NCBI RefSeq assembly: GCF_002551245.1
Contig: NZ_NTGZ01000006.1
Span: 1 to 64,000 of the forward strand
Reading direction: 5' to 3'
DNA: 64,000 nt
Source: Streptomyces sp. rh34
GTDB lineage: Bacteria; Actinomycetota; Actinomycetes; Streptomycetales; Streptomycetaceae
Positions within the stretch are counted from its first letter, which is position 1. Each line of letters begins with the position of its first letter. Under the pieces are notes generated by a model. It saw only the letters and a program-made list of their open reading frames with translations. It did not search any database and was not told where the DNA came from. The translations under genes and the position numbers were made by a program. This document shows, one piece after another, positions 1 through 64,000 of the stretch.

Positions 1-1384
1 CGCCGGTCGTGGCCCGTCGCCGGCCACCCGCGTCCGGCCGGGCGGCCAGCGCCCGGCCCAGCAGATCGAGGAGACGGTCGAAGGCCGCGGGGTCGAGGGT
101 GCTGAAAGAGGAGAGCCGTACCGGGCCGTCCGTCTCCAGCGCCTGCCAGGCGCGTGCCAGCTCCGCTCGCTCCGCCCGGGCCCGCTCGGCGCGTTCCGCC
201 CTGACCGCCGCAACGTCCCGCACCGTGGCCGTACGAGTGAAGCGTTCGGTCCGTCCGCTGGTCCTCAGCAGGGCCGACACCTGTACCGGCGGCGCCTCGG
301 ACCAGGAGTGGGACGAGGGGATCAGCTCCGGGTCCGGGTGGGCGAGGTGGGCATGGCGGGCCGGGCCGAGGCCGAAGGCGGCCGACCACAGCCGGTGCAG
401 GTCCTCCTCGTCGGGAGCCGCAGCGAACCAGCGCGCGAGCTCGCGGAAGTCCTGTACGGCGCTGGAGGGGCGGCGCCGGGACTCGTTGATCCGCTCCAGC
501 ACCTGCAGGAGGGAGACGATGGCGCGCCGGGCGATGTCGTGCAGCTGCTCGATCCGGGGGCGCGCCCCGTCGCCCGGCAGGAACCAGGCCCTCAGCCCCG
601 CCCAGCGCGCCCGCCGGCTCTCCAGCCAGCCGGCTGCCGGGTCCTCTCCCGGGGTCGGAGGCAGCTCGGCACCGCGCAGGGCCCGCTCACGCAGCACCGC
701 GATGCCCCGCTCCTCCACGCGGGCCACGGCGGCGGCCACCGTCTCGCCGCGCCGGTCGAGATTGACCAGGAACTCCTGGAGATACGCGACGGTGGCGGCC
801 TTCACCTCACGGAACACGTCCAGATCCACTCCTTCGGTGCGAAGGAGCCTCTGCAACTGGCCGTTGAAGGCCTTGGTGTTCTCCACCAGGCCCTCGAGAT
901 GACCCTCCAGCTCCCGCAGGGTGCTGAAGATCCGTCGGTCGGCCGCGGCAGGCTCGCCGGACAGCACGGTCAGCTCGTCGAGCCGGTCGGCGATCGCCTC
1001 CAGCACCGCCGTCTGCAGCGCCCCTGTGGAGGCCAGCACCTCCAGGGCGTGTCGCACCCCGGCGAGCGCGGCCTCGCCCCGACGGGTCAGCGAGTAGTGC
1101 AGGTTGCGCCGCTCGTACTCCTCGGCCGTGCGGTAGTTCTGGGCGTGGTTGTGGACCACGTCGAGGAGTTCCCACTTCACCAGCCGTTTCAGCGTCTCGT
1201 GCAGTTCCTCGTCCTCGAGGTCCGAGACCCAGCCCACCGCACGCAGCCGCTCCCGTACGCCGTCGAGCCCGAGCGCGGTCTCCAGGTGCTCGCCGGCCAC
1301 CCCGAAAGCCTCGAGCACGGCGCCGTTCAAGTCGGCCGTCTCCCCCGTGGTGAACCGGAACATCTCCGGCGGAACCCTGCGCAT
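1..1384 (-). CDS. DUF2397 / TIGR02677 protein (Wadjet type II JetA-like), 3'-truncated by window edge
   Basis: Reading the minus strand gives a continuous protein starting MRRVPPEMFRFTTGE and running off the left edge after about 461 codons. The ATG at 1384 has GGAGGGG about 9 nt upstream. It matches my memory of actinobacterial DUF2397 (TIGR02677): a winged-helix-like start, then the helical stretch EEYERRNLHYSLTRRGE, a kleisin-like middle and a region ending LLRTSGRTERF. DUF2397 proteins are the JetA (kleisin-like) component of type II Wadjet, an SMC-type system that restricts circular plasmids. JetB, JetC and JetD partners (DUF2398, TIGR02680, DUF2399) would lie left of the window, so completeness cannot be judged. 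The gap to the upstream gene on the same strand is only 117 bp. Family assignment is by recall of sequence style, not by a search. Confidence 0.8.
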   Translation of the reverse strand, partial: MRRVPPEMFRFTTGETADLNGAVLEAFGVAGEHLETALGLDGVRERLRAVGWVSDLEDEELHETLKRLVKWELLDVVHNHAQNYRTAEEYERRNLHYSLTRRGEAALAGVRHALEVLASTGALQTAVLEAIADRLDELTVLSGEPAAADRRIFSTLRELEGHLEGLVENTKAFNGQLQRLLRTEGVDLDVFREVKAATVAYLQEFLVNLDRRGETVAAAVARVEERGIAVLRERALRGAELPPTPGEDPAAGWLESRRARWAGLRAWFLPGDGARPRIEQLHDIARRAIVSLLQVLERINESRRRPSSAVQDFRELARWFAAAPDEEDLHRLWSAAFGLGPARHAHLAHPDPELIPSSHSWSEAPPVQVSALLRTSGRTERFTRTATVRDVAAVRAERAERARAERAELARAWQALETDGPVRLSSFSTLDPAAFDRLLDLLGRALAARPDAGGRRRATTG

Positions 1385-1501
1385 ACTGGTACGTCCCCTC
1401 CGCCGCCACCCCTGCGGCACTTCGGCGCCCACGTTAAGGGGCGGTCCGAAATCACGTTCTCAAGTCGCTGTCATCATTCTCATGGCAGTCACGGCCGAGG
1501 A

Positions 1502-4500
1502 TTACTCCGTGCTCTCGAACGGGTAGACAAGGCTCTGCGCGCCCCGGATGCCGGAGACGAGTACGTTGCTGCTCGGACGGTAGGGCAGGTGCTTCAACGG
1601 CTCCAGGATGATCCGTACGGTGACCGGTGCGGCTCCGGCCTCCAAACCGGAGACGACCACAAGGAAGAAGTCGTCGCTTTCGATCGCCCGCTGGAACTCC
1701 GCAGGGGTGAGCTGGATCGTGTCCGGCTCGGCACCGCCGTACGTCTTGAGTTCGTAGAACCGGGCCAGCTCGTCCACTGCGTCCGCCCCCAAACCGTGCT
1801 GAGCCCTCAGGTCACGCAGCTCGGTCTCGTCCAGCGCCAGAGCCCGGCGTACGAGGTCCAGTGCCGCCTTCTCCTGCTCCACGGCCGTATAAGGACGTGC
1901 GGCGGTGCGCTGCTGGGGGACGGCCGAGCCGGGCCGGGACTGGGGCAGGCCGGCCGGGCCCTTCTTCGGGGCGGTGCCCGTCGCGGGCCCGGCACCGGAT
2001 TGCGGTGCCGTGAGGTTTCCCCGGTCCACGACGAGACGGAGGGTGGCGGGATCCACCAGTCGGCGGAACGAAGCGGGGGGCCGCACGGCCGGGACGGAAG
2101 GGTCCCGGCCGTGCGGGATCGCGGGTAGTGCGGGCGCCCGGCCACTGATCGTCGACGAGGCTCCCGCAACCGGACGCCTTTCCCGTCCGTTCATCCGGCC
2201 ACGTCGGTCCGCCTCTTCCTGCATCTCCATGAGTCGGCGATCGCGTTCGGCGACAGCGGCTTCCTGTTCACGGCGGACCTGTTCCTCCGCGAGGCTAAGG
2301 TCCACGGCGGTGCGGCCCCGCTCCGCCCGGTCACACGCGGCGGTCCAGGCGAGGGCCGCCGCCCTGCGGTGTCCAGGGAACTTGGTGGCGATCGAAGCAC
2401 CGCCCGCAGAGGGCCGGTTCACCGCTGACAGGTCACGGACGTACAGGGTGCTGGAAGCCCAGTCGACACCGGCGTCGACGGATACTTCCACCGGAGTGCC
2501 GGACAGTTCCACCCGGCAGATCAGGTCCGGTGCCACGCTCACCGTGAGTGTCGCGAGTCCGTCCCAGGAGCCGTCCAGGCCGCGGGCCACCTCCGGGGCG
2601 TTGCGTTGCAGGTCCTCGCGCAGATGGGTGACAGCCGCGCGGACCAGTTCCGTCGCGTCCGGATCGTGCGCAGCGACACTGGAGCTGTGCACACTGAGTT
2701 GCTCCACCCCGATCCACGTGAGGCGCAGGGCTCCGGCCAGTGGACGGAACTGCTCCAGCTCTGCTCCCGGCCGCCACACGGCGTGGTCGCGGCCCAAGCC
2801 GTCGGCGACCATGGGGTCCTCGACCGCGTACACAGGCCGCTTGCTCAGCCATCCCTTGCTCGTGACGAGGGGAAGTCTTCCCAGCCGCCCGGCTGTCAGC
2901 TCCTCCGACCGGACGGCAGAGGGGCGACGGAGCATCTTCAGGGTCTCCAGGACTACCGATTGAGTGGTTCCCTCCGGAACGTTCCGTCGCTCCCTCCTGT
3001 CCTGCTGCGCCAACTCCCTGATCACCTTCACAGCGTCGTCGACGGTTGGCCGACGCGCCCCGAGCCGCGTCCAGAACGCCTCGCCACCGGTGAACACGGG
3101 AGCAAAGGCCCGTGACGCTCCGAACAGTGGCTCGCCGATGAGGCACTCGCCCGGGCGCCGCCAGCCGGAGTTCGTGAGGACCAGCCCTTCGCCTGTGGTG
3201 AAGGCGCGAAGGACTTCGCTGAACGGCATCTCTCCCGATCCACCCGAAGTCCCGCTTCCGGTGACGCTCTCGGCCAGGGCCTCGTAGACGATCAGTGCGC
3301 CGGGGGCGTTTCGTTCAGCCCCGTCCTTCTCCTCACGACGGAGCCGCCGCAGGCACTCGACGAGATCGCGGGGGCGGGCGTCTCCGACGACGTCCAGGGC
3401 TCGGAGCACCTCGATACGCCGATGTGCCTGCTCCTGGATGTCCGGATGTAGGAACTGGGCGTCCCCGTCCCCGTAGACGGCCACGGTGCCCGCGGTGCGG
3501 TTACGGAGCCGGAAGGGGCTCGACGGAGTGCCGTTCCGGTCGTCCAGCCAGGCCACCTCGCGCAGTTGCCAGAGCCATAGGGCGGCCGTTCGGCCTCGGT
3601 CGTGCCATGTGTGGTAGTCGAAAGCCGCACCGACCTCGGCATGTGCGGAGAAGCGACTCCATGAGCGGCCGAGTACGTGGAGAAGCGCGGCTGCCCTGCG
3701 TCGGCGACGTGCAGAGTCGTCGTCTTTCGCGATATCGGTTGCCACGGCATACAGGTCGGGGCAGTCGTAATCATTGAGGGTGTAGGTCGCGCGAAGAGCC
3801 TCCAAGGCTTTCGTGCGTGCCTTCGAACCCGAGGCGAGGTATGAGGGAAGTCCTCTGGCGCCCCGTTCGAACCGTGAGTGCTGCCCGGGACAACTACGCG
3901 GCCTTGGGGCCGTCTCAGCACCGAGCAACCGGAGGAATCTCAGGGCTCCGGTGCTGCCGCCTTGCAACACCTTGGCGTAACGCGATCGCAGCCACGCCGG
4001 GCCGGAAGTCGAGCCGGCGGCGAAGGCGAAGCTCTCGTCGTGCTCGGCGCTGTCGATCCCGGACGGAAGATAGGCTCGGGCGGGTGCGATCTCCACGTCC
4101 TCCCGCGTTCCGTCGGTGGTGTAGCGGTGGCCTTGGAGCCGCACTGCTAGCCCGACCTTCCTGCCCCACAGCTCACGGCGGCTCTCCGGTACGTGTGCGA
4201 AACCGTCCCGCAGCGCCACGAGTTGCTCATCCGTGAGGACAAGCCCAGCTCCACCTCGCGCACCCCCGAAGTCTGCGAGACGCTGAATCACCGCTGCCGG
4301 GTCGTCGTCGTTGATCAGTACCCCTTGCTTGCCGAGCCATTCCCGGACCGACCGCGCGTCGTCGGTGTCGGCCAGAAAGTCCGGGTGGATCTCACGGGTG
4401 AGCCCCAGTTCGACTCCCAGCCCACGAGGAGTGGCGGCGAACAGCACGGGTACAGAGCCGCGCATGCCGTACTGCGTACCGGAACTGTCCACAAGCCAAT

Positions 4501-6046
4501 CACGTGACGACAGGAGGTCGCTCCAGCCCGTTTCGATGACTCGCGCGACCAGCCGGACCGTCGCTCGTGCTGATCGGCTCCCGTCGCCAAGGAGGTCCAG
4601 CGTGTCGTACACCTCGACCCGGGCCGGTGCGCCGACACCGTTCTCCTCCCAATCCGACAGCACCTCCCGCCACCTGCCGTCCGGATCTCGCATCGCTCCG
4701 GGCAGCGCGGCGGGCACATCAGCCAGACGGGCGACCTCCTCCTCGGTCACGGCACCTTCGAGTTCTTCGTCCTCCACGGCAAGCGACTCGAGATCGAGGA
4801 GCCCCTCCCCCGGGACCTCCAGGAGCAGCTTCGCGGACACCAGACGCCGGGCGTGGTCGAGCAACCGCTGTTCCATCACGGCAGCCGGATTGTGCCCGTC
4901 ACGGACGCGATCCGGCAGGGGAACAGCACTCCAGGCGTTCACCGGATCCTGCCGGAACTGCCGCAGAACGGCTGCCGTCCACAGATCGGCCACCAAGGGA
5001 ACGAGCGCACGGTTCCACGGGGTTTCGTCGAGCGCCTGCCGGCTGGCGAGCGGGTCGAACTGCGCACTCGTCCAGAGGGCCGGCCCGATCTCCTGAACCG
5101 GCAGACCGACGTGGATCCGTCCGGGACCGCCGTGTCCGAGCGGGAGGGCGACGGCGAGAGTCGTGGTGGGTCCGGCAGCCTTGTGCGCCCTGTCGATGCC
5201 CGAGGGACTGGGCACTGTGGTACGGCACACCAGCCATCGAGTTCCAGTGGACGCGCGGGCGAGGTGCGTCCCCACCTCTGCCGGTCCACCGCCGACCTCG
5301 GCCTCGAAGCCAGGTCCGGGCTCCCGGGATAGAGCGAGCCGGTGCCGGACGCCGCCCTGCGTATCCAGGTGCGTGATGTCGGATACGTGGTCGAGGAAGA
5401 GCAGCGCGCCGGAGGTCCAGGCAGCGAGCCACCCGTCGACGCTCTCCGCGTCAAGCGCACCGGGTGCGAAGGGAACGCGGAGCACGGTCCAGGCGTCGTC
5501 CGCGAACCAGTCGGGTACGACAAGCGGTTCGGCGACGGAGACATAAGGATCGCCGATGCGCACCCGGTAGTGGCCACTGTGCACTTCCAGATGGGGAGAG
5601 AGCGACTGCAGCGTCATCAGCCCGATGCCGAACCGGCCTGTGGATTCGGCTTCGTCCGCCTTGCTGGACAGCCACGGCATGGCCAGGGCCACTACGTCCG
5701 GCAACCGCACCGGGGCACCGTTATGGGCAACAAGAAGGTCTCGCTCCCTGGTGAGGATGCGCACTTCTGAGGCACCGAGATCCTCCGAATTCTGCACGAT
5801 CTCGGACAGGCCCTGCAGTGGATCACTCGAAAGGTTGCCCGCGTGGTCCCGGGTCCGGCCGAAGGCGTGGCGAACCATCCCGGGCAGTGTCGCGAACCGT
5901 TTGCCCAGGTGCTCGACGGCTGCGGCCGTCGCTTCACCGCCCTCCGGCTCCGGTACGGCGTTCGCGTCCCGCATTTTCTCCTGATCGAAGATGCGGTCGG
6001 CGAACCCGACGGCCCGCGCGGCCGCCTTCGTGTCACGCGTTCCCAT
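1502..6046 (-). CDS. Sacsin/Hsp90-like GHKL ATPase with C-terminal DUF3883-like nuclease domain
   Basis: A protein of about 1514 aa. The N-terminal 250 residues carry a GHKL ATP-binding (Bergerat) fold of the sacsin/Hsp90 type: N-box LSEIVQNSEDLGASEV, a G1-like box VAHNGAP and the glycine lid STGRFGIGLMTLQSL. The long centre is unassigned. A low-complexity linker near residues 1330-1430 leads to a C-terminal domain with ELARFYELKTYGG followed by TIQLTPAEFQRA, which fits DUF3883/NO VEIN-type PD-(D/E)xK proteins. I chose ATG 6046 (MGTRDTK), which has a GAGGACC motif upstream; an alternative ATG at 6070 has no visible RBS. It overlaps the end of the pPIWI-RE gene by 14 nt, so it is very likely translated with that operon. 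Known relatives act in anti-phage islands and chaperone-like assemblies. The role here is inferred. Confidence 0.8.
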   Translation of the reverse strand: MGTRDTKAAARAVGFADRIFDQEKMRDANAVPEPEGGEATAAAVEHLGKRFATLPGMVRHAFGRTRDHAGNLSSDPLQGLSEIVQNSEDLGASEVRILTRERDLLVAHNGAPVRLPDVVALAMPWLSSKADEAESTGRFGIGLMTLQSLSPHLEVHSGHYRVRIGDPYVSVAEPLVVPDWFADDAWTVLRVPFAPGALDAESVDGWLAAWTSGALLFLDHVSDITHLDTQGGVRHRLALSREPGPGFEAEVGGGPAEVGTHLARASTGTRWLVCRTTVPSPSGIDRAHKAAGPTTTLAVALPLGHGGPGRIHVGLPVQEIGPALWTSAQFDPLASRQALDETPWNRALVPLVADLWTAAVLRQFRQDPVNAWSAVPLPDRVRDGHNPAAVMEQRLLDHARRLVSAKLLLEVPGEGLLDLESLAVEDEELEGAVTEEEVARLADVPAALPGAMRDPDGRWREVLSDWEENGVGAPARVEVYDTLDLLGDGSRSARATVRLVARVIETGWSDLLSSRDWLVDSSGTQYGMRGSVPVLFAATPRGLGVELGLTREIHPDFLADTDDARSVREWLGKQGVLINDDDPAAVIQRLADFGGARGGAGLVLTDEQLVALRDGFAHVPESRRELWGRKVGLAVRLQGHRYTTDGTREDVEIAPARAYLPSGIDSAEHDESFAFAAGSTSGPAWLRSRYAKVLQGGSTGALRFLRLLGAETAPRPRSCPGQHSRFERGARGLPSYLASGSKARTKALEALRATYTLNDYDCPDLYAVATDIAKDDDSARRRRRAAALLHVLGRSWSRFSAHAEVGAAFDYHTWHDRGRTAALWLWQLREVAWLDDRNGTPSSPFRLRNRTAGTVAVYGDGDAQFLHPDIQEQAHRRIEVLRALDVVGDARPRDLVECLRRLRREEKDGAERNAPGALIVYEALAESVTGSGTSGGSGEMPFSEVLRAFTTGEGLVLTNSGWRRPGECLIGEPLFGASRAFAPVFTGGEAFWTRLGARRPTVDDAVKVIRELAQQDRRERRNVPEGTTQSVVLETLKMLRRPSAVRSEELTAGRLGRLPLVTSKGWLSKRPVYAVEDPMVADGLGRDHAVWRPGAELEQFRPLAGALRLTWIGVEQLSVHSSSVAAHDPDATELVRAAVTHLREDLQRNAPEVARGLDGSWDGLATLTVSVAPDLICRVELSGTPVEVSVDAGVDWASSTLYVRDLSAVNRPSAGGASIATKFPGHRRAAALAWTAACDRAERGRTAVDLSLAEEQVRREQEAAVAERDRRLMEMQEEADRRGRMNGRERRPVAGASSTISGRAPALPAIPHGRDPSVPAVRPPASFRRLVDPATLRLVVDRGNLTAPQSGAGPATGTAPKKGPAGLPQSRPGSAVPQQRTAARPYTAVEQEKAALDLVRRALALDETELRDLRAQHGLGADAVDELARFYELKTYGGAEPDTIQLTPAEFQRAIESDDFFLVVVSGLEAGAAPVTVRIILEPLKHLPYRPSSNVLVSGIRGAQSLVYPFESTE

Positions 6047-8912
6047 GTGCCTGGTCCTCGTCGTCCTCATCGGTGTCGAAGTCGAATGCGAGCTGCCCTG
6101 GGCCGTCTTCGACGCCGGTCCCTACGACCGGCCCCGCTGTCGGGTCCACGGCCTCCTCCTCGTCGTGCGGCAGCGCGTACTCGTCCGCGAGCCGTGCGAG
6201 GTGAAGAGCAAGCGGCAGGCCGAGCACGTCCCGGTAGTCGTCCTTGCAGATGCGCTGTTGGTGGACGAACGCGGCCCATGCCTCGGGGTCGTCGCCGGGC
6301 TGAAGGCAGGCCAGGGTGAGCTCCAGTAGCTCGGGGTTCCACGCGTTCACCGTCGGCCGGTGGGCGCTCCGGCCGGCGGGGTTGACGTGAGGGGTCAGCT
6401 TCGCATCGTCGTTCGTCAACTTCGTCTGTGTGCTCGCCTTGTCCGCCGTGCTGTAGAAGACGCGGCCGGGGGCTCCGGGCTCGTCGGGCACCCACAGTCC
6501 CATGCCGAAGCCGCCCCGCTGTTGCCCGGCCAGCTCTTCCTCGCGCTCCTCCCGTTCCGCCCACCACTGGGGCGTCTCGTCACGGCCGCTGTCAGCGACC
6601 CTGACGACACGAAGGTGCTTGCCGTAGAGACCGATTCGCTGCGCGGGGCCCCCGTCGAGGCCGATCCGATCCACCTCGAGCCCGCCGTTGGTGAGCCACG
6701 GCCAGCGCTTGCGCACGTCTTGTGCGTGGGACAGGACCAAGGTCGGCGTGCCGCGCAGACTCGCCAGGGTCCTCCTGATGAAGGCAGCCGTGACTGCCGA
6801 CTGCTGCGCCGAGGTCCTCAGGTCATTCCCCCGCACTCGTCCGGTCAGGATCCGGAGCAGGTCCGGGTAGGACATCCACTCGGAGGTGTCCGCGGTCCGT
6901 CCGAGGACACATGGTGCGTCCGGCCGGAGCAGCACGGCGATCGGGGTGAACTGTGCCCTGCCCGTGGGACCGTCGACCCGGCGCTCGACCAGATGGAAGG
7001 CCACCTGGTTCAGACCGGAAGGGATGCGATCGCCGAGAGTGTGCTGGGGCACCAGGCGCATCCCGGTCTGACGAAGGCCGTCCGCCCAGGCCGCTTCGGC
7101 CCGCAGGGCAGCGTCCTTCTCGGCGTCAGCCGTGTCCATTGCGGTGTCCAGTGGGCGGATGAACTGGGTGACCAAGCCTGCGTCCGCGCACCCGAGCCGG
7201 ATCGCGTACTTGGGGTCGGTACGCCTCGCGGGACCTTGGAACGCTTCGCTTCCTTCCAGCTCGACAAGGGCGATCCGAGCCCCGGGCACCTGCTCCCTCA
7301 GGCGGGTCATCGCCTCGGCGACCCGTCCGCGCCGCTCACGGATGGCCTGGTCGTGTTCCTGTCCCGCGCGCGGCGGCCGGTCCTCCGCTCCGAGAGGGGA
7401 TCCCAGCTCGCCCAGGGGGTGGGCGTGGAGCCGCACGGTGAGCTCCTCGGCCTCCCACACCCATGTCTCCGGTCCTCGTTCACGCCGAAACTCTGTGAGT
7501 CCGAGCGCGCTCTCGGCGGTGGCGACGAGCCTGTCCCGCTGGTCGTCGGTCTGGTGAACCAGAAAGCCGACGAGATCGGTGCCGTCCAGCGTCGCGGCGA
7601 GCGCCGCACGCCGCACCCGCGCGTTGTCCGCCGCGGTCCGTTCCGTCCGTTCCAGGAGGGCGGCGAGCTCTTCGGCGGTGCCGTTCTTTGGCATGGAGGG
7701 CCGCTTCGTGAGCTGTCTGACAGGCGGGCGACCGTACCGGCTGCGCTGGAGCTTCGGGGCGGGGACGAACTCGGGGGCCAGCGCTTGCTCGGCCCACTCG
7801 ATGAGACGGCGGCGTTCGCTGGGCATCAGTCCGGTCCCGATGGGGTGTCTGCCCATGGCGGCCTGGTGGCCGACCGCCAGCCTGATGCCGTCCTTCCCGT
7901 CCCCGATCCAGTGGTCGGCCTCCTTGACCAGTCGATCCACCGACGGGAGCCCGTCGAGCGCGGCGACGGCGGCGAGCATGCCACTGGGGCCGCCCTGCCT
8001 CCAATCCGTGGTTCCGTTGCGCCACTGCAGCATGGCAACCGAGAGTCGCCGGGACACCGGTGCGTCCGGCACGAGCGAGATCTCTGGCAGTAGGTAGACC
8101 GAGACCCCCTTGCGGAAGGGCATCCAGACCTTTCCGGTGACGAACCGGCGGATTCCCGCGCTGAGGTGAATCCGAGGAACCGGCGAGAACGGGACGGTGC
8201 GCACGCCGACGCGAAGGGTGGCCGCGTAGTACGACGGCTTGCGCTCGCCGCCCCTACCCGCGGGTCGGTATTCGATCGGCGGCCACGACATCAGTTCCGC
8301 GCTGCTGCTTCCGGCGTCGTACCCGCCGCCGGCGCCGGCGACCTGGTGGAAGGTGAGTTGCCGGCCTCCGTGCTCGTAGGCACCCTGACGTGCGATGCGT
8401 GCGGCCAGTTCGTCGGGGAGCAGTCGGTACACCAGACGGGTGGGCTTGGCGGTGCCACCGGGAGAAGGCTGTTGTTCGAGCAGGTCGATGGTGTCTGCGC
8501 GCCAGGTCAGGCTTCCGGTGTCCAGCTCGCGGAAGCACTCCGCGAGCAGACGCCGTGCGTCCGGATCATCGGGATGGCGGGGGAGGTTTCTGAGCCAGGT
8601 GGCGGCGTAGAGGTTGGTCACCGGGGTGGGAAACGGCTCGGTGCAGTAGAGCCAGGGGGAGTCCGTTCCGAAGGTGGCGTTGGACGCCACGGTGACGACG
8701 TCCGGGGCGGTGGTGCGGATCAGCTGGTTGATCTCCCGGGTGGGGATGCGGCGTGGGCCGTGCCATCGGCCTTCCGGCCGGCCATGGTCACGCAGCTGGC
8801 CGAGCGGCTCCTCCCAGTGAGCGGGCAGCGAGAGGGTGTGCCGTAGGACGGGGAAAGGCCCCTGTGTCGGGTCAGGCATGTACGAGGCGGTCCGTACGTG
8901 CTGGTACGCCAT
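6033..8912 (-). CDS. pPIWI-RE family PIWI protein
   Basis: Encodes about 959 aa from ATG 8912 (MAYQHVRTASYMPDP), with AGGAGA about 9 nt upstream. The reading frame is open further upstream but runs antiphase into the helicase gene. The protein has the layout of prokaryotic PIWI proteins with conserved R and E (pPIWI-RE): an N-terminal X-like module, a MID-like middle and a C-terminal RNase H-fold PIWI domain. Family-like blocks include TLVLSHAQDVR, GGPAQRIGLYGKHL, GMGLWVPDEPG and the tail NPELLELTLACLQPGDDPEAW with LPLALHLARLADEYALP. pPIWI-RE proteins are predicted nucleic-acid-guided or R-loop-targeting effectors encoded with a DinG-type helicase and a REase. Both are the next two genes upstream. 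The helicase ends 68 bp before this start. I could not verify catalytic residues by alignment. Confidence 0.85.
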   Translation of the reverse strand: MAYQHVRTASYMPDPTQGPFPVLRHTLSLPAHWEEPLGQLRDHGRPEGRWHGPRRIPTREINQLIRTTAPDVVTVASNATFGTDSPWLYCTEPFPTPVTNLYAATWLRNLPRHPDDPDARRLLAECFRELDTGSLTWRADTIDLLEQQPSPGGTAKPTRLVYRLLPDELAARIARQGAYEHGGRQLTFHQVAGAGGGYDAGSSSAELMSWPPIEYRPAGRGGERKPSYYAATLRVGVRTVPFSPVPRIHLSAGIRRFVTGKVWMPFRKGVSVYLLPEISLVPDAPVSRRLSVAMLQWRNGTTDWRQGGPSGMLAAVAALDGLPSVDRLVKEADHWIGDGKDGIRLAVGHQAAMGRHPIGTGLMPSERRRLIEWAEQALAPEFVPAPKLQRSRYGRPPVRQLTKRPSMPKNGTAEELAALLERTERTAADNARVRRAALAATLDGTDLVGFLVHQTDDQRDRLVATAESALGLTEFRRERGPETWVWEAEELTVRLHAHPLGELGSPLGAEDRPPRAGQEHDQAIRERRGRVAEAMTRLREQVPGARIALVELEGSEAFQGPARRTDPKYAIRLGCADAGLVTQFIRPLDTAMDTADAEKDAALRAEAAWADGLRQTGMRLVPQHTLGDRIPSGLNQVAFHLVERRVDGPTGRAQFTPIAVLLRPDAPCVLGRTADTSEWMSYPDLLRILTGRVRGNDLRTSAQQSAVTAAFIRRTLASLRGTPTLVLSHAQDVRKRWPWLTNGGLEVDRIGLDGGPAQRIGLYGKHLRVVRVADSGRDETPQWWAEREEREEELAGQQRGGFGMGLWVPDEPGAPGRVFYSTADKASTQTKLTNDDAKLTPHVNPAGRSAHRPTVNAWNPELLELTLACLQPGDDPEAWAAFVHQQRICKDDYRDVLGLPLALHLARLADEYALPHDEEEAVDPTAGPVVGTGVEDGPGQLAFDFDTDEDDEDQAHGNA

Positions 8913-8980
8913 CTTGTGAGTCTCCTGATCGGAGGAAGGTGCGTAAACAGGTTCGGGGTGCGGATGGGCAGCCGCGGGTC

Positions 8981-11900
8981 TCAGCCCATGTCGACGAGGG
9001 CGCGGTAGAGCGGCTCGTACAGCTCGCGGACGAGCGACTTGTCGATCAGAGAGGGTTCCGGCGGAGCTTCGGCACCTTGAGCGACGATGCCGGGCTCGTC
9101 GAAGTAGGGGGCCAGCACGGCGCGCATGCTCGCCAGCAGGCTGGTGTCCGGGGTGTCGACAGCCTCGAATCCCGCCTCGCGGGGTGAGAAGGCGGCGTCC
9201 ACGAAGGCCACCCTGGCAGGCACACCGCCACGTACGAGGCGGCCGATCACCTGCCACATCACGACCAGCTGGTCCCAGGTGAAGGCGACCTTCTCGTCGT
9301 CCCGGAGACTGGACCAGGCCATTCGGCGGGTGAGGTACCGGTTCCACTGGCGGCGGGCGCGACTACGGAACCCGATGGCGGCCTGGTGCGGCGTGGCAGC
9401 CGCGAGCGTCGCCTGTGTGAAGACCCTTCCGGTGTCCCGGAGCTGGCGTACCGCCCAATCGTTGATCGACTGGATGGCGAGGGCGATGTCGTCGGGCCGC
9501 GGGTGGGGCCGGGCGAGGAAGTAGACGCTGCCGATCGCGGCCTTGCCCGTGCTCAGCACGATGTTGTGCCCTCGTTCCACCGCGAGCAGCGGCGCGATCA
9601 GGAGTTCGCCGCCGATCTTCGCGAAGGAGTGCACGTCACCTCGGGTGAGGGTGCGCACCGCGGGGTCCTCCGGCAGCCGGGCCCAGGCGGTGTCGGCGTC
9701 CGCGTCGTCCGAGACGAGCTGGACGACACGGCCGTTCCACTCGGGGATCCCGTTGAGGTACTCGGCCGCGCGCCGCGCCTCGTCGTAGCTGCCGACGAGG
9801 AGCAGGATGCGGCGTCGATCCTGGTCGGGGATCTCGTCCAGCTCGGTGTCGAGCATGCTGGACGCGCCGGGCAGGCTGCGGTCAGGAACCGCGAGCTGCC
9901 GGAGCATCTCGACGAGCGCCTGGGGCCGCTCCTTCGGGGGGCAGCCCGACAGCCGCAGGGGCCGCGGCCCTTCGCTGCCCGGCCAGTGGAGGAACTCCTT
10001 GCGGAACTCGGTGCCGAGGACGGCCTCGACCTCCTCGTCCCGCGGGCGAAGCACGGCTCCCACATCGGCGTGCAGGTGGTACCGGCTGGAAGTGCCGGCC
10101 CAGCTGGTCGCGGACATGAGCAGAACGTGGGGGGCGGGTCGACTGTCCACCCGACACAGGTCGCCCATTCGCATGAGGAGTTCGCGCCCCACACCGTTGC
10201 AGTGGAAGAAGCGCAGCTCACCGCTGCGGTCACCGTCGCGCTCCGAGTCCGTGAGGCGAAACTGGAAGCCGAGGACATTGCCCATCGGTGATTCGGGGAT
10301 GACCGCCTCGTAGTCCTTCGGAGGTCTGCGGGAGAGGACGTTTGACGCATTCTCGAGGTGGAGTGCGGCCTCGACGCGCGGCCACAGGATGGTCATGAAG
10401 TCGAGTCGGCTGTGGAGCGCGGCGAGGAGCAGGGTGAACTCGAAGCGTCGGGCCTGTACGTCGATCCGGTCGAGGACTCCCGAGTCGTGGCCCACGACAG
10501 CCGTGAGGGTGGAGCGGAGCCGTTCCCGGGTGCGGGCGCCCTGGGGGGCGTGGAGCAGTTCGAGGGCCAGGCGGACGAAGGTGTTGACCAAGGGGGTCAC
10601 CTGGTCGCCGTCACCAGTGCTCTCGTGTTCGTGCAGGGGGTCATCCCGGAAACGCAGCAACGCCTCGTCCAGCAGTCGTGCCGCGGGCGGTGGTTGGTCG
10701 CCCGCGTCCCGTCCGGGGAACCAGCTGTCGATCAGCAAGTTGTGCAGGGTGAACGCGCTGAAGTAGTCGACGCTGATCCACTGCCGCAGCTCCCCGTCCT
10801 TGACCAGGAGCGAATAGAGCCGGTCAGTGGCGGCGCTCACGGTGTTGACGGCGTTCGTCCAGTCGTCGACGTCGCGTTCGGACAGCTGGAGCCGCCCGTC
10901 TCGGGCCATCTGTTGGAACTTGTGGACGGCGACCTCGTCGAACCATGAGTTCGGGTAGGTGCCGACGAGGGTGCTGGCCGGGGCGAACACGGTGTCGAGC
11001 TGCATCTGCACGCGGTCCGCCTCGTCGACGATGATCAGGTCGCTGAGTCGGCAGGCGAGTTCCAGGTAACGGATCTGCTCGTCGTGCTGGTGCTGGGGCA
11101 CGGAGCTATGCACCAGCCCGGCAGGGGTCGCAACCCAGACGCGGGCATCGACGAGGTCCCGGGCGCCGCGATGTCTCGGACAGCGGTTCCACAGCGGGCA
11201 CAACTTCCGCTGGGGCTTGGGGCACGACCTTCGGCCGGCCGGGTTCTCCGCTTCGACCAGTGGATCGTCCGGGGTCTCTTCCTGGTCCACAGCGGGGTAC
11301 AGCCCGAGGCACGGGGCTTCCCTGATGCCGAGGGGCCTGCGTGCCTCCATGCCGCGCAGCACGTCCACGGGGCAGGCACTGCTCAGGTATGCGAAGCCGG
11401 GGTGGTCGTGTCCCAGCATGGTGTCGGCGCCCGCCACCGCGGTGCGGCGGTGCAGGCGTCCGATGTTCCGCTCTCGCGTGGAGTGGCCGAGGATGGGTGC
11501 CGCCGCTACCCCGAGCCGCTTGAACAGCTCCACGACGGCCAGGGTTTCGGCGACGTCGCCGACGACCAGGGTGACACGGCGCGACGTCCGAGTGACCAGG
11601 TGGTAGGTGAGGATGTCACGGAGGGTCGACTTGCCCGCACCGACCATGCCGACCAGGTGGAGCAGCTGGTCGATCCTGAGGCGCTCGCCCCGCGTGAACC
11701 GACCGAGGGCCTCGTCCCGGACGAGTAACCGGACACGGCTCAGTCGACCGCGCCATCCGCTTCGGGAGCCACCGATGACCTCCTCCTTCGCGTCCATGGC
11801 TGCGGCCGCCGACTCGAGTTCTTCCCAGGTCACGTCCACGGGTTCCCCGCGCCCGGCGGGTGCCGCGTCGAGGGCGTGCGACCTGGGGAGGGCGCCGAGC

Positions 11901-12427
11901 AGCAGGTCGTCGGTGATCTCGACCGAGTGGAGCCGGTCCTGGGCCCGGAAGGTGTGCTCGCCCGACCCAGCGAGCGGAACACGGCGGGTCGCGAACTCGG
12001 GTCCTGTGGTGAGCAGCCCTTCGAACACCTCGAAACGACGCGCTGCCCGGGCGGGTACGCGTTGACGCGGGACCGCGTCGACGCTTTCGAGGTCGTATCC
12101 GCGCAGCTGCTGCGGCACGCGTAGGTACGACTCCAGCGCTTCAGACCAAGCGTGTCCGCGTCTGAGGACCCACAGGTGGTGGCGGGCGCGCAGGATGCGC
12201 AGCCGCTGTTCGTCGGAGCGGACGTCCCCGAGCGCTTCGCTGTGGGGGTATCCGCCGAGGAGGGGCCACACGTCGAGTGCGGCGCGCGTGGGCGCCACGC
12301 TCTGCAGCAGATAGAGGCCCAGTTCGACGTCGAGGAGATCGGCGACCCGGAACGCACCGAGGTCATCCGGCCATACATCGGTGAGCTGGCGGGAGCAGCG
12401 ACGGTGCCAGCTGCTGCGATCACGCAT
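8981..12427 (-). CDS. DinG/XPD-like helicase of the pPIWI-RE three-gene island
   Basis: A protein of about 1148 aa. An N-terminal region of about 230 residues matches the place of the pPIWI_RE_Z domain. The helicase core follows: Walker A GMVGAGKST, Walker B/DEAD-type VDEADRV, and motif VI MWQVIGRLVRGG near the C-terminus (QxxGRxxR, as in XPD/DinG). Between motifs I and II lies a cysteine set, APCLGLY then SCPKPQRKLCPLWNRC, spaced like the 4Fe-4S cluster of XPD-family 5'-3' helicases. The ATG at 12427 lies within the end of the REase gene (8-nt overlap), indicating translational coupling. In the known three-gene island this helicase is thought to unwind DNA or R-loops for the PIWI protein. 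The exact biochemical role is inferred. Confidence 0.85.
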   Translation of the reverse strand: MRDRSSWHRRCSRQLTDVWPDDLGAFRVADLLDVELGLYLLQSVAPTRAALDVWPLLGGYPHSEALGDVRSDEQRLRILRARHHLWVLRRGHAWSEALESYLRVPQQLRGYDLESVDAVPRQRVPARAARRFEVFEGLLTTGPEFATRRVPLAGSGEHTFRAQDRLHSVEITDDLLLGALPRSHALDAAPAGRGEPVDVTWEELESAAAAMDAKEEVIGGSRSGWRGRLSRVRLLVRDEALGRFTRGERLRIDQLLHLVGMVGAGKSTLRDILTYHLVTRTSRRVTLVVGDVAETLAVVELFKRLGVAAAPILGHSTRERNIGRLHRRTAVAGADTMLGHDHPGFAYLSSACPVDVLRGMEARRPLGIREAPCLGLYPAVDQEETPDDPLVEAENPAGRRSCPKPQRKLCPLWNRCPRHRGARDLVDARVWVATPAGLVHSSVPQHQHDEQIRYLELACRLSDLIIVDEADRVQMQLDTVFAPASTLVGTYPNSWFDEVAVHKFQQMARDGRLQLSERDVDDWTNAVNTVSAATDRLYSLLVKDGELRQWISVDYFSAFTLHNLLIDSWFPGRDAGDQPPPAARLLDEALLRFRDDPLHEHESTGDGDQVTPLVNTFVRLALELLHAPQGARTRERLRSTLTAVVGHDSGVLDRIDVQARRFEFTLLLAALHSRLDFMTILWPRVEAALHLENASNVLSRRPPKDYEAVIPESPMGNVLGFQFRLTDSERDGDRSGELRFFHCNGVGRELLMRMGDLCRVDSRPAPHVLLMSATSWAGTSSRYHLHADVGAVLRPRDEEVEAVLGTEFRKEFLHWPGSEGPRPLRLSGCPPKERPQALVEMLRQLAVPDRSLPGASSMLDTELDEIPDQDRRRILLLVGSYDEARRAAEYLNGIPEWNGRVVQLVSDDADADTAWARLPEDPAVRTLTRGDVHSFAKIGGELLIAPLLAVERGHNIVLSTGKAAIGSVYFLARPHPRPDDIALAIQSINDWAVRQLRDTGRVFTQATLAAATPHQAAIGFRSRARRQWNRYLTRRMAWSSLRDDEKVAFTWDQLVVMWQVIGRLVRGGVPARVAFVDAAFSPREAGFEAVDTPDTSLLASMRAVLAPYFDEPGIVAQGAEAPPEPSLIDKSLVRELYEPLYRALVDMG

Positions 12428-13616
12428 GATGGTCTCCTTGGCGGCGAGGGGATCCGGCGGCTTCCGTCCGGTCGGCGATCTGCTCGGCCACGAGACGCAG
12501 GAAGGTCCGGTCGTCGAGCAGGGTGATGTTCCCTGCCAGATCTTCGGGAAGATTTCGGCGGAACTGTCGTCCGTACGCCTCGTTCTCGCGGAATCGATAG
12601 CGGGGCACGACCAGGAAGGCTCGGTCGAAGGGCGGGTCGGCCCGGAAGCGGGTGAGTGTGCGTGCGAGCAAAACCGGGTTCACCCGGTCCTTGACGTCCA
12701 CGGCCCAGTACCCGCCTCCCGGCAGCGGGACGCGCAAGTCGTACGCGTCGAACTGGGGCCACATCTCGGCGTCGATGCCGAAGCGTCTCTTGAGGGTTGA
12801 CCCGATGTCGTTCTCTGCCAGGCCCGGACTGGTGACGAACATCCGCAGGGGGCGGCTGAGCTGGTGGAGCCCGCTGCGGTCGGGACGTACCGGAACGGGG
12901 ACAGCCGCGGTGGCGTCACGGCGGCAGCGGTCCAGCTCGCAGCGGTGACCTCCGCCGGGCAGTGGCACCATCAGGCAGCGGCAGCGTCCGCACTGCTGGT
13001 ACCCGCCGTCGCGTCGATAGGTCGCAGGGACGGGTTCGTAGCACTGTCTGATGACGTGGTGGAGCAGGAGTCCGCACTCCGGGTCCCCGCCGAGCAGGGC
13101 GAGCTCCGCGCCGGTGAGTACGGGCCGGGTGGTCAGCAGGGACCGGAAGGCGGTGTACGCCGCAGGATCGCCTGCTGCCCGGCATACGGTGAGTGCCTCC
13201 AGCATGCGCTGGTTCTCGAAGATCTCCGCGGCGGGGTCCGCCGCATCCACCTCCCACTCGAGGCAGAGCTGGTGCGGCAGTCTCGTCTGGGGATCCACGA
13301 GCGTGCCGGCGGCCCCACGGGCTTCGGGAGGCAGGTCCAGCGGCCAGCCCGTCAGCGGTCGTTCGCAGGCCCAGCGCACCATCTCGGGAATGCTGCCCGG
13401 CGGTTCGACTCCGTGTCGCAGGCAGTGCAGGACGAGTCGGTTGTAGGCGTTCTGGACCTGGGCCGGATAGATCGGGTGGGGCACGCCGCGCTGCCGGGAC
13501 AGACGGACCAGCGCACTGGCGATCTCCCGGAGCAGGGGTTCGTCCGAGCCCGCGGACGGTCGGGAGACCAGGCCGGATCGGGCTGCCCCGGAGTTCGGTG
13601 GGGTCTGGGTGATCAT
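12420..13616 (-). CDS. pPIWI-RE-associated REase (PD-(D/E)xK, with zinc-ribbon-like insert)
   Basis: Encodes about 398 aa from ATG 13616, which overlaps the upstream stop as ATGA. The N-terminal half is helical and fits the pPIWI_RE_Y associating domain. A central knuckle CGRCRCL...HRCELDRC resembles a zinc-binding ribbon. The C-terminal domain has the nuclease signature FDAYDLRVPLPGGGYWAVDVKD (D, then VDVK), followed by FLVVPRYRFRENEAYGR. This is the REase of the pPIWI-RE three-gene island described by comparative genomics. The core looks catalytically intact: acidic residue, then D-x-K in a short hairpin. The gene is translationally coupled to both neighbours. It probably provides the cutting activity for targets found by the PIWI/helicase pair; that step is inference. 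Confidence 0.85.
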   Translation of the reverse strand: MITQTPPNSGAARSGLVSRPSAGSDEPLLREIASALVRLSRQRGVPHPIYPAQVQNAYNRLVLHCLRHGVEPPGSIPEMVRWACERPLTGWPLDLPPEARGAAGTLVDPQTRLPHQLCLEWEVDAADPAAEIFENQRMLEALTVCRAAGDPAAYTAFRSLLTTRPVLTGAELALLGGDPECGLLLHHVIRQCYEPVPATYRRDGGYQQCGRCRCLMVPLPGGGHRCELDRCRRDATAAVPVPVRPDRSGLHQLSRPLRMFVTSPGLAENDIGSTLKRRFGIDAEMWPQFDAYDLRVPLPGGGYWAVDVKDRVNPVLLARTLTRFRADPPFDRAFLVVPRYRFRENEAYGRQFRRNLPEDLAGNITLLDDRTFLRLVAEQIADRTEAAGSPRRQGDHHA

Positions 13617-15238
13617 GCCTTCTCCTCCGCGTCGGCAGGGGCTTGGGCGCTCGGGCACCACCGCGAGACCGGGCACTGGTGGCAGTGCCCGCCCGGCCGT
13701 GCCTCCCACGCACGGTCCTCCCGCCAGGGGCCGGCGTACCGTTGGAGCACCGCTCGCGCCTTGGCCAGGCGCTCCGCGTCCATCGGGTCGATGACGTGGG
13801 GGTCGGATCCATCGGGACGGAGGACCTCCAGTTCCACCCTCGATCCGGAGGGGTCACCGCCCAGCTCCCCCTGGGCAAGCAGGACGACGGCCAGGGCGAG
13901 CTGCGGATACGCGTCCAACGGATCCTTGCCGATGCGGGCAGGAGTGCGGGTGGTCTTGAGCTCCCGCCATACCCAGGAACCGTCCTCCCTGTAGAGCAGG
14001 TCGGGTTTGGCCACGACCAGCGCCTGGGCCGCCGTGTCGTGAAACACCCGGGTCGGTTCGCATTCGACCCGCTCGATGGCCTCGGGGAGCTGGAAGGGGC
14101 ACGAGTCCACATGCTGCAGGAGCATGGCGCGGCCCGTCTCCGCCTCCTCGTCCGGGACCCTCCACCGGCCGGCGGTCCAGTTCTCCCCCGGCGGGGGCAT
14201 GTCGCCGCGCGTGCAGGGAATGGGGCCGGTGCGGCGGTGGAGCGCCTCGACCCAACCGTGCACGGCCTGGCCGAGCTTGGCCGCGTCGCTGTACTCGCCT
14301 GTTTTCGGCAGGTGCAGGAAGCGCAGCAGGGACTGCGCAGGGCAGGCGGCGTGGTACCTGAGGTCGCTGATGGACACCTTCCGCAGCGGTAACCGGCGGG
14401 AGGACAGTGCCAGTACCCCCGGAGACCGGGGCACCGCCTCACACCCGGTGAACTGCTTGCAGTCGAAGCAGGCCGCCCCGGGGCGCTCCGGACCGCCCCT
14501 GACCACATTCCTCACGTGGGGGCCGCCGTGCGCCTCGTAGTACGCCTTGGCCTCCTCCGCAGTTCCGTCGAACTGAACGGTCCGCGATCCGTCGCCCAGG
14601 CCGATCTCGATGATCCTGACCCTCGCGACGGGCCCGGGAGAGCCGTGGATCACGAACTCCTGGTTCCAGCGGCGCGGCCACGCCGCGTCGGCTCCGAACG
14701 CCGCGGTGTACGCGGCGACCGCGATCTCACCCCGGCTCGACGCACGGGCGTCCCCGTGTCTCAGCCGCCGGTACTCGCGCACCGTGCCGTCGGCCGACTG
14801 GTAGCGGCGCCACCATGCGTAGAGCTCCCAGCGCCGACCATTGTCCTTGCGCACCGCCCAGTACGGCTGGACGGGCACGAAGGCGTCCGGCCCCTGGCTC
14901 GTGTACTGCCGCACCGCGTGCTCCACGTAGGTCCGATGCCCCTCGTGCAGAGCAGGCCGGTGGCCGGACAGGGCTCCGAGCGCCTCGTCCACCGTGGCGC
15001 CGCCGAACTCGATCCGGTCCAGTGCCGCGCACACGGGACCGAGCGTGAAGGTCTCGTGCTCTTCCCGGGGAAGCTGCGACGGCACCCGCGCCCGAAGTCC
15101 TGGCCGGGCCTTCGCCGCGTCGCGGGCCAGGCAGACGTGCGGCTCGTCCGCTCCCCCTCCTGTGCCCGGCCCGATCCGGACCGGCCCCTCGTCCCCCGTC
15201 ATCCACTGCGGCACACGCCACGGCACGTCGCACGTCAT
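13613..15238 (-). CDS. Cas4/RecB-like PD-(D/E)xK Fe-S nuclease
   Basis: 541 aa. ATG 15238 follows GGGAGGGGG. The C-terminal half has an intact RecB/Cas4 site: KPDLLYREDGSWVWRELKTT (PD, then E-x-K) and the downstream Gln motif DAYPQLALA. It is bracketed by a cysteine in HAACPAQ and the triplet CHQCPVSRWC (C-x2-C-x5-C), the AddB/Cas4 Fe-S arrangement. The N-terminal half holds a second C-x2-C-x5-C set, CFDCKQFTGC, which is unusual and may mark a duplicated or vestigial domain. The gene leads the leftward operon and overlaps the REase gene by 4 nt. It faces the divergent operon across 139 bp. It probably degrades or trims DNA ends together with a helicase; the partner could be the SF1 helicase in the divergent operon. 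Confidence 0.75.
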   Translation of the reverse strand: MTCDVPWRVPQWMTGDEGPVRIGPGTGGGADEPHVCLARDAAKARPGLRARVPSQLPREEHETFTLGPVCAALDRIEFGGATVDEALGALSGHRPALHEGHRTYVEHAVRQYTSQGPDAFVPVQPYWAVRKDNGRRWELYAWWRRYQSADGTVREYRRLRHGDARASSRGEIAVAAYTAAFGADAAWPRRWNQEFVIHGSPGPVARVRIIEIGLGDGSRTVQFDGTAEEAKAYYEAHGGPHVRNVVRGGPERPGAACFDCKQFTGCEAVPRSPGVLALSSRRLPLRKVSISDLRYHAACPAQSLLRFLHLPKTGEYSDAAKLGQAVHGWVEALHRRTGPIPCTRGDMPPPGENWTAGRWRVPDEEAETGRAMLLQHVDSCPFQLPEAIERVECEPTRVFHDTAAQALVVAKPDLLYREDGSWVWRELKTTRTPARIGKDPLDAYPQLALAVVLLAQGELGGDPSGSRVELEVLRPDGSDPHVIDPMDAERLAKARAVLQRYAGPWREDRAWEARPGGHCHQCPVSRWCPSAQAPADAEEKA

Positions 15239-15377
15239 GTCGTTCCCCCTCCCGGCCGAAGCACGGAGTTAGACCGGCCGTCGTGAACCCCGAGGCCGTG
15301 CCGCCGAGCGTAGCGCACAACTTTGGAACTCTTTGGAGAAACTTGGAAATCAAAGGGATCGGCGGTACAGTGCGCCC
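15239..15377. promoter_or_regulatory. Divergent promoter region with phased direct repeats
   Basis: This 139-bp interval separates the two outward-facing operons and must hold both promoters. It contains CTTTGGA at 15321, CTTTGGA again at 15331 and CTTGGA at 15342, spaced 10 and 11 bp, that is, on one face of the helix. This AT-richer island stands out from the GC-rich surroundings. It sits about 35-55 bp before the start of the rightward gene, a typical operator position. The nearby wHTH-like protein is a candidate binder. No convincing -10/-35 pair was assigned. Confidence 0.6.
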
Positions 15378-16277
15378 ATGACCGCATCGCTGGAGGAGCT
15401 CGAGGAACGCCTGTCGCGCCTGCGCGCCCTCCTGCGAGAGGCTCGACGCGCCCGCGACAACGCGGCCACCGCCCGCATCCGCGCCGAACTGCGCGAGGCG
15501 GAGGCCGCGTGGGAGCAAGCCCTCGACGCCGAGGAGGCGGAGGGGGCCGCGCCACCTGCCGCGGCTCCTTCCTCACCCGCCGGGTCCCCGGCACCTGCCA
15601 CCACCGCCGGGACCGCATCCTCGTTCCGGCTCCAGGCCCACGGGAAGCAGTCCACCCACGGCGCCGTCCCGGTCCGCGAGCAGGTGCACCAGGCACTCAC
15701 CCTGCTCGGCGCTCCCGCGTCGCCCAAGCTGATCTCATCCGTATACCAGGCCTTCTTCACCGAGCCGCTGGTCGCGACGAAACTCGCCTCCCTCCGCCGG
15801 GACGAGGAAAGGTCCTTCACCGCACAGGGCTACGCCCGCCCCTACTACATCTGTGCCGCCCTCACCCACGACCGGCTCACACCCGCCCGCGGTCTCCTCG
15901 CCGTATCCGTCTGGCCCCTGGAGCAGCGCATCGTCGGCCCACTGAGCCCGCGTGCCGACTTCCTTGTCCACGCCATCGGCACCGCCGAGCAGATCCTGCG
16001 GCTCGACGTCGCCGGGCACGCGCCCTCCGGCGCAGCCCGCCAACTGTTGCGCCGTTTCGCGCTCAACATCCCCGGCGCGTACGACGACGAGGAAATCGAC
16101 CCCGAACGCGTGATCTCCGCAGCACGCACGGAGGCCGCAGTGCACCAGGAGGCGGACTACTCCCTACGTCGCACGACCGCCGACCGCGCACGCGGCCAAC
16201 TCACAGAAGTACAGCAGCTCTTCGGGGCCCCGCCCCTGCACGATGCCCTGCGCGGTTCAGCCGGCTTCACCATCTGA
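15378..16277 (+). CDS. Coiled-coil protein with winged-helix-like domain
   Basis: 299 aa from ATG 15378. Residues 1-50 form a charged coiled coil (MTASLEELEERLSRLRALL). A proline/alanine linker follows to about 90, then a domain starting VREQVHQALTLLGAPASPKLI with SVYQAFF and RRDEERSF, which looks like a winged helix in which LASLRRDEERSF could be the recognition region. The C-terminal half is unassigned. It is the first gene of the rightward operon, and the phased repeats lie just upstream. It may therefore autoregulate, or act as the DNA-sensing or dimerising component of the system. I do not recognise a named family. Confidence 0.6.
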   Translation: MTASLEELEERLSRLRALLREARRARDNAATARIRAELREAEAAWEQALDAEEAEGAAPPAAAPSSPAGSPAPATTAGTASSFRLQAHGKQSTHGAVPVREQVHQALTLLGAPASPKLISSVYQAFFTEPLVATKLASLRRDEERSFTAQGYARPYYICAALTHDRLTPARGLLAVSVWPLEQRIVGPLSPRADFLVHAIGTAEQILRLDVAGHAPSGAARQLLRRFALNIPGAYDDEEIDPERVISAARTEAAVHQEADYSLRRTTADRARGQLTEVQQLFGAPPLHDALRGSAGFTI

Positions 16278-16330
16278 CCGACTACCGGATTCCTCCGGTG
16301 CCGCCACAGAATTCCGCGTAAGAAGAGAAG

Positions 16331-17455
16331 ATGCCTCCGCAGCACCCCTCTCCCCCCTCTCCGGGAAGGCTCGCCGTCCTGCGCGGACCGCGGCCCCCGC
16401 AGGAGTACACGGCACGCAAGATCACCGCCCTCACGGCCAACCCGGCCTGCTCCCGCCGCGCCGTACTCGACGCAGCGGGCGTGGACAAGGCGTTGCTCGC
16501 CCAACGCCTTGGCCATGAGCCGCGTTTCGGCCAGTCCCCCTTCGCGATCCGGCGCGAGCAGAGCTTCGAGGCCCTGGTCAAATGGGGCGGCTACGCGGAG
16601 CTCATCCGCCTGCTCCGGGAGCAACTCGACGTCCCCGTCGAGGAAGCCGCGGTAGCCGATCTGACCGAGGTGGGCGGCGACACTTCGCTCGCGGTGCGGG
16701 CGGGCGAGAGTCGGCGGCTTCTGAACCGCCTGGCGGCCGGCGCCGACGAGCGGCTGATTCTGGACCGCCCCGTCCTGACCCTGGAGGTCGCCGGTCAGAC
16801 CGCCCACGTGATACCGCAAGCCCTCAGCCACCGCACCGGCGGACGGTTCTACGTGGTGGAGATCCGCTCCTTCCCGGCCATCGACGGCCAGGCGAACCCC
16901 TCGGCGGTCGCCCAGACCACGAAACAGGCCGCGGTCAGCGTCCTCGCCCTGCGACAGACCTTCACCGAACTCGGCCTCGATCCCAAGGCGATCGCCCACA
17001 GGTTCCTTCTCATCTGCCCTAAGGACTTCTCCAACCGGCCCTACGGAAAGCTGATCGACCTCCGCCAGGAACTCGATGCCCTGCGGTTCCAGTTATCGCG
17101 TCTGCGCCGGGCCGAAGACCTGGCCCACGCCCTCTCTCCCGACGCGACGCTCGACGCCGAACGGCCGAAGGCCGAGATCGACGCCACGATGCGGGAGCTG
17201 GACGCAAGCTTCACCCCCGACTGCCTCTCGTTCTGCGAGATGTCCCGCTACTGCCGGGACGAGGCCACTGACTGCGCCTCCCCGGCCCGACTGGGTGGAG
17301 TGGTGCGCAACAGTCTTCCCGGCATCGACTCCACCCGGACCGCCCTCCGCCACCTCGACGGCACCAGCGCCCCGGGCCCCGCCGAGGAGGCGGTCATCAT
17401 CCGGCTGCGGGCCGCCGAACGACTCCGTCGACTGCGTGGAGGTGCGACCGCGTGA
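16331..17455 (+). CDS. Cas4-like Fe-S protein with degenerate nuclease site
   Basis: 374 aa, starting 53 bp after the preceding gene. It has the cysteine layout of Cas4/AddB proteins: NPACSRRAVL near residue 38 and, near the C-terminus, CLSFCEMSRYC followed by DC. The region that should hold the nuclease site reads VIPQALSHRTGGRFYVVEIRSF. The usual PD is PQ and the usual E-x-K is E-x-R, so two of the standard catalytic positions are changed. A Gln-containing helix (VAQTTKQAAV) follows. It may be a structural or DNA-binding partner of the intact nuclease at 13613-15238. The stop overlaps the next gene's GTG by 4 nt. Confidence 0.65.
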   Translation: MPPQHPSPPSPGRLAVLRGPRPPQEYTARKITALTANPACSRRAVLDAAGVDKALLAQRLGHEPRFGQSPFAIRREQSFEALVKWGGYAELIRLLREQLDVPVEEAAVADLTEVGGDTSLAVRAGESRRLLNRLAAGADERLILDRPVLTLEVAGQTAHVIPQALSHRTGGRFYVVEIRSFPAIDGQANPSAVAQTTKQAAVSVLALRQTFTELGLDPKAIAHRFLLICPKDFSNRPYGKLIDLRQELDALRFQLSRLRRAEDLAHALSPDATLDAERPKAEIDATMRELDASFTPDCLSFCEMSRYCRDEATDCASPARLGGVVRNSLPGIDSTRTALRHLDGTSAPGPAEEAVIIRLRAAERLRRLRGGATA

Positions 17456-18963
17456 GCGTCATCGCCACGGTGGCCGCCCTGCGGGCATCCACGTCGGAAT
17501 ACGCCGAGCGGCTGACGACCGTGCGCCACGAGCATGTGGACGACACCCCGTTCGTCCTCATCCCGCTCACCCTCGCCGGCGAGGCCTGCGCGCCACTCGC
17601 AGCTCTCGCCGGGACGGATCCCGACCACCCGGCGCTTCTGACGGTTCGCCGCCCCCACGACCGAACCGAGCGCTTCGGCTTCGTCGAGAGCCTCGCGGAC
17701 CTCCTCCTGCCCTACTTCGAGGAATGCCGCGCCGCGCCGAAAGAGCCGTACACGGTCGGGCGCGGCAAGGATAAGGAGGAGCGGGAGCGGCCCCTGCGCG
17801 CACCCCAGCTCCTCGTCCCGAACGCTGGGGGGATCACGTACGTCCGGCTGCTGGGCCGTCTGACCCGGCTGCGCGCGACAGATGGTCCACATGCCGTCTC
17901 CCCATCCGTACCCCTGCTCGGAAAGTGGCTGACCTGGTTCGCCGACCGGGCCGAGTTCCCGGATTCCGCCCTGCTCCAGGCCATGACGCGGTCCCTCTCT
18001 GCCCACTGGGCCACCGGGCAGAGCCCCACCGAGAACGCGAACCTGGCGTCCCTGCTCGGCTGGATCGATCCCCCCGCCGGATGCACCGGGGCCGAGACCG
18101 CCCGGGAGCGCGAAGACCCCGCGGCGTGGCCGCCCGCCGGGCCGACGACCGACCCGGTCTTCGACCGCACGCTCGACGAACTGATCACGAAGTACAACGG
18201 CGCAACCGGAGAGCGGGCGCGGGACGCCGCCGCTCGCACCATCGACCGCGAGCTGCACGCCCAGATGCTGCCGACCTGGCAGCTGATGTGGCACGGCGTC
18301 CGCCTGTTGCGCGAGCTTCCCGCAGGGGACCACGTCGCCGAACGGCGGGCATACGACCGGCGTCTGTTCGGCGAGTACGCGACCTATCTGGACGATGACG
18401 GGCGCCCACAGGCCCGCCGCGATCACGCGGTGGGCGCAGCCCGCCGCCTCGCCCGTATGGAGGAGGCCCAGGAGCGGTACGACGCCGAGCGCGCGTATGA
18501 CGATCCGCTGGTGATGGCGGAGTACGAACTGACGGGCGAGGCGTTCACGGGCGTGGTCACGGCCCGGGAGGAAGAGCGCACCATCCCCGGGGCGCGGCCC
18601 GGATCCCCTCTGTGGCGCCCGACGATCACCGTGCACTGCGAAATTCCCGTGTCCATGGCGGCGGGAACGGCGGTCAAGTCCCCGGCAAGACCGAGGCAGA
18701 AGGCCGAGATCCTAGACGTCGCCCCCGACGGAGCCGGGTCCGCCGTGCTGATCCAGCTGAACGGCGGCTTCGGCAACAAGCGCAAGCCGCCCGCGCCTGA
18801 GGGGACCATGGCCGACCTCGGCGAGACGATCACCTTCACGTCGATCGATCCCAAGAACATGCCGTCCTCGCTCCCGGCTGAGGAGGACACCCCCTGGACC
18901 CACGGCGGTCCGCCACAGCCGTACGAACCCACCGACGAGGACGCGGAAGAGGTCTGGGAATGA
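17452..18963 (+). CDS. Unrecognised 503-aa protein of the divergent operon
   Basis: The GTG at 17452 overlaps the preceding stop by 4 nt, and its own stop overlaps the next ATG by 4 nt, so it is clearly part of the operon. I do not recognise a family. It has a conserved-looking N-terminus (VAALRASTSEYAERLTTV), a helical and charged centre around residues 250-360, and a C-terminal beta-rich part with ILDVAPDGAGSAVLIQLNGG followed by GNKRKPP. It ends in an acidic tail. No Walker, nuclease or membrane signature is visible. Its fixed position between the Cas4-like and SF1 helicase genes suggests a subunit of that complex. Confidence 0.7.
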   Translation: MSVIATVAALRASTSEYAERLTTVRHEHVDDTPFVLIPLTLAGEACAPLAALAGTDPDHPALLTVRRPHDRTERFGFVESLADLLLPYFEECRAAPKEPYTVGRGKDKEERERPLRAPQLLVPNAGGITYVRLLGRLTRLRATDGPHAVSPSVPLLGKWLTWFADRAEFPDSALLQAMTRSLSAHWATGQSPTENANLASLLGWIDPPAGCTGAETAREREDPAAWPPAGPTTDPVFDRTLDELITKYNGATGERARDAAARTIDRELHAQMLPTWQLMWHGVRLLRELPAGDHVAERRAYDRRLFGEYATYLDDDGRPQARRDHAVGAARRLARMEEAQERYDAERAYDDPLVMAEYELTGEAFTGVVTAREEERTIPGARPGSPLWRPTITVHCEIPVSMAAGTAVKSPARPRQKAEILDVAPDGAGSAVLIQLNGGFGNKRKPPAPEGTMADLGETITFTSIDPKNMPSSLPAEEDTPWTHGGPPQPYEPTDEDAEEVWE

Positions 18964-20303
18964 CAGCCACTCCGGAACCCGACAGCGGCACGTCACCCGG
19001 CGCCCTCGCCGACCGGGCGGTCGCCGACGTGCTGTCCGGCCTGGACTCGACCACCGGACGCGGCATCGTGGTGGACTCTCCACCAGGCGCGGGAAAGTCC
19101 ACGCTGGTCAAGCGCGCCACCGGCCACCTGACATCGGCCGGCCATCAGGTGATGATCGTCGCGCAGACCAACGAACAGGTCGACGACCTGGTCGACAACA
19201 TCGCCCGGGAGTACTCGGACCTCCCCGTCGGCCGCCTGCACAAGAAGGACTTCGTCCTGCCCGAACGGGTGCGCCGGCACGCCAACGTGCGGGGCAGCAA
19301 CGAGGCACCCGCCCTCCGCGAGCTGCCGGTCGTCGTCTCCACTGCCAAGAAATGGTCGCACGTCCCCCGCGAGAAGTGCGCGCCATGGCGCTGGGCCATC
19401 GTGGACGAGGCCTACCAGATGCGGTCGGACGCGCTGCTGGCGACGGCACCGCTGTTCTCCGAGAAGGACTCACAAGTCCTCTTCGTCGGCGATCCCGGGC
19501 AGCTGGATCCCTTCGCCACAGTGGACACCGACCGCTGGCAGGGACTGACCTGGGACCCGCTGCGCAACGCCGTCGACGTAGCGCTGGCGCACAACTCCGA
19601 CCTGCTGCGGCACGAACTACCGGTCTCCTGGCGGCTGCCGGAGATGGCAGCCCCTCTCGTGCAGAGGGCATTCTATCCCTTCTACTCCTTCGTCTCCGGT
19701 ACCAAGGCGGCTGACCGCGTCCTCACGTACGGCACCGCACCTCACCGTGCAACACCGTCGGACGCCGTCCTCGCCTGCGCGGCAGGGTCGGGCTGGGGTC
19801 TGCTGGAGCTTCCGGGTCGGCACACCCTCGACGATGACCCCGAGGTGGCCGAAGCCCTGGCAGAAACAGCGGCCCGGTTGTTGGAGCGAGGCGCGCTGGT
19901 GAACGGAGAGCCGCTCACCGAGTCCCGCATCGCGATCGGCGCCGCCCGCACGATCCAGGCGGACTCGGTACGGTCGCGATTGGAGACGCGGGGTCTCACG
20001 CGCATCACCGTGGACACCGCCAACCGTCTCCAGGGCCGCGAGTTCGACGTCACACTGGTCTGGCACCCGCTCTCCGGCCGTCAGGATGCATCCGCCTTCC
20101 ACCTGGAGACCGGGCGCCTGTGCGTTCTGCTCTCCCGCCACCGCTTCGCCTGCATCGTCGTGGCCCGCGCCGGCATCACCGACCTCCTGGACCGACATCC
20201 CCGCAGCAGCCCGGTCTACCTCGACGTACCACCGAAGTTCCCGGACGGGTGGCGGGCGCACCAAGTGGTCATGAACTACCTGGAGAAACAAGCTCGTCCA
20301 TAG
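18960..20303 (+). CDS. SF1 (UPF1/Dna2-like) helicase
   Basis: 447 aa with a full set of superfamily 1 helicase motifs in order: I DSPPGAGKST, Ia IVAQTNEQVDDL, II AIVDEAYQM, III LFVGDPGQLDPF, IV HELPVSWRLPEM, V VDTANRLQGREFDV and VI LCVLLSRHRFACIVV. There are no large accessory insertions, so it is a compact AAA_11/AAA_12-type enzyme. The ATG at 18960 overlaps the previous stop by 4 nt, and the gene ends the rightward operon. Cas4-like proteins paired with SF1 helicases resemble Dna2, AddAB and Cas4-linked modules, which process DNA ends. The partnership is inferred from gene order. Confidence 0.85.
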   Translation: MTATPEPDSGTSPGALADRAVADVLSGLDSTTGRGIVVDSPPGAGKSTLVKRATGHLTSAGHQVMIVAQTNEQVDDLVDNIAREYSDLPVGRLHKKDFVLPERVRRHANVRGSNEAPALRELPVVVSTAKKWSHVPREKCAPWRWAIVDEAYQMRSDALLATAPLFSEKDSQVLFVGDPGQLDPFATVDTDRWQGLTWDPLRNAVDVALAHNSDLLRHELPVSWRLPEMAAPLVQRAFYPFYSFVSGTKAADRVLTYGTAPHRATPSDAVLACAAGSGWGLLELPGRHTLDDDPEVAEALAETAARLLERGALVNGEPLTESRIAIGAARTIQADSVRSRLETRGLTRITVDTANRLQGREFDVTLVWHPLSGRQDASAFHLETGRLCVLLSRHRFACIVVARAGITDLLDRHPRSSPVYLDVPPKFPDGWRAHQVVMNYLEKQARP

Positions 20304-21045
20304 CTGTGGGCCGCCCTTCAGCTCGCCCTGTGCGTAGGCGCAGCGCGCATCACGCACGCCAGTGGACAGGATGAGATGTCTACGCTGCCAACACCGGCTA
20401 AACGTCCACGTGGCACCAAGCTGCCAGCACTACCGAACGCGTCCGACTGCAAGGGCGTCGAGTAGCGGAACTGCCCGAACCGCCGGGCTGGTGAACAGGG
20501 TCGCCGATCGTGCCCTGTTTCCGGCCCTCAGTGAAGGCTCCCCTAACGGCGGGCGGGTGCATGCCCGAAACCGGCATACCCGAAGTTGTCTAAGTTGGTG
20601 ACCCTCGACTCCACCAAACTCCGTTAAGGCAACCCCGAGGATAGCCCTCACCTGTCGGCTTCGGTGATAGAAGCCCTGGGCGGCGCGCGCAGGGGCGGGT
20701 GGCCTCGTTACCCTCGTCAGCCCTCTCACCTCCGCTGAGGAACGCAAATCGCCGCGCGACGAGAGACCCGGGCCGTGCGCCGCGACCGAGCCTCAACTTC
20801 GCTGCCTCATCACGAAGCCGGTGAACGGCAGCTATAGCGCACCGCCTTTCAGCAAGCGCGGGCAGTTGGTCGAGGACATGGCCCAACACCAGGACCCATC
20901 CACCAGGTGCGGCGACCGTCGCCGTAGCGCGACCGACCGGTTCCATACAGGCTCGATCACCGCGCACTCACGATCAGTCGAGACCAAGGTGCAAGCGGCA
21001 TCGACAGCAGTATGCATGTCGATGCCGCGTTTCCACTGCCCGCGT
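20304..21045. other. Convergent intergenic region without a supported gene
   Basis: These 742 bp lie between the convergent SF1 helicase and TPR-CHAT genes. Overlapping open frames on both strands lack consistent GC3 bias and recognisable domains. A 29-codon frame from ATG 20378, beginning MSTLPTPAKRPRGTKLP with AGGATGAG just upstream, is the only faintly gene-like item. No tRNA, IS remnant or strong hairpin was recognised. It may be a boundary between two insertions. Confidence 0.5.
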
Positions 21046-24000
21046 TCAGATCCCGGCGTGCAGGTGGGCCGCCCAGAGGTAGGGGGACTTGGGATAGCGA
21101 TCACGGACCTTGCGCACAGCGTGGTGCAAAGCACGGGCCGCCTCATCCGTGTCGAGGCCACCATGCTGGTCGGTGCAGCCGCCGAGCTCAGCGTAGAAGT
21201 CAGCTGCAATATGCGAGGCAACCTCGTCGTTTATCTCCCAGAGGGTGCCGATGACGCGGGGAAAGCCCGCGAGCTGAAAGGCCGATGTGAGATGGATGGC
21301 CTCGTCGATCAGCTCCGCGGATCCCATGAACGCTGTTCGGCACGCTGACAGGTAGGCCAGTTGAGCCGAGTCCATCTTCATTCCTGCAAGGCTCGCCACC
21401 GTGAGCGGATCACGTTCGTGGTCGTGCAGAAGCAACAGGCTCTGTGACGGGTCGTCGGGGTCGTGGGCACCGTGGCACGCGAAATGAACGATCCCGGAAT
21501 CGGAGAGGGCCTTCAGGACCCGAGCCTTGGTCGGTCGTGCATCCGGCCCGGGGACGGTCATGCCGTCAGCCTCTGCACCCGGCGCCATGAGGAGCGTCGG
21601 CTCGGGCAGCAGGTCGCACAGCAATGCGGCCTCTTCCGAGACGTGGGCCAGGCGACCTTGAACGCCTGGAGTTGTGGGCATGGCCACGATCAGTGATCGG
21701 CTCACGGACGGCGCGGAGGTCTGATGACGGCGCGCGTGGTGCAGTGCGCGGATCGTGGTGGTGTACGAGGAGACGACACGGTCCATGACTGTCGGCGGTT
21801 CCCCGGCTCTCGAGTCCGCGCGGAGCGACTCGGAGTGATGGCCGGCAGCGTGCAGAGGTAGCAGCGAGAGGAGCCCGCCAGGCGCCCACCAGACGCGGGG
21901 CCACGACCGCCCGGGAGAGGGCTCACCAGTGAAACCAAGGCTACGCAAGACCGGTTCGGCCGCCGCGTCCCACAGCCACTCCAAGACAGCGTGGAGCGTC
22001 GCTTGCGCCTCCTTTCGCCTCAGGGGCGACATGCGCGGATCCGCAACGGTTTCCAGGGCTCTATGGAAGGTCTGTATCTGGTCGATGACGAGGTCGTACG
22101 TGAGATCGGGCAGGTTCAGGGACTCGATGCCATCGGATGTCAACAGCAGTGCATCGCTGCGGTAGCGGCTGACGTTGAAGCTCACCACCGGGCCGGGGGC
22201 GGCTTGTGCCAGGAGCTCACTGAGGGCGGGGTGACGAGCGAAGCTGGCGAATCCGTCCTGCGCTCGGATATTGCCCAGCGTGGCGTGAAGTTGGTCGGCG
22301 CGGCTGCGTCGTTGCTCCGCGGCATCGACCGCACGTAAGGTGGCGCTGGCTTGTCCGTCGGGCTCCGTGAGGGAAGTTGAATCCAGCGGCCGGTCCAGCT
22401 CGTCCCGAAGTACCTCGAAGCGATGGGCCAGGTCAGGATGGCGCTCGCGAAGCTCTGCGAGGTCACTCCGCATGTCCAGCGCCTGGCTATGGAGGACGCC
22501 GCGGCCCACCTCGATCAACTGCATTGCTCGCGATGACCGATCGGCGGGCGTGCCTTCGCGAGAAGCAAGAGCCAGTGCCGCCGCATCTCCGGCCAGCCCG
22601 GACCACTTGCCCATGGCGTGCTGCTGGTCACCACGGCTCAGTCGGCGGTCTGCCACTTCGGGCAGCAGGTGTACGGCGGTGGTCAAGAGATCGGCTGCGA
22701 GATCAGGATCCGACCGTCCGGTCATTGAGGCCGCTGCCTGAGCAGCACGAATCCGAATCGAGGGCCTGGACCCTTCGGCTCGCGCACCTTCCACGTGGGC
22801 AGCCAGGGCGTCATCAAAGTCGTGTCGTGAGTGAGTCCGCTGATACCGGCTGTGCAGGGCCGTCGCGAGCTGGAACAGGTAGTCGGCGCGCTCTGGATGC
22901 TCCGCGGGCGACATGTCGAGCGCGGCCTGGCACGCAACCACTGCCTGATCCAGGTCCGCTATAGACCCGGTCTGCTCGAACCTGCTGGCCAGCACACCTC
23001 CCAGCAAGGACAAGTACCTGGGGCGCTCGGGGTGTTGGAACGGGACAGTGGCGGTCGCATCCCGTCCCGCCACGACCGCGCCGTCCAGGTCCCCAAAACC
23101 TCCCGTGCGCTGGAAGCGGGCATGCAGGGCGGTGCACAGATTCGCGAGGAAACGAGGGCGATCAGGGTTGCTTGCATCCACAACCATGAGGACCTCGCGG
23201 TTACCTCGGATCACCTCGTCGAGGTCTTCAAGGTCCCCGTTCCGTTCGTAGCGTTGCAACAACACCGCGCCGAGATTGGACAGCATCGCCGCCAAGGCGG
23301 AGTGGGCGCGAGGTGCCGTCTTCACAGCTCCGTGTGCAAACTCGACCGCGGCATCCAGGTCCGACGACGCCCCGGTGTGCTTGAACCGAGTCCACAGCAT
23401 CAGACCAACGTTGGACAGACGGGTCGGCCGGTCGACGTGACCTTCCGCGGTGGCCTGCGCAGAAGCGCGACTCACGCTGATCGCCTCGTCCAGATCGACC
23501 ATATGACCAGTGCGTTCGAATCGCTGCCAGAGGGAGGTGGCCAGGTTGTTGATAACAGCGTTGAACTCGATCTGCTGCGGGGCTATTTCTCGAGAGGCGG
23601 CGCGGTTCGTTTCGATCGCCGCATCGAGGTCAAGACTGTCGCCGCCGAGTCGGTATCGTGCCAGGAGAGCTCGCCCAAGGCCAGAGAGACGAAGCCCGCG
23701 AGCCCGGTGCCCAGGCGGGAGTATCTCTAGCGCCTCCGCCAACACGTTGACAGATTGGTCCAGATGGACTGCTTCCCCGGTGCGCTCAAATCGAGTCAGC
23801 GCGATGTCGCCGAGCCCGTACAAGAACCTAGAGCGCCCAGGGTGTTCCTCGGGAGCAGTCTCGATTGCGGCCTGGCAGCACTCCATCGCGTTTTCCAGAT
23901 CCGCCGAAGCACCGGTGTTTTCGTATCGGGCCCGCCAGGCGTTCCCAAGATTGTGGAGAACTCCTGCCTTCTCGTGGTCGTCAACAATGAGATCAGACGC

Positions 24001-24861
24001 TTCCTGGAGGGCTTCGATTGCCGCGTCCAGGTCCGATAGAATACCTTTCTCTGCGAACTTGCTCTGCAGCGCGGCGCCCAGATTGTTGAGTCCGCCAGCC
24101 CGGTGGGCGGGGGAGCCCGCGGCCGCTTGGACTGCCAATCGGGCGATCTCGATCGCATCGTCCAGGTCCGCCGCCGTACCGCGATGGGTGAAGCGCCCCC
24201 TCAACATGCCTGACAGGTTGGACAGCATGACCGGCTGGTTAGGATGCCCCGTCGCCACGCTCTCCACTGCGCCCAAGGCAGCGTCAATCGCCGCTTCCAA
24301 ATCCGCTGATTCGCAACCTGTGTCAAAGTGGGATTTCAGGATGACGGAAAGATTGGACAGAGTTTCCGCGTGCTCGCTTTCTCCGCGGGGCACAGCTGCC
24401 GCGATGCGCCGCAGGAGATCGGCGAATCTTGAGCGCAGCTCCGGGCTCGGCGAAGCGTTCATCTTTTGCTGGATCCTCCAGGCAAAGCCAAGCGCTCGCT
24501 CAGCTACATCTGGAAGCAGCTCGTCCGGCAGGTCTTCCTCATCCGCGCCTAACACGAAACAGGGCGTGAACTTCGTGACGGCCTCCTGTCTGTCCCGTTG
24601 GCCGGCTCCTTCGGGAAGTGCTCGGTACCTGAAGGCGTGCAACCAACCGAGGGCGTAATGCCCTTCCAGGTCGGCCTCATCATCTCGGAGTATCGCGGCG
24701 AGTTGGCGAGCTTCCACCAGTGCTTCTGGCTCTAGCACCACGCCAAGGTCCTGCTCGCGAGAAAGCCGGTCCAACCGTAACCCGACTACGGCAATCCGCT
24801 GCTCCAGTTCGTGTTCCCTTGTGAAGTCCTGATCACGCCCCTGCGTGAACCGTCCTGTCAC
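21046..24861 (-). CDS. TPR repeat protein with C-terminal CHAT (caspase-fold) protease domain
   Basis: 1271 aa from GTG 24861 (GGAG 12 nt upstream). Residues 150 to about 700 are many degenerate TPR units of the form HPxRxxxLxNLGxxLxxRFExTG followed by DLDxAI. The C-terminal 350 residues form a CHAT domain. The catalytic His is in GIVHFACHGAHDPDD and the catalytic Cys in QLAYLSACRTAFMG, followed by the typical AFQLAGFPRVIGTLWEINDE. CHAT proteases are caspase-related effectors in bacterial conflict and cell-death systems. The TPR array probably senses a partner or trigger. A 227-bp gap separates it from the upstream membrane-protein gene on the same strand, so it may have its own promoter. Confidence 0.9.
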   Translation of the reverse strand: MTGRFTQGRDQDFTREHELEQRIAVVGLRLDRLSREQDLGVVLEPEALVEARQLAAILRDDEADLEGHYALGWLHAFRYRALPEGAGQRDRQEAVTKFTPCFVLGADEEDLPDELLPDVAERALGFAWRIQQKMNASPSPELRSRFADLLRRIAAAVPRGESEHAETLSNLSVILKSHFDTGCESADLEAAIDAALGAVESVATGHPNQPVMLSNLSGMLRGRFTHRGTAADLDDAIEIARLAVQAAAGSPAHRAGGLNNLGAALQSKFAEKGILSDLDAAIEALQEASDLIVDDHEKAGVLHNLGNAWRARYENTGASADLENAMECCQAAIETAPEEHPGRSRFLYGLGDIALTRFERTGEAVHLDQSVNVLAEALEILPPGHRARGLRLSGLGRALLARYRLGGDSLDLDAAIETNRAASREIAPQQIEFNAVINNLATSLWQRFERTGHMVDLDEAISVSRASAQATAEGHVDRPTRLSNVGLMLWTRFKHTGASSDLDAAVEFAHGAVKTAPRAHSALAAMLSNLGAVLLQRYERNGDLEDLDEVIRGNREVLMVVDASNPDRPRFLANLCTALHARFQRTGGFGDLDGAVVAGRDATATVPFQHPERPRYLSLLGGVLASRFEQTGSIADLDQAVVACQAALDMSPAEHPERADYLFQLATALHSRYQRTHSRHDFDDALAAHVEGARAEGSRPSIRIRAAQAAASMTGRSDPDLAADLLTTAVHLLPEVADRRLSRGDQQHAMGKWSGLAGDAAALALASREGTPADRSSRAMQLIEVGRGVLHSQALDMRSDLAELRERHPDLAHRFEVLRDELDRPLDSTSLTEPDGQASATLRAVDAAEQRRSRADQLHATLGNIRAQDGFASFARHPALSELLAQAAPGPVVSFNVSRYRSDALLLTSDGIESLNLPDLTYDLVIDQIQTFHRALETVADPRMSPLRRKEAQATLHAVLEWLWDAAAEPVLRSLGFTGEPSPGRSWPRVWWAPGGLLSLLPLHAAGHHSESLRADSRAGEPPTVMDRVVSSYTTTIRALHHARRHQTSAPSVSRSLIVAMPTTPGVQGRLAHVSEEAALLCDLLPEPTLLMAPGAEADGMTVPGPDARPTKARVLKALSDSGIVHFACHGAHDPDDPSQSLLLLHDHERDPLTVASLAGMKMDSAQLAYLSACRTAFMGSAELIDEAIHLTSAFQLAGFPRVIGTLWEINDEVASHIAADFYAELGGCTDQHGGLDTDEAARALHHAVRKVRDRYPKSPYLWAAHLHAGI

Positions 24862-25087
24862 TTCAATTCTCCAATAGTTCTGAGTACTGGGGACAGGTCT
24901 ACCGAAAGGCTGTCCCGTATCTACGGGTGCTACTCGGTCGAGTCCAGTGTGGGCTGATTAACCGAGGTCTCACTGCAGGTGGCAAGCCGGACCGCAATAG
25001 GGAAATCCGGCTCTCCGGCGGAACCCTGGCCAGCCCGAATCTGAGTTACGGAACAGCCTTGAAGCGAGCCTCTGAAATCGGCGGAGC

Positions 25088-26023
25088 TCACGAAGCCGGT
25101 TCCGTCGCAGGCACCGGGCTGCTCAGCCGTCGCATGACCGCGCCACCGAGCAGAGGCCCCATCGACTGTTCCTCGATCCGCAGCTTGTCGGCCAGGTCCG
25201 CCAGGTGAAGGCGCGCAGATGCTTCCAGCAACGTGGCGTAGGTATCCGACGCCGCGCGGAGACGACGTGCCGAAATGACCACCAGCGTGGCAGCGAGCGG
25301 TGCCGCGGGCCACCACCACCAGGCCAGCGCCAGATAGAGCAGGGCCCATCCACCGAGGACGGCCGCTCGCGTCAACGCGGTGCGGGCCCTGCCGATCTCA
25401 CCGCGTATCTCTTCCGGCAGCACGAGCCAAAGGTGTGGCCAGAGGATGAGGAGATTGGCGTGTGCGTCTCGGTCCAGCCGGACCGCGGCGGCGTGGATCC
25501 GATCACCGCTCCAGGTCGGTCGTTCAGGCCGTTCAAGGGCAATCCGTTCGCGCCTGTGGGCCGCGCGGTGACGCTCCCGGGGCCCGGGGCGGTCGGCCGG
25601 TCGTGGAGCGAGTTCCAGAAGCCGTAGGGCTTCGTACTCCGCCTGTGCCGCGTCCCAGCGACGCTGTCGGCGTGCCACGTGACGCTCGACCAATGCACCG
25701 AACAGCCACGGCCAGGCTTGCCAGCCGGCGGCCAGGGCTGCACGCTCGACAACGGAGCCGAGGGACTGGGCGGCCAGACCGGTGGCGGCCGCACCGGCCA
25801 GGATGGCAGCGAGCAGCACAACCTGGCCTCCCACCGTGGTTACTTGGGGGGCCTGGGCCGCATCCGAGATCGTGTGAGTGAGCAGTTCCACGTCCAGCGC
25901 AGCGCTCTGCCCAAGGGTGTGCCCAGCTGCGGCGATCGCCAGGTAGAGCGCGCCTGGCATTACGAGAAGGGTCAGCCACCGTTCAGCCAGCTTCTTACTG
26001 AGTTCGCCGAGAAGCCCTCCCAT
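25088..26023 (-). CDS. Membrane protein linked to the TPR-CHAT gene
   Basis: 311 aa from ATG 26023, overlapping the upstream stop as TAATG. The N-terminus has one hydrophobic segment (WLTLLVMPGALYLAIAAAG), then a second (VVLLAAILAGAAATGLAA). A charged cytoplasmic-looking stretch rich in R, E and A spans about 120-200. A hairpin of two more segments follows (AVLGGWALLYLALAWWWW, AAPLAATLVVI). The tail is helical. It carries no enzyme motif I recognise. Co-orientation with the CHAT protein and the small upstream gene suggests a membrane anchor, sensor or target for the protease. That is inference. Confidence 0.75.
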   Translation of the reverse strand: MGGLLGELSKKLAERWLTLLVMPGALYLAIAAAGHTLGQSAALDVELLTHTISDAAQAPQVTTVGGQVVLLAAILAGAAATGLAAQSLGSVVERAALAAGWQAWPWLFGALVERHVARRQRRWDAAQAEYEALRLLELAPRPADRPGPRERHRAAHRRERIALERPERPTWSGDRIHAAAVRLDRDAHANLLILWPHLWLVLPEEIRGEIGRARTALTRAAVLGGWALLYLALAWWWWPAAPLAATLVVISARRLRAASDTYATLLEASARLHLADLADKLRIEEQSMGPLLGGAVMRRLSSPVPATEPAS

Positions 26024-26418
26024 TACGGAAGCCTCTGCCGGATCAGCACCGTCTCGGCGGAGGCGAACTTACAGCGTGGCAAGTCGTCATCCACCTCATG
26101 AGTGGATCGACCGATGCATAGCTGCAAGGGGCATCGGTACACGACGTCCACATCAGCGACACCGGCTGGCATCACACCGCGGCCCGTTCCGCCGTAGACC
26201 CCCGACGGGTCGCCTGCGCGTCGAACTGCTGCGTGCAGAGCGTCCAGAAGGGCGGTGAGCGGGACGTTGTCCGCGGCCGGACCACCGACTACCGCTCCGA
26301 CAGCGCGCAAGGCAGCGTCGTCCTCATCGAGGAGCGCGGCGAGTTCGTCCCGATGGCCACACACATACGACAGCGCCTTGGCTACTCTCAGTCCGCCTAC
26401 CTCCGCCTGGCTCGTCAT
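26023..26418 (-). CDS. Small hypothetical protein of the CHAT module
   Basis: 131 aa from ATG 26418 (MTSQAEVGGLRVAKAL). The frame is open six codons further up, but this ATG is the natural start. The N-terminal half is helical (HRDELAALLDEDD, ALLDALHAAVRRAG). The C-terminal half is beta-rich with cysteines (YRCPLQLCIGR, LPRCKFAS). It is translationally coupled to the membrane-protein gene. I recognise no family. In CHAT and related conflict systems, small leading genes are often adaptors or recruitment domains. This one could be such a component. Confidence 0.6.
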   Translation of the reverse strand: MTSQAEVGGLRVAKALSYVCGHRDELAALLDEDDAALRAVGAVVGGPAADNVPLTALLDALHAAVRRAGDPSGVYGGTGRGVMPAGVADVDVVYRCPLQLCIGRSTHEVDDDLPRCKFASAETVLIRQRLP

Positions 26419-26879
26419 GCAGAACCCCGCCCCCATCCTTCTTGATCCACCAGGCAGCCATTCTTGCTCCAGATGTGAAGGCGCACGCCCGGGTTCGCCA
26501 AACTGCCTCGGGCAGAGCTACGAAGGCGTCGAGGTCCCTGCAAGGACGGTTCAGCCGATCCGCTCTGCCCGATCGGTCTGCGGGCGGACGGCGCACCAGC
26601 TGCCACGCAGCGGTTACACCGCGCCACCTCACGCAAGTTCGCCTATCCGCGCAGCGACTCCGACTGAGGTCCCGCTGGGCGCCGCCTGGGAGCCAACCCG
26701 CTCCCCTAACGACCTCGTGCACGGTTAGCGGTGGGACGTCGAAGGGGTCGGCCTTGGTGCTCACGTCTGCCGAGCCAGGATCCGGTCTACTGCTGGGACA
26801 GCAGGCCGGCGACGGCTTGGACGGAGCCGTTCATACGCTCGCGGCGGCAAGTACGCCATCGCAGGAACCGTCACCCAGT
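26419..26879. other. Non-coding or decayed stretch left of the IS element
   Basis: 461 bp between the start of the CHAT module and the IS. It should contain that operon's promoter near 26430-26500. A minus-strand frame starting GTG 26764 (MSTKADPFDVPPLTVHEVVR) begins with good codon bias, but loses it after about 12 codons. This looks like the truncated start of a former gene rather than a functional one. Confidence 0.4.
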
Positions 26880-27763
26880 GAGCGTTTTCAGCGTGGCCAC
26901 TGATCGGGTGACGGAGCGGTGGGAAGGTCGGGTGCGCAACGGACAGGGCCCCCGTGCAGTTGAGGGAGGTGTTCGAAGTCTCAACTCAGCAGCACAGGAG
27001 CCCTGTTGGTTCCCTATCCTGCCGCACTCGACCTGCCGCACGCCCTGGTCGAGTGGGTCACGATGCTTATCGTCACCCGGGAGGGTGACCGGCGGTGCAA
27101 ACTACCGCCGCACCGCCGAGCGCTCGTCGCACTCGTGTACCTGCGCCGCCACGACACCCTGGCCCGTATCGCGGCGGGCTTTGGGATATCCGTCGGCACC
27201 GCCCACACCTACGTCAGTTCCGTCACCGGCCTGCTCGCCGACCAGGTGCCCGGTCTGCTGAAGACGCTGCGGGCGCACGACCCGGCCTTCGTCCTCCTGG
27301 ACGGCACGCTCGCCGAGTGCGACCGCGTCGGTGACGGCCAAGCCGACTACTCGGCGAAGCACAAGCGGCACGGGGTGAACCTGGAGGTCGTCACCGACCC
27401 AGCCGGCGAGATCCTGTGGATCTCGCCCGCCCTGCCGGGCCGGACCCACGACCTGACCGCCGCCCGCACCCACAAGATCCTCCGGATCTGCGAACGCCAG
27501 GGCGTCCCGGTCCTGGCCGACATGGCCTACATCGGCGCCGGCGACTGGGTCACCACCGCCAAGCGACGCCCGCCGGGCGGTGAACTCGCCCCCACCGAGC
27601 GGACCCGGAACCGGGCCCTGTCCGCAGCCCGGGCACCCGTCGAACGCGGCATCGCACGGCTGAAGTCCTGGCAGATCTTCCGTAGATCCCGCATCAGCCC
27701 CAACCGCATGACCGTCATCGCCAGAGCGGTTCTCACCCTGGAGAGGCAACACTGAAAACGCTC
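26880..27763 (+). mobile_element. IS5-family insertion sequence (ISL2-like), complete
   Basis: An 884-bp element with imperfect terminal inverted repeats. The left end reads GAGCGTTTTCAGCGTGGCC and the right end, reversed, reads GAGCGTTTTCAGTGTTGCC (12 perfect bases, then mostly matching). It is flanked on both sides by AGT (26877-26879 and 27764-27766), a 3-bp target duplication. The ISL2 subgroup of IS5 makes 3-bp ANT duplications, which fits. One transposase gene fills most of the element. Intact ends and duplication suggest a fairly recent insertion. Confidence 0.85.
27006..27755 (+). CDS. IS5-family DDE transposase
   Basis: 249 aa from TTG 27006. The N-terminal part holds a helix-turn-helix-like domain ([26 protein letters not shown]). 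The DDE_Tnp_4-type catalytic core follows: first Asp in [14 protein letters not shown], second in [14 protein letters not shown], Glu in [16 protein letters not shown]. It lies entirely between the inverted repeats, and its stop overlaps the right repeat. No frameshift is seen, so the transposase may be active. Confidence 0.9.
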
Positions 27764-27986
27764 AGTGCGAGGTGGTCACGTGCCGGCAGTTCGGTGATGT
27801 GGTCCACCGCATGGTCGTCGGGGAAATCGTGGTGGGCCGCACGCCCACCAATCCCAGCCATCCGGAGATCCCTCAAGAACGGCTGGAACTACCCTAAAAG
27901 AAAATGCAGTTCAACGGAGCAGATCGCCTTCCTGACGAATGGGTGTGCCTACCAGAGAACAACGGAACGCACATCCCTCACCCTTG

Positions 27987-28490
27987 TCACGCGGATTCCG
28001 CCTCCGCTGCGGCCCGGCGGGCCAGTCGGTGCGCTTCGGGAAGGGCTTCGGGTGCCGTAAGAGGAAGACGCACCGCATGGGCATTGTCGGCTTGGACGTT
28101 GCGCGCGGCAGCAAAGCGACAGCCGTCCGCGGCGTGGCCGGGAAGACGGAAGTCCAGGTACGTACGGTCCGGACGTACGTAGCAGTAGGCGCCCACTCTG
28201 CGTGGCCCTGGAACGTACAGCTTCACATAGCTGGTCTTCTCAGTACCGAGTTCGGCGACGGCACCGTGATCGCGAACTTCCGTTTCTACGAACGAGATGA
28301 AGAGATCGGCGTGCTGGGAGGGGGCACGCGTGCGCAGCAGGGTGAGCACGTCGCGATCCAGCACAGGTTCGGTCCGCGCCTCTGCCGCCTGCGAAGTGCT
28401 GTGCAGACTGAAATCGGCCCCGTGAGCGGCCAACGCATCAATCAGCGCGGGCAGTTCCTCGAGGCTCGCGTGAATGCTTACCTTGATCAT
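27987..28490 (-). CDS. Hypothetical 167-aa protein
   Basis: Start ATG 28490 (MIKVSIHASLEELPALIDAL), with GAAGGAG about 9 nt upstream. Longer versions of the frame lack a comparable RBS. The sequence alternates helical (EELPALIDALAAHGADF) and beta parts (SYVKLYVPGPRRVGAYCYVRPDRTYLDFRLP), with a short Ala-rich tail. No known family or catalytic motif is recognised. It stands alone between the IS element and a nuclease pseudogene, reading left. GC3 is high and consistent, which supports real coding. Confidence 0.65.
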   Translation of the reverse strand: MIKVSIHASLEELPALIDALAAHGADFSLHSTSQAAEARTEPVLDRDVLTLLRTRAPSQHADLFISFVETEVRDHGAVAELGTEKTSYVKLYVPGPRRVGAYCYVRPDRTYLDFRLPGHAADGCRFAAARNVQADNAHAVRLPLTAPEALPEAHRLARRAAAEAESA

Positions 28491-28989
28491 AGGAATCGGC
28501 TCCTTCAGCTCGTGCGGGTACCTTGCGGCAGCCAACCGAGAGCAGCATAGCGGCAGCAGATGGCTCACTACTAGCAGTTGACGGACTGCTGTTCGTTTAC
28601 TCTTCGCGGCCGCCGCAGCTGCGATCACCAGGGCTGTCTGTCGTGTCCGATATCGCGTCCATGTGCGCAGCGTTTTGCGGCCAGGCGGGCGTAGCCGGCA
28701 CCGGCCGGGACGCTGGGCCCGCGCCGGGGGCGGTGGACACGATGCTGCAGAGCCGCTCAGGTCAGCGCCCCTGACGTCGCTTCTCACAGGCCGACCCTGT
28801 GGAGAATCCTCTCCACAATACGGCGTCGCCGTGAATGCCCTGGAAATGAGCAAGCCAATCTCGGAATCGGCTCCAGAAGGTGCCGAGGCCGATCTGGTGC
28901 CCGGTAAGCAGGACTGTTTGAGGAGCGATCCGGCCCACGTAAGCTCTGAACGTCGAGCGTCGCGCTGCCGGTTGCACCAGGAGGCCATC
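28491..28989. other. Divergent intergenic region with a perfect inverted repeat
   Basis: 499 bp between two divergent genes. It contains TGTGGAGA at 28798-28805 and TCTCCACA at 28810-28817, a perfect 8-bp inverted repeat with a 4-bp spacer, about 170 bp before the nuclease start. This could be an operator or a weak hairpin. The rest holds no supported gene. Confidence 0.5.
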
Positions 28990-29663
28990 GTGGATCACCT
29001 CTTCACCGTCATGGGCGAGGCGGCCACACCGATCGCGCGCACCGGGTTGGCTGCGGAAGGCCTCCTTGAGAGGCAGCACTTGCAGGAGTGGGTGATCGCG
29101 CACCCGCAGGTGCTCGGGGAGTCGGTGCTCGTCGTTACCGCGGAGTACGACCGATGGGCCGACACGGACGGCGTGCCGGCGCGCGACCGGCTGGACGTCC
29201 TGGGACTGGACGCAACAGGGCGCCTCGTCGTGGTCGAGCTGAAGCGCGGAACGGCTGATCGGGACGTGCACCTCCAGGCGATCACCTACGCCGCCCTCGT
29301 GTCCCGGTTCGACCTCAGCACCCTGACCCAGGCGCACCGCAACTTCCTGTCGCGCAGGGGACAAAACCTCGACCTCGATGCATGCAGGCAGCGCCTGCTC
29401 GATCATGTGGACGGGGAATGGAGCCCGGAGCTGCTCCAACGCCCCCCGACAGGTGATCATCGCCGCTGACTTCCCCAAGCAGGTTACCCACTCCGTGGTC
29501 TGGCTGTCGGAGATGAGCCTCGACATCGACCTCATTCAGGTGGGGCTGTGGAAGGTGGAGGGACACGTCGTCGCCGGCTTCACCAAGGTCTATCCGACCC
29601 CGGAGGTAGAGGAGTTCACACTCGCACCTGCCCGGGTCGAAGGCGAGGCAGCAGCCAAGAAGC
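28990..29663 (+). pseudogene. NucS/DUF91-like PD-(D/E)xK nuclease, frameshifted
   Basis: The GTG at 28990 follows a strong AGGAGG. The first 150 codons give an endonuclease NucS-like/DUF91-type protein. RLDVLGLDATGRLVVVELKRG carries the D...E-x-K site, followed by QAITYAALVSRFD. At the six-C run 29442-29447 the frame breaks. Reading on one base later restores the family sequence RQVIIAADFPKQVTHSVVWLSEM and continues to KVYPTPEVEEFTLAPARVE. So one extra C interrupts the gene. The usual C-terminal domain is missing; after about 29663 the sequence changes character. Either a real pseudogene or a homopolymer error. Confidence 0.7.
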
Positions 29664-30025
29664 TTCGGCTGCGCGGGATCGATACCACCCTGCTCCGGGC
29701 GGAGGAGCTGCGGCACGAATGGGACGGCGTCATGGCACTCATGGACGGTTCGCAGCCGAGCGTGCTCCACCTCTACCAGGAGCGCGCTGAGGAGCACCGC
29801 AACACCGAAGGATGGCACTACGCACACGAACTGTCCTACCAGGGACCGGCGTTGGTACGCGTCGGCGAGTACCTAGCTCACCGGGCGGACACCGAACGAC
29901 CCGCGCAGACCGAACGGGCGCGTGTCGCCCTGACCCGCTCCACGCACGACACCCCTGCCGTGTCACCCGCTTCACCCCAGGTCCCCCCGGCTTCGCATCC
30001 GCCGACTCCCCGTCGCTCCCGGTGA
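29664..30025 (+). pseudogene. 3' fragment of a conjugation-module gene fused to the nuclease remnant
   Basis: From about 29664 the restored frame reads LRAEELRHEWDGVMALMD, then YQERAEEHRNTEGWHYAHE and a Pro/Thr-rich tail ending PTPRRSR. The charged helical body with a low-complexity Pro/Ala tail is the style of the conjugative-module proteins downstream, not of nucleases. It has no start of its own and is in frame with the broken nuclease. I read it as the first trace of the conjugative element, truncated at its 5' end by a recombination junction. No family is recognised. Confidence 0.5.
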
Positions 30026-30045
30026 TCCCTAGCACGTAGTCACGG

Positions 30046-30076
30046 CAGCACCAAACCGCCCGATCACCGGATCCTC
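30046..30076 (+). repeat. Intergenic repeat, copy 1
   Basis: Reads ACCAAACCGCCCGATC, then ACCGGATCCTC. It shares the pattern ACCAAACC-N-C-N-GAT, 3-4 nt, CCGGAT-N-CTC with copies near 37388 and 43541. It lies between coding regions, before the gene at 30156. Confidence 0.55.
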
Positions 30077-30155
30077 ATGAACCACCACACTCCTTCAAGC
30101 TCCACGCCCCCGGGGGCTCACGCCGTCCGACAGGGCGTTCGCAACGGAGAACTCC

Positions 30156-30725
30156 ATGCACCACGAAACCCCGCTCCCGCCCGCCGAGTCCGATCCGCGC
30201 CGTCTTCAGTCCTCCCTCTGTTCCGCGCTCGGGCAGCGCGGCCTGGAGTGCACCGTCGAGTACGGCCTCAGCGACTACATCGTCCACGCCGAGCTTCCCG
30301 ACGGTAGTTCGCTGATCATCTCGCCCCCGCAGGAGCCGCCCTCCAAACACCCCGAGTCCCCGGAAAGCTGGCTGGTCACCCGCCACCGGTCCGCCGAGCC
30401 TGCCGTCTACGAGGTGATCTACGACTCCGAGCCAGACGGTCCGCATCCGCATGCTCACCACGGCGGCAGCGTGCCGGATCTCCTCTCCGCCGTCGACACC
30501 CGCCTGGACCAGCTTGACGTACCGCCACGCCAGGAGCAGGAACGATCTGGCAAGGAACGCGCCGCCAACGTGCTCCCGCCCGACGTCACTCCATCCCGGG
30601 CGAGTGTCGCTCTCGCCTCTTCGCCGTCGATCGGCCAGCACGTGCTGCCGACCGGGCCTCCGCCGGAGTTTTCCGCGCGGGCCGCGCCGCCGCCGGCTCG
30701 TCCCTCATCCGCCCTCGGACTCTGA
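30156..30725 (+). CDS. Conjugative-module accessory protein
   Basis: 189 aa from ATG 30156, with GGAG 7 nt before it (GGAGAACTCC-ATG, the leader style common in this module). The N-terminal 120 residues form a compact mixed domain (LQSSLCSALGQRGLECTVEYGL, DYIVHAELPDGSSLIISPP, AVYEVIYDSEPDGPHPHAHHG). A proline-rich tail follows. No catalytic motif is seen. The layout of small folded domain plus low-complexity tail is shared by neighbours such as 30824 and 37471. Function unknown; location suggests a part of the element's maintenance or transfer functions. Confidence 0.65.
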   Translation: MHHETPLPPAESDPRRLQSSLCSALGQRGLECTVEYGLSDYIVHAELPDGSSLIISPPQEPPSKHPESPESWLVTRHRSAEPAVYEVIYDSEPDGPHPHAHHGGSVPDLLSAVDTRLDQLDVPPRQEQERSGKERAANVLPPDVTPSRASVALASSPSIGQHVLPTGPPPEFSARAAPPPARPSSALGL

Positions 30726-30823
30726 CCGACCGCGATCCAGGGAGTCCCCCGTGCACCGCATCCCCAGAACTGATCCGCCCGTCGCCCGCACCTGCAACTG
30801 CACCCGCCTCGGATGGATCTGCC

Positions 30824-31642
30824 ATGCCCAGCCACTACGACGTGCTGCCCGACCTGGCCTTCGGCCACCACCCCGTCCACGGCATCGTCGCCGCGAACCC
30901 GAAGAACCTCGCGGCCAGCACCTGGATGCTCAGGGGATTCGACTTCCATCCCGTCCCCGACCAGCCGACGTTGTACGCGCTGGCCGACCAGAACCGTGAC
31001 GGACACGGCCGTACGAGCCGGGCCATCGAGCTGCTGCGCAAGGCCGGCTACCAGGTCGATGTGGACGTCGCACTTGACCCTGCACCGGCGCCCGACACGG
31101 CACAGGTACGCGACCGCGGTCCGCTCGGTGAACCAGACGTCGCCTTCGCCAATCACCCGCAGCTCGGCATCGTCGCAGCCCTCGACGACCGTGTCTCCGG
31201 CCTCAGCGGGCTCGCGCTGGTGGAGGACGGCTGGCGGCACAACTCGAGCCTGGACATCTACCCGCTCCCCGCGACCACCGATCGCGACGAGGCGCTGGGG
31301 AAAGTCGCCGACGCCACGGTGGCCCTGCGCCGTTCGGGGCTCCAGGTCGCAGTGCAGCCCCGCCTCGCTCAAGAGGTGACGGCTCGGCCCCGCCCTGCTG
31401 CCACGCCGGCCGTCGGCCGTGAACGCGGTCGTGGTCCCGCCCGCGCGTCTCCGTTGAGCGCCGCCGCGCTCGCCGCCAGCCCGGCCCGTGCCGGTACCCC
31501 GGGCAGGGCGCCGGTCCCCGCCGCCGTCACCACAGCGGCGGTCCGGCCGGTCGGCCCTGCATCGCGTACTCCCGCGACCGCTGATCCAACTCCTCAAGCA
31601 CGCGCCACCAGGACGATTCAGCAGGCTACGAGCTCTTGCTAA
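30824..31642 (+). CDS. Conjugative-module protein with internal tandem repeat
   Basis: 272 aa. Two copies of one domain are visible: residues 8-85 (PDLAFGHHPVHGIVAANPKN ... LRKAGYQVDVDVAL) and 105-185 (PDVAFANHPQLGIVAALDDR ... LRRSGLQVAVQPRL). A Pro/Ala-rich tail of about 85 residues follows. The protein at 37471 has a related unit. No family name is known to me. The ATG follows an RBS-poor stretch, but codon bias supports the start. The stop lies within a hairpin that faces the toxin-immunity insertion. Confidence 0.7.
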   Translation: MPSHYDVLPDLAFGHHPVHGIVAANPKNLAASTWMLRGFDFHPVPDQPTLYALADQNRDGHGRTSRAIELLRKAGYQVDVDVALDPAPAPDTAQVRDRGPLGEPDVAFANHPQLGIVAALDDRVSGLSGLALVEDGWRHNSSLDIYPLPATTDRDEALGKVADATVALRRSGLQVAVQPRLAQEVTARPRPAATPAVGRERGRGPARASPLSAAALAASPARAGTPGRAPVPAAVTTAAVRPVGPASRTPATADPTPQARATRTIQQATSSC

Positions 31643-31658
31643 CGTCGAGACTGTTAGC
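31638..31658. terminator. Bidirectional terminator-like hairpin
   Basis: GCTAAC at 31638-31643 pairs perfectly with GTTAGC at 31653-31658 across a 9-nt loop. It sits between the convergent gene ending at 31642 and the immunity gene ending at 31663, and it includes the stop of the former. There is no U tract, as is usual in Streptomyces. Confidence 0.5.
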
Positions 31659-31662
31659 TCGA

Positions 31663-32052
31663 TCAGGGGTTGACGCGGATGAGATAGGGGTTCATGTCGT
31701 CATCGGCGTCCACGGCATCGAACCCGGCGGACCCAAGAATCGCGATCAAGGTTGCACGCATTTGCTCTACAACAAAGCTGAAATGCCTGAAGATCGGTGA
31801 ATCAATACCACCTTCCAGGGCGTTCTTTGCCGCGCTTTCATTCAGGGATGAACTTGCATTCCATTGGACGAAAACACCTCCCCTGGAGTCGCTGGCCGGA
31901 TCAACCGAGACCATAGCACCCTGAAGTTCAGTTTCCTGATCCACGTTTCGTTGCACGACAAAACCGGCTGATGCCAACGCCTCGGCCACCTTGGCGGCTC
32001 GTTCGTTCCGTTCGGCGATCTCCGCCTCGCTTGCTCTCATAGTTTCGAACAT
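31663..32052 (-). CDS. Probable immunity protein for the adjacent polymorphic toxin
   Basis: 129 aa from ATG 32052 (MFETMRASEAEIAERNERAA), with GGAG 7 nt upstream. Acidic and compact: an N-terminal helix, a central beta region (VSVDPASDSRGGVFVQWNAS) and an acidic end (DAVDADDDMNPYLIRV). GC content and codon use are lower than in the neighbours, like the toxin's C-terminal part. It lies 98 bp downstream of the toxin gene on the same strand, the standard place for an immunity gene in polymorphic toxin loci. No immunity family was recognised; the role is inferred from position and size. Confidence 0.65.
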   Translation of the reverse strand: MFETMRASEAEIAERNERAAKVAEALASAGFVVQRNVDQETELQGAMVSVDPASDSRGGVFVQWNASSSLNESAAKNALEGGIDSPIFRHFSFVVEQMRATLIAILGSAGFDAVDADDDMNPYLIRVNP

Positions 32053-32150
32053 CAAAGCTCCGTTGGTGTTGTTGTGAAGGGTGAGCGGGCGGCCCAGCAG
32101 GCCGCCCACTCACCTCTAGTATGTGCGATGCCACCTGATCAAGCTGGTGG

Positions 32151-35100
32151 CTATGGGCGTCCCTGCTTCTGGATCATGTCGGCCAGCAGTCCCTCGAATG
32201 CACGATTCATGGTGCCGTTCGATCCCCACTGAACCGACCACGTGATTTCCGCCCCTTCTTTGAGAAGGTTCTCCAGATTGGGTCCGCATACGGGACACGG
32301 CTGCCGTTCGGTATAGAGAGCACTGATCTGCTTCGGCGAGAACTCTTTCACCGCCAGCTGCTCAAGAATATGATCCTCGGCGTGAAATCCTCCGCCCTTA
32401 CTGAAACCGACCACGAGATCTCCGGTTTCCGCGTCATTCCAACCGGGAACTTTTGCGACGGCCACATTTCTGCCGGCCCATACGCCGAAACCTGCTTCGA
32501 TCCTCGATCGGTAAGCCATGTTGGAGAGTTCGGTGCTGTTGTACGCGATCAATCCGTCACAGGAGTATTCGGGAACCGGAGTTCCGATAGTTCCCATCGG
32601 GGCAATGGAGACAGCACGCGAATTTATACCGTGGGCGGCTCGCGAAACCTTCCGGCAAGAGGCGTAGAATTTTTCCGCCATCTTCCCGGCAATTCCGGTC
32701 AGAGCCTCGTCGGAAAGCCTGAGGACGCTCAGGGCCTTCCATGCGTCGAGAAAACCGATGCCGGTCCTGGCAGCGCCGTCCACAGCACGGATAGCATCGG
32801 CGATGGGGCGGAGGATCTTTCCGGCGAACAGAGACGCAACGTCCACCATGGCCCAGGCGCAGCCGCCCCAGCTTCCGTTCTGACCGCCGGGTGTGAGTTT
32901 CTGGGCGCAGCGGATCCAGCTGCCGAAGAGGATGTCGACGGGGTCGACGCCCTGCTGGTACTCCGCGATCGTGATGGTGTGGGTGACCTTGGTTTTCAGG
33001 GTGTCGGTTTTGGTCTCGCCCAGGTACAGCGTGTCGTTCGAGAAGCACGTGTTGTCGAAGACTTCCACGGCACAGAGGTATAGGTCGAGTTCGGCTTTGT
33101 AGCTGATCTCCTGGGTCATGGTGCAGTCGCCCTTGTAGGCGATCTGATCCCAGAAGCCGTCGCAGCCGTCGGTCTTGTTCAGGACCTTTGGCTTGCCGAC
33201 CTGGTCGATCTTGTTGATGACGTAGAAGAGGCCGCCGATGGATCCGCCGGCTGTGTCCGGGACGGTGCCGGTTTCGACCTGGCTGGCGTTGCCTGCGTCC
33301 TCGGTCTGCTTTGCCGCTTCTTGGGCGGACTCGGCATGTTTCTGGGCGTCCTTGGCGGCTTCCTCGGCTGCTGTGGCGGCGGCGTCGGCTCGGTCGGCTG
33401 CTGCTCTGGCCTGGTCGGCCGACTCGTTCGCCCGGGTGGCCGCTGCGCGGGCGGCATCGGCGTCCAGGGCTGCGGCGTCCGCGGAAGTGCGGGCTGATTC
33501 TGCGTAGCCCTCTGCGCGGCCAGCGGCCTTGTCTGCGGCTGCTGCGTCGGCAGTGGCCTGGGACTGGTACCCGATGGTGCGAGCCAGTGACTGCTGCGCT
33601 TTCGCCGCTGCCATGGCCGCGCCGGCCGCGTAGTCCAGTGCCTCCTTGGAGTAACCGCGGGCGTCCGCGGAGTGCTTGGCAGCGTTCGCGGCGTGCTGGT
33701 AGGCGGCCTTGGCATCACCCTGCGCCTGATTGGCGATGCTCTGGGCGGCTGCGGCTTCCTGCGCCGCATTGAGGGCATGCGCGTTCGCGACAGCTTTCTG
33801 CTGCTCGGCGATGGTTTTCGCCGCCTGGCCGGACAGGACCACAAGGGACGCGGCGGAGTCCTTGGTGACGTAGGGCGAGCCGAGCTGGATGGCGTCGTTC
33901 GCGGGAGCCGCTACCTGCGCGGCAGCCTTCCCGGCATCCACCGCGGCCTGAGCGGTGACGTAGGCGAATCCGGCTGCCTTGGCCGCTGCGGCGGTGGCTT
34001 TGCTGGCCTCGGTCTTGGCCGCGTCGGCCTGAGCCTTGGCCGTCTTCGCCTTCGTCTCGGCCTCGTTGGCCATCTTGACCGACAGGGCGGCAGCGGCTGA
34101 GGCTCGCTCGGAGGCGTCGATGGCGTCCGCGGCGGCGCTGGTCGCGGTACTGACCGCGGCGTCCGCCCGCAGCTTCGCTGCCTTTGCCCCGTCCGCTGCG
34201 GCCCGGGAGCTCTTCGCCGCCGCCTCCGCACGGGTCGCCGCGGCGTCCGCGTCGGCCGCGGCCTTCGTGGCCGCGTCGGCGGCGGTTTCAGCCCGGCCAG
34301 CTGCTGCCTCGGCGTCGTCCGCGTGCCGGTCGGCCTCATTGGCCGCCGCCCGCGCGGCGTCCGCCGCATCGCCCGCGTCCAGGGATTCGGCGTAGGCGTC
34401 CTTGGCGGCCGCCTTGGCCCGGGCCGCTTGCGCCTTCTGCTGCGCGTCCCAGGCGTCGTCGCGCAATTCTTCGGCCCGGTCGCGGGCGGTTTCGGCGTCC
34501 TTCTTCCTGGCCACCGCGGTGGCCTCCGACGCCTCGGCCTTGCCCTTGGCAGTCTCGGCCTTGGCCGCTTCGGCATCCGCCGTCTTGCGGTGCTGTGCCG
34601 CTTCGGCCTTCTTGAGGTCGGCGGCTTCCTTCTCCTTCTTCGCCGTGGCCTCGTCGGCCTCGGCTTTCAGCCGTTTGGCATGCGCATCGGCCGCCGCAGC
34701 TTTGGCGTCCGCCTCCGCCGCCAGGGACGCAGTGAGCTTGGCCTCGGCCAGCTCCTTTTCCTTCTTGGCATTGTCACGGTGCGCCTTGGCCGCGTCCGCC
34801 GCCGCCTTGGCCTGCAGTTCGGCCCGGTAGGCCGCCTGCTTACGGAACTCAGCCTTGGACTGCGCGGCCTGCGCCAGCGCCCGCTGAGCGATCGTCTCAC
34901 TGTCCGCCGCAGCCGCCCGGGTGGCCGCCTCAGCGGTCTCACCCGCCTTCGACAGTGCTGTGACAGCCGCAGCCGCACCCTGGGTGACCTGAGCCTTCTG
35001 CTGGCCCACCAGCAGACCACGGCCCCTCGGCGCCCCGTTGGCGTCCGCGATCGCATACGCCGCCTGCTCGGCAGTGACGCTCGCGCTCTGAGCGGCTGCC

Positions 35101-36731
35101 GCCGCCGTCACCTGACGCTTCAGCTCCGCCAGCTCGGCCTTCGCCCCCGCCCGCGCCGCACTGAGCCGCTGCGACGCCTTCGTGAACTCCGCCGCCGGGG
35201 GAACACTGCCGTTGTGGCCGTCATCTGGACCATTCGTGAGCAGCGTGAACTGCACCTGTTGCAAGGGATCGGTACTGCAAGTGGTCGTGCTCGCGTTTCC
35301 GGCCGCCTGGCCGAAGTGCTTCAGGCAGCTTCCGGAGCCCAGGTTCTCCAGGTTGGCGCTCGCCCGGACGCTGAACTTCCACGCCTGAGCGGCGGTTCCG
35401 TTGCAGGTCAGGATCTGGACTCTTCGATTGCTGGCGCGGTCGAGGCATCTCCCCGACTTCACGTGCTTGAGGCTGTAGCCCTCTCCGTAGTGCCCGTTGA
35501 CACTCCACGTTTGGCCTTCCTGTGTGGCGCAGTTGATGCCCCCAACGCCCGTGCCGTTCGCAGTGCTGGAACCCACTGTGCCAAGGCACTTGCCGAACGT
35601 GCCCGGGATGCGGACGTTCATCGGGGAGGAGCCGACCCAGCCGATGCCTCCCGAGGACCAATAGTCCTGCCAACGGGTGATGTGGTCGGCGACCCACGCG
35701 TGGCCGAGCATCCGGCCCATCGACTCAGAGGCTTTGGTGAGTGCCTGGACGGCGTTCTTATTCGCAGTCAGGATGTCGTTGCGTTTGACCGCCTGCGAGC
35801 CGATCTCCTGCTGCCATTCCGTCGCTGCGGTCGCGGCGACTTCACTCAGGACCTTCTGCGGGTCCATCGGATCACGCCACGCACAGGCAGCGAAACGGGA
35901 CTTGATGTCCTCGACCGCTACCCGGTGCTCAGCAGTACCCGGCGCCGGGGCCTTGTTCACGAAGCCACCAGAGCTCAAGAACAAGCGCGCGTTGTCCGCA
36001 CCCATCGGCTCGCTGGAATCACCCAGGAGGTGCTCGTAGGCTTCGTTCAGCGCGACCTGCCGGCCCCAGTCCGGCAAAGACGGGTCAGGCTCACTGCCGT
36101 ACAGCGGCTGCCCCAGAGCCTTGACCGCCGCTGCGGTCTTAGCGTCGGCCTGTGGGGTCCCGTCCTCGTAGAAGTCGCTCTGGCTCTTCCAGAACCGGTC
36201 GGCGATCCACGCCGTAAGGCCGGTCTGGGAGTGGAAGTCCTCACCTTCGTCGCCGCTGGTCCCGGGCGGCCACTCGAAGTCGGCGATAGACTTGAACCCG
36301 CCCGGCGTCTCAAGCCCGGTTATCTTCCAGCTGTCGTGAAGTGCGTTGAGCCGGTTCACTTCGGCAATAGCGGCGGCCTTGTCCGTCTCATACGCGGCCC
36401 CGAGCGGCGTGCCCCTCCAGTAGTTCCGGTCAGCAAGCTCGCGCAACCGCTCAGGACTCTGGTTCAGGCCGTCCTTCGCCGCGGCAGCCATAGCCGCTCC
36501 GCCCAGCCGCAGCGCGTCGCTCATCAGACACTGGTCTTGCCGCAGCTGCTCGGCGGGGGTGGTCTCGTTCCAGTCATAGTCGGCGGCCAACTCGACAGGG
36601 GGCGCCTCGGGGCTGCTGCTTGCGCCAGCCCCGGCCAGCAAAGCCATGGCCAGCACGGGCGGGAGCAAACGGCCGGTCAAACGTGAGACTCGAATCAGGG
36701 GTCCATACGACCCCGCGGGTCTGTAGCGCAA
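32151..36731 (-). CDS. Secreted polymorphic toxin: ricin-type lectin, coiled coil, deaminase-like C-terminus
   Basis: About 1526 aa. The start is uncertain. I use TTG 36731, which gives a Sec-type signal (arginines, then LLPPVLAMALLAGAGAS); the frame is open to 36827. Residues of about 370-490 carry a ricin-B-like lectin region (GKCLGT, QTWSVNG, SGRCLDR, AQAWKFS). About 550-1200 is a very Ala-rich coiled coil (repeated AAADA, KAAA, ADAA). The C-terminus has a cytidine-deaminase-fold signature: Zn ligands in GGGFHAEDHILEQL and YTERQPCPVCGPNLENLL, then ITWSVQWG. Such proteins deliver nucleic-acid-modifying toxins to rivals. The presumed immunity gene follows directly. Confidence 0.8.
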   Translation of the reverse strand: MRYRPAGSYGPLIRVSRLTGRLLPPVLAMALLAGAGASSSPEAPPVELAADYDWNETTPAEQLRQDQCLMSDALRLGGAAMAAAAKDGLNQSPERLRELADRNYWRGTPLGAAYETDKAAAIAEVNRLNALHDSWKITGLETPGGFKSIADFEWPPGTSGDEGEDFHSQTGLTAWIADRFWKSQSDFYEDGTPQADAKTAAAVKALGQPLYGSEPDPSLPDWGRQVALNEAYEHLLGDSSEPMGADNARLFLSSGGFVNKAPAPGTAEHRVAVEDIKSRFAACAWRDPMDPQKVLSEVAATAATEWQQEIGSQAVKRNDILTANKNAVQALTKASESMGRMLGHAWVADHITRWQDYWSSGGIGWVGSSPMNVRIPGTFGKCLGTVGSSTANGTGVGGINCATQEGQTWSVNGHYGEGYSLKHVKSGRCLDRASNRRVQILTCNGTAAQAWKFSVRASANLENLGSGSCLKHFGQAAGNASTTTCSTDPLQQVQFTLLTNGPDDGHNGSVPPAAEFTKASQRLSAARAGAKAELAELKRQVTAAAAAQSASVTAEQAAYAIADANGAPRGRGLLVGQQKAQVTQGAAAAVTALSKAGETAEAATRAAAADSETIAQRALAQAAQSKAEFRKQAAYRAELQAKAAADAAKAHRDNAKKEKELAEAKLTASLAAEADAKAAAADAHAKRLKAEADEATAKKEKEAADLKKAEAAQHRKTADAEAAKAETAKGKAEASEATAVARKKDAETARDRAEELRDDAWDAQQKAQAARAKAAAKDAYAESLDAGDAADAARAAANEADRHADDAEAAAGRAETAADAATKAAADADAAATRAEAAAKSSRAAADGAKAAKLRADAAVSTATSAAADAIDASERASAAAALSVKMANEAETKAKTAKAQADAAKTEASKATAAAAKAAGFAYVTAQAAVDAGKAAAQVAAPANDAIQLGSPYVTKDSAASLVVLSGQAAKTIAEQQKAVANAHALNAAQEAAAAQSIANQAQGDAKAAYQHAANAAKHSADARGYSKEALDYAAGAAMAAAKAQQSLARTIGYQSQATADAAAADKAAGRAEGYAESARTSADAAALDADAARAAATRANESADQARAAADRADAAATAAEEAAKDAQKHAESAQEAAKQTEDAGNASQVETGTVPDTAGGSIGGLFYVINKIDQVGKPKVLNKTDGCDGFWDQIAYKGDCTMTQEISYKAELDLYLCAVEVFDNTCFSNDTLYLGETKTDTLKTKVTHTITIAEYQQGVDPVDILFGSWIRCAQKLTPGGQNGSWGGCAWAMVDVASLFAGKILRPIADAIRAVDGAARTGIGFLDAWKALSVLRLSDEALTGIAGKMAEKFYASCRKVSRAAHGINSRAVSIAPMGTIGTPVPEYSCDGLIAYNSTELSNMAYRSRIEAGFGVWAGRNVAVAKVPGWNDAETGDLVVGFSKGGGFHAEDHILEQLAVKEFSPKQISALYTERQPCPVCGPNLENLLKEGAEITWSVQWGSNGTMNRAFEGLLADMIQKQGRP

Positions 36732-36892
36732 GAGAAAACCATCTCTGATAAGGAGTCGACCGCAGGATTCGCGAACGGCCGATATGGCCACACGGCCTCG
36801 GTCCCCCCGAACCAGACGGTCCCTCAAACTGCAGGCTGACTAGAACAAAAGCCCGGTCCGGGCGGAACGTTACACAGGGGACCGGATCTTGA

Positions 36893-37312
36893 ACAGAGGG
36901 TTATAAGGCAAACACGGAAGCCCGGCAAGCCCTAAGCACCGACTGCTGGCGCGCCTCCAGGAAGGGCGACGAGCAGGACAAGGCCGCCTGGCTCAAGGCG
37001 AAGCGCGCCGAGGAGCAGGCGGCGTCCGAAGCCTGGTCCGAGCAGTACCGGATGCCTCCCCCGGAGGGGACCGAGCGGGCCGTTCCCTGGGGCGTGCGCT
37101 GTCGTCACCAGATCCTGACCAACGCCTACACCGCACTGGTCACCGAAGGCACGACCAGCGAAGCGGAGTGGGCGGAGATGGAGGAGAACGCTCGTACGGT
37201 GACCCGTGCCGGGTGGTGGATAGACCAGAGGTCGGCCGAGCCCGAAGACCTCACCGAACTGCTCCGAGCCGCCACCGGGGCCGACCGACCGACAGAGAAT
37301 CCCTTCTCCTGA
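36893..37312 (+). pseudogene. 5'-truncated conjugative-module gene next to the toxin insertion
   Basis: The frame is open from a stop at 36890 and reads EARQALSTDCWRASRKGDEQ, then AWLKAKRAEEQAASEAW, ALVTEGTTSEAEWAEMEENA and a clear C-terminus ending ADRPTENPFS. Strong coding character begins at about 36914, before any usable start codon. The only ATG (37052) is internal and lacks an RBS. I read it as the 3' part of a conjugative-module gene whose 5' end was lost when the toxin segment arrived. Function unknown. Confidence 0.5.
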
Positions 37313-37387
37313 CCGACCGCGTGCCCTGCTGCGGCGGGGCACCCGGCTGACCGCCACCGTGCGGCCTCTACCAGCGATTCCCGGCCG

Positions 37388-37415
37388 GACCAAACCCCGG
37401 ATCTGCCGGATGCTC
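37388..37415 (+). repeat. Intergenic repeat, copy 2
   Basis: Reads ACCAAACCCCGGATC, then TGCCGGATGCTC. Same pattern as at 30046 and 43541, with the extended left flank CCGG shared with copy 3. It lies about 60 bp before the gene at 37471. Confidence 0.55.
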
Positions 37416-37470
37416 TGCCCACTGGCCCACCTCCAACGGGTCCTTCGCTCCCTCTGCCCCGGAGACTTCC

Positions 37471-38196
37471 GTGCCTACCTCGATCACCATCACGTCCGAG
37501 TTCAGCGGCAGCGTCGTTGCCAAGGGCGCTACTGATGACCTCTCCGCGCAGCTCCTCCGTCACGCCGGTTTCAAGCAGATCGACGACTGGCACGGCCGAC
37601 GCCATCGCCTGCCCACCACCACTCCGCTCGCCGACCAGGTCGCCATCGCCAAGCATGCTGCCGAAATGCTTCGAGCCGCTCGCTATGACGTCACCCTTCC
37701 GCCGTCCCTCGACACGGCCCGGATGAGCCCTCCGGTGCATGCGCTGGGGCCCTACGCCGCCGGAGCCGAACTCCTCAGCATCACGGACCAGATCCGTGCG
37801 GCCGAAGACGGAGCCAGCCTCCAGCGAGCAGTCGACCACCTCCTTCACCCCGAGCACGGTGCGCTGGAGCGTGTCCGGGAGGCGCTGGAAGCAGCGGGAG
37901 AACAGGTCAACGACCTGGACGACGACGCGTATGCGCTCGCCGACCGGTTCGGCTTCGCCTCGGAGTTCGTCAGCTCGGCCCAGTCCGAACTCCTCGACTC
38001 CGAGGCCGAGCTACGCCGCGTCGGCGCCGCTTCGACGAGCTACTCCCCAGCACGGACCGTCCGTGATCACCGTGGTGCCGCTCTCGCCACTTCTCCTGCG
38101 GCGAACCAGGCCAAGGTCTCCTCGGCGTCCAGTTCCCAGACGGCGCCTTGCTCTGCGACGGGTCACCCACCGCGCGCCTCAACCCCCCGACGGTGA
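37471..38196 (+). CDS. Conjugative-module protein related to the 30824 product
   Basis: 241 aa from GTG 37471, with GGAG 6 nt upstream. Residues 4-80 (SITITSEFSGSVVAKGATDD ... HAAEMLRAARYDVTLPPSL) resemble the repeated unit in the 30824 protein: short beta strands, then a helix ending in LRxAxYxV. Residues 90-190 are helical (ELLSITDQIRAAEDGASLQR, LERVREALEAAGEQVNDL). The tail is Ser/Ala-rich. No known family is assigned. It is likely an accessory factor of the element. Confidence 0.7.
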   Translation: MPTSITITSEFSGSVVAKGATDDLSAQLLRHAGFKQIDDWHGRRHRLPTTTPLADQVAIAKHAAEMLRAARYDVTLPPSLDTARMSPPVHALGPYAAGAELLSITDQIRAAEDGASLQRAVDHLLHPEHGALERVREALEAAGEQVNDLDDDAYALADRFGFASEFVSSAQSELLDSEAELRRVGAASTSYSPARTVRDHRGAALATSPAANQAKVSSASSSQTAPCSATGHPPRASTPRR

Positions 38197-38287
38197 CCCC
38201 GGCCGCCCTCTCCGCCGTCGGCCACCAGTACGTCGCGCGCCCCCGCTCGACTCACCCGTCAAGGACCACTCACCCGAAGAGGCAAAC

Positions 38288-38953
38288 GTGCCCGAGTACT
38301 ACTCCAGCATCGGCGAGGCCGTCGGTGCGGCCATGCAGCACAACATCCGGCTCGCCCACCGCAGCGCGGCACCGGGCTCCGACAAGCCGCTGCAGGTCAG
38401 GCACCTGCCCAGCGCTTCCGCCGATCCGTACTCGGTTCGCGGAATGATCTCTCGCCTCCACGAGGACGCCTCGCCCGATGAGGTGGCGGGCATCATCGAG
38501 GAGGTCAACGGCGCACTGGTCGGGGCTCTGCCCGAGCTGACCGAACTCGTCGCCTCTGCCGCCGACTGGACTCGCGCCCGTCTCGACTTCGACGACCCGC
38601 ATCACCATCCGACTTTCGAGACGTGGACCCGACTGGCAGCCGCGTACGGGATGCTCCAGGACGTCCGTGAGCAGTTGGAAGTCGCCGAGGACGGTCTCGC
38701 TGCCTGTCCCGCAGAGCGCACGGACCCCCGGCACCACCAGATGGTCAACGTCTTGCGCAGCCGGGAGTTGCTCGACGATGTCCTCGGTGCCGAGGCTGCT
38801 CCTGCGCCGTCCGCTGCCCGGAACGTCGATTCAGACCGGCAGCGGGCGGCCCGCGCCTCCTCGCCACACGCCGGAACATCGCCGTCGACCGGCAGTCCGT
38901 CGGCCACCGCAGCACCTCCGCCCGCGCCTCGTTCTGCCGGCCGACCCCGCTGA
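38288..38953 (+). CDS. Helical conjugative-module protein, hypothetical
   Basis: 221 aa from GTG 38288, with GAGG 7 nt upstream (an out-of-frame open stretch starts earlier, at 37739). It is predicted mostly helical (DEVAGIIEEVNGALVGALPE, AAYGMLQDVREQLEVAEDGL) with a low-complexity Ser/Pro/Ala tail from about residue 165. It has no membrane segment or catalytic motif. It lies directly before the coupling protein gene, so it may assist the transfer apparatus. Family not recognised. Confidence 0.7.
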   Translation: MPEYYSSIGEAVGAAMQHNIRLAHRSAAPGSDKPLQVRHLPSASADPYSVRGMISRLHEDASPDEVAGIIEEVNGALVGALPELTELVASAADWTRARLDFDDPHHHPTFETWTRLAAAYGMLQDVREQLEVAEDGLAACPAERTDPRHHQMVNVLRSRELLDDVLGAEAAPAPSAARNVDSDRQRAARASSPHAGTSPSTGSPSATAAPPPAPRSAGRPR

Positions 38954-39048
38954 AACGTTCCGCTTCAGACGTCCAGGAGTACCCCCGTGAGCTGCACGAG
39001 AGCCGGGCGCGCCCCGCCCCTGCCCGCTCGCACACCCAAGGAACCGCC

Positions 39049-40837
39049 GTGCCTTCCCCGCGCACCAGCGCGCCCTCGACCACCACCGGGTCGGACGCGC
39101 TCCTCTACCTCCTGTTCGGCATCCTCGGCTCCGCCATGGCCTTCGGCTTGCTGGCCTGGCTGACCGGAAATCTCACCAACACCTTTGTCGGGAGCGGGAC
39201 ATGGGCCCCCTTCCGCGTAACGGAAGCGCTGCTGCACCCGGAGGTGCTGTGGCCGGCCCTGAGCACCAGCATGCTGATGGTCGGCGCCCGCGTCGTCCCC
39301 GCCCTGTTCACCGTGGCCCTGGTCGTCACCGCTGCCGTGCTGTGGATGCGCTGGCGTGCCGGGTCCAAGTCCGGCCTCGCCCGCAAGGCGGACCTGGCGC
39401 CGCTGCTGGACAAGGAGATCGTCGCCAAGGCGAAGAGCCTGCGCCCGAGCCTGGGCGGCCGGGAGAGTAAAAGAGGTCCTGCCCGCTGACCGCGGCATCC
39501 TGCTCGGCACCCTCGACCCCGGCCGTGCGGAGGTCCGCGCGTCCTGGGAGGACGTGATCGTCGCGATCATGGCCCCGCGTTCCGGCAAGACGTCTGGGCT
39601 GGCGATCCCCGCGATCCTCTCGGCACCGGGCCCGGTCCTGCTCACCAGTAACAAAGCCGCGAACGACGCCTTCACCACCACGGTGGACGCCCGTGCCGAG
39701 GTCGGCACGATCTGGACCCTCGATCCGCAGCAGATCGCCCACCACCCGCGCGAGATGTGGTGGGACATCCTCGCTGACGCCCGCGATCTCGCCGGGGCCA
39801 AGAGGTTGGCGGGGCACTTCGTGACCGCGAGCGTGGACGAGTCCAGCGGCTCCGACTTCTGGTCCACCGCCGCGAGCAACACCCTCGGTGCCCTCTTCCT
39901 CGCCGCCGCGTCCCACCGGCGGCCGATCACCGACGTCCTGGCCTGGCTCGCGATGCCGGCCGACCGCACCCCGGTGGACCTGCTCACCGACGCCGGCCAC
40001 CATGCGGTCGCCGCCCAGCTCCAGGGCACCGTCTCCGGCGCGACCGAAACGCGCGACGGCATCTATGAGACCGCGAGGCAGTACGCGAGCTGCCTGCTCG
40101 ACACGGACGTCGCCGCCTGGGTCACCCCCAACGATGACCTTCCCGAGTTCCAGCCGTTCGCCTTCGCCACGTCCCGCGACACCTTGTACCTGCTGAGCAA
40201 GGACGGCGGCGGCAGCGCGTCCGCGATCATCGCTGCAGCGGCCGACGCCGTGATGCGCGCGGCCGTGATCGTGGCCGAGCGCTCCGGCGGGCGACTCGAC
40301 CCGCCCGCCCTGTGCGTCCTCGACGAGGCAGCGAACGTCTGCCGCATCTCGGACCTCCCTGATCTCTACAGCCACCTGGGCAGCCGAGGCGTCATCCCGA
40401 TGACGATCCTGCAGTCCTACCGTCAGGGCCAGCGGTGCTGGGGCGAGGCCGGTATGGACGCCCTGTACTCCGCCGCCACCATCAAGATCATCGGATCTGG
40501 CATCGACGACGCGGACTTCGCCGACCGGCTCAGCCGTCAGGTCGGCGATCACGACGTCCAGACCACCTCGGTGTCGACCAGCGAGGGCGGCAAGTCCACC
40601 TCGGTGAGCATGCGCACGGAACGGATCCTTCCGCCGGACGCCATCCGCGCCCTGCCCAAGGGCAAGGTTCTGCTGCTGGCCACCGGCATCCGGGTCGCCA
40701 TGCTCAACCTCAAGCCCTGGTACAAGGAGCCCTCCGCCAAGGTGGTCGGCCCGGCTTCCGCTCGCGCCACGAAGGCCATCACCGAGCGTGCTCTCGCGAA
40801 GAGCATCGGCCAGGACGATCTCGGACAGCCGGCATGA
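39049..40837 (+). pseudogene. VirD4/TraG-like type IV coupling protein, interrupted by a +1 frameshift
   Basis: The first frame (GTG 39049) encodes two membrane helices (ALLYLLFGILGSAMAFGLLAWL; VVPALFTVALVVTAAVLWM) and the linker KEIVAKAKSLRPSLGGRESK. At the AAAA of 39469-39472 the frame ends soon after, while the +1 frame continues perfectly: EVLPADRGILLGTLDPG. It carries Walker A IMAPRSGKTS, Walker B LCVLDEAANV and TILQSYRQGQRCWGEAGMDAL. The whole is a conjugative DNA pump of about 595 aa. One added A, a sequencing slip or a rare programmed shift would each explain it. The stop overlaps the next ATG (ATGA). Confidence 0.8.
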
Positions 40838-41064
40838 GCGCGCCCACACCACAGCAGGGGCGGTTGGCCCACGCTCCGGTCGTCCTGCGCGGTGGCCGGT
40901 GGTGGCTTGACGGCGAGGCAGGCTCGGTTCCCGCCTCCGATCCCGCCTTCACCGCCGTCCTGGACGACTTCGCGCTGTCGGTGGCCGCTGCCGACCAGGC
41001 AGTCGCCAACCTCCTCATCCGGCAGGACGAGGCGCCCTGCGCTGATCCCGGAGGCCGGCGGTGA
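40834..41064 (+). CDS. Small hypothetical protein of the conjugative operon
   Basis: 76 aa from ATG 40834, overlapping the coupling-protein stop by 4 nt and the next GTG by 4 nt. The sequence starts MSAPTPQQGRLAHAPVVLRG, has GRWWLDGEAGSV, and ends in a helical part (FALSVAAADQAVANLLIR). The coupling on both sides makes it a real gene despite its size. Function unknown. Confidence 0.7.
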   Translation: MSAPTPQQGRLAHAPVVLRGGRWWLDGEAGSVPASDPAFTAVLDDFALSVAAADQAVANLLIRQDEAPCADPGGRR

Positions 41065-42233
41065 ACCCGCTGATGAGTGCCGAGCAGGCGGTCCTCGGTG
41101 CCGCACTCCTCGACCCCGAGCAGCTCGCGCACCTGGAGTGGCTCGCTGCGGACCACTTCTATCGGCCCGTCCACCAGGCGCTGTTCGCCGCCCTCCGCAA
41201 GCTGCGCAACGACGGGCATCCCGCGCTCTCGGCCGATGGTCCGTTGCCACTGTCGTGGGTGACCGACGCGGTCGAGGAGGCCGGACAGCACGTGCGCGGG
41301 CTGACCGCGGCGTACGCCCACACCCTGATCCAGGCGTGTCCCCGAACAGAGCACGCCCCGGTGTACGGACGCATGGTGCTGGAGGGGGCGATTCACCGCA
41401 CCGTCGCCCAGCACGCGATCCGTCTCCACCAGGCGGCTCGGGCCGACGCCGTCCAGGGCGAGGTCGAGGGAGCCTTGCGCACGGCGGACGTCCTGACCAG
41501 CGTACTCACCGACCTTGCACGACGCTGGGGAACCGACCCTCGACCGGTCCCACCCACCGCCGGGCCCTCTGCCGCCACGGACATCCCGCCTCCGGCGCAG
41601 AACGGCCAGGTCGCCGAGGACGAGCGGTTCCTCCTGGCCGTCCTCGCCGAACAGCCGGGGGCCATGGGCGAGGTGGTGGCCTGGCTGCGGCCGGGGGACT
41701 TCGCCGACCCGACCCACGGGCAGCTCTACCGGTGCCTGGGCGCGCTGCACCACCGGGGCGAACCCATCGACCGGATCACCCTGCTCTGGGAGGCCCAGCG
41801 ACGCGGTCTGCTGGCCGACGGCACAGTGTCGAGCGAGCAGCTGACCGCCGTCTGCGAAGGCATGGTCCCCGGCAGCGCCGACTGGTTCGGACAGCGGGTG
41901 ATGCGCTCCTCCGTCACCCGCACCGCCGCCGCCTCCGCGCGAGCCATCCGGACCCTGGCCCAGGACGAGTTTCTGGGGCCCGGCCGACTGATCAACCACG
42001 CCCTGCACGAACTCGGTCCGCTCGACGAGGTACGTGCCCGTTGGGCCACCGCGAACAGCAGTCCGGCTCCGAAGACCACGGCATCCGCTCCGTCGGCGGC
42101 CGAGCCGCCGCCCGACCGAGTGAAGGCCGCCCGCGCCCGCAGCACGCCCCGCCCAGGCGCTGCACCTTCAGCCCCGGCCAGCCATCTCCCCACGCTGTCG
42201 ACGGCCCGACCACCCTCGCGCGGCCACCCTTGA
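41061..42233 (+). CDS. DnaB N-terminal-domain protein (two DnaB_N-like units)
   Basis: 390 aa from GTG 41061. The N-terminus MSAEQAVLGAALLDPEQLAH with ADHFYRPVHQALFAALRKL is the N-terminal domain of replicative helicase DnaB, which normally binds primase. A second, related unit appears at about 180-290 (EDERFLLAVLAEQPGAMGEV, FADPTHGQLYRCLGALH). The RecA-like ATPase domain of DnaB is absent, so this is not a helicase. A Pro/Ala tail ends it. It may recruit host replication proteins to the element. That role is inferred. Confidence 0.8.
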   Translation: MNPLMSAEQAVLGAALLDPEQLAHLEWLAADHFYRPVHQALFAALRKLRNDGHPALSADGPLPLSWVTDAVEEAGQHVRGLTAAYAHTLIQACPRTEHAPVYGRMVLEGAIHRTVAQHAIRLHQAARADAVQGEVEGALRTADVLTSVLTDLARRWGTDPRPVPPTAGPSAATDIPPPAQNGQVAEDERFLLAVLAEQPGAMGEVVAWLRPGDFADPTHGQLYRCLGALHHRGEPIDRITLLWEAQRRGLLADGTVSSEQLTAVCEGMVPGSADWFGQRVMRSSVTRTAAASARAIRTLAQDEFLGPGRLINHALHELGPLDEVRARWATANSSPAPKTTASAPSAAEPPPDRVKAARARSTPRPGAAPSAPASHLPTLSTARPPSRGHP

Positions 42234-42274
42234 GACCCCCTCCCCACCAGCCTCTTCTGCCCCTGGAACTCGTC

Positions 42275-43514
42275 TTGATCTATCCCATCTCCGCGCCCGC
42301 GCTGGACCTACGTCCCACGGCCCCGAGCCTCGCCGCCCCGTTGATCGGGTCTCTCTGCTCGGGGTACGGCGGCCTCGACCTGGGCGTGCAGTCCGCGCTC
42401 GGCGGCACGCTCGCCTGGCACGCCGAGGTAGACCCGAACGCCTCACGCATCCTGGCCCGCCACTGGCCTGGCGTCCCGAACCTGGGCGATATCACCGCCG
42501 TCGACTGGCGCACCGTCCCCCGGGTGTGCGTCCTGACGGCCGGCTTCCCCTGTCAAAGACGTCTCGGTCGCCGGCCGCCGGGCCGGACTCAACGCCCAGA
42601 CCCGCTCCGGGCTCTGGCTGCACGTCGCCCGTGCGGTCGCAGCCCTCCGACCCTGCCTGGTTGTGATCGAGAATGTGCGCGGCCTCCTCACCTCCCCCGC
42701 CGGTTCCCCTGGCGACGTGGAATCCTGCCCGTGGTGTCTGGGAGACACCGCAGGTCAGCCTGCTCTGCGGGCACTCGGTGCCGTACTCGGATCCCTGGCC
42801 GACCTCGGGTACGACGCGAAGTGGCTCGTGCTTCGTGCCTCCGACGTCGGGGCCCCACACCGCCGCGAGCGGACCTTCCTCGCCGCATGGCCCGCCGGGC
42901 ACCCTGCTGAAGACGCCGACCAGCAACATCGGGAAGAACGGCGGCAGCCAGCATCCATCGAAGCGGAAGAGCGGGGGGCACGGTCCGAACCTGGCCGACG
43001 AGGTCGAGTGGCTGCTGCTGCCGACCCCGAAGGCATCGGACGGAATCAAGGGTTCGCCGAACCAGCGGCACGGCAATGGCGACATGACCCTGCCCAGTGC
43101 GGCTGCGTCTCTGTTGCCGACGCCGAGGGCCAGCGACACGGGCACCCCGGCCCGCCGCCCCGGGAAGGGATGGCGACCTCCCCTGTCGGCGGTGGTCCTG
43201 CCCCTCTGGGCGGAGGAGACGCCGGAGGCGGGGGCGCGGACCGGCGATGGGGAGCGTACGGATCCGCCATCACCCGATGGGAGAGCCTCACCCGCCCGGC
43301 CCCGGCCCCCACGGACACGGCCGGTCGGCTCCGCGCGGACTTCGTGGAGTGGATGCAGGGCCTCGACGCCGGCTGGGTCACCGCGACTCCGGGGCTCGGC
43401 CGTCCAGCGCAGCTCACCGCGCTCGGCAACGGCGTCGTCCCACAACAGGCTTCGCATGCCTTGCAGTTGCTGGCACCACCCTTCCCCCGCTGTCCCCGCT
43501 GCGCCGACCGATAG
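42275..43514 (+). pseudogene. C5-cytosine DNA methyltransferase, frameshifted
   Basis: TTG 42275 (LIYPISAPAL) leads to motif I GSLCSGYGGLDLGV and the catalytic motif IV VLTAGFPCQ. There the frame fails: TGTCAAAGACGTC has one A more than needed. The +1 frame goes on with DVSVAGRRAGLNAQTRSGLW, motif VI VVIENVRGLL, motif VIII HRRERTFLAAW and the late motif LTALGNGVVPQQ. The target-recognition stretch (about 42900-43210) is unusual because two frames both give plausible methyltransferase-type sequence. As written the gene is split right after the PCQ active site. It would have protected the element from restriction. Confidence 0.8.
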
Positions 43515-43540
43515 CGCTCCACTACCGCGTTCTTCCGGCC

Positions 43541-43569
43541 GGACCAAACCGCTGATTCTCCGGATCCTC
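43541..43569 (+). repeat. Intergenic repeat, copy 3
   Basis: Reads ACCAAACCGCTGATTC, then TCCGGATCCTC, preceded by CCGG as in copy 2. It sits between the methyltransferase stop and the DUF4913 gene. The three copies lie in short non-coding gaps of an otherwise tightly packed module. Confidence 0.55.
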
Positions 43570-43607
43570 TCGGGCATGTCGCCGTCTCACAGATGGAGCA
43601 CACCCCC

Positions 43608-44207
43608 ATGGCCGACACCAGCCCGACCTCCCCCGGCCCCGAGCCGTACCGCGTCCCCGACGCAGACCTCGACGACCTCGCCAGCACCCTCGCCAAGACC
43701 ATGGCCGAGGTCAGGCAGCACGGCGTCATCCTCGACCGCCTCGGCTCCGAGCCCGAATCCGGCGCCATCCAGCCGCCGGACGGCGCTCCGGAAGCCGAGG
43801 CGGCTGACGGGAAGACGCCCGACGGCCCCGCTTCGGTGTTCATCCTCGCCCTGGGCGGCAAGGAATATGCCGTCGAACTCGCTGCCCTCAGCGACTGGGT
43901 GAACTACCTCTTCCTGCCGGTGTACGGCCGGGAGATCAGCACGAGCCGTCCCTGGTGCGCGCACTGGCACGAACACCCCGAGGCCGTCGCCCGGCTCCAC
44001 GCACTCTGGCTCGCCTGGCAGCAGTTCACCGACACGGAGGCCGGCCTGTCCGGCCCCTCGACCTGGCACCGCGACCACCTGGACCAGACCCTGGCGCACC
44101 TGCGTGCACCCGACGGACCCTTCGCGGCCTGCACGACCAGCGCAACTCGCCCCAACCACCGGGCGCTGGCCACCCCGGCGCCCGAGCAGGCGGGGGTGGC
44201 GGCGTGA
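43608..44207 (+). CDS. DUF4913 domain protein
   Basis: 199 aa from ATG 43608 (MADTSPTSPG), with GGAG 8 nt upstream; an ATG at 43593 is too close to that RBS. After an acidic, Pro-rich N-terminus the C-terminal half has the DUF4913 pattern: WVNYLFLPVYGREISTSRPW, CAHWHEHPEAVARLHALWLAW and the end GPSTWHRDHLDQTLAHL. DUF4913 proteins are frequent on actinobacterial conjugative elements and plasmids. Function is not established. It overlaps the next GTG by 4 nt. Confidence 0.8.
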   Translation: MADTSPTSPGPEPYRVPDADLDDLASTLAKTMAEVRQHGVILDRLGSEPESGAIQPPDGAPEAEAADGKTPDGPASVFILALGGKEYAVELAALSDWVNYLFLPVYGREISTSRPWCAHWHEHPEAVARLHALWLAWQQFTDTEAGLSGPSTWHRDHLDQTLAHLRAPDGPFAACTTSATRPNHRALATPAPEQAGVAA

Positions 44208-44980
44208 ACAACACCCTCGACTTCGACCTCGACGATCTCGCGCCGGTCGACGACGACTCCGAGGAGGCGATGGAGGCCCTCTGGTTTGGCGACTTGACGG
44301 TGCTGTCCCAGCACCACACCAAGCCCAACGGTTCGCACAGCTTCGTCCTCGCCCACGACCGATCGGTCACCTGGGGGATACCCGGCGAGCCACAGCTCGT
44401 TGCGATCGCGGTCGCTCGGGATCTGCGGCAGTCCACGTTCACCTTCGAGACGAGTCACCACGCCACGGCGTCCTTCGCCCAGAACTGGCTGGCAGAACGC
44501 GGCTGCCCGCTCGACCGGATCGCCCTGCGCGGTGGCGACTACATCGAGCCCGCCGACGACCTCACCGTCCAGGTGGAACAGCAGATCCAGAAGTCGGGCA
44601 CCCGTTACGAGGTCCTCGACACCTACACCTCCGACGACAATCCCAGCGAGGCGTGGACACTCGTCAACGACTCCCAGGCCACCCAGGCACCGGTTCGCCT
44701 CTTCTTCGAGGAGTGGAACCACGATGCCGGCACGTACACGATGCGCGAGGGCGCCTTCCCCGACGTCGGCGTCGCCCAGACCTGGCTGGACGAGCGCAGC
44801 GAACCGCTGCCCGCTCCGGAGTACAGCGACCACAACGGTGCTGTCGTCCGGGCCCGCATCGCCCGCATCGCCCTCTCCCGGTCCGCCGGTACCTCTCTGA
44901 CACCGCAGACCGGTCTCGACGCGCCCCGCGCGACAGCGGCGGTACCGGTTCAGCGCGCGGTCCAGGGGAGGCTGCTGTGA
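44204..44980 (+). CDS. Hypothetical conjugative-module protein with beta-rich repeats
   Basis: 258 aa from GTG 44204, overlapping the DUF4913 stop. It contains an acidic N-terminus (LDFDLDDLAPVDDDSEE), a region with HSFVLAHDRSVTWGIPG and STFTFETSHHATASFAQNWL, then a second half with YEVLDTYTSDDNPSEAWTLV. The motif ATASFAQNWL / DVGVAQTWLDER recurs once, suggesting two related units. No catalytic site is recognised. It precedes the RelE-like gene with a 4-nt overlap. Confidence 0.7.
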   Translation: MNNTLDFDLDDLAPVDDDSEEAMEALWFGDLTVLSQHHTKPNGSHSFVLAHDRSVTWGIPGEPQLVAIAVARDLRQSTFTFETSHHATASFAQNWLAERGCPLDRIALRGGDYIEPADDLTVQVEQQIQKSGTRYEVLDTYTSDDNPSEAWTLVNDSQATQAPVRLFFEEWNHDAGTYTMREGAFPDVGVAQTWLDERSEPLPAPEYSDHNGAVVRARIARIALSRSAGTSLTPQTGLDAPRATAAVPVQRAVQGRLL

Positions 44981-45453
44981 GCCGCGCCCGCTTCGCCTTC
45001 GCCGCGCACCCTGACGCCATCGCCGACCTGCGGAAACTCCCCTCTGGAATACGCGATTTGGCCTTGCTGGAGCTGCAGAACCTGGTCCACGGAAGCGATG
45101 ACTGCTTGCCGTTGAAGGGCCGTCTCGCCGGCTTCCACAAGGTGTACGTCGACCCGGAGGTCTCTTACCGGCTGGTCATCCAATTCCGCCAGGCCCCGCC
45201 GACCTCGACCCACAAGCGCGAGATCTACCTCGTAGCCGCTGGCAGCCGGAAGGACTACGCGGTCTACCGCGCGGCCCACCTGCGGAACAGCCCCCAGCGA
45301 GAGGTCGGCCAGGACTCCGCCACGGAGGCCCGCGTGCAGGCCGCCCGGTCTCGCTCGACGCTCACCACCGAACGGCCGACAACGGGCCGCGCGACTGCCC
45401 CGTCACCAGCGCCACCCTCGGCCACTGCTTCTCGAAAGGTCGCCCAGCGATGA
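44977..45453 (+). CDS. RelE/ParE-like fold protein with extended C-terminus
   Basis: 158 aa from GTG 44977. Residues 3-105 fit the RelE/ParE superfamily: FAAHPDAIADLRKLPSGIRD, a helix with LALLELQNLVHG, then LKGRLAGFHKVYVDPEVSYRL, REIYLVAAGSRKDYAVYRAA. Such proteins are usually mRNA-cleaving or gyrase-inhibiting toxins with a partner antitoxin next to them. Here neither neighbour looks like an antitoxin, and the protein has a 50-residue Ser/Thr/Ala tail. It may have a regulatory role in the element. Start and stop overlap both neighbours by 4 nt. Confidence 0.75.
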   Translation: MSRARFAFAAHPDAIADLRKLPSGIRDLALLELQNLVHGSDDCLPLKGRLAGFHKVYVDPEVSYRLVIQFRQAPPTSTHKREIYLVAAGSRKDYAVYRAAHLRNSPQREVGQDSATEARVQAARSRSTLTTERPTTGRATAPSPAPPSATASRKVAQR

Positions 45454-46115
45454 CCAACGACCGTACTGCGCTCACCCGTTCAGAGCTGGCGGATCTCCTC
45501 ACCGAGGCCGCTCAGAACGTCGGCGGCATCCCTGCCGCCGAGTACCCGACGGCTGCCGCCCGCTCCTACCTGCATCCCGTCTTGGGTCCGCTGGCCGCTG
45601 GGCCCCGCGTGATCACCGAGCTGAACGACCGGTTCGAGGGCTTCGTGGCAACCGAGCCACGCCCCGCTGGTTCGGCGGGCCTGTTCGCTCTGGCCTCCTA
45701 CGCCTCCGCGCTGGGGTGGCTCACCGAGTCGTTCGCCGAGCTGACCTCCTCGGTCGATGAGATCTGTACCCGCGTGGGCATACCCACGGAGCCATGCGCC
45801 CCGATCGTCGCCGCGCCCGGTGGTACGGAGCGGGACGACGAGTTCGACTTCGGCTTCAGCGCGCTTGAGTTGGAGGCGGTCCGCAGCGCAGCCGAGGCCG
45901 CCGGCCTCGCGCCGGACTACTACGTCGAGGCTCTGTCCCAGTCGCTGCTCGCCGCGGCCCGGATCACCGACGCCTGCATGGAGATCTCCAGTGGTCTGCT
46001 CGATGACGCCGATCTCCTCCGCGAAGCTAGCGACCGCCCTCGGCTCGGTAACGATCCCGGGAGCCTGCCCGCTCTGGTCCGCTCCCTGCTCGCCCGGATG
46101 GAGACGACGGAGTGA
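45450..46115 (+). CDS. Hypothetical conjugative-module protein
   Basis: 221 aa from ATG 45450, 4-nt overlaps on both sides. Helical throughout: LTRSELADLLTEAAQNVGGI, LASYASALGWLTESFAELTS, VEALSQSLLAAARITDACME. No membrane segment, metal site or known domain. Good, constant GC3 bias supports the gene. It may form a small coupled unit with the next gene. Confidence 0.7.
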   Translation: MTNDRTALTRSELADLLTEAAQNVGGIPAAEYPTAAARSYLHPVLGPLAAGPRVITELNDRFEGFVATEPRPAGSAGLFALASYASALGWLTESFAELTSSVDEICTRVGIPTEPCAPIVAAPGGTERDDEFDFGFSALELEAVRSAAEAAGLAPDYYVEALSQSLLAAARITDACMEISSGLLDDADLLREASDRPRLGNDPGSLPALVRSLLARMETTE

Positions 46116-46582
46116 ACCCGTACGACGCAGACACACACCCTGGGCCTTACCTCGTCGTCGAAGTGCTCGGTGTCGGGGATGTCAGCGTGCACGCCCTCGC
46201 ACATGGTCCGGAGGAGCCGCTGCACCAGGCCGCTACACGCGTCATCGAAGCCGCAGCGGCGTTGGACGAGCGACACGAGAGCGTGCGCGATGCGGTCCAG
46301 CGCGCTCAGCGGCTGCTCGAAGGCACTGGTCGGGGTGAAGTCGGCCGAGCCCAGGTCTCGTACGCGCTGCTGCGCACAGCTCTCCCGGACCTCGGAGACG
46401 GCCTGGCCCAGCAGGACCGGGCATACAGCCAGCTCGTCGAGTCCCTGTCCGCCTACCGCCGGCTTCTTCCCTCGTCCGAGCCTGCTCAACACGCGAGCAA
46501 CAAGAGCCACGGGCAGGGCCAGAAGACGAGGCCCCACCGGGACGACGACTGGGCCGTCGCCGGGGAGCGGACGGGCTGGTAG
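46112..46582 (+). CDS. Hypothetical conjugative-module protein
   Basis: 156 aa from GTG 46112. The N-terminus is beta-rich (GPYLVVEVLGVGDVSVHALA), followed by long helices (ATRVIEAAAALDERHESVRD, SYALLRTALPDLGDGLAQQD) and a polar tail. No family is recognised. It overlaps the previous stop, and its own TAG lies within the start region of the next coding frame. Confidence 0.65.
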   Translation: MNPYDADTHPGPYLVVEVLGVGDVSVHALAHGPEEPLHQAATRVIEAAAALDERHESVRDAVQRAQRLLEGTGRGEVGRAQVSYALLRTALPDLGDGLAQQDRAYSQLVESLSAYRRLLPSSEPAQHASNKSHGQGQKTRPHRDDDWAVAGERTGW

Positions 46583-47076
46583 CCCTCGAAGCGGTTGCGG
46601 CCGGAGGTGTTCGCTTTCGCCGCAACGCGATCGGCGAGGACCCGTACATCTCGCGGGAGAAGGCCCAGTGGCAGGAGCCGGCGGTCTTCCCGCAGACCGT
46701 GCAGCGGCTGGTCGCCGACGGGCTACTGCATCAGGACACCACCGAGAACGTGTACCGGCCCGGCCAGCTCCTCTCGCTCACTTCGCAGGGGGAAGCCGCC
46801 CTGCGTGATGGTCGCGCGACGACCTCCCGGGTGTCCGCCGCCCTCGGCCGCACCACCACGCAGACCACGTCAGGCACGCCTCCGACCCGGCCGCCGTGCC
46901 CATCGCCAGGACCTCCCTCGCGACCCCCCGCTCACGCTGACCTCATCCCGACAAGGACCCCACCATGGCTACCCCCGGCCTGCCTCCCACCTTCTCCATC
47001 GCTTCCATCGACGCCCAGCGCGTCGAGGAGGCTCTCGCCCGGATCGGGCCCAAGTGGACCACCTGGACCGCGATGA
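46576..47076 (+). CDS. Winged-helix-like protein, start codon unclear
   Basis: Clear coding sequence begins VALEAVAAGGVRFRRNAIGE and continues SREKAQWQEPAVFPQTVQRL, VADGLLHQDTTENVYR and SLTSQGEAALRDG, which fits a small winged-helix domain. There is no ATG, GTG or TTG at the expected place. CTG 46576 follows GGGGAG by 8 nt and is the best candidate; GTG 46699 would remove half the domain. The 3' end runs in a Pro-rich stretch over the start of the next gene. A point change at the start codon, or a non-canonical start, should be considered. Confidence 0.5.
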   Translation: MVALEAVAAGGVRFRRNAIGEDPYISREKAQWQEPAVFPQTVQRLVADGLLHQDTTENVYRPGQLLSLTSQGEAALRDGRATTSRVSAALGRTTTQTTSGTPPTRPPCPSPGPPSRPPAHADLIPTRTPPWLPPACLPPSPSLPSTPSASRRLSPGSGPSGPPGPR

Positions 47077-47816
47077 CCCTGGCCCAGGTGAGGGGCCCCG
47101 TGCGCGTCCGCGACGTTGCTGCGCAGCTCCCCTTCGTCAGTGAGCAGTTCGTCGGCAAACGGCTGGCCACGATGCACGCCGACGGACTGGTGGTCCGCGG
47201 CTACGACCGGCGGGGCGCGCCGTACCAACTCAGCGCGCTCGGCACGTCTCTGGCCCCCGTCCTCCGCACGGTCTCGGACTGGTCCCGCACCCACCTGACA
47301 CAAGAACCGATGGCCGAAGCCGAGCGTGTCGAGGACGCGCTGCGCCGCCTGCATCTTCGGCACTCGACTGCCGTGATTCAGGCCCTCGACTCGGCTGACG
47401 GCCAGATGCGGTTCGTCCACATCGCTGAGGCGGCCGGTCTGGACTACGGCCTCGCACGGCAGCGACTTGTCCGGCTTCAGGCCGATGGCCTGGTCACGCG
47501 GACGGGCTCCCGGCACGGAGACCCGTACGTGCTCACCGATGCCGGCCAGGCGTTGGGGGCCGTCTACGCGAGTGTCGAGCACTGGAGCCAGCCCTTCGCG
47601 CTGCGAAGTGGAACAGCGGCACCGCGTCCGGCAGCGGCAGCAACGCGCACCCACGTCGGCATTCCGCTGGGGGCGGGAGCCGACAGCGCCCGGACCGTGG
47701 CGGCCCTACGGCGTAGCACCGCCACGTCCAACGTCATGTTCAGCCACGCGCCACAGCCGCAACCGCGGGTGCCGGCGGCCGTGACCGCTCGGTCGGCACC
47801 GGGCCGGGGCCGGTGA
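46965..47816 (+). CDS. Tandem HxlR-type winged-helix regulator
   Basis: 283 aa from ATG 46965 (AAGGA 7 nt upstream). Two HxlR-like winged-helix domains follow each other: residues 16-95 (EEALARIGPKWTTWTAMTLA, FVSEQFVGKRLATMHADGLV) and 120-205 (STAVIQALDSADGQMRFVHI, LDYGLARQRLVRLQADGLVT). A disordered tail ends it. HxlR proteins normally bind DNA as dimers; a fused pair could act as a single-chain dimer. It is probably a regulator of the transfer or maintenance genes. No operator is evident nearby. Confidence 0.8.
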   Translation: MATPGLPPTFSIASIDAQRVEEALARIGPKWTTWTAMTLAQVRGPVRVRDVAAQLPFVSEQFVGKRLATMHADGLVVRGYDRRGAPYQLSALGTSLAPVLRTVSDWSRTHLTQEPMAEAERVEDALRRLHLRHSTAVIQALDSADGQMRFVHIAEAAGLDYGLARQRLVRLQADGLVTRTGSRHGDPYVLTDAGQALGAVYASVEHWSQPFALRSGTAAPRPAAAATRTHVGIPLGAGADSARTVAALRRSTATSNVMFSHAPQPQPRVPAAVTARSAPGRGR

Positions 47817-47931
47817 TGGGAGTGAGAACTAGAGGCCACCTGCCGCCGCCACGGCATCCGCGTGCGCTCCGGCGGCTCCCGCCGTTGCTCACGCAGATCC
47901 GTTCGCCTCCTTCGCTTCCGGAGACTCGACC

Positions 47932-48882
47932 ATGTACGCCCCTGATGACCCGACCCGGTACCAAGAGGTACTGGTCAGCCCCATGTATCTGGCTGGTTCC
48001 AACGGGACCGGCGAGGCTGGCTTCGCGCCCGTCGCCCACTGGCCCCATCAGTACCTCGATGAGGGCCCCTGCCAGCTCCTCGTGACCTCTCCCGACCAAC
48101 GGATTCGGATCGGCTGGCTCGGCGACGACTTCGAACTGTGGAAGATCAGCGCAGCCGAGGACGCCTTCTCGGCGTCTCGCTGGACGGCGACGTTCAACCA
48201 CGTCACCCCGGCCGAGATGGTCGCCGGCCTCACCGCCGCACTGGTCCAGGACTACGACGAAGCCATCGCCTCCGACACCCTCGGCCGCTTCTTGGCAGGG
48301 CCAACCGTCCCCTGGAGGGACACCGTCCGGCCGCTGACCGATGCCGGCTGGAACCTTGACGGAGCTGCTGAACTCGGCACCGTCGAGATCATCGCTCCTG
48401 ACGACCAAGCGGGCATCCTTATCGATCGGCGCGGATACGGCTCCGACCGCACGACCGTTGAGCTGTGGGCTGGCCCGCCGGGCTGGGGCACTCGTGCCGA
48501 AGCGACGTTCACGGCCCGCACCCCATCGCATTTGATCGCCGCAACCGCCGCTGTGATGGCGAAGTCGACCCCGGTGGTCCGTGAACGCCACCAGGTCGAC
48601 CGGCGGATGCAACACCTTGTCACGATGACCCCTGTCGCTTCGGCCACGCCGATCGCCGAGGCTCAGGTTTCGCGCGCTCCGACTCCGCTGGACGTACGCC
48701 GCACCGCGGTCACCCAGGCCGTACACCGTGCCGCGCGGGCACCACGCACAGCAGCCGACCTCCGGGTGATGGCCGCGCAGAGTCGCTCCACGGGGGCGGC
48801 GCAGAAATGGACGGGACACCCCGCGCCCGCGACCCCTGCCCGGCTGCCGGCCAACTCGCCGACGCCCCGGCGCGGACGCTGA
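47932..48882 (+). CDS. DUF317 domain protein
   Basis: 316 aa from ATG 47932, preceded by GGAGACTCGACC. Two DUF317-type units are seen: VLVSPMYLAGSNGTGEAGFA ... WTATFNHVTPAEMVAGLTAAL, and VRPLTDAGWNLDGAAELGTV ... WGTRAEATFTARTPSHLIAAT. DUF317 proteins are typical of Streptomyces plasmids and integrative elements; their function is unknown. A basic Ala/Arg-rich tail follows. Confidence 0.85.
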   Translation: MYAPDDPTRYQEVLVSPMYLAGSNGTGEAGFAPVAHWPHQYLDEGPCQLLVTSPDQRIRIGWLGDDFELWKISAAEDAFSASRWTATFNHVTPAEMVAGLTAALVQDYDEAIASDTLGRFLAGPTVPWRDTVRPLTDAGWNLDGAAELGTVEIIAPDDQAGILIDRRGYGSDRTTVELWAGPPGWGTRAEATFTARTPSHLIAATAAVMAKSTPVVRERHQVDRRMQHLVTMTPVASATPIAEAQVSRAPTPLDVRRTAVTQAVHRAARAPRTAADLRVMAAQSRSTGAAQKWTGHPAPATPARLPANSPTPRRGR

Positions 48883-49023
48883 GAGCCCATCTTTGAACCC
48901 CTGTTGATCTCGTACACGCACAGTCCCGGCTCTGCGAAGGGCTGGTCTACGCTCACCGCGTGGGCCTGTGTTTGGAACTCCTGATCGTCGACTGCGCGTA
49001 CATAGAAGCAGCGTCGGCCGAGA

Positions 49024-49242
49024 ATGCGGGCAGACCTGGTGGAGACCGCTGCGTTCCGCAGTGGCGACGTCCGGGAGGCCCGACGGCCGGAGGGATGGTC
49101 CTGGCCTGAGGCCCACGGCAGCCCCTGGTACGCGCGCTACGAGTTCCGCAACACGCTCACCTCGTACAAGCCGCACTTCTGGGCCGGTGAACGCTGGGAC
49201 ACCCCCTCATCCGCCCCTGCGAACTCACGAGCGACGGCGTAG
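49024..49242 (+). CDS. Small hypothetical protein or 3' gene remnant
   Basis: 72 aa, MRADLVETAAFRSGDVREA then WSWPEAHGSPWYARYEFRN and SYKPHFWAGERWD. Codon bias is good, and the aromatic-rich stretch looks like a conserved domain. No RBS is seen before ATG 49024, so it may be the remaining end of a longer gene at the left border of the formaldehyde cargo. No family recognised. Confidence 0.4.
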   Translation: MRADLVETAAFRSGDVREARRPEGWSWPEAHGSPWYARYEFRNTLTSYKPHFWAGERWDTPSSAPANSRATA

Positions 49243-49351
49243 TGAGCAGGCCGTCGCCCGAGACGAAGCGACGGACTGCCCATTCTCACGCCTGCTCGGT
49301 GCGGCAACGTGAGGGGCGGCGAGGTAGGCATTGTTTCTCGGATCGCGGGCC

Positions 49352-50545
49352 TCAGGCGGGAATGAGGCCGTGGGGGTCGATGATGAACTTCTCGGACGCT
49401 CCCGCGTCGAAGGTCGCGTAGGCGTCGGGGGCGTCGTCGAGGCTGATCACCTTCGTGTTGAGCATGGCGCTCAGGTAGGGCATGCGGTCCCACAGGATCG
49501 CCATCATCAGCTCGCGGTTGTAGTGCATGATCGGTGCCTGCCCGCCGGCGATCCGCGGCGACTTGGTCCATGCCTTGCCGAAGTCGATCGGGTACGTTCC
49601 CTCTTGCTCGGCCTTCGACTTCGCGAGCGGGTCGGCGCCGTAGACGCCGATGACTCCGGTGGCTCCGCCCGCGCGGGTGGCGTCGATCACCTGGTTGATG
49701 GCGTGGGCCGGGTCCATGTCCTTGGCCTCGCTGCCGATGCCGTGTGCCTCGGTGCCGACGTAGTCGACTGCGCAGTCGACCATGGGTTCGCCCAGGATGG
49801 CCTCGATCTGGTCGGTGAGCGCTGTGTCCTGGCTCAGGTCGATCGTCTCGCAGCCGTTCTTCTTCACCAGTTCCAGGCGGTCCTTGTGGTAGTCGCCGAC
49901 GATGATGCAGGACGCCCCGAGGAGGCGCGCCGCTGCTGCGGCGCAACGGCCGACCGGGCCGGCGCCGGCGATGTACACGGTCGAGCCCGGCTTGGCACCG
50001 GCCTCCATGAGACCGTGGAACGCGGTGGGCAGGATGTCCGAGAGCAGCGCCAGGTCACGGATCTTCGCCATGGCCTGGTCCCTGTCCGGGAAGCGCAGGA
50101 GCTGGAAGTCGGCGTAGGGGACGAACAGGTACTCGGCCTGGCCGCCGGTCCAGTCGCCCAGGTTGAAGCCGTACGCGCCGCAGGACACCTTGGGGTTTGT
50201 GGTCTCGCAGACGTCGGTCCGGCGCGCCCTGCAGTTGCGGCATCGGCCGCAGGCGACGTTGAACGGGACGGAGACGAGGTCGCCCTCACTGAGGAACTCG
50301 ACGTCGGGGCCGACCTCGATGACCTCCCCGGTCATCTCGTGCCCCACCACCATGCCCTGGGGCACCGGGAAGGATCCGCGGTAGATGTGCAGGTCGCTAC
50401 CGCAGATGTTGGTGGCGACGATCCTGAGGATGACTCCGTGCGGGGCCTTCTTCCCGTTCGGCATCTGAAGCTTCGGGAAGTCCAGGGACTCAACACGCAT
50501 GTCTTTCGGGTTCTGAAAGGTGACAGCACGGTTGCTGCTTGCCAT
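49352..50545 (-). CDS. fdhA: Glutathione-independent formaldehyde dehydrogenase
   Basis: 397 aa zinc-dependent medium-chain dehydrogenase. Catalytic zinc site: NICGSDLHIYRG and GHEMTGEVIEVG. Structural zinc: four Cys in CGRCRNCRARRTDVC. NAD-binding glycine motif: YIAGAGPVGRCAAA. The insertion and C-terminus (DYVGTEAHGIG, YPIDFGKAWTKSPRIAGGQA, EKFIIDPHGLIPA) are those of the Pseudomonas putida-type formaldehyde dismutase/dehydrogenase. It oxidises formaldehyde to formate in the cytosol without glutathione. It is the last gene of a four-gene leftward cargo set, with an 79-bp gap to the DJ-1 gene. Confidence 0.93.
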   Translation of the reverse strand: MASSNRAVTFQNPKDMRVESLDFPKLQMPNGKKAPHGVILRIVATNICGSDLHIYRGSFPVPQGMVVGHEMTGEVIEVGPDVEFLSEGDLVSVPFNVACGRCRNCRARRTDVCETTNPKVSCGAYGFNLGDWTGGQAEYLFVPYADFQLLRFPDRDQAMAKIRDLALLSDILPTAFHGLMEAGAKPGSTVYIAGAGPVGRCAAAAARLLGASCIIVGDYHKDRLELVKKNGCETIDLSQDTALTDQIEAILGEPMVDCAVDYVGTEAHGIGSEAKDMDPAHAINQVIDATRAGGATGVIGVYGADPLAKSKAEQEGTYPIDFGKAWTKSPRIAGGQAPIMHYNRELMMAILWDRMPYLSAMLNTKVISLDDAPDAYATFDAGASEKFIIDPHGLIPA

Positions 50546-50624
50546 GACGATCTCCTCTGCTGATCCACGGCGACTCGGCCGTGGGGGTGCCGGATGTCAT
50601 TCGGTGGCTTGCGACTTCTCCGGG

Positions 50625-51182
50625 TCAGGCGGGTTGCACTGCGGCGGCGAAGCGTTCGATGATCGCCTTGCAGAAGGCGGGGAGGTCCTGCGGGCTGCGG
50701 CTGGAGATCAGCTGGTCGTCGATCACGACCTCCTCGTCGACGACCTCGGCGCCGGCGTTGCGCAGGTCAGTACGAATGCTGGGCCATGAGGTGAGGCGGC
50801 GCCCGCGTAGCACGCCAGCCTCCGCCAGTATCCAAGGTCCGTGGCAGATGGTGGCAACGGGCTTCCCGCTCTCTACGAACGCCCTCACGAAGGCGACGGC
50901 GTCGGGGTCGGTGCGCAGCTGGTCGGGGTTCATGGTGCCGCCGGGCAGCAGGAGCGCCTCGTAGTCGCTCACGCGGGCGTCAGCGACCGTCTTGTCCACG
51001 GTGAAGGTTCCGGCCGGGTCGATGTCCATCTGGCGCGCGTTGATCTCGCCGGTGTGGAGGGAGAGGAGTTCGGCCTGCGCTCCAGCGCCCAGCAGTGCGC
51101 CGAGAGGCTGTTCGAGCTCGACGCGCTCAACGCCGTCCGTGGCCAGGATGGCGACCTTCCAGCCGTGCAGTTCGTTGGTCAT
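50625..51182 (-). CDS. DJ-1/PfpI-family protein (glyoxalase III/protease-like)
   Basis: 185 aa from ATG 51182. It has the class I glutamine-amidotransferase-like fold of PfpI: ILATDGVERVELEQPLGALL, then LLLPGGTMNPDQLRTDP and the nucleophile elbow VATICHGPWILAEAGVLRGR with the catalytic Cys, ending DLPAFCKAIIERF. Family members degrade methylglyoxal, repair glycated molecules or act as stress chaperones. Next to formaldehyde dehydrogenase it supports a reactive-aldehyde defence role. Specific substrate unknown. Confidence 0.9.
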   Translation of the reverse strand: MTNELHGWKVAILATDGVERVELEQPLGALLGAGAQAELLSLHTGEINARQMDIDPAGTFTVDKTVADARVSDYEALLLPGGTMNPDQLRTDPDAVAFVRAFVESGKPVATICHGPWILAEAGVLRGRRLTSWPSIRTDLRNAGAEVVDEEVVIDDQLISSRSPQDLPAFCKAIIERFAAAVQPA

Positions 51183-51290
51183 GGTGCGTGGTTCCTTCCG
51201 GTTGTCGGCGGGGGACCGGTTCGGGTCCGCGCTGCCGTCGAGGTGGAGGAGGACCTTGGTCCAACCGTCCTCGCGGTGGTCGGCCAGTCG

Positions 51291-51704
51291 TCAGAAGGCC
51301 GTCGCCGCAGCCTCGGCCACGGTCTGGTCCTGCTCACCGCTGCCGCCGCTGACGCCCACGGCGCCGACGATCCGGCCGCCGTGCCGCAGCGGGACACCTC
51401 CCGCGAAGATCATGACGCGTCCGTTGTTGGATGCGTTGATCCCGAAGAACTGCTCACCGGGACCCGCGTTGGCGGCCAGGTCGGCGGTACTGATGTCGAA
51501 GGCCCGGGACGTGAATGCCTTACTGATGGAGATGTCGACGCTCCCGATCCACGCCTCGTCCATCCGGATGTGCGCGACGAGGTTGCCACCGACGTCGACG
51601 ACGGCGATGTTGCTCGGCGAGCCGATCTCGTCGGCCTTGGCCTCCCCCGCAGCGAGGACTTGCCGGGCGTCCTCCAGGGACACGGACTCCATCTTGATGG
51701 TCAT
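51291..51704 (-). CDS. HbpS/GlcG-like heme-binding family protein
   Basis: 137 aa from ATG 51704 (MTIKMESVSLEDARQVLAAG), with AAGGGA upstream; the frame is open further up but without RBS. Family blocks: IAVVDVGGNLVAHIRMDEAW, SISKAFTSRAFDIS, GINASNNGRVMIFAGGVPLR, and the end GRIVGAVGVSGGSGEQDQTV. HbpS of Streptomyces binds heme and links redox stress to a two-component system; other relatives are GlcG. There is no signal peptide, so it acts in the cytoplasm. It is a stress-linked member of the cargo operon. Confidence 0.85.
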   Translation of the reverse strand: MTIKMESVSLEDARQVLAAGEAKADEIGSPSNIAVVDVGGNLVAHIRMDEAWIGSVDISISKAFTSRAFDISTADLAANAGPGEQFFGINASNNGRVMIFAGGVPLRHGGRIVGAVGVSGGSGEQDQTVAEAAATAF

Positions 51705-51911
51705 GGCAAGGTCCCTTCTGCTGTGGGTACGCGGTTGTCGCCTGGTGTATTCCGACCCCGCGCTCCGCCTACCGAGCCGAACCTCGCGTGCTCCGATGCG
51801 CACGGCAGGCCCACCCCATGACGGCCCAATCGATCACCGGTGCGGCAATTCGGGCGCCGACCGGGACCAGTCCGACGCGCTCGCCGGCGCGTGGACCAGG
51901 CAGTTTGGTCT

Positions 51912-52217
51912 TCAGGGGAGTTTGTGGGCGAGGACGTCGAGTTGCTCGACGGACGGCGGTTGGGCGAACAGCTCACCGGCTCGTTCCGTCAAGGCGCTGC
52001 CCAGACGGCCGGCGAGGTGGGCCTGGCGTGCGTCGTCGTGAGGGAAGGCGTCGAAGATGGCGAAGGTGGACGGGCTCAGGCGTACGGCGAACCAGGCGAC
52101 GGTGTCGGGCTCCTCCAGCACGATGGCAAGACCGTCGCGGAGAAAGGCGGCGACCTCTTCCTCCTTGCCGGGCTGGGCCTCGACCTGTACGTGCAGCGCG
52201 ACGTTGATGTTAGCCAT
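51912..52217 (-). CDS. Antibiotic-biosynthesis-monooxygenase (ABM) fold protein
   Basis: 101 aa from ATG 52217, with AAAGGAG 8 nt upstream. A small ferredoxin-like ABM domain: INVALHVQVEAQPGKEEEVA, LAIVLEEPDTVAWFAVRLSP, FAIFDAFPHDDARQAHLAGR. ABM proteins include quinone and heme-type monooxygenases and many of unknown substrate. It heads the leftward stress operon; there is a 207-bp gap to the next gene, so internal promoters are possible. Confidence 0.85.
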   Translation of the reverse strand: MANINVALHVQVEAQPGKEEEVAAFLRDGLAIVLEEPDTVAWFAVRLSPSTFAIFDAFPHDDARQAHLAGRLGSALTERAGELFAQPPSVEQLDVLAHKLP

Positions 52218-52536
52218 GAGGGGGCTCCTTTCGGGTGCTCGGTCGCCCGGGAGCGGCCGGGCACTGCCGTGACCGGTTGGCGTCGAAACGGGTCTCCTGT
52301 ACGGCCGCGCCGATGCCTGGCGGCGGATGAGGTGTGGCTCTTGCTGACCCCCGGCCCGCCCGCGGCGCCAGCCTGGTGACAACGCACGGCCCAGGACGCC
52401 CCACGATCGCAGCTGGGGCGGGCTCTCGCTCACCGAAGGTGCTCCTCGCTGGTGAGGCCGCCGAGCCGTGCCCTACCAACCCTCCCACTGCGGGCCGCGC
52501 TGTCAAATCCACGGCATACGCGATGGGTGAGAATGA
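52218..52536. other. Right border of the cargo segment, no gene seen
   Basis: 319 bp that should hold the promoter of the leftward cargo operon. No recognisable coding sequence, inverted repeat or direct repeat matching the left border (about 49250-49350) could be seen. Confidence 0.4.
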
Positions 52537-52857
52537 ACCGTCCACCAGGACCGTCTGCACGCCCTGTCCCGGCGTGGGTACGTGCCGGACTTCTACGAAC
52601 TGGACCGGATCACCGAAACGGCAGTCAGCCTCCGCGTCGCCCACGCCGAGAGCCGTGCGTACCTCCAGGCGATCCGGCGCGTGGTGGAGGCTCGGGAGGC
52701 CGCCGCACCCGAGGTTGAGGCACCGGCGGTTCGGCTGGCTCAGGCCGCTGTCGCCCGCTCCGGGAAGACGCGGCACGCCCCGGGGGCCGCGCCCGAACCG
52801 TCCTCTCCGGCGGCGGTCGTAGGGCCGTCAGCGCCCACAACGGGGCCCCGACGTTGA
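52537..52857 (+). pseudogene. Probable 5'-truncated conjugative-module gene
   Basis: An open frame after a stop at 52534 reads LHALSRRGYVPDFYELDRIT, SLRVAHAESRAYLQAIRRVV and an Ala/Pro tail ending GPSAPTTGPRR. The body and tail have the style of the other module proteins. The only canonical start, GTG 52582, lies inside the coding stretch without an RBS. It probably lost its 5' end when the stress cargo came in. It could instead be a small gene from GTG 52582. No family known. Confidence 0.45.
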
Positions 52858-52861
52858 AGGC

Positions 52862-53125
52862 TTAGCTCCGATTCTCGTCGCGGTGGCCCTCTTCGGCCCG
52901 GGGGCCCACCGCGCGGACCAGCTCCTCCACCGTCAGCTCCACGCGCCGGCCTTCGGCGACCCGGCGCTCCACCGTCTCCTCGTCCGGCCACCGGTCGGGC
53001 TGTGCGCCGACTCCCCACTGGCCGTCGGCGACCATCGCGATGTCGCCCACGGTCCAGGGCCGTCCGGCGGCGCGGATCTTGCGTTCCAGTCCGGCGCCGT
53101 CCCAGTGTCTGCTCGCCTCGGCCAT
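52862..53125 (-). CDS. Small hypothetical protein
   Basis: 87 aa from ATG 53125 (MAEASRHWDGAGLERKIRAA), with GGGGAG upstream. It contains RPWTVGDIAMVADGQWGVGA and an acidic, Arg-rich helical end (DEETVERRVAEGRRVELTVE). Convergent with the previous frame, 4 bp apart. No domain recognised; codon bias supports it. Confidence 0.6.
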   Translation of the reverse strand: MAEASRHWDGAGLERKIRAAGRPWTVGDIAMVADGQWGVGAQPDRWPDEETVERRVAEGRRVELTVEELVRAVGPRAEEGHRDENRS

Positions 53126-53344
53126 CCCCTGCTCCCCTTCACCGACGTGCGGTCCCTCACCGCAACCCAGGTACGACAACCGCGGTCGCAGATCCATTCC
53201 CGTCCCGGCGACCGCTCGCTGGTGGTCTCCAGTTCGCCCACGGCAGACGGCATCCCCGGGGAAACGACTACGCACTTCGGCATGCCGCATGCCAACGTAC
53301 GGGTGTCGGGAAAACCGCAGCTCAACGAAGGGATCCATCTAACC

Positions 53345-53692
53345 GTGAGCCCCTCTTCCACCCTCCTTCCGGCCGTTATCCGCCCCGCAGCGGATGCTCT
53401 CAACTGGCTCTCCGCCGACCACGGTGCGGGCGCGGTGCTCGATCTCCTGGACGCACTCGGGTGGGCGATCGTCGACACCCCCGAGGCCAACGTCCACGCG
53501 ACCAGCCCCGACGGTTGTGTCTACGTCGACTGGCTCCCCGAGGCCCCGTCGGCCTGGCAGCGCAACATCGTCTGGCACGTCCGGGTGCAGCCCGCAGATG
53601 GCGACGCATGGGTCCAGGAGTTCGGTCTCCACACCCCCTCCGAGGCCGTTGCCGGATTCCTCGCCGCCTTGGTCACCAACTCCTCGTGCTGA
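53345..53692 (+). CDS. Single-unit DUF317-like protein
   Basis: 115 aa from GTG 53345. The unit LDALGWAIVDTPEANVHATS, DGCVYVDWLPEAPSAWQRNI and WVQEFGLHTPSEAVAGFLAAL matches the C-terminal part of the DUF317 pattern found twice in the 47932 product. It is one of several related proteins in this element. Function unknown. Start chosen by GAAGGGAT about 9 nt upstream and by similarity in length. Confidence 0.65.
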   Translation: MSPSSTLLPAVIRPAADALNWLSADHGAGAVLDLLDALGWAIVDTPEANVHATSPDGCVYVDWLPEAPSAWQRNIVWHVRVQPADGDAWVQEFGLHTPSEAVAGFLAALVTNSSC

Positions 53693-53792
53693 CTGCCAAT
53701 CAGGCTCCGCTCATACATCCACCGACGGCTCGACGACTCCCCGTTGTCAGGCCGACCAGCCCTCTCAATGTCCACCGTTCACGGAGACTCCC

Positions 53793-54005
53793 TTGCCCCA
53801 GTACCTGACCGTCGGCCGCCTGCTCCGCCAGTTCCAGGAACTCGACCCCAATTTGCCGGTCCGTCTCGCCGTCAACCCCGACTTCCCCTTCGCCCACTTC
53901 GTGGGGGCCAAGGTCGTCGTCCGCGACGGCAAGGCGTACATCGCCGATGACGGTCAGGAGGACTACCTCCCGGTGGGGGCGCGCGATGCCCTCACCTGGG
54001 CTTGA
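53793..54005 (+). CDS. Small hypothetical protein (70 aa)
   Basis: TTG 53793 follows GGAGACTCCC, the same leader style as at 37471 and 47932. The protein reads LPQYLTVGRLLRQFQELDPN, LPVRLAVNPDFPFAHFVG, AKVVVRDGKAYIADDGQEDY: a compact beta-rich fold. Similar short proteins (VGELRRALA..DDLPV.l) are common in actinobacteria and phages. No function is known. Confidence 0.65.
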   Translation: MPQYLTVGRLLRQFQELDPNLPVRLAVNPDFPFAHFVGAKVVVRDGKAYIADDGQEDYLPVGARDALTWA

Positions 54006-54423
54006 TCGCTTCCCTACCATCACGGAGGCTTCCATCTCGTCCCTCTCGCGTCCCGCGCCTCGTCTCGCGCTGCACGATGTCGCCGTGCGCCCCATGCCGT
54101 ACGGCGTGCACAGCGCGCTTCTCCAGCGCATCTCCGCCCGCCCCGACGGCCCCATCGACATCACCTGGCTCGCTGCCGAAACCCCCCAACTTCCCCTCGG
54201 GCGCATCCGGCTGCGCTGGGAGCCCGCTTCGCGCAGCGGCTGGGACGTCACGACGTACCTGGGGCTGACCACGGCCGAGGTGCTCCTCGGTTCCTGGCCC
54301 GCCGCCCCGGACGACTGGCCGCGCCTGGTCCGTCCGACCCTGTACGAGGTGACCGGCCTGTGCGCCGCCCTCTCTTTCGCGACCGACGCCCTCGACCTCT
54401 CCAACCGGCTCTCCGGAGTGTGA
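53986..54423 (+). CDS. Hypothetical conjugative-module protein with uncertain start
   Basis: Coding sequence LALHDVAVRPMPYGVHSALL, IDITWLAAETPQLPLGRIRL, SGWDVTTYLGLTTAEVLLGS and FATDALDLSNRLSGV is well supported by GC3. Within it, GGAGGCTTCC sits exactly before an in-frame ATC at 54034, where the module's other genes have GTG, TTG or ATG. The only canonical upstream start is ATG 53986, which overlaps the previous gene and has GGTGGGGG before it. I give the longer form. The true start may be a non-canonical AUC. Family unknown. Confidence 0.6.
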   Translation: MPSPGLDRFPTITEASISSLSRPAPRLALHDVAVRPMPYGVHSALLQRISARPDGPIDITWLAAETPQLPLGRIRLRWEPASRSGWDVTTYLGLTTAEVLLGSWPAAPDDWPRLVRPTLYEVTGLCAALSFATDALDLSNRLSGV

Positions 54424-54437
54424 CCGAGGGTCGCCGA

Positions 54438-54471
54438 AGGCCGCCTCATGCCGCTCAGGCAGGGGCGGCCT
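54438..54471 (+). terminator. Terminator-like hairpin
   Basis: AGGCCGCC (54438-54445) pairs perfectly with GGCGGCCT (54464-54471), with an inner TGCC/GGCA stem. It lies 15 bp after the stop at 54423 and before the HTH gene. Confidence 0.65.
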
Positions 54472-54525
54472 CGTCGTGCGTCCACTCGTTCGTTGCGTAC
54501 GCTCGACCTGACGAAGGAGAACACT

Positions 54526-54762
54526 ATGGCCGACGACCAGAGGCTCTGGGGATACCCGGAGGTCGCCGCCCACCTGGGTATCAGCGTCGGCGCGACCCGC
54601 AGCCGTAAGAGCCGGGGCAGCCTGCCCTCGCCCGACGATGACAGCGTTCCGGACCGTCCCCGCTGGAAGCCGTCCACGTTCCAGAACTGGAGGCCGGTCG
54701 GCCGGGGATTTCGCAGCAACCTGCACAGCTCCCCCCGACAGGAGACCACGTCGACCGACTGA
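54526..54762 (+). CDS. Small HTH protein (excisionase/AlpA-like)
   Basis: 78 aa from ATG 54526, with GAAGGAG 7 nt upstream. The N-terminus LWGYPEVAAHLGISVGATRS is a MerR/excisionase-type helix-turn-helix; the following RKSRGSLPSPDDD and RPRWKPSTFQNWRPVGRGF form the wing region. Such proteins serve as Xis-type recombination directionality factors or regulators in integrative elements. No integrase is in the window, so the exact role is open. Confidence 0.75.
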   Translation: MADDQRLWGYPEVAAHLGISVGATRSRKSRGSLPSPDDDSVPDRPRWKPSTFQNWRPVGRGFRSNLHSSPRQETTSTD

Positions 54763-54793
54763 CCGAGCGGGTGCTCGCCCGTAGGCTGCGGGC

Positions 54794-55026
54794 ATGACGC
54801 CCGACTCGCAGATGCCCTCGCCCCGTTCCCCTCGACCGACAACGCCGTACTCGGGTTGATCGTCGGCGGAGCCATCGAGTCAGTCCGTAGCGGCGAGGCC
54901 ACCGTGGAGGAGGCCATCCTGCATGCGGCGGTCCACGGCTGGTACGAGGGACACGTCCAGGGTGAAGACGAATGCCCGGGGTGCGACTTCCGGGGTGGGC
55001 TGGCGAAGGAAGGCGCACGCGGCTGA
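54794..55026 (+). pseudogene. Small conserved-looking gene with probable 1-base deletion
   Basis: ATG 54794 opens MTPDS, but the coding frame is another one: ADALAPFPSTDNAVLGLIVG, GAIESVRSGEATVEEAILHA, AVHGWYEGHVQGEDECPGCD. Joining the ATG to this frame needs one extra base near 54805-54810. As written it lacks a start. It may be a small zinc-binding or regulatory protein (CPGC). Function unknown. Confidence 0.5.
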
Positions 55027-55037
55027 ACCTCACCTGC

Positions 55038-55081
55038 ACGCCAAGGGGCGCCACTGACATGCCGGTGGCGCCCTTCGGCGT
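55038..55081. terminator. Strong bidirectional terminator
   Basis: Stem GGGCGCCAC (55046-55054) with GTGGCGCCC (55065-55073), extended by ACGCC/GGCGT through a short imperfect section. It lies between the convergent genes ending at 55026 and 55098. Confidence 0.75.
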
Positions 55082-55097
55082 TCCGTCTGGTGCTCGC

Positions 55098-55502
55098 CTA
55101 CTCCAGGTAGATGCCGGCGAATACGCCGTCGAACCCGAGCGCGGTCAAGCCCGCCTCGACACTCGGGTAGGTCGTCCCGTGCGGGCCGCCGACCAGGGCA
55201 TCGAAGTCGGCGCGCCTGATCTCGGGCTCGAGCCACTGGTTGCCGCACCGGCAGCGGACCCAGACGTTGCGACCATGGTTGATGAGCAGCCAGTCGCGTC
55301 GGGCACGGCAGGCGGAGCACATCACGGGCATGCCGTCGAGAGCGAGTTCGCGTGAGTGGCCGACGCAGCGAATTACCCCGGGGCCGTCGGCCGACCGCGT
55401 CTCGGCCTGGAGCTCCAGCAGGGGGTCGGTACCAGTGGGCAGGACGGGCAGGACGGGTGCCGGCTCCGTGGTGCGGGTGGTGGTTCTGAGCACGAGCGTC
55501 AT
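55098..55502 (-). CDS. Zinc-ribbon-like hypothetical protein
   Basis: About 134 aa from ATG 55502 (MTLVLRTTTRTTEPAPVL); ATGs further up (55562) are possible. The central part has paired cysteines, MPVMCSACRARRDWLLINHG and WVRCRCGNQWLEPE, which fit a zinc ribbon of the C-x2-C ... C-x-C type. The end is FDALVGGPHGTTYPSVEAGL. It lies downstream of the relaxase fragment on the same strand. It may be a small DNA- or RNA-binding accessory protein of the element. Confidence 0.6.
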   Translation of the reverse strand: MTLVLRTTTRTTEPAPVLPVLPTGTDPLLELQAETRSADGPGVIRCVGHSRELALDGMPVMCSACRARRDWLLINHGRNVWVRCRCGNQWLEPEIRRADFDALVGGPHGTTYPSVEAGLTALGFDGVFAGIYLE

Positions 55503-55608
55503 CTCCCGGTTGTCGGTCCTGTCTTCATCCGTAACAGCCGGTGGAACCGGCTGTCCATACATTTCGCGGCGTCCGCTCGGCCGGTGGTCTCCGTCCGGTT
55601 CGACGTGG

Positions 55609-57075
55609 TCAGCGACGTGGCGAGCGGCGGTTGGGGTCTTGAGCAGTTCCGAGCGGTACGGCTGCCGTCGCGCTTCGTTCACTGGTGCGGCTGCTCGGCG
55701 TAGTGGCCTGTCGGGTGGCGGCCTGCGGACGACGGGCACTGTCACCCGGGTGTGCCGGGAGCTGGGCGATGCGCCGCAGACGCCAGACTAGGACGTCGTT
55801 CACGTCGTCGGCGCTGTCGAGTTCGCGCATGTCGATGGCCTGGCGCAGGAGGGCTTCGGAGTCATGGCCTGCCCGCTCGGCCTGGGCGAGGGTGGCGACC
55901 AAGGCGTCGGTCCTCGCTTCCGTGCCTCCTGCCCGTACGAGCTTCTCGGGCAGGACGGCGCGAAGGGTGGCCTCGTGCATGAGGCGCTGGGCGTCAGGAA
56001 GGGCGCGGCCTTGGTCGTGCAGCATGCGCATCGGGGTGGCAGCGGCCTGGCGGTAGGCGGTGCGTAGGTGCGCGGCGGCTTGTCGGGAGGCGTGGGCCTG
56101 CTGGGCGTGTCCGCGGGCGGAGTGCCAGCGGGCGGCGGCGAGGGTGACGAGGACGAGGGTGGAGACGAGCATGGCGGTGGTGCCGCCGTCCTCGCCTCGG
56201 CCGAGCGCTCCGCCGGCCTGGACAATGCCTCGGGCGGCTGAGCGGAGGGCTCGGGTGTCGGCGCGTTCGGCGCGGACATGACTGCGGGTCGCCCGTTCGA
56301 AGGCGCGAGCTGCGGCGGCCAGCTCGGTGCGGGTGGTGGCCGGTGAGGTCTGGGCCACTGCGTCGAGGAGTTCTCCGACGCCGACGAGCTGGGGGGCGGC
56401 CTCGCCGTCCTCGTCGCGTTCCAGGAGCACGGCTGAGCGCTCTGCGATGACGGTGGCGTTGCGTCGTTGACGGGCGGGCGGTGACCAGTTGGTCCGGTCA
56501 GCGCCGACCGCGGGCGCGCTCGGCTCGACGGCCCCGTCGGTGAGGCGTAGGCGGATCTTCGGAAGGGAGAGGTCGGGGGCCAGTTTGGAGCCGGGGTACC
56601 AGACCGGGGCTCCGTCGCGGTTGCGGTCGCCGGGCAGGGCCACGTTGTAGCCGAGCGCGTCACCGGACGGTGCGTGTCGCAGCTTCACCCGAACCCCCGC
56701 TTCTCGGAGCCGCGTGAAGAACTCCTCTTCCGAATCCGCTCCCGCCACGGCTCGACGAACGGCCTCGCGGAGCGTTTCGCGCGAGGTCTCCGGGCGGCCG
56801 GTGCGCTCAGCCTTGAACTTCTCGGCGCTGCTGGGATTCTTCGCTGCGGTTCCGTCGCCCGCGTTCAGGCGCCGCAGGCCCATCTCCTGCTCGATGCGGC
56901 GGCATTCGGCCTGGGCCTTGTTGAAGTCGTAGTTCAGGCGCGGGTTGCGCAGGTCGCCGCGTACGAGGGTGGCGACGATGTGGATGTGGTCTTCCGCGTG
57001 GCGGACGGCGATCCACCGGCAGCCGTCGGGGTCTCCATCCGGGGCGATGCCGGTGGCGTGGACGATGCGCTGGGC
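55609..57075 (-). pseudogene. MOB relaxase, N-terminally truncated
   Basis: From about 57075 leftward the frame reads RIVHATGIAPDGDPDGCRWI, then AVRHAEDHIHIVATLVR, the histidine motif of a relaxase, then LRNPRLNYDFNKAQAECRRI. A helical C-terminal half with a coiled coil and one hydrophobic stretch (MLVSTLVLVTLAAARW) follows. Relaxases have another 100 or more N-terminal residues with the nicking tyrosine. Here that part is absent; the P-loop gene and its terminator lie there instead. The element is thus probably unable to start its own transfer. Confidence 0.75.
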
Positions 57076-57104
57076 GCCCGCGCCCCCGGACCGGGGGCGC
57101 GGGC
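57076..57104 (-). terminator. Perfect 14-bp hairpin after the P-loop NTPase gene
   Basis: GCCCGCGCCCCCGG and its exact reverse complement flank a single A at 57090. It begins 4 bp after the stop of the 57108-57617 gene and ends where the relaxase-like sequence begins, so it is also the junction. Confidence 0.8.
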
Positions 57105-57107
57105 CGT

Positions 57108-57617
57108 TCAGGACTGCTCGGCGGCGACCTTCCGCAGCCAGCGGTGCGTCTGGCGCCGGTTGGCCAGGAGCACCACGTCGGTGCCTGAGCCGAACTCCTC
57201 GATCTTCGCCATCACACGGGGTCGCATCCTGCGCCGGTACGTGGCGACGTACTTGATCACGCCCCAGTGGATGCGGTTGTGCACTCCGTTGCCCTTGTGG
57301 CCGGCCCCGTGCCGGATCTGCCGGGAGAAGATCCCGTACAGGGCCGCCACGGTCGACACGTCCATGAGGACCACCGTGTCGCAGGCTTCGAGCCGTACCT
57401 GCAGCGTCGAGTTGTAGTTGCCGTCGATCACCCACCGCGGTTGCGCGACCAGCTCGCGCTGCACGTCGGTGAACTTGTCTATGGGCAACGCGTTCCACCT
57501 GTCGTCGTAGAACGCGGCGTCCAGGTGCGTCACCGGGGCGTCGAGGATCCTGCCCAGCTCGCGGGCCACGTGGGACTTGCCACTGCCTCCGCAGCCGACG
57601 ACGGCGACCTTCCTCAT
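57108..57617 (-). CDS. P-loop NTPase (adenylate kinase / topology-modulation-like)
   Basis: 169 aa from ATG 57617 (MRKVAVVGCGGSGKSHVARE). Walker A GCGGSGKS, the early specificity segment VTHLDAAFYDDRWNALPIDK, RWVIDGNYNSTLQVRLEACD, a Walker B-like TVVLMDVSTV, the lid-like basic region and the end ANRRQTHRWLRKV. This is the small kinase-like family often annotated as topology modulation protein or FlaR-like. The true substrate is unknown. The gene and its terminator appear inserted in the relaxase. Confidence 0.8.
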   Translation of the reverse strand: MRKVAVVGCGGSGKSHVARELGRILDAPVTHLDAAFYDDRWNALPIDKFTDVQRELVAQPRWVIDGNYNSTLQVRLEACDTVVLMDVSTVAALYGIFSRQIRHGAGHKGNGVHNRIHWGVIKYVATYRRRMRPRVMAKIEEFGSGTDVVLLANRRQTHRWLRKVAAEQS

Positions 57618-57804
57618 GGTGCTCCAGCGTAGAGAGGTTGAGGTGATCGGCGGGCCGACTCGCGGGACGTGCTGTATCTGGCCTCTCTCCTGCCTGTTCA
57701 GTTCGTCGCTCAGAGAGCCCCTACCGACGGTGAGCGTCGCCACGCGCCCTGGCTCCCATGGTGCTCGACGCGGTGCAGGGTGGGCTGCTCTGGCTGCCCA
57801 GGCG
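57618..57804. other. Intergenic gap, searched for a precursor peptide
   Basis: 187 bp between the P-loop gene and the lanthipeptide genes. No FxLD-type precursor (leader with F-x-L-D and a Cys/Ser/Thr-rich core) was found in any frame here. Confidence 0.5.
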
Positions 57805-58941
57805 TTACACCTCGGCCCGGTGCACCAGTCCCTCCTGCTGGGGGCGGGAGTGTCCGACGCTGGCGCGGATCACCTCGTCGCTGCCCCGCACCGCCTCTGT
57901 CATCCTTGCGAGCCAGGGCTCGGGGAGGCCGCCCCTCCCCAACGCGCATGTATGGACAAGCCGTCGGGCCGCCTCGACTTGGTGCGGCTCGGCGAGGCTG
58001 GTGAACCGGTGGTCAGCCAGGCACTCGCGTGCGGCGTAGCCGTCGGTCGCCACGGCGGCCCGGCGGTGGAGCTCTGCAACCATCCGGTGCGCTGCGTCTT
58101 CCTGGTACGGCTCCAGCAGGTCCAGAATCGTCAGGCCGAGGCGCGTGTCGAAGACGGTCATGCCCTGGTCGGGTTGGTGCTCGACGTAGTCCTCGACCAG
58201 CCTGTCGAGGAGGGGCACGGCCGGCCCGCGAAGGGCCTTTCTGCACATCACGTCGAGGCAGCCGGTGACGGCGTTCTCCCAGCGTTCTCCGGGTGTGGTC
58301 ATGGTGATGAGCGCGGCGGCGTCGGTGGGGGTGTGGCTGAGTGCGGCCAGGACGGCGACCTGGCGGCCGTCCAGCATGCACTGCCCGATTCCCCGGTGTT
58401 CCTTGATGTGGGTCAGCGCCTCCGCCCAGCGGCCGGTCGTGGTCAGGGTGCGGGTGCCGTCGGCCAGGACGACCTTCCACAGCCAGGTGCGCACCTCGTG
58501 GCGGTCGGTGTCGGTGAGGGTGAGGTCGGCCGGGACGTGGACCCCCTCGAACTGAGCGCTGGTGCCGTTGGTGACGGCGTCGAAAAGGTGCAGCAGACGG
58601 TGGCGCCCGTCGTCGGCGGCGCCTGCGCGGATCTGGAGGCGTGCGAGGTTCACCACGGGTTCGAGTGCGCGGATCGCGCTCATGCCGGGCAGGGGGGCGG
58701 CGTGGAGGTAGGCGGCGGCGTGCTGGTGGCACATCTTCCGCGCGAGGTCGGGGAGCCCGAGGTCGGAGGCGATGAGGGCGGCCTGGTTGTAGACGGCCGA
58801 GGCGAGGCCCTGGTCAGCCTGTGCGGCTGCTGCGTCGGCGAGCTCGGTCAAGCCGTGCACGCGCCGGGGCAGGGGCAGGCACGCGGGTCGGAATCGGTAG
58901 ATGAGCGGGAAGCGCTGAGCTATGGGTCCGTTCAGGTCCAT
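57805..58941 (-). CDS. Lanthipeptide-cluster accessory protein, hypothetical
   Basis: 378 aa from ATG 58941 (MDLNGPIAQRFPLIYRFRPA), with AGGGGA 6 nt upstream. Helical-repeat character: ADAAAAQADQGLASAVYNQA, GLPDLARKMCHQHAAAYLHA, RWAEALTHIKEHRGIGQCML, similar to TPR-like accessory proteins found with FxLD-type clusters. There is no catalytic motif. It is the last gene of the leftward cluster, 88 bp after the methyltransferase. It could be a regulator or scaffold; not determinable here. Confidence 0.7.
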   Translation of the reverse strand: MDLNGPIAQRFPLIYRFRPACLPLPRRVHGLTELADAAAAQADQGLASAVYNQAALIASDLGLPDLARKMCHQHAAAYLHAAPLPGMSAIRALEPVVNLARLQIRAGAADDGRHRLLHLFDAVTNGTSAQFEGVHVPADLTLTDTDRHEVRTWLWKVVLADGTRTLTTTGRWAEALTHIKEHRGIGQCMLDGRQVAVLAALSHTPTDAAALITMTTPGERWENAVTGCLDVMCRKALRGPAVPLLDRLVEDYVEHQPDQGMTVFDTRLGLTILDLLEPYQEDAAHRMVAELHRRAAVATDGYAARECLADHRFTSLAEPHQVEAARRLVHTCALGRGGLPEPWLARMTEAVRGSDEVIRASVGHSRPQQEGLVHRAEV

Positions 58942-59029
58942 GAAGTCCCCTGGGGTGAAGACGACGAGGAGGGGGAAGGGCCGCGTGGTGCCCGCGGGCC
59001 GGTCGGCGGGCACCACGCAGGCGGATGAG

Positions 59030-61099
59030 CTACTGCCAGGTGACGCGGACGCGGTTCAGCGGGGTGTCGAGGACGAAGACACCGGGCTGCTCGTCTGCGG
59101 GCGCGTCGAGCGGCAGGATCTCGAAGGTGGCGTCCCGGCCGCGGTACTCTCGGTCCCAGGTGCGGACCGTGTCGGCGACCTTCGTGGCCAGCTCATCGCT
59201 CCCGGGGCCGTGGCCGATGACGCCGAACTCCCATAGTTTGTCGCCCTCGGGGGTCTTCTGCTCCGAGGGACGCCGCGCGAGGTAGGTGATGGCACCCTTC
59301 TCGACGGCGGCCGTGGCCGAGGGGTAGGGGTCCTGGGTGAGCACCGTGCCCTTGACCGACTGGGGGAAGAGCATCCGGATCAGCCCGGATGGCAGGACGC
59401 AGGAGACGAACAGCTCCATCCACTCCGGGGACTCCCCCGCGCGGACCGTCATCCCGGTCCACTCCTCGACGCGCGGCTGCTCAAGGACACCGGCGAGGGC
59501 GTCGGCGTCGAGCGTCAGGCCGGCCGGGGCCTGGAGGCGCACGGCGCCGTCCCTGCTGAGCGGCACGGTGCGGCGGTCGTCGTCGGCGATGCCCCGGCGC
59601 AGCGGCATGAAGGTGTTCATCTCTGAGCCGGCCGACTGCCACCGGCCGTCGCGCTTCACGTAGATGATGGAGCGCGAGACGCTGCCCGTGAGTCGCTGCG
59701 GGGTGACGAGTCGGCCGCCTTCGGCGAGTTGGTCGAGCCAGGCGTGGGGGATGCCGTGCGCGCCGACGGTGGCGATGATCCGGTCGTACGGGGCAGCTTC
59801 GGCGTGACCGAGGGCGCCGTCGCGCGTCAGGGCCTCGACGTTGGTGGCTCCGGCGGCGGCGAGGTGGGCTCGGGCGCCTTCGACCAGGTCGTCATCGACG
59901 TCGATGGTGGTGACGTGTCCGCTCGGGCCGACGAGGTGGCCGATCAGGGCGGCGTTGTAGCCGGTGCCGGCGCCGAGTTCGAGGATGCGCTCGCCTGGCT
60001 GGGCTTCGAGCTGGTCCAGCATGAGGGCGACGACGGCGGGCTGGGAGGCGCAGGAGATCGTGGTGCCCTCGGGGTCGTACTTCACGTTGACCGGGTTGTT
60101 GGCGTAGGCGTTGGCCAGCGGGGTGTCGGGGACGAACAGGTGCCTGGGGACGGCGCGCAGGGCGGCTTCGACCGCGGGGGTGCGGGCGTGGCCGTCGGAC
60201 TTGATCTGGTCCACCAGGGCGTGGCGGAGCTGTTCGGCGTCGGCCTCGGGGGTGGTGAGTGTGTCGGTGTTCACCGTGCTGACGCTATGAGCCGCGGAGC
60301 CCGATCCGGGTGCTGACGCGGTGTTTTCACTCGATCCCATGACTGCCTCTCGTGCGATGTGGAACAGGGTGTGCTGGTCGGCGGACGGCAGACCGGCACG
60401 GTTGGCGTGGAAGATGGTGTGGTGTGCGATGACGGCGCGCAGTCCGCGGGTCAGGTCGCCTTGAGCGGCGAGGTAGGCGAGCGTTGTGCCGACGCGCTCG
60501 AAGGCGGCGATCCAGTCGGTGTGGCCGTCCAGCGGCCCGTGCTCGCGGCACAGGCTGCGGGCCTCGGTAGTCATCAGGCTCCTCATCGCCGAGGTCAGGC
60601 GCGTGGACGCGGGCGTGCCGGTACCGGGACGTAGTGCGGAGGTCTTCGCCCACACGTCACCCTGCTCGAACCAGTCGAGACCCGAGGCGCGCATCAGGCT
60701 GCTCATCAGCAGGATGGCGGTCTCGCGCCGCCCCAGGTGCCCGTTCTTGACGGGATAGGCGAGCAGGTGGCGGCTGTCCTCGTGGAAGAGGGCGTGCGCG
60801 GCCGTCATGGCGCCCGCCCCGCCGAACGCCTCGGTCTCCGGCTCGTAGATGCCGGTCATGTGGGACTGCGCGGTGCCGTCGGCCACCCAGTCGTCCAGCA
60901 GGGCCAGCACGATCGGGGCGGGCTCGTCGGCGACGTACCGCAGGCGCCAGGGCTGCTTGTGCATGAACCACCAGCCGCTGAGCTGCCCGTCGGCCTCGGC
61001 GGCGAGCAGCGCCGGGGCGAGGCGTTCGGTGACGGCGCGCCGTCCCGTGTTCCGGTCGGGGAAGGTGATGTTGTGCTGCTGCCAGCGGTCGGGGCGCAT
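59030..61099 (-). CDS. FxLD-system methyltransferase fused to SpaB_C-like domain
   Basis: 689 aa from ATG 61099 (GAAGGA upstream). The N-terminal 250 residues match the thiopeptide-type/LanB C-terminal elimination domain: WWFMHKQPWRLRYV, GIYEPETEAFGG, AMTAAHALFHEDSRHLL. A short linker leads to a protein-L-isoaspartate O-methyltransferase-like domain: VPRHLFVPD, SQPAVVALMLDQL, SAM motif I LELGAGTGYNAALIG. Related enzymes in class I lanthipeptide pathways methylate an Asp to give aspartimide or isoAsp. The fused SpaB_C part may help glutamate elimination by the LanB. Gene order LanB-LanC-MT supports this. Confidence 0.88.
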   Translation of the reverse strand: MRPDRWQQHNITFPDRNTGRRAVTERLAPALLAAEADGQLSGWWFMHKQPWRLRYVADEPAPIVLALLDDWVADGTAQSHMTGIYEPETEAFGGAGAMTAAHALFHEDSRHLLAYPVKNGHLGRRETAILLMSSLMRASGLDWFEQGDVWAKTSALRPGTGTPASTRLTSAMRSLMTTEARSLCREHGPLDGHTDWIAAFERVGTTLAYLAAQGDLTRGLRAVIAHHTIFHANRAGLPSADQHTLFHIAREAVMGSSENTASAPGSGSAAHSVSTVNTDTLTTPEADAEQLRHALVDQIKSDGHARTPAVEAALRAVPRHLFVPDTPLANAYANNPVNVKYDPEGTTISCASQPAVVALMLDQLEAQPGERILELGAGTGYNAALIGHLVGPSGHVTTIDVDDDLVEGARAHLAAAGATNVEALTRDGALGHAEAAPYDRIIATVGAHGIPHAWLDQLAEGGRLVTPQRLTGSVSRSIIYVKRDGRWQSAGSEMNTFMPLRRGIADDDRRTVPLSRDGAVRLQAPAGLTLDADALAGVLEQPRVEEWTGMTVRAGESPEWMELFVSCVLPSGLIRMLFPQSVKGTVLTQDPYPSATAAVEKGAITYLARRPSEQKTPEGDKLWEFGVIGHGPGSDELATKVADTVRTWDREYRGRDATFEILPLDAPADEQPGVFVLDTPLNRVRVTWQ

Positions 61100-61120
61100 C
61101 GAGAAGTCCTTCGGTCGGAT

Positions 61121-62386
61121 TCAGGCGGTGAGTAGGCAGGCGTCCCAGGCAGTGCGGGGCGGGTCCGTGCTGTTCGCGGTGAGCAGTCCCAGCGCGGTTC
61201 CGGCGGCGCCGTCGAGGAGACCGGCGCCCGCCGCGTCCTTCAGCAGCAGGGCGGCGGCGTCGCCGGGGGCGGAGCCGGGCGGGACCAGCACGGTGAGAAG
61301 GGCGGGGGTGGCCGCGCGGAGCTGGTCGGCGGTGGCCCGGTCGGCGTCGGCGGCGGCACGCGCCGCGATGTGGACGAGTCCGGCGAAGCCGTGGCACAGG
61401 CCGCTGTCCGTGGTGGCGCGAAGCTGCGCTCGGTCGCTCAGCGCGTCCAGCAGGGCGGCCTCTGCCTCGGCCTGGAGGTCGCTGTCGCCGAGGGCGAGCG
61501 CGGCGAGCTGCTGGGCACGGGCCAATCCCGCGGTGCCGTAGCACCAACTCGGCCGCCGCGGTGCCGAGGCCGCGGGCCGGCCGCTGCGCAGTTCCTCGCG
61601 GGTGATCCAGTACGGCCAGGTCGTGCCGCGCCCGGTGGGCACCTTCCACCGCTCCAGCCAGGCCAGGATGGTGCGCATCGCCTGGTGGTGGCCGGGGACG
61701 GTGGTGCCGCAGCGAGTGGCGAGCGCCAGCAGGGTGAGTACCGCGCCGACGCCGTGCGCCATGCCGTGGTTGGCGTGCCCGCCGGGGAAGCGGTCGTCCG
61801 GACGGCCGGAGGGCCCGGTCGGTACCCACCAGCCCGGCAGGCGTTCGCCGCTGTCGATGACCGGGTCGGTCAGGCGCACGCAGTAGTCGAGAACGGCCCG
61901 GGTCACCGGGCCCGCCGGGTCGCGGCGCAGCAGGTGGGCGCCGTACCCGGTCAGGCCCCGGATGGCGTCGAACTCGGCGAGTGCCGGAAGCTGCCCGGCC
62001 TCGATCCGGCGGTGCGCGGCGTCAACGCGCCGCCGGGCGTCTGCCGCCACCTGCCGGTCCAGCACATCGAGGCCACGCCGGTAGGAGTCCGGAAGCTGGT
62101 CGGCTGCGCACGCCACGGCATGGGCGAGCGCCGGGGCGCCGTAGAAGGGGTGGCTGTCAGGGCCGCTGGTGAAGGGTTCGCGGGCCGCGGCGGACAGCCA
62201 GTCGTGGGCGCGCTGCCAGGGGGCGAGCCCGGCCGCGGCGCGCTCGATGTGCAGCAGAGCGATGCCGGTCGGGCCGTAGGCGAGGTGCTGCCGGTTGGCG
62301 TCGTCAGTGGCCGCCTTCGGCGCCTGGTCGGGGTGGGCGAGCCGGTCGGCGATGGCAGCGGCCACCGCGGCTGCGGTGTGGGTCAC
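61121..62386 (-). CDS. lanC: Lanthionine synthetase C-like cyclase
   Basis: 421 aa from GTG 62386, overlapping the LanB stop. LanC features: GGHANHGMAHGVGAVLTLLA, the zinc ligands in PSWCYGTAGLARAQQLAAL (Cys) and SGLCHGFAGLVHIAARAA (Cys-His), and repeated GxxG inner helices. It closes thioether rings by adding Cys thiols to dehydro-residues made by LanB. All three zinc ligands seem present, so it is probably active. Acts in the cytosol with the LanB. Confidence 0.9.
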   Translation of the reverse strand: MTHTAAAVAAAIADRLAHPDQAPKAATDDANRQHLAYGPTGIALLHIERAAAGLAPWQRAHDWLSAAAREPFTSGPDSHPFYGAPALAHAVACAADQLPDSYRRGLDVLDRQVAADARRRVDAAHRRIEAGQLPALAEFDAIRGLTGYGAHLLRRDPAGPVTRAVLDYCVRLTDPVIDSGERLPGWWVPTGPSGRPDDRFPGGHANHGMAHGVGAVLTLLALATRCGTTVPGHHQAMRTILAWLERWKVPTGRGTTWPYWITREELRSGRPAASAPRRPSWCYGTAGLARAQQLAALALGDSDLQAEAEAALLDALSDRAQLRATTDSGLCHGFAGLVHIAARAAADADRATADQLRAATPALLTVLVPPGSAPGDAAALLLKDAAGAGLLDGAAGTALGLLTANSTDPPRTAWDACLLTA

Positions 62387-64000
62387 GGTCGCCTCCCGGC
62401 GCGGGCGGTGAAGGCCAGGGCGGCGGCGCGGGCCAGATACAGGCAGACCTCTTCCTCGGAGAAGTCCACCGCGACGTGTCGCACGAAGTGGACGTGCAGC
62501 AGGGAGGTCAGCACGCCGTCCACGGCGATGCCGTCGGCGTGCGGGCCGGACAGATGCGGCCCGTACGCGGCGAGCGCAGCGGTGCGCTCGGCCCAGGCGT
62601 CCACGATCGCGGCGCCGCCGGGCGCTGACCGCAGGGCCGCCCAGTCACCGCGCGGATCCGCCAGCCGCACGGCGTCGGTGAACTGCGAGCGGGGTACCGG
62701 GTTTGGCGCGGTCGGCTCGATGTGGTCGATCAGCCAGCGCGCGCCGGCGTCAGGGCTGCCGAGGAAGGCGGAGGCGATGGCGAAGAAGTGCGCGGCCACG
62801 AGCGTGCGCTGCGCGGGCCGGACAGGCTGGGCGAGCTGCGCCACCATGGCCAGTGAGTCCGCGCGGAACACGGCCTCGGCCGCGTCCCACGCCGGTCCGG
62901 AGCCCCACCGGCCCGTCTCGCGGTAGGAGGTGGGGTAGCGCAGGTCCGCCAGCAGCCCGGCAGTCCGCAACTCGTCGGCCCAGGCGCTGACCGCGCGGGT
63001 GGTGTCGGCGAAGTCGCCCGGGTCGGGCAGCGCGATCCGCAGGCGAAGGTGCTGCCGGGGGTCGCGGAATCGGACGTACCACCAGCGAGGAGAGCCGAGG
63101 CGCCGCATCAGGTCGGGCACGTGCCGGGCCAGCAGAGCGTCTTGACGCCGCGGGTCGCCGTACAGGGCCACGAGGAGCATTGGGGAGGTGGCCGGGGTCT
63201 GGATCTGGGCCGGGGACAGCGTGCGGGCGGTGGTCGGCGTGGGAAGGACAGGCCAGGCCGGAGGCCGGACCGCTTTGAGGGGCACCGCGATCTCGTGGGC
63301 CCGGCCCCCGGTCCAGCCGTCCGCCCCGGGAGGAGCGGCTTCCGTCAGCAGCGCCGTACCGGCGCGGTCGAGGTGCTGGCGCAGCAGGCTCCGGTGGCCG
63401 GGCTCATCGAGGTCGAGCGGCAGGCGCCGGTCGTCCTGGACGAGGTACACGTGCTGCGGAAGGCGGCGGCGCTCCCGCCAGCCGGACAACGCCGCGTCCC
63501 AGTCCGCGCCGGGGCGGTGACGGTCGGGGAGGTCGCCGGCCTCCAGCCGCCAGCGGGCCGCGACCAGCACGATGCGGCCGTACCGCAGGCGGGGCAAGAA
63601 CGGCATCGACGCGGCTGCGCCCCAGTCGAACCGGGTGACCTGAGCGTTCTGCGCCCGGGACACCTCGGTGATCAACCGCGCCAGGGGCGGGGTGTGCTCG
63701 GCGAGATTCAGCGCGTTCATGCCGACGGCTTCGACCCGCACGCCGCGGCTCGGAGCGGCCAGGTACATCCGGCGGCCGTCGCACGCCAGCGCCAGGTCCG
63801 CCGGCGTGAGCACTGCGGCGTCGGGCGCGCGGTGCTCTTGCAGGCTGATCACCAGCGGCAGCACGCGCGGGGTTCGGGTGACGTGTGCGGTGTCGGGCAG
63901 CAGCGCGGGGAAGGAGAGCTGCGCCGCCACCGTGCCGTCGTCGGCCGTGGGAAGGTCAGCCAACTCCTCGTGCAGGCGCTTGCGTTGTGTGTGAGAGAGG
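62383..64000 (-). CDS. lanB: Lantibiotic dehydratase LanB, C-terminal part (runs off window)
   Basis: The frame is open to the right edge (LSHTQRKRLHEELADLPTAD...), so the N-terminal part lies outside. The visible 539 codons cover the end of the glutamylation domain (LPLVISLQEHRA, RRMYLAAPSRGVRVEAVGMN, PFLPRLRYGRIVLVAARWRL) and a SpaB_C elimination domain (WWYVRFRDPRQHLRLRIALP, YRETGRWGSGPAWDAAEAVF). LanB uses glutamyl-tRNA to dehydrate Ser and Thr in the precursor. The operon probably starts right of the window, where the precursor gene should be. Confidence 0.9.
   Translation of the reverse strand, partial: LSHTQRKRLHEELADLPTADDGTVAAQLSFPALLPDTAHVTRTPRVLPLVISLQEHRAPDAAVLTPADLALACDGRRMYLAAPSRGVRVEAVGMNALNLAEHTPPLARLITEVSRAQNAQVTRFDWGAAASMPFLPRLRYGRIVLVAARWRLEAGDLPDRHRPGADWDAALSGWRERRRLPQHVYLVQDDRRLPLDLDEPGHRSLLRQHLDRAGTALLTEAAPPGADGWTGGRAHEIAVPLKAVRPPAWPVLPTPTTARTLSPAQIQTPATSPMLLVALYGDPRRQDALLARHVPDLMRRLGSPRWWYVRFRDPRQHLRLRIALPDPGDFADTTRAVSAWADELRTAGLLADLRYPTSYRETGRWGSGPAWDAAEAVFRADSLAMVAQLAQPVRPAQRTLVAAHFFAIASAFLGSPDAGARWLIDHIEPTAPNPVPRSQFTDAVRLADPRGDWAALRSAPGGAAIVDAWAERTAALAAYGPHLSGPHADGIAVDGVLTSLLHVHFVRHVAVDFSEEEVCLYLARAAALAFTARAGRRP

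Follow-up and report, generated by a model that had tools for sequence, protein, structure and literature searches.

The closest described relative of the locus analysed here is the three-gene pPIWI-RE system (Burroughs et al. 2013, PMC3702460), in which a REase gene is followed by the genes for a DinG-like helicase and for the pPIWI-RE protein itself; by word count, the words Cas4 and RecB are absent from the main text of that paper, and PADLOC already holds a model named PprPDDEXK. A pPIWI-RE protein of Pseudomonas stutzeri has been described as both an RNA-guided DNA nuclease and a DNA-guided RNA nuclease in vitro (PMC10991935). A Cas4-type protein adjoining a PIWI protein, as found here, is also seen in the Argonaute-associated Cas4 proteins (ACE1) of pAgo operons (PMC6299218), although our locus differs from these in having pPIWI-RE and two Cas4-type proteins, one of them apparently dead. 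Dna2 carries an Fe-S Cas4-type nuclease fold, a barrel and an SF1 motor in a single chain with an active nuclease. AddAB and RecBCD likewise bring a Cas4/RecB-type nuclease fold together with a helicase; both nucleases of AddAB are active, while RecB and RecC form an active/inactive pair in which RecC is the inactive, nuclease-like subunit.

Within the stretch of Streptomyces DNA that was analysed (the window; 64,000 nucleotides), Pfam and PADLOC identify a pPIWI-RE island on the minus strand, consisting of PprPDDEXK (here called Cas4a), PprRE, PprDinG and pPIWI-RE (Table 1). The REase (Y and REase domains), DinG (Z domain) and pPIWI-RE genes follow one another in overlapping or closely spaced order, and the pPIWI-RE protein possesses its X, MID and RNase H domains, so that both the order and the domains are those of the described system. 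Facing the island on the plus strand is a second operon, here called the module, which encodes p314, Cas4b, p503 and an SF1 helicase in that order. The open-licence literature yielded no title or abstract describing this module, which is weak evidence of absence. The first-pass annotation of this DNA had placed an intact and a degenerate Cas4-like protein on either side of a divergent promoter, and had suggested that they act as an active/inactive nuclease pair comparable in logic to AddA/AddB, possibly driven by the SF1 helicase. Both reading frames are real, but Cas4b does not lie directly at the gap, being the second gene of its operon behind p314, and the promoter is deduced from gene orientation only, since a consensus scan of positions 15150-15450 found no sigma-70-type site. 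At the window's left edge (2-1363, minus strand), PADLOC recognises the type II Wadjet component JetA (E 6e-255). A 1271-aa protein encoded at 21046-24861 (minus strand), which has no PADLOC match, ends in a C-terminus that we take, by eye, to resemble a CHAT protease.

Table 1. Genes of the pPIWI-RE island, its TmtA-like neighbour, the facing module and the gap between the operons (positions in the window).
Feature	Position	Strand	Basis
TmtA-like protein with sacsin-type ATPase domain; adjoins the island, right after pPIWI-RE; possible member of the system	1502..6070	-	PADLOC and model matches
pPIWI-RE protein: X, MID, RNase H domains	6033..8912	-	Pfam, PADLOC; start from codon-usage gene call
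PprDinG: DinG-like helicase with pPIWI_RE_Z	8981..12427	-	Pfam, PADLOC
PprRE: pPIWI_RE_Y and REase	12420..13616	-	Pfam, PADLOC; start from codon-usage gene call
Cas4a (PprPDDEXK), 541 aa: Cas4/RecB-type Fe-S nuclease, site intact	13613..15238	-	Pfam, PADLOC, alignment
Divergent gap between the two operons; putative promoter region	15239..15377	.	ORF positions
p314: opens the module; belongs to no known family	15378..16277	+	Homologues near Cas4b; weak Pfam and PDB matches only
Cas4b, 374 aa: Cas4/RecB fold, Fe-S cysteines, catalytic site apparently lost (PQ ... EIR)	16331..17455	+	
p503: predicted family-B-polymerase-exonuclease-like fold (~31-300) and beta-barrel (~356-465)	17452..18963	+	
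SF1 helicase, UPF1/Dna2 type, 447 aa	18960..20303	+	Pfam; Dna2 sequence match; ATGA overlap

The 541-aa protein keeps the PD, E-L-K and Gln motifs, as the annotation had it. Cas4a matches PDDEXK_1 in Pfam (E 6e-21) and PprPDDEXK in PADLOC (E 6e-102), and its D, E-x-K, Gln and four cysteines are conserved in 33/33 sequences; the motif-I position is occupied by H in 20 of these and by D in 13. Four further cysteines (C36, C257, C260 and C266), N-terminal to the nuclease domain, are also invariant in all 33 and possibly form a second Fe-S or zinc site.

The description of the 374-aa protein was likewise accurate: Cas4b has P162-Q163, E177-I178-R179, Q199 and the Fe-S cysteines C40, C298, C302 and C308, and so lacks the complete catalytic D, E, K set of an active Cas4/RecB-type nuclease. 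None of the Pfam nuclease models picks up Cas4b itself, but PDDEXK_1 matches 5/39 members of its alignment (best E 0.001). The PADLOC Cas4 model is touched by 3/39 relatives (E 0.026 or worse). The predicted model (pLDDT 89.4, pTM 0.82) is a confident Cas4/RecB-type fold, which matches Cas4 (Z 9.8, 197 aligned residues, 4.5 A), RecB (8.2) and the nuclease region of Dna2 (6.3), together with lambda-type exonuclease, AddA and AddB, the whole set spanning Z 9.8 to 6.2; ACE1 structures were among the matches as well. As this model is accompanied by four cysteines kept in 101/101 aligned sequences, the motif pattern is more than a chance resemblance. An hmmsearch of Cas4b against solved structures returned three matches; their nature (designed repeat proteins, a viral envelopment protein) led us to judge them chance.

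A Cas4b homologue is present in 281 of the 293 genomes of the order. Close orthologues (69% identity or more) are found in 12 genomes, and in 10 of these they adjoin Cas4a and PprRE; the remaining matches among those listed are 40-47% identical. A search across the phylum was positive in 10/198 genomes, of which eight belong to the genus of the window, and a phage search gave no match. In a scan of named genomes, from which the best 80 of 329 relatives were kept, the closest relatives of the module were those of Streptomyces. We aligned 101 sequences, leaving out one of the 80 named loci (L156), in which Cas4b was uncalled, and built a tree of 98 rows after dropping three identical ones. Beyond the window, gene calls come from a simple script based on codon usage, and their starts are rough.

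This tree revealed 24 rows, all from Streptomyces, in which the catalytic lysine has become arginine, and in 23 of these the Asp or the Glu has changed as well: 14 read PD-LIR and five PQ-EIR, with PH-EIR, PE-EIR, PD-EIR, PD-AIR and PD-VIR found once each. They form a single clade, into which 23 rows are joined strongly (100/98) and one, L104, weakly (88/40); long branches were flagged in the tree. Nineteen of the 24 lie beside Cas4a and pPIWI-RE and five elsewhere (L012, L090, L103, L104 and L105). Among the remaining 74 rows D, E and K are intact in 68, and the six exceptions are L108 and five Streptosporangiaceae rows forming one sub-clade (L115, L131, L134, L142 and L165, with the sites PS, PA, PR, AIK and AIK among them), whose sister, L135, keeps the site; no Cas4a was seen in the flanks of these five, although in L165 the upstream flank of Cas4b spans just 0.6 kb. 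The PQ singled out by the annotation is thus not a conserved trait, being present in 5/24 rows, whereas the K-to-R change is found in 24/24; homologues with a standard site, which the annotation had named as counting against its proposal, do exist, in the wider family (68/74 rows) and not among the direct orthologues. Taken together, the 24-row clade and the six other changed rows show that the loss of the site is real and has happened elsewhere too; in the window's Streptomyces lineage it is most simply read as one main event. A strict tie of the loss to pPIWI-RE was considered and rejected, given the dead copies found in other contexts and the separate changes in L115, L131, L142, L134, L165 and L108.

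Could Cas4b nevertheless be catalytic, with an unusual site in which R replaces K, so that the word dead is wrong? The lysine is variable in some PD-(D/E)XK enzymes, and L104 differs from its intact relatives at the site by the K-to-R change alone, which need not kill every enzyme of this kind. Purifying selection on Cas4b is normal: across 11 module-bearing loci its median pairwise dN/dS is 0.209 (54 pairs), compared with 0.198 for Cas4a, 0.208 for p503 and 0.196 for the SF1 helicase (55 pairs each), and these like values indicate that Cas4b is maintained as well as the intact Cas4a. Against this stand the changes of Asp (to Q, H or E) or Glu (to L, V or A) in 23/24 rows, and this variety, which is what would be expected of lost constraint, makes continued catalysis most improbable.

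We then asked whether Cas4a and Cas4b are a pair. The REase domain of pPIWI-RE systems occurs at 60 places in 57/293 genomes of the order, and the module is found at ten of these places. Of the other 50, we fetched the 40 strongest; Cas4a is present in 18/40, and in 0/18 of these is Cas4b among the listed neighbours. Conversely, five genomes carry a dead Cas4b that lies outside any pPIWI-RE island; a Cas4a match (E 0.001) is absent from four of them, the fifth (L105) having a distant one (34%). Among the six genomes with other changed sites, a Cas4a relative lies elsewhere in those of L108, L134, L142 and L165 (37-39%); no match was found in those of L115 and L131, nor in two genomes with an intact site (L106 and L107). 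A profile comparison of Cas4a with Cas4b was non-significant.

Some of these data favour a pair of active and inactive nucleases with the SF1 helicase as its driver: the two genes flank one divergent gap in 19/24 rows, Cas4a is intact in 33/33 sequences while Cas4b is dead in 24/24 rows, and a Cas4a relative accompanies the changed site at a distance in four of the six further genomes and in L105. Because Cas4a often stands without Cas4b beside it, and because dead Cas4b occurs in genomes without a Cas4a match, we nonetheless consider it unlikely that Cas4b is a dedicated silent partner of Cas4a, and the driven pair as a whole, which also has the non-significant profile similarity against it, is distinctly unlikely. 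So, of the proposed pairing, the contrast of intact and dead sites holds, but the dedication is not supported, with the two genes apart in 18/40 and 5/24 cases. The comparison with AddA/AddB was misplaced, RecB/RecC being the apt example of an active/inactive pair; moreover, unlike AddAB and RecBCD, the module has its nuclease fold and its motor on separate chains, and the constant pairing of two nuclease-bearing subunits that marks AddAB is not seen across loci. A facultative contact between Cas4a and Cas4b may still occur, and in the Streptosporangiaceae sub-clade a Cas4a-type partner may act from a distance in three of the five genomes.

The suggested connection to the SF1 helicase fared better, at least for Cas4b, which is tied to the helicase by its own operon. 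Cas4b and p503 overlap by four bases (GTGA), as do p503 and the helicase (ATGA), and the Cas4b-p503-SF1 trio recurs in unchanged order in 8/8 core loci opened (L031-L033, L239, L240 and L242-L244); no fused version was found in six loci opened, and the core Cas4b sequences that were aligned read EPD...EIK. Within the module, the helicase alone scores above the curated Pfam cut-offs (AAA_30, AAA_11, AAA_12 and AAA_19), and none of the PADLOC models fits p314, Cas4b or p503 well. A p314 homologue was called near Cas4b in most named loci, and those marked as lacking it may merely have it uncalled; none was found in the core loci L031-L033.

The predicted model of p503 (pLDDT 89.9, pTM 0.88) has two recognisable parts. 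Its N-terminal part resembles a family-B DNA polymerase in the exonuclease domain (Z up to 10.0, 182 residues, 3.5 A). Enzymes of that family carry Asp and Glu on the first strand; p503 of the window has no acidic residue there, and an invariant E44 lies just behind it. The barrel that follows matches IGHMBP2 (Z 9.0, 132 aligned residues, 6.3 A), SETX (8.6, 88, 3.1 A) and Sen1 (8.0, 83, 2.4 A). It also matches Dna2 461-569 (Z 7.2, 97 aligned residues, 2.5 A), a score tied with those of unrelated barrels from an H/ACA RNP protein, an ATP synthase and a ribosomal protein (Z 7.0-7.3); values under 8 can reflect a common arrangement, and the barrel is a common fold. Foldseek gave no match to p503 at E 0.001 or better, and hmmsearch against solved structures gave none.

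The 447-aa helicase has a UPF1/Dna2-type SF1 core, and its sole match among the sequences of solved structures is Dna2 648-802 (E 6e-4, passing as a whole sequence only). An OB-fold on a helical stalk has been described as typical of UPF1/DNA2-like helicases (PMC11090510). Cas4b, p503 and the helicase thus fall in order on Dna2 (20-408, 461-569 and 648-802, respectively), which suggests a split Dna2-like complex; there is moderate evidence that the last three operon members resemble the Dna2 nuclease, barrel and helicase in order. The module shares with Dna2 the Fe-S Cas4-type nuclease fold and the SF1 motor, with a putative counterpart of the barrel between them, and differs from it in having three ORFs in place of one chain, a site lost in this lineage, an additional exonuclease-like domain and a barrel match that is moderate. 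We also considered Cas4b and p503 as relatives of the TM0106 RecB-like family (TIGR03491) and found no support for this: there was no match to the model, and in a profile comparison only the helicase matched, Cas4b and p503 being non-significant.

Our tentative reading, put at somewhat short of an even chance, makes Cas4b the Fe-S subunit, with a Cas4 fold, of a four-gene module in its own right, which would be a split Dna2-type nuclease-helicase whose nuclease site is dead in this lineage. Spread over three chains, Cas4b would provide the nuclease fold, p503 the barrel and an extra exonuclease-like domain, and the SF1 helicase the motor. In the window's Streptomyces lineage the nuclease site has apparently died, while the protein keeps its fold and its Fe-S cysteines and stays under purifying selection. 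Cas4b would now bind DNA, holding or splitting it for the motor; it probably grips DNA for the helicase. The module as a whole would open or resect foreign DNA, and cutting would be left to its neighbours, here Cas4a, REase and pPIWI-RE, and elsewhere proteins of Mre11/Rad50 type. If the Dna2-like reading is true, a widespread Streptomyces operon gains a likely role in DNA-end processing. The case is testable: a nuclease may have been turned into a structural Fe-S DNA-binding subunit, and relatives with an intact site are available for direct comparison.

The surroundings of Cas4a bear on what the module does in these islands. A gene for a DNA adenine (N6-)methyltransferase is found in 18/18 Cas4a islands without the module (L168-L185) and in 0/19 with it, the latter count including the whole window, while elsewhere the pPIWI-side flanks are mostly filled by the island itself. 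A Pfam check of called neighbours covered two methyltransferases and one kinase. L169 has a protein kinase gene between the methyltransferase gene and Cas4a. The exclusion perhaps reflects a single replacement event, since the module-bearing islands make up one side of one weakly supported branch of the Cas4a tree (SH-aLRT 55). Standing near Cas4a where related islands carry the methyltransferase, the module may have supplanted a modification-based component of the pPIWI-RE system. One place in the pPIWI-RE islands would then have two alternative companions, as these data suggest, a methyltransferase or a helicase module, the latter being an unannotated addition to islands whose biological role is hardly known.

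The mutual exclusion with the methyltransferase gene, the position beside Cas4a in 19/24 rows and the main split shared by the Cas4a and Cas4b trees all weigh against a further view, in which the module works on its own in defence or repair and merely shares a defence island with pPIWI-RE. That view, which we regard as somewhat doubtful, draws on the near-universal presence of the homologue in the order (281/293 genomes), on the many loci without any reference partner called in their flanks, and on the other company that the module keeps, be it Mre11/Rad50-like genes, Wadjet genes or the cas genes of a type I-E system. The association with SbcD/SbcC-like (Mre11/Rad50-like) genes accounts for 22 tree rows, and the Cas4b site is intact in 22/22. 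Joining these contexts to the split Dna2-like reading gives a broader proposal, which as a whole is unlikely: an undescribed split Dna2-like nuclease-helicase of filamentous actinomycetes, with a three-gene core in nearly all Streptomyces and four-gene duplicates that include p314, would join Mre11/Rad50-like, pPIWI-RE and other effectors; with pPIWI-RE it would replace the methyltransferase, its own nuclease would die, and the Fe-S protein would become a pure DNA grip. If this were true, the choice between self and non-self in pPIWI-RE islands would pass from methylation to DNA-end processing.

Wadjet-like genes, often together with SbcCD-like ones, are found near the module on two Streptomyces plasmids (L251 and L252) and in 15 of the best 80 named loci, two of which (L130 and L149) have a JetC-like match only; on the two plasmids, its relatives go by the annotations hypothetical protein and AAA ATPase. 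In one genome (L048:5248-9828) the module faces several genes, one of which codes for an HSP70 protein that has a Zc3h12a-like NYN RNase domain. In Kitasatospora sp. A2-31 (L106:9042-21143), type I-E cas genes, those for Cas3 and Cas8e among them, follow directly after a module with an intact Cas4b site.
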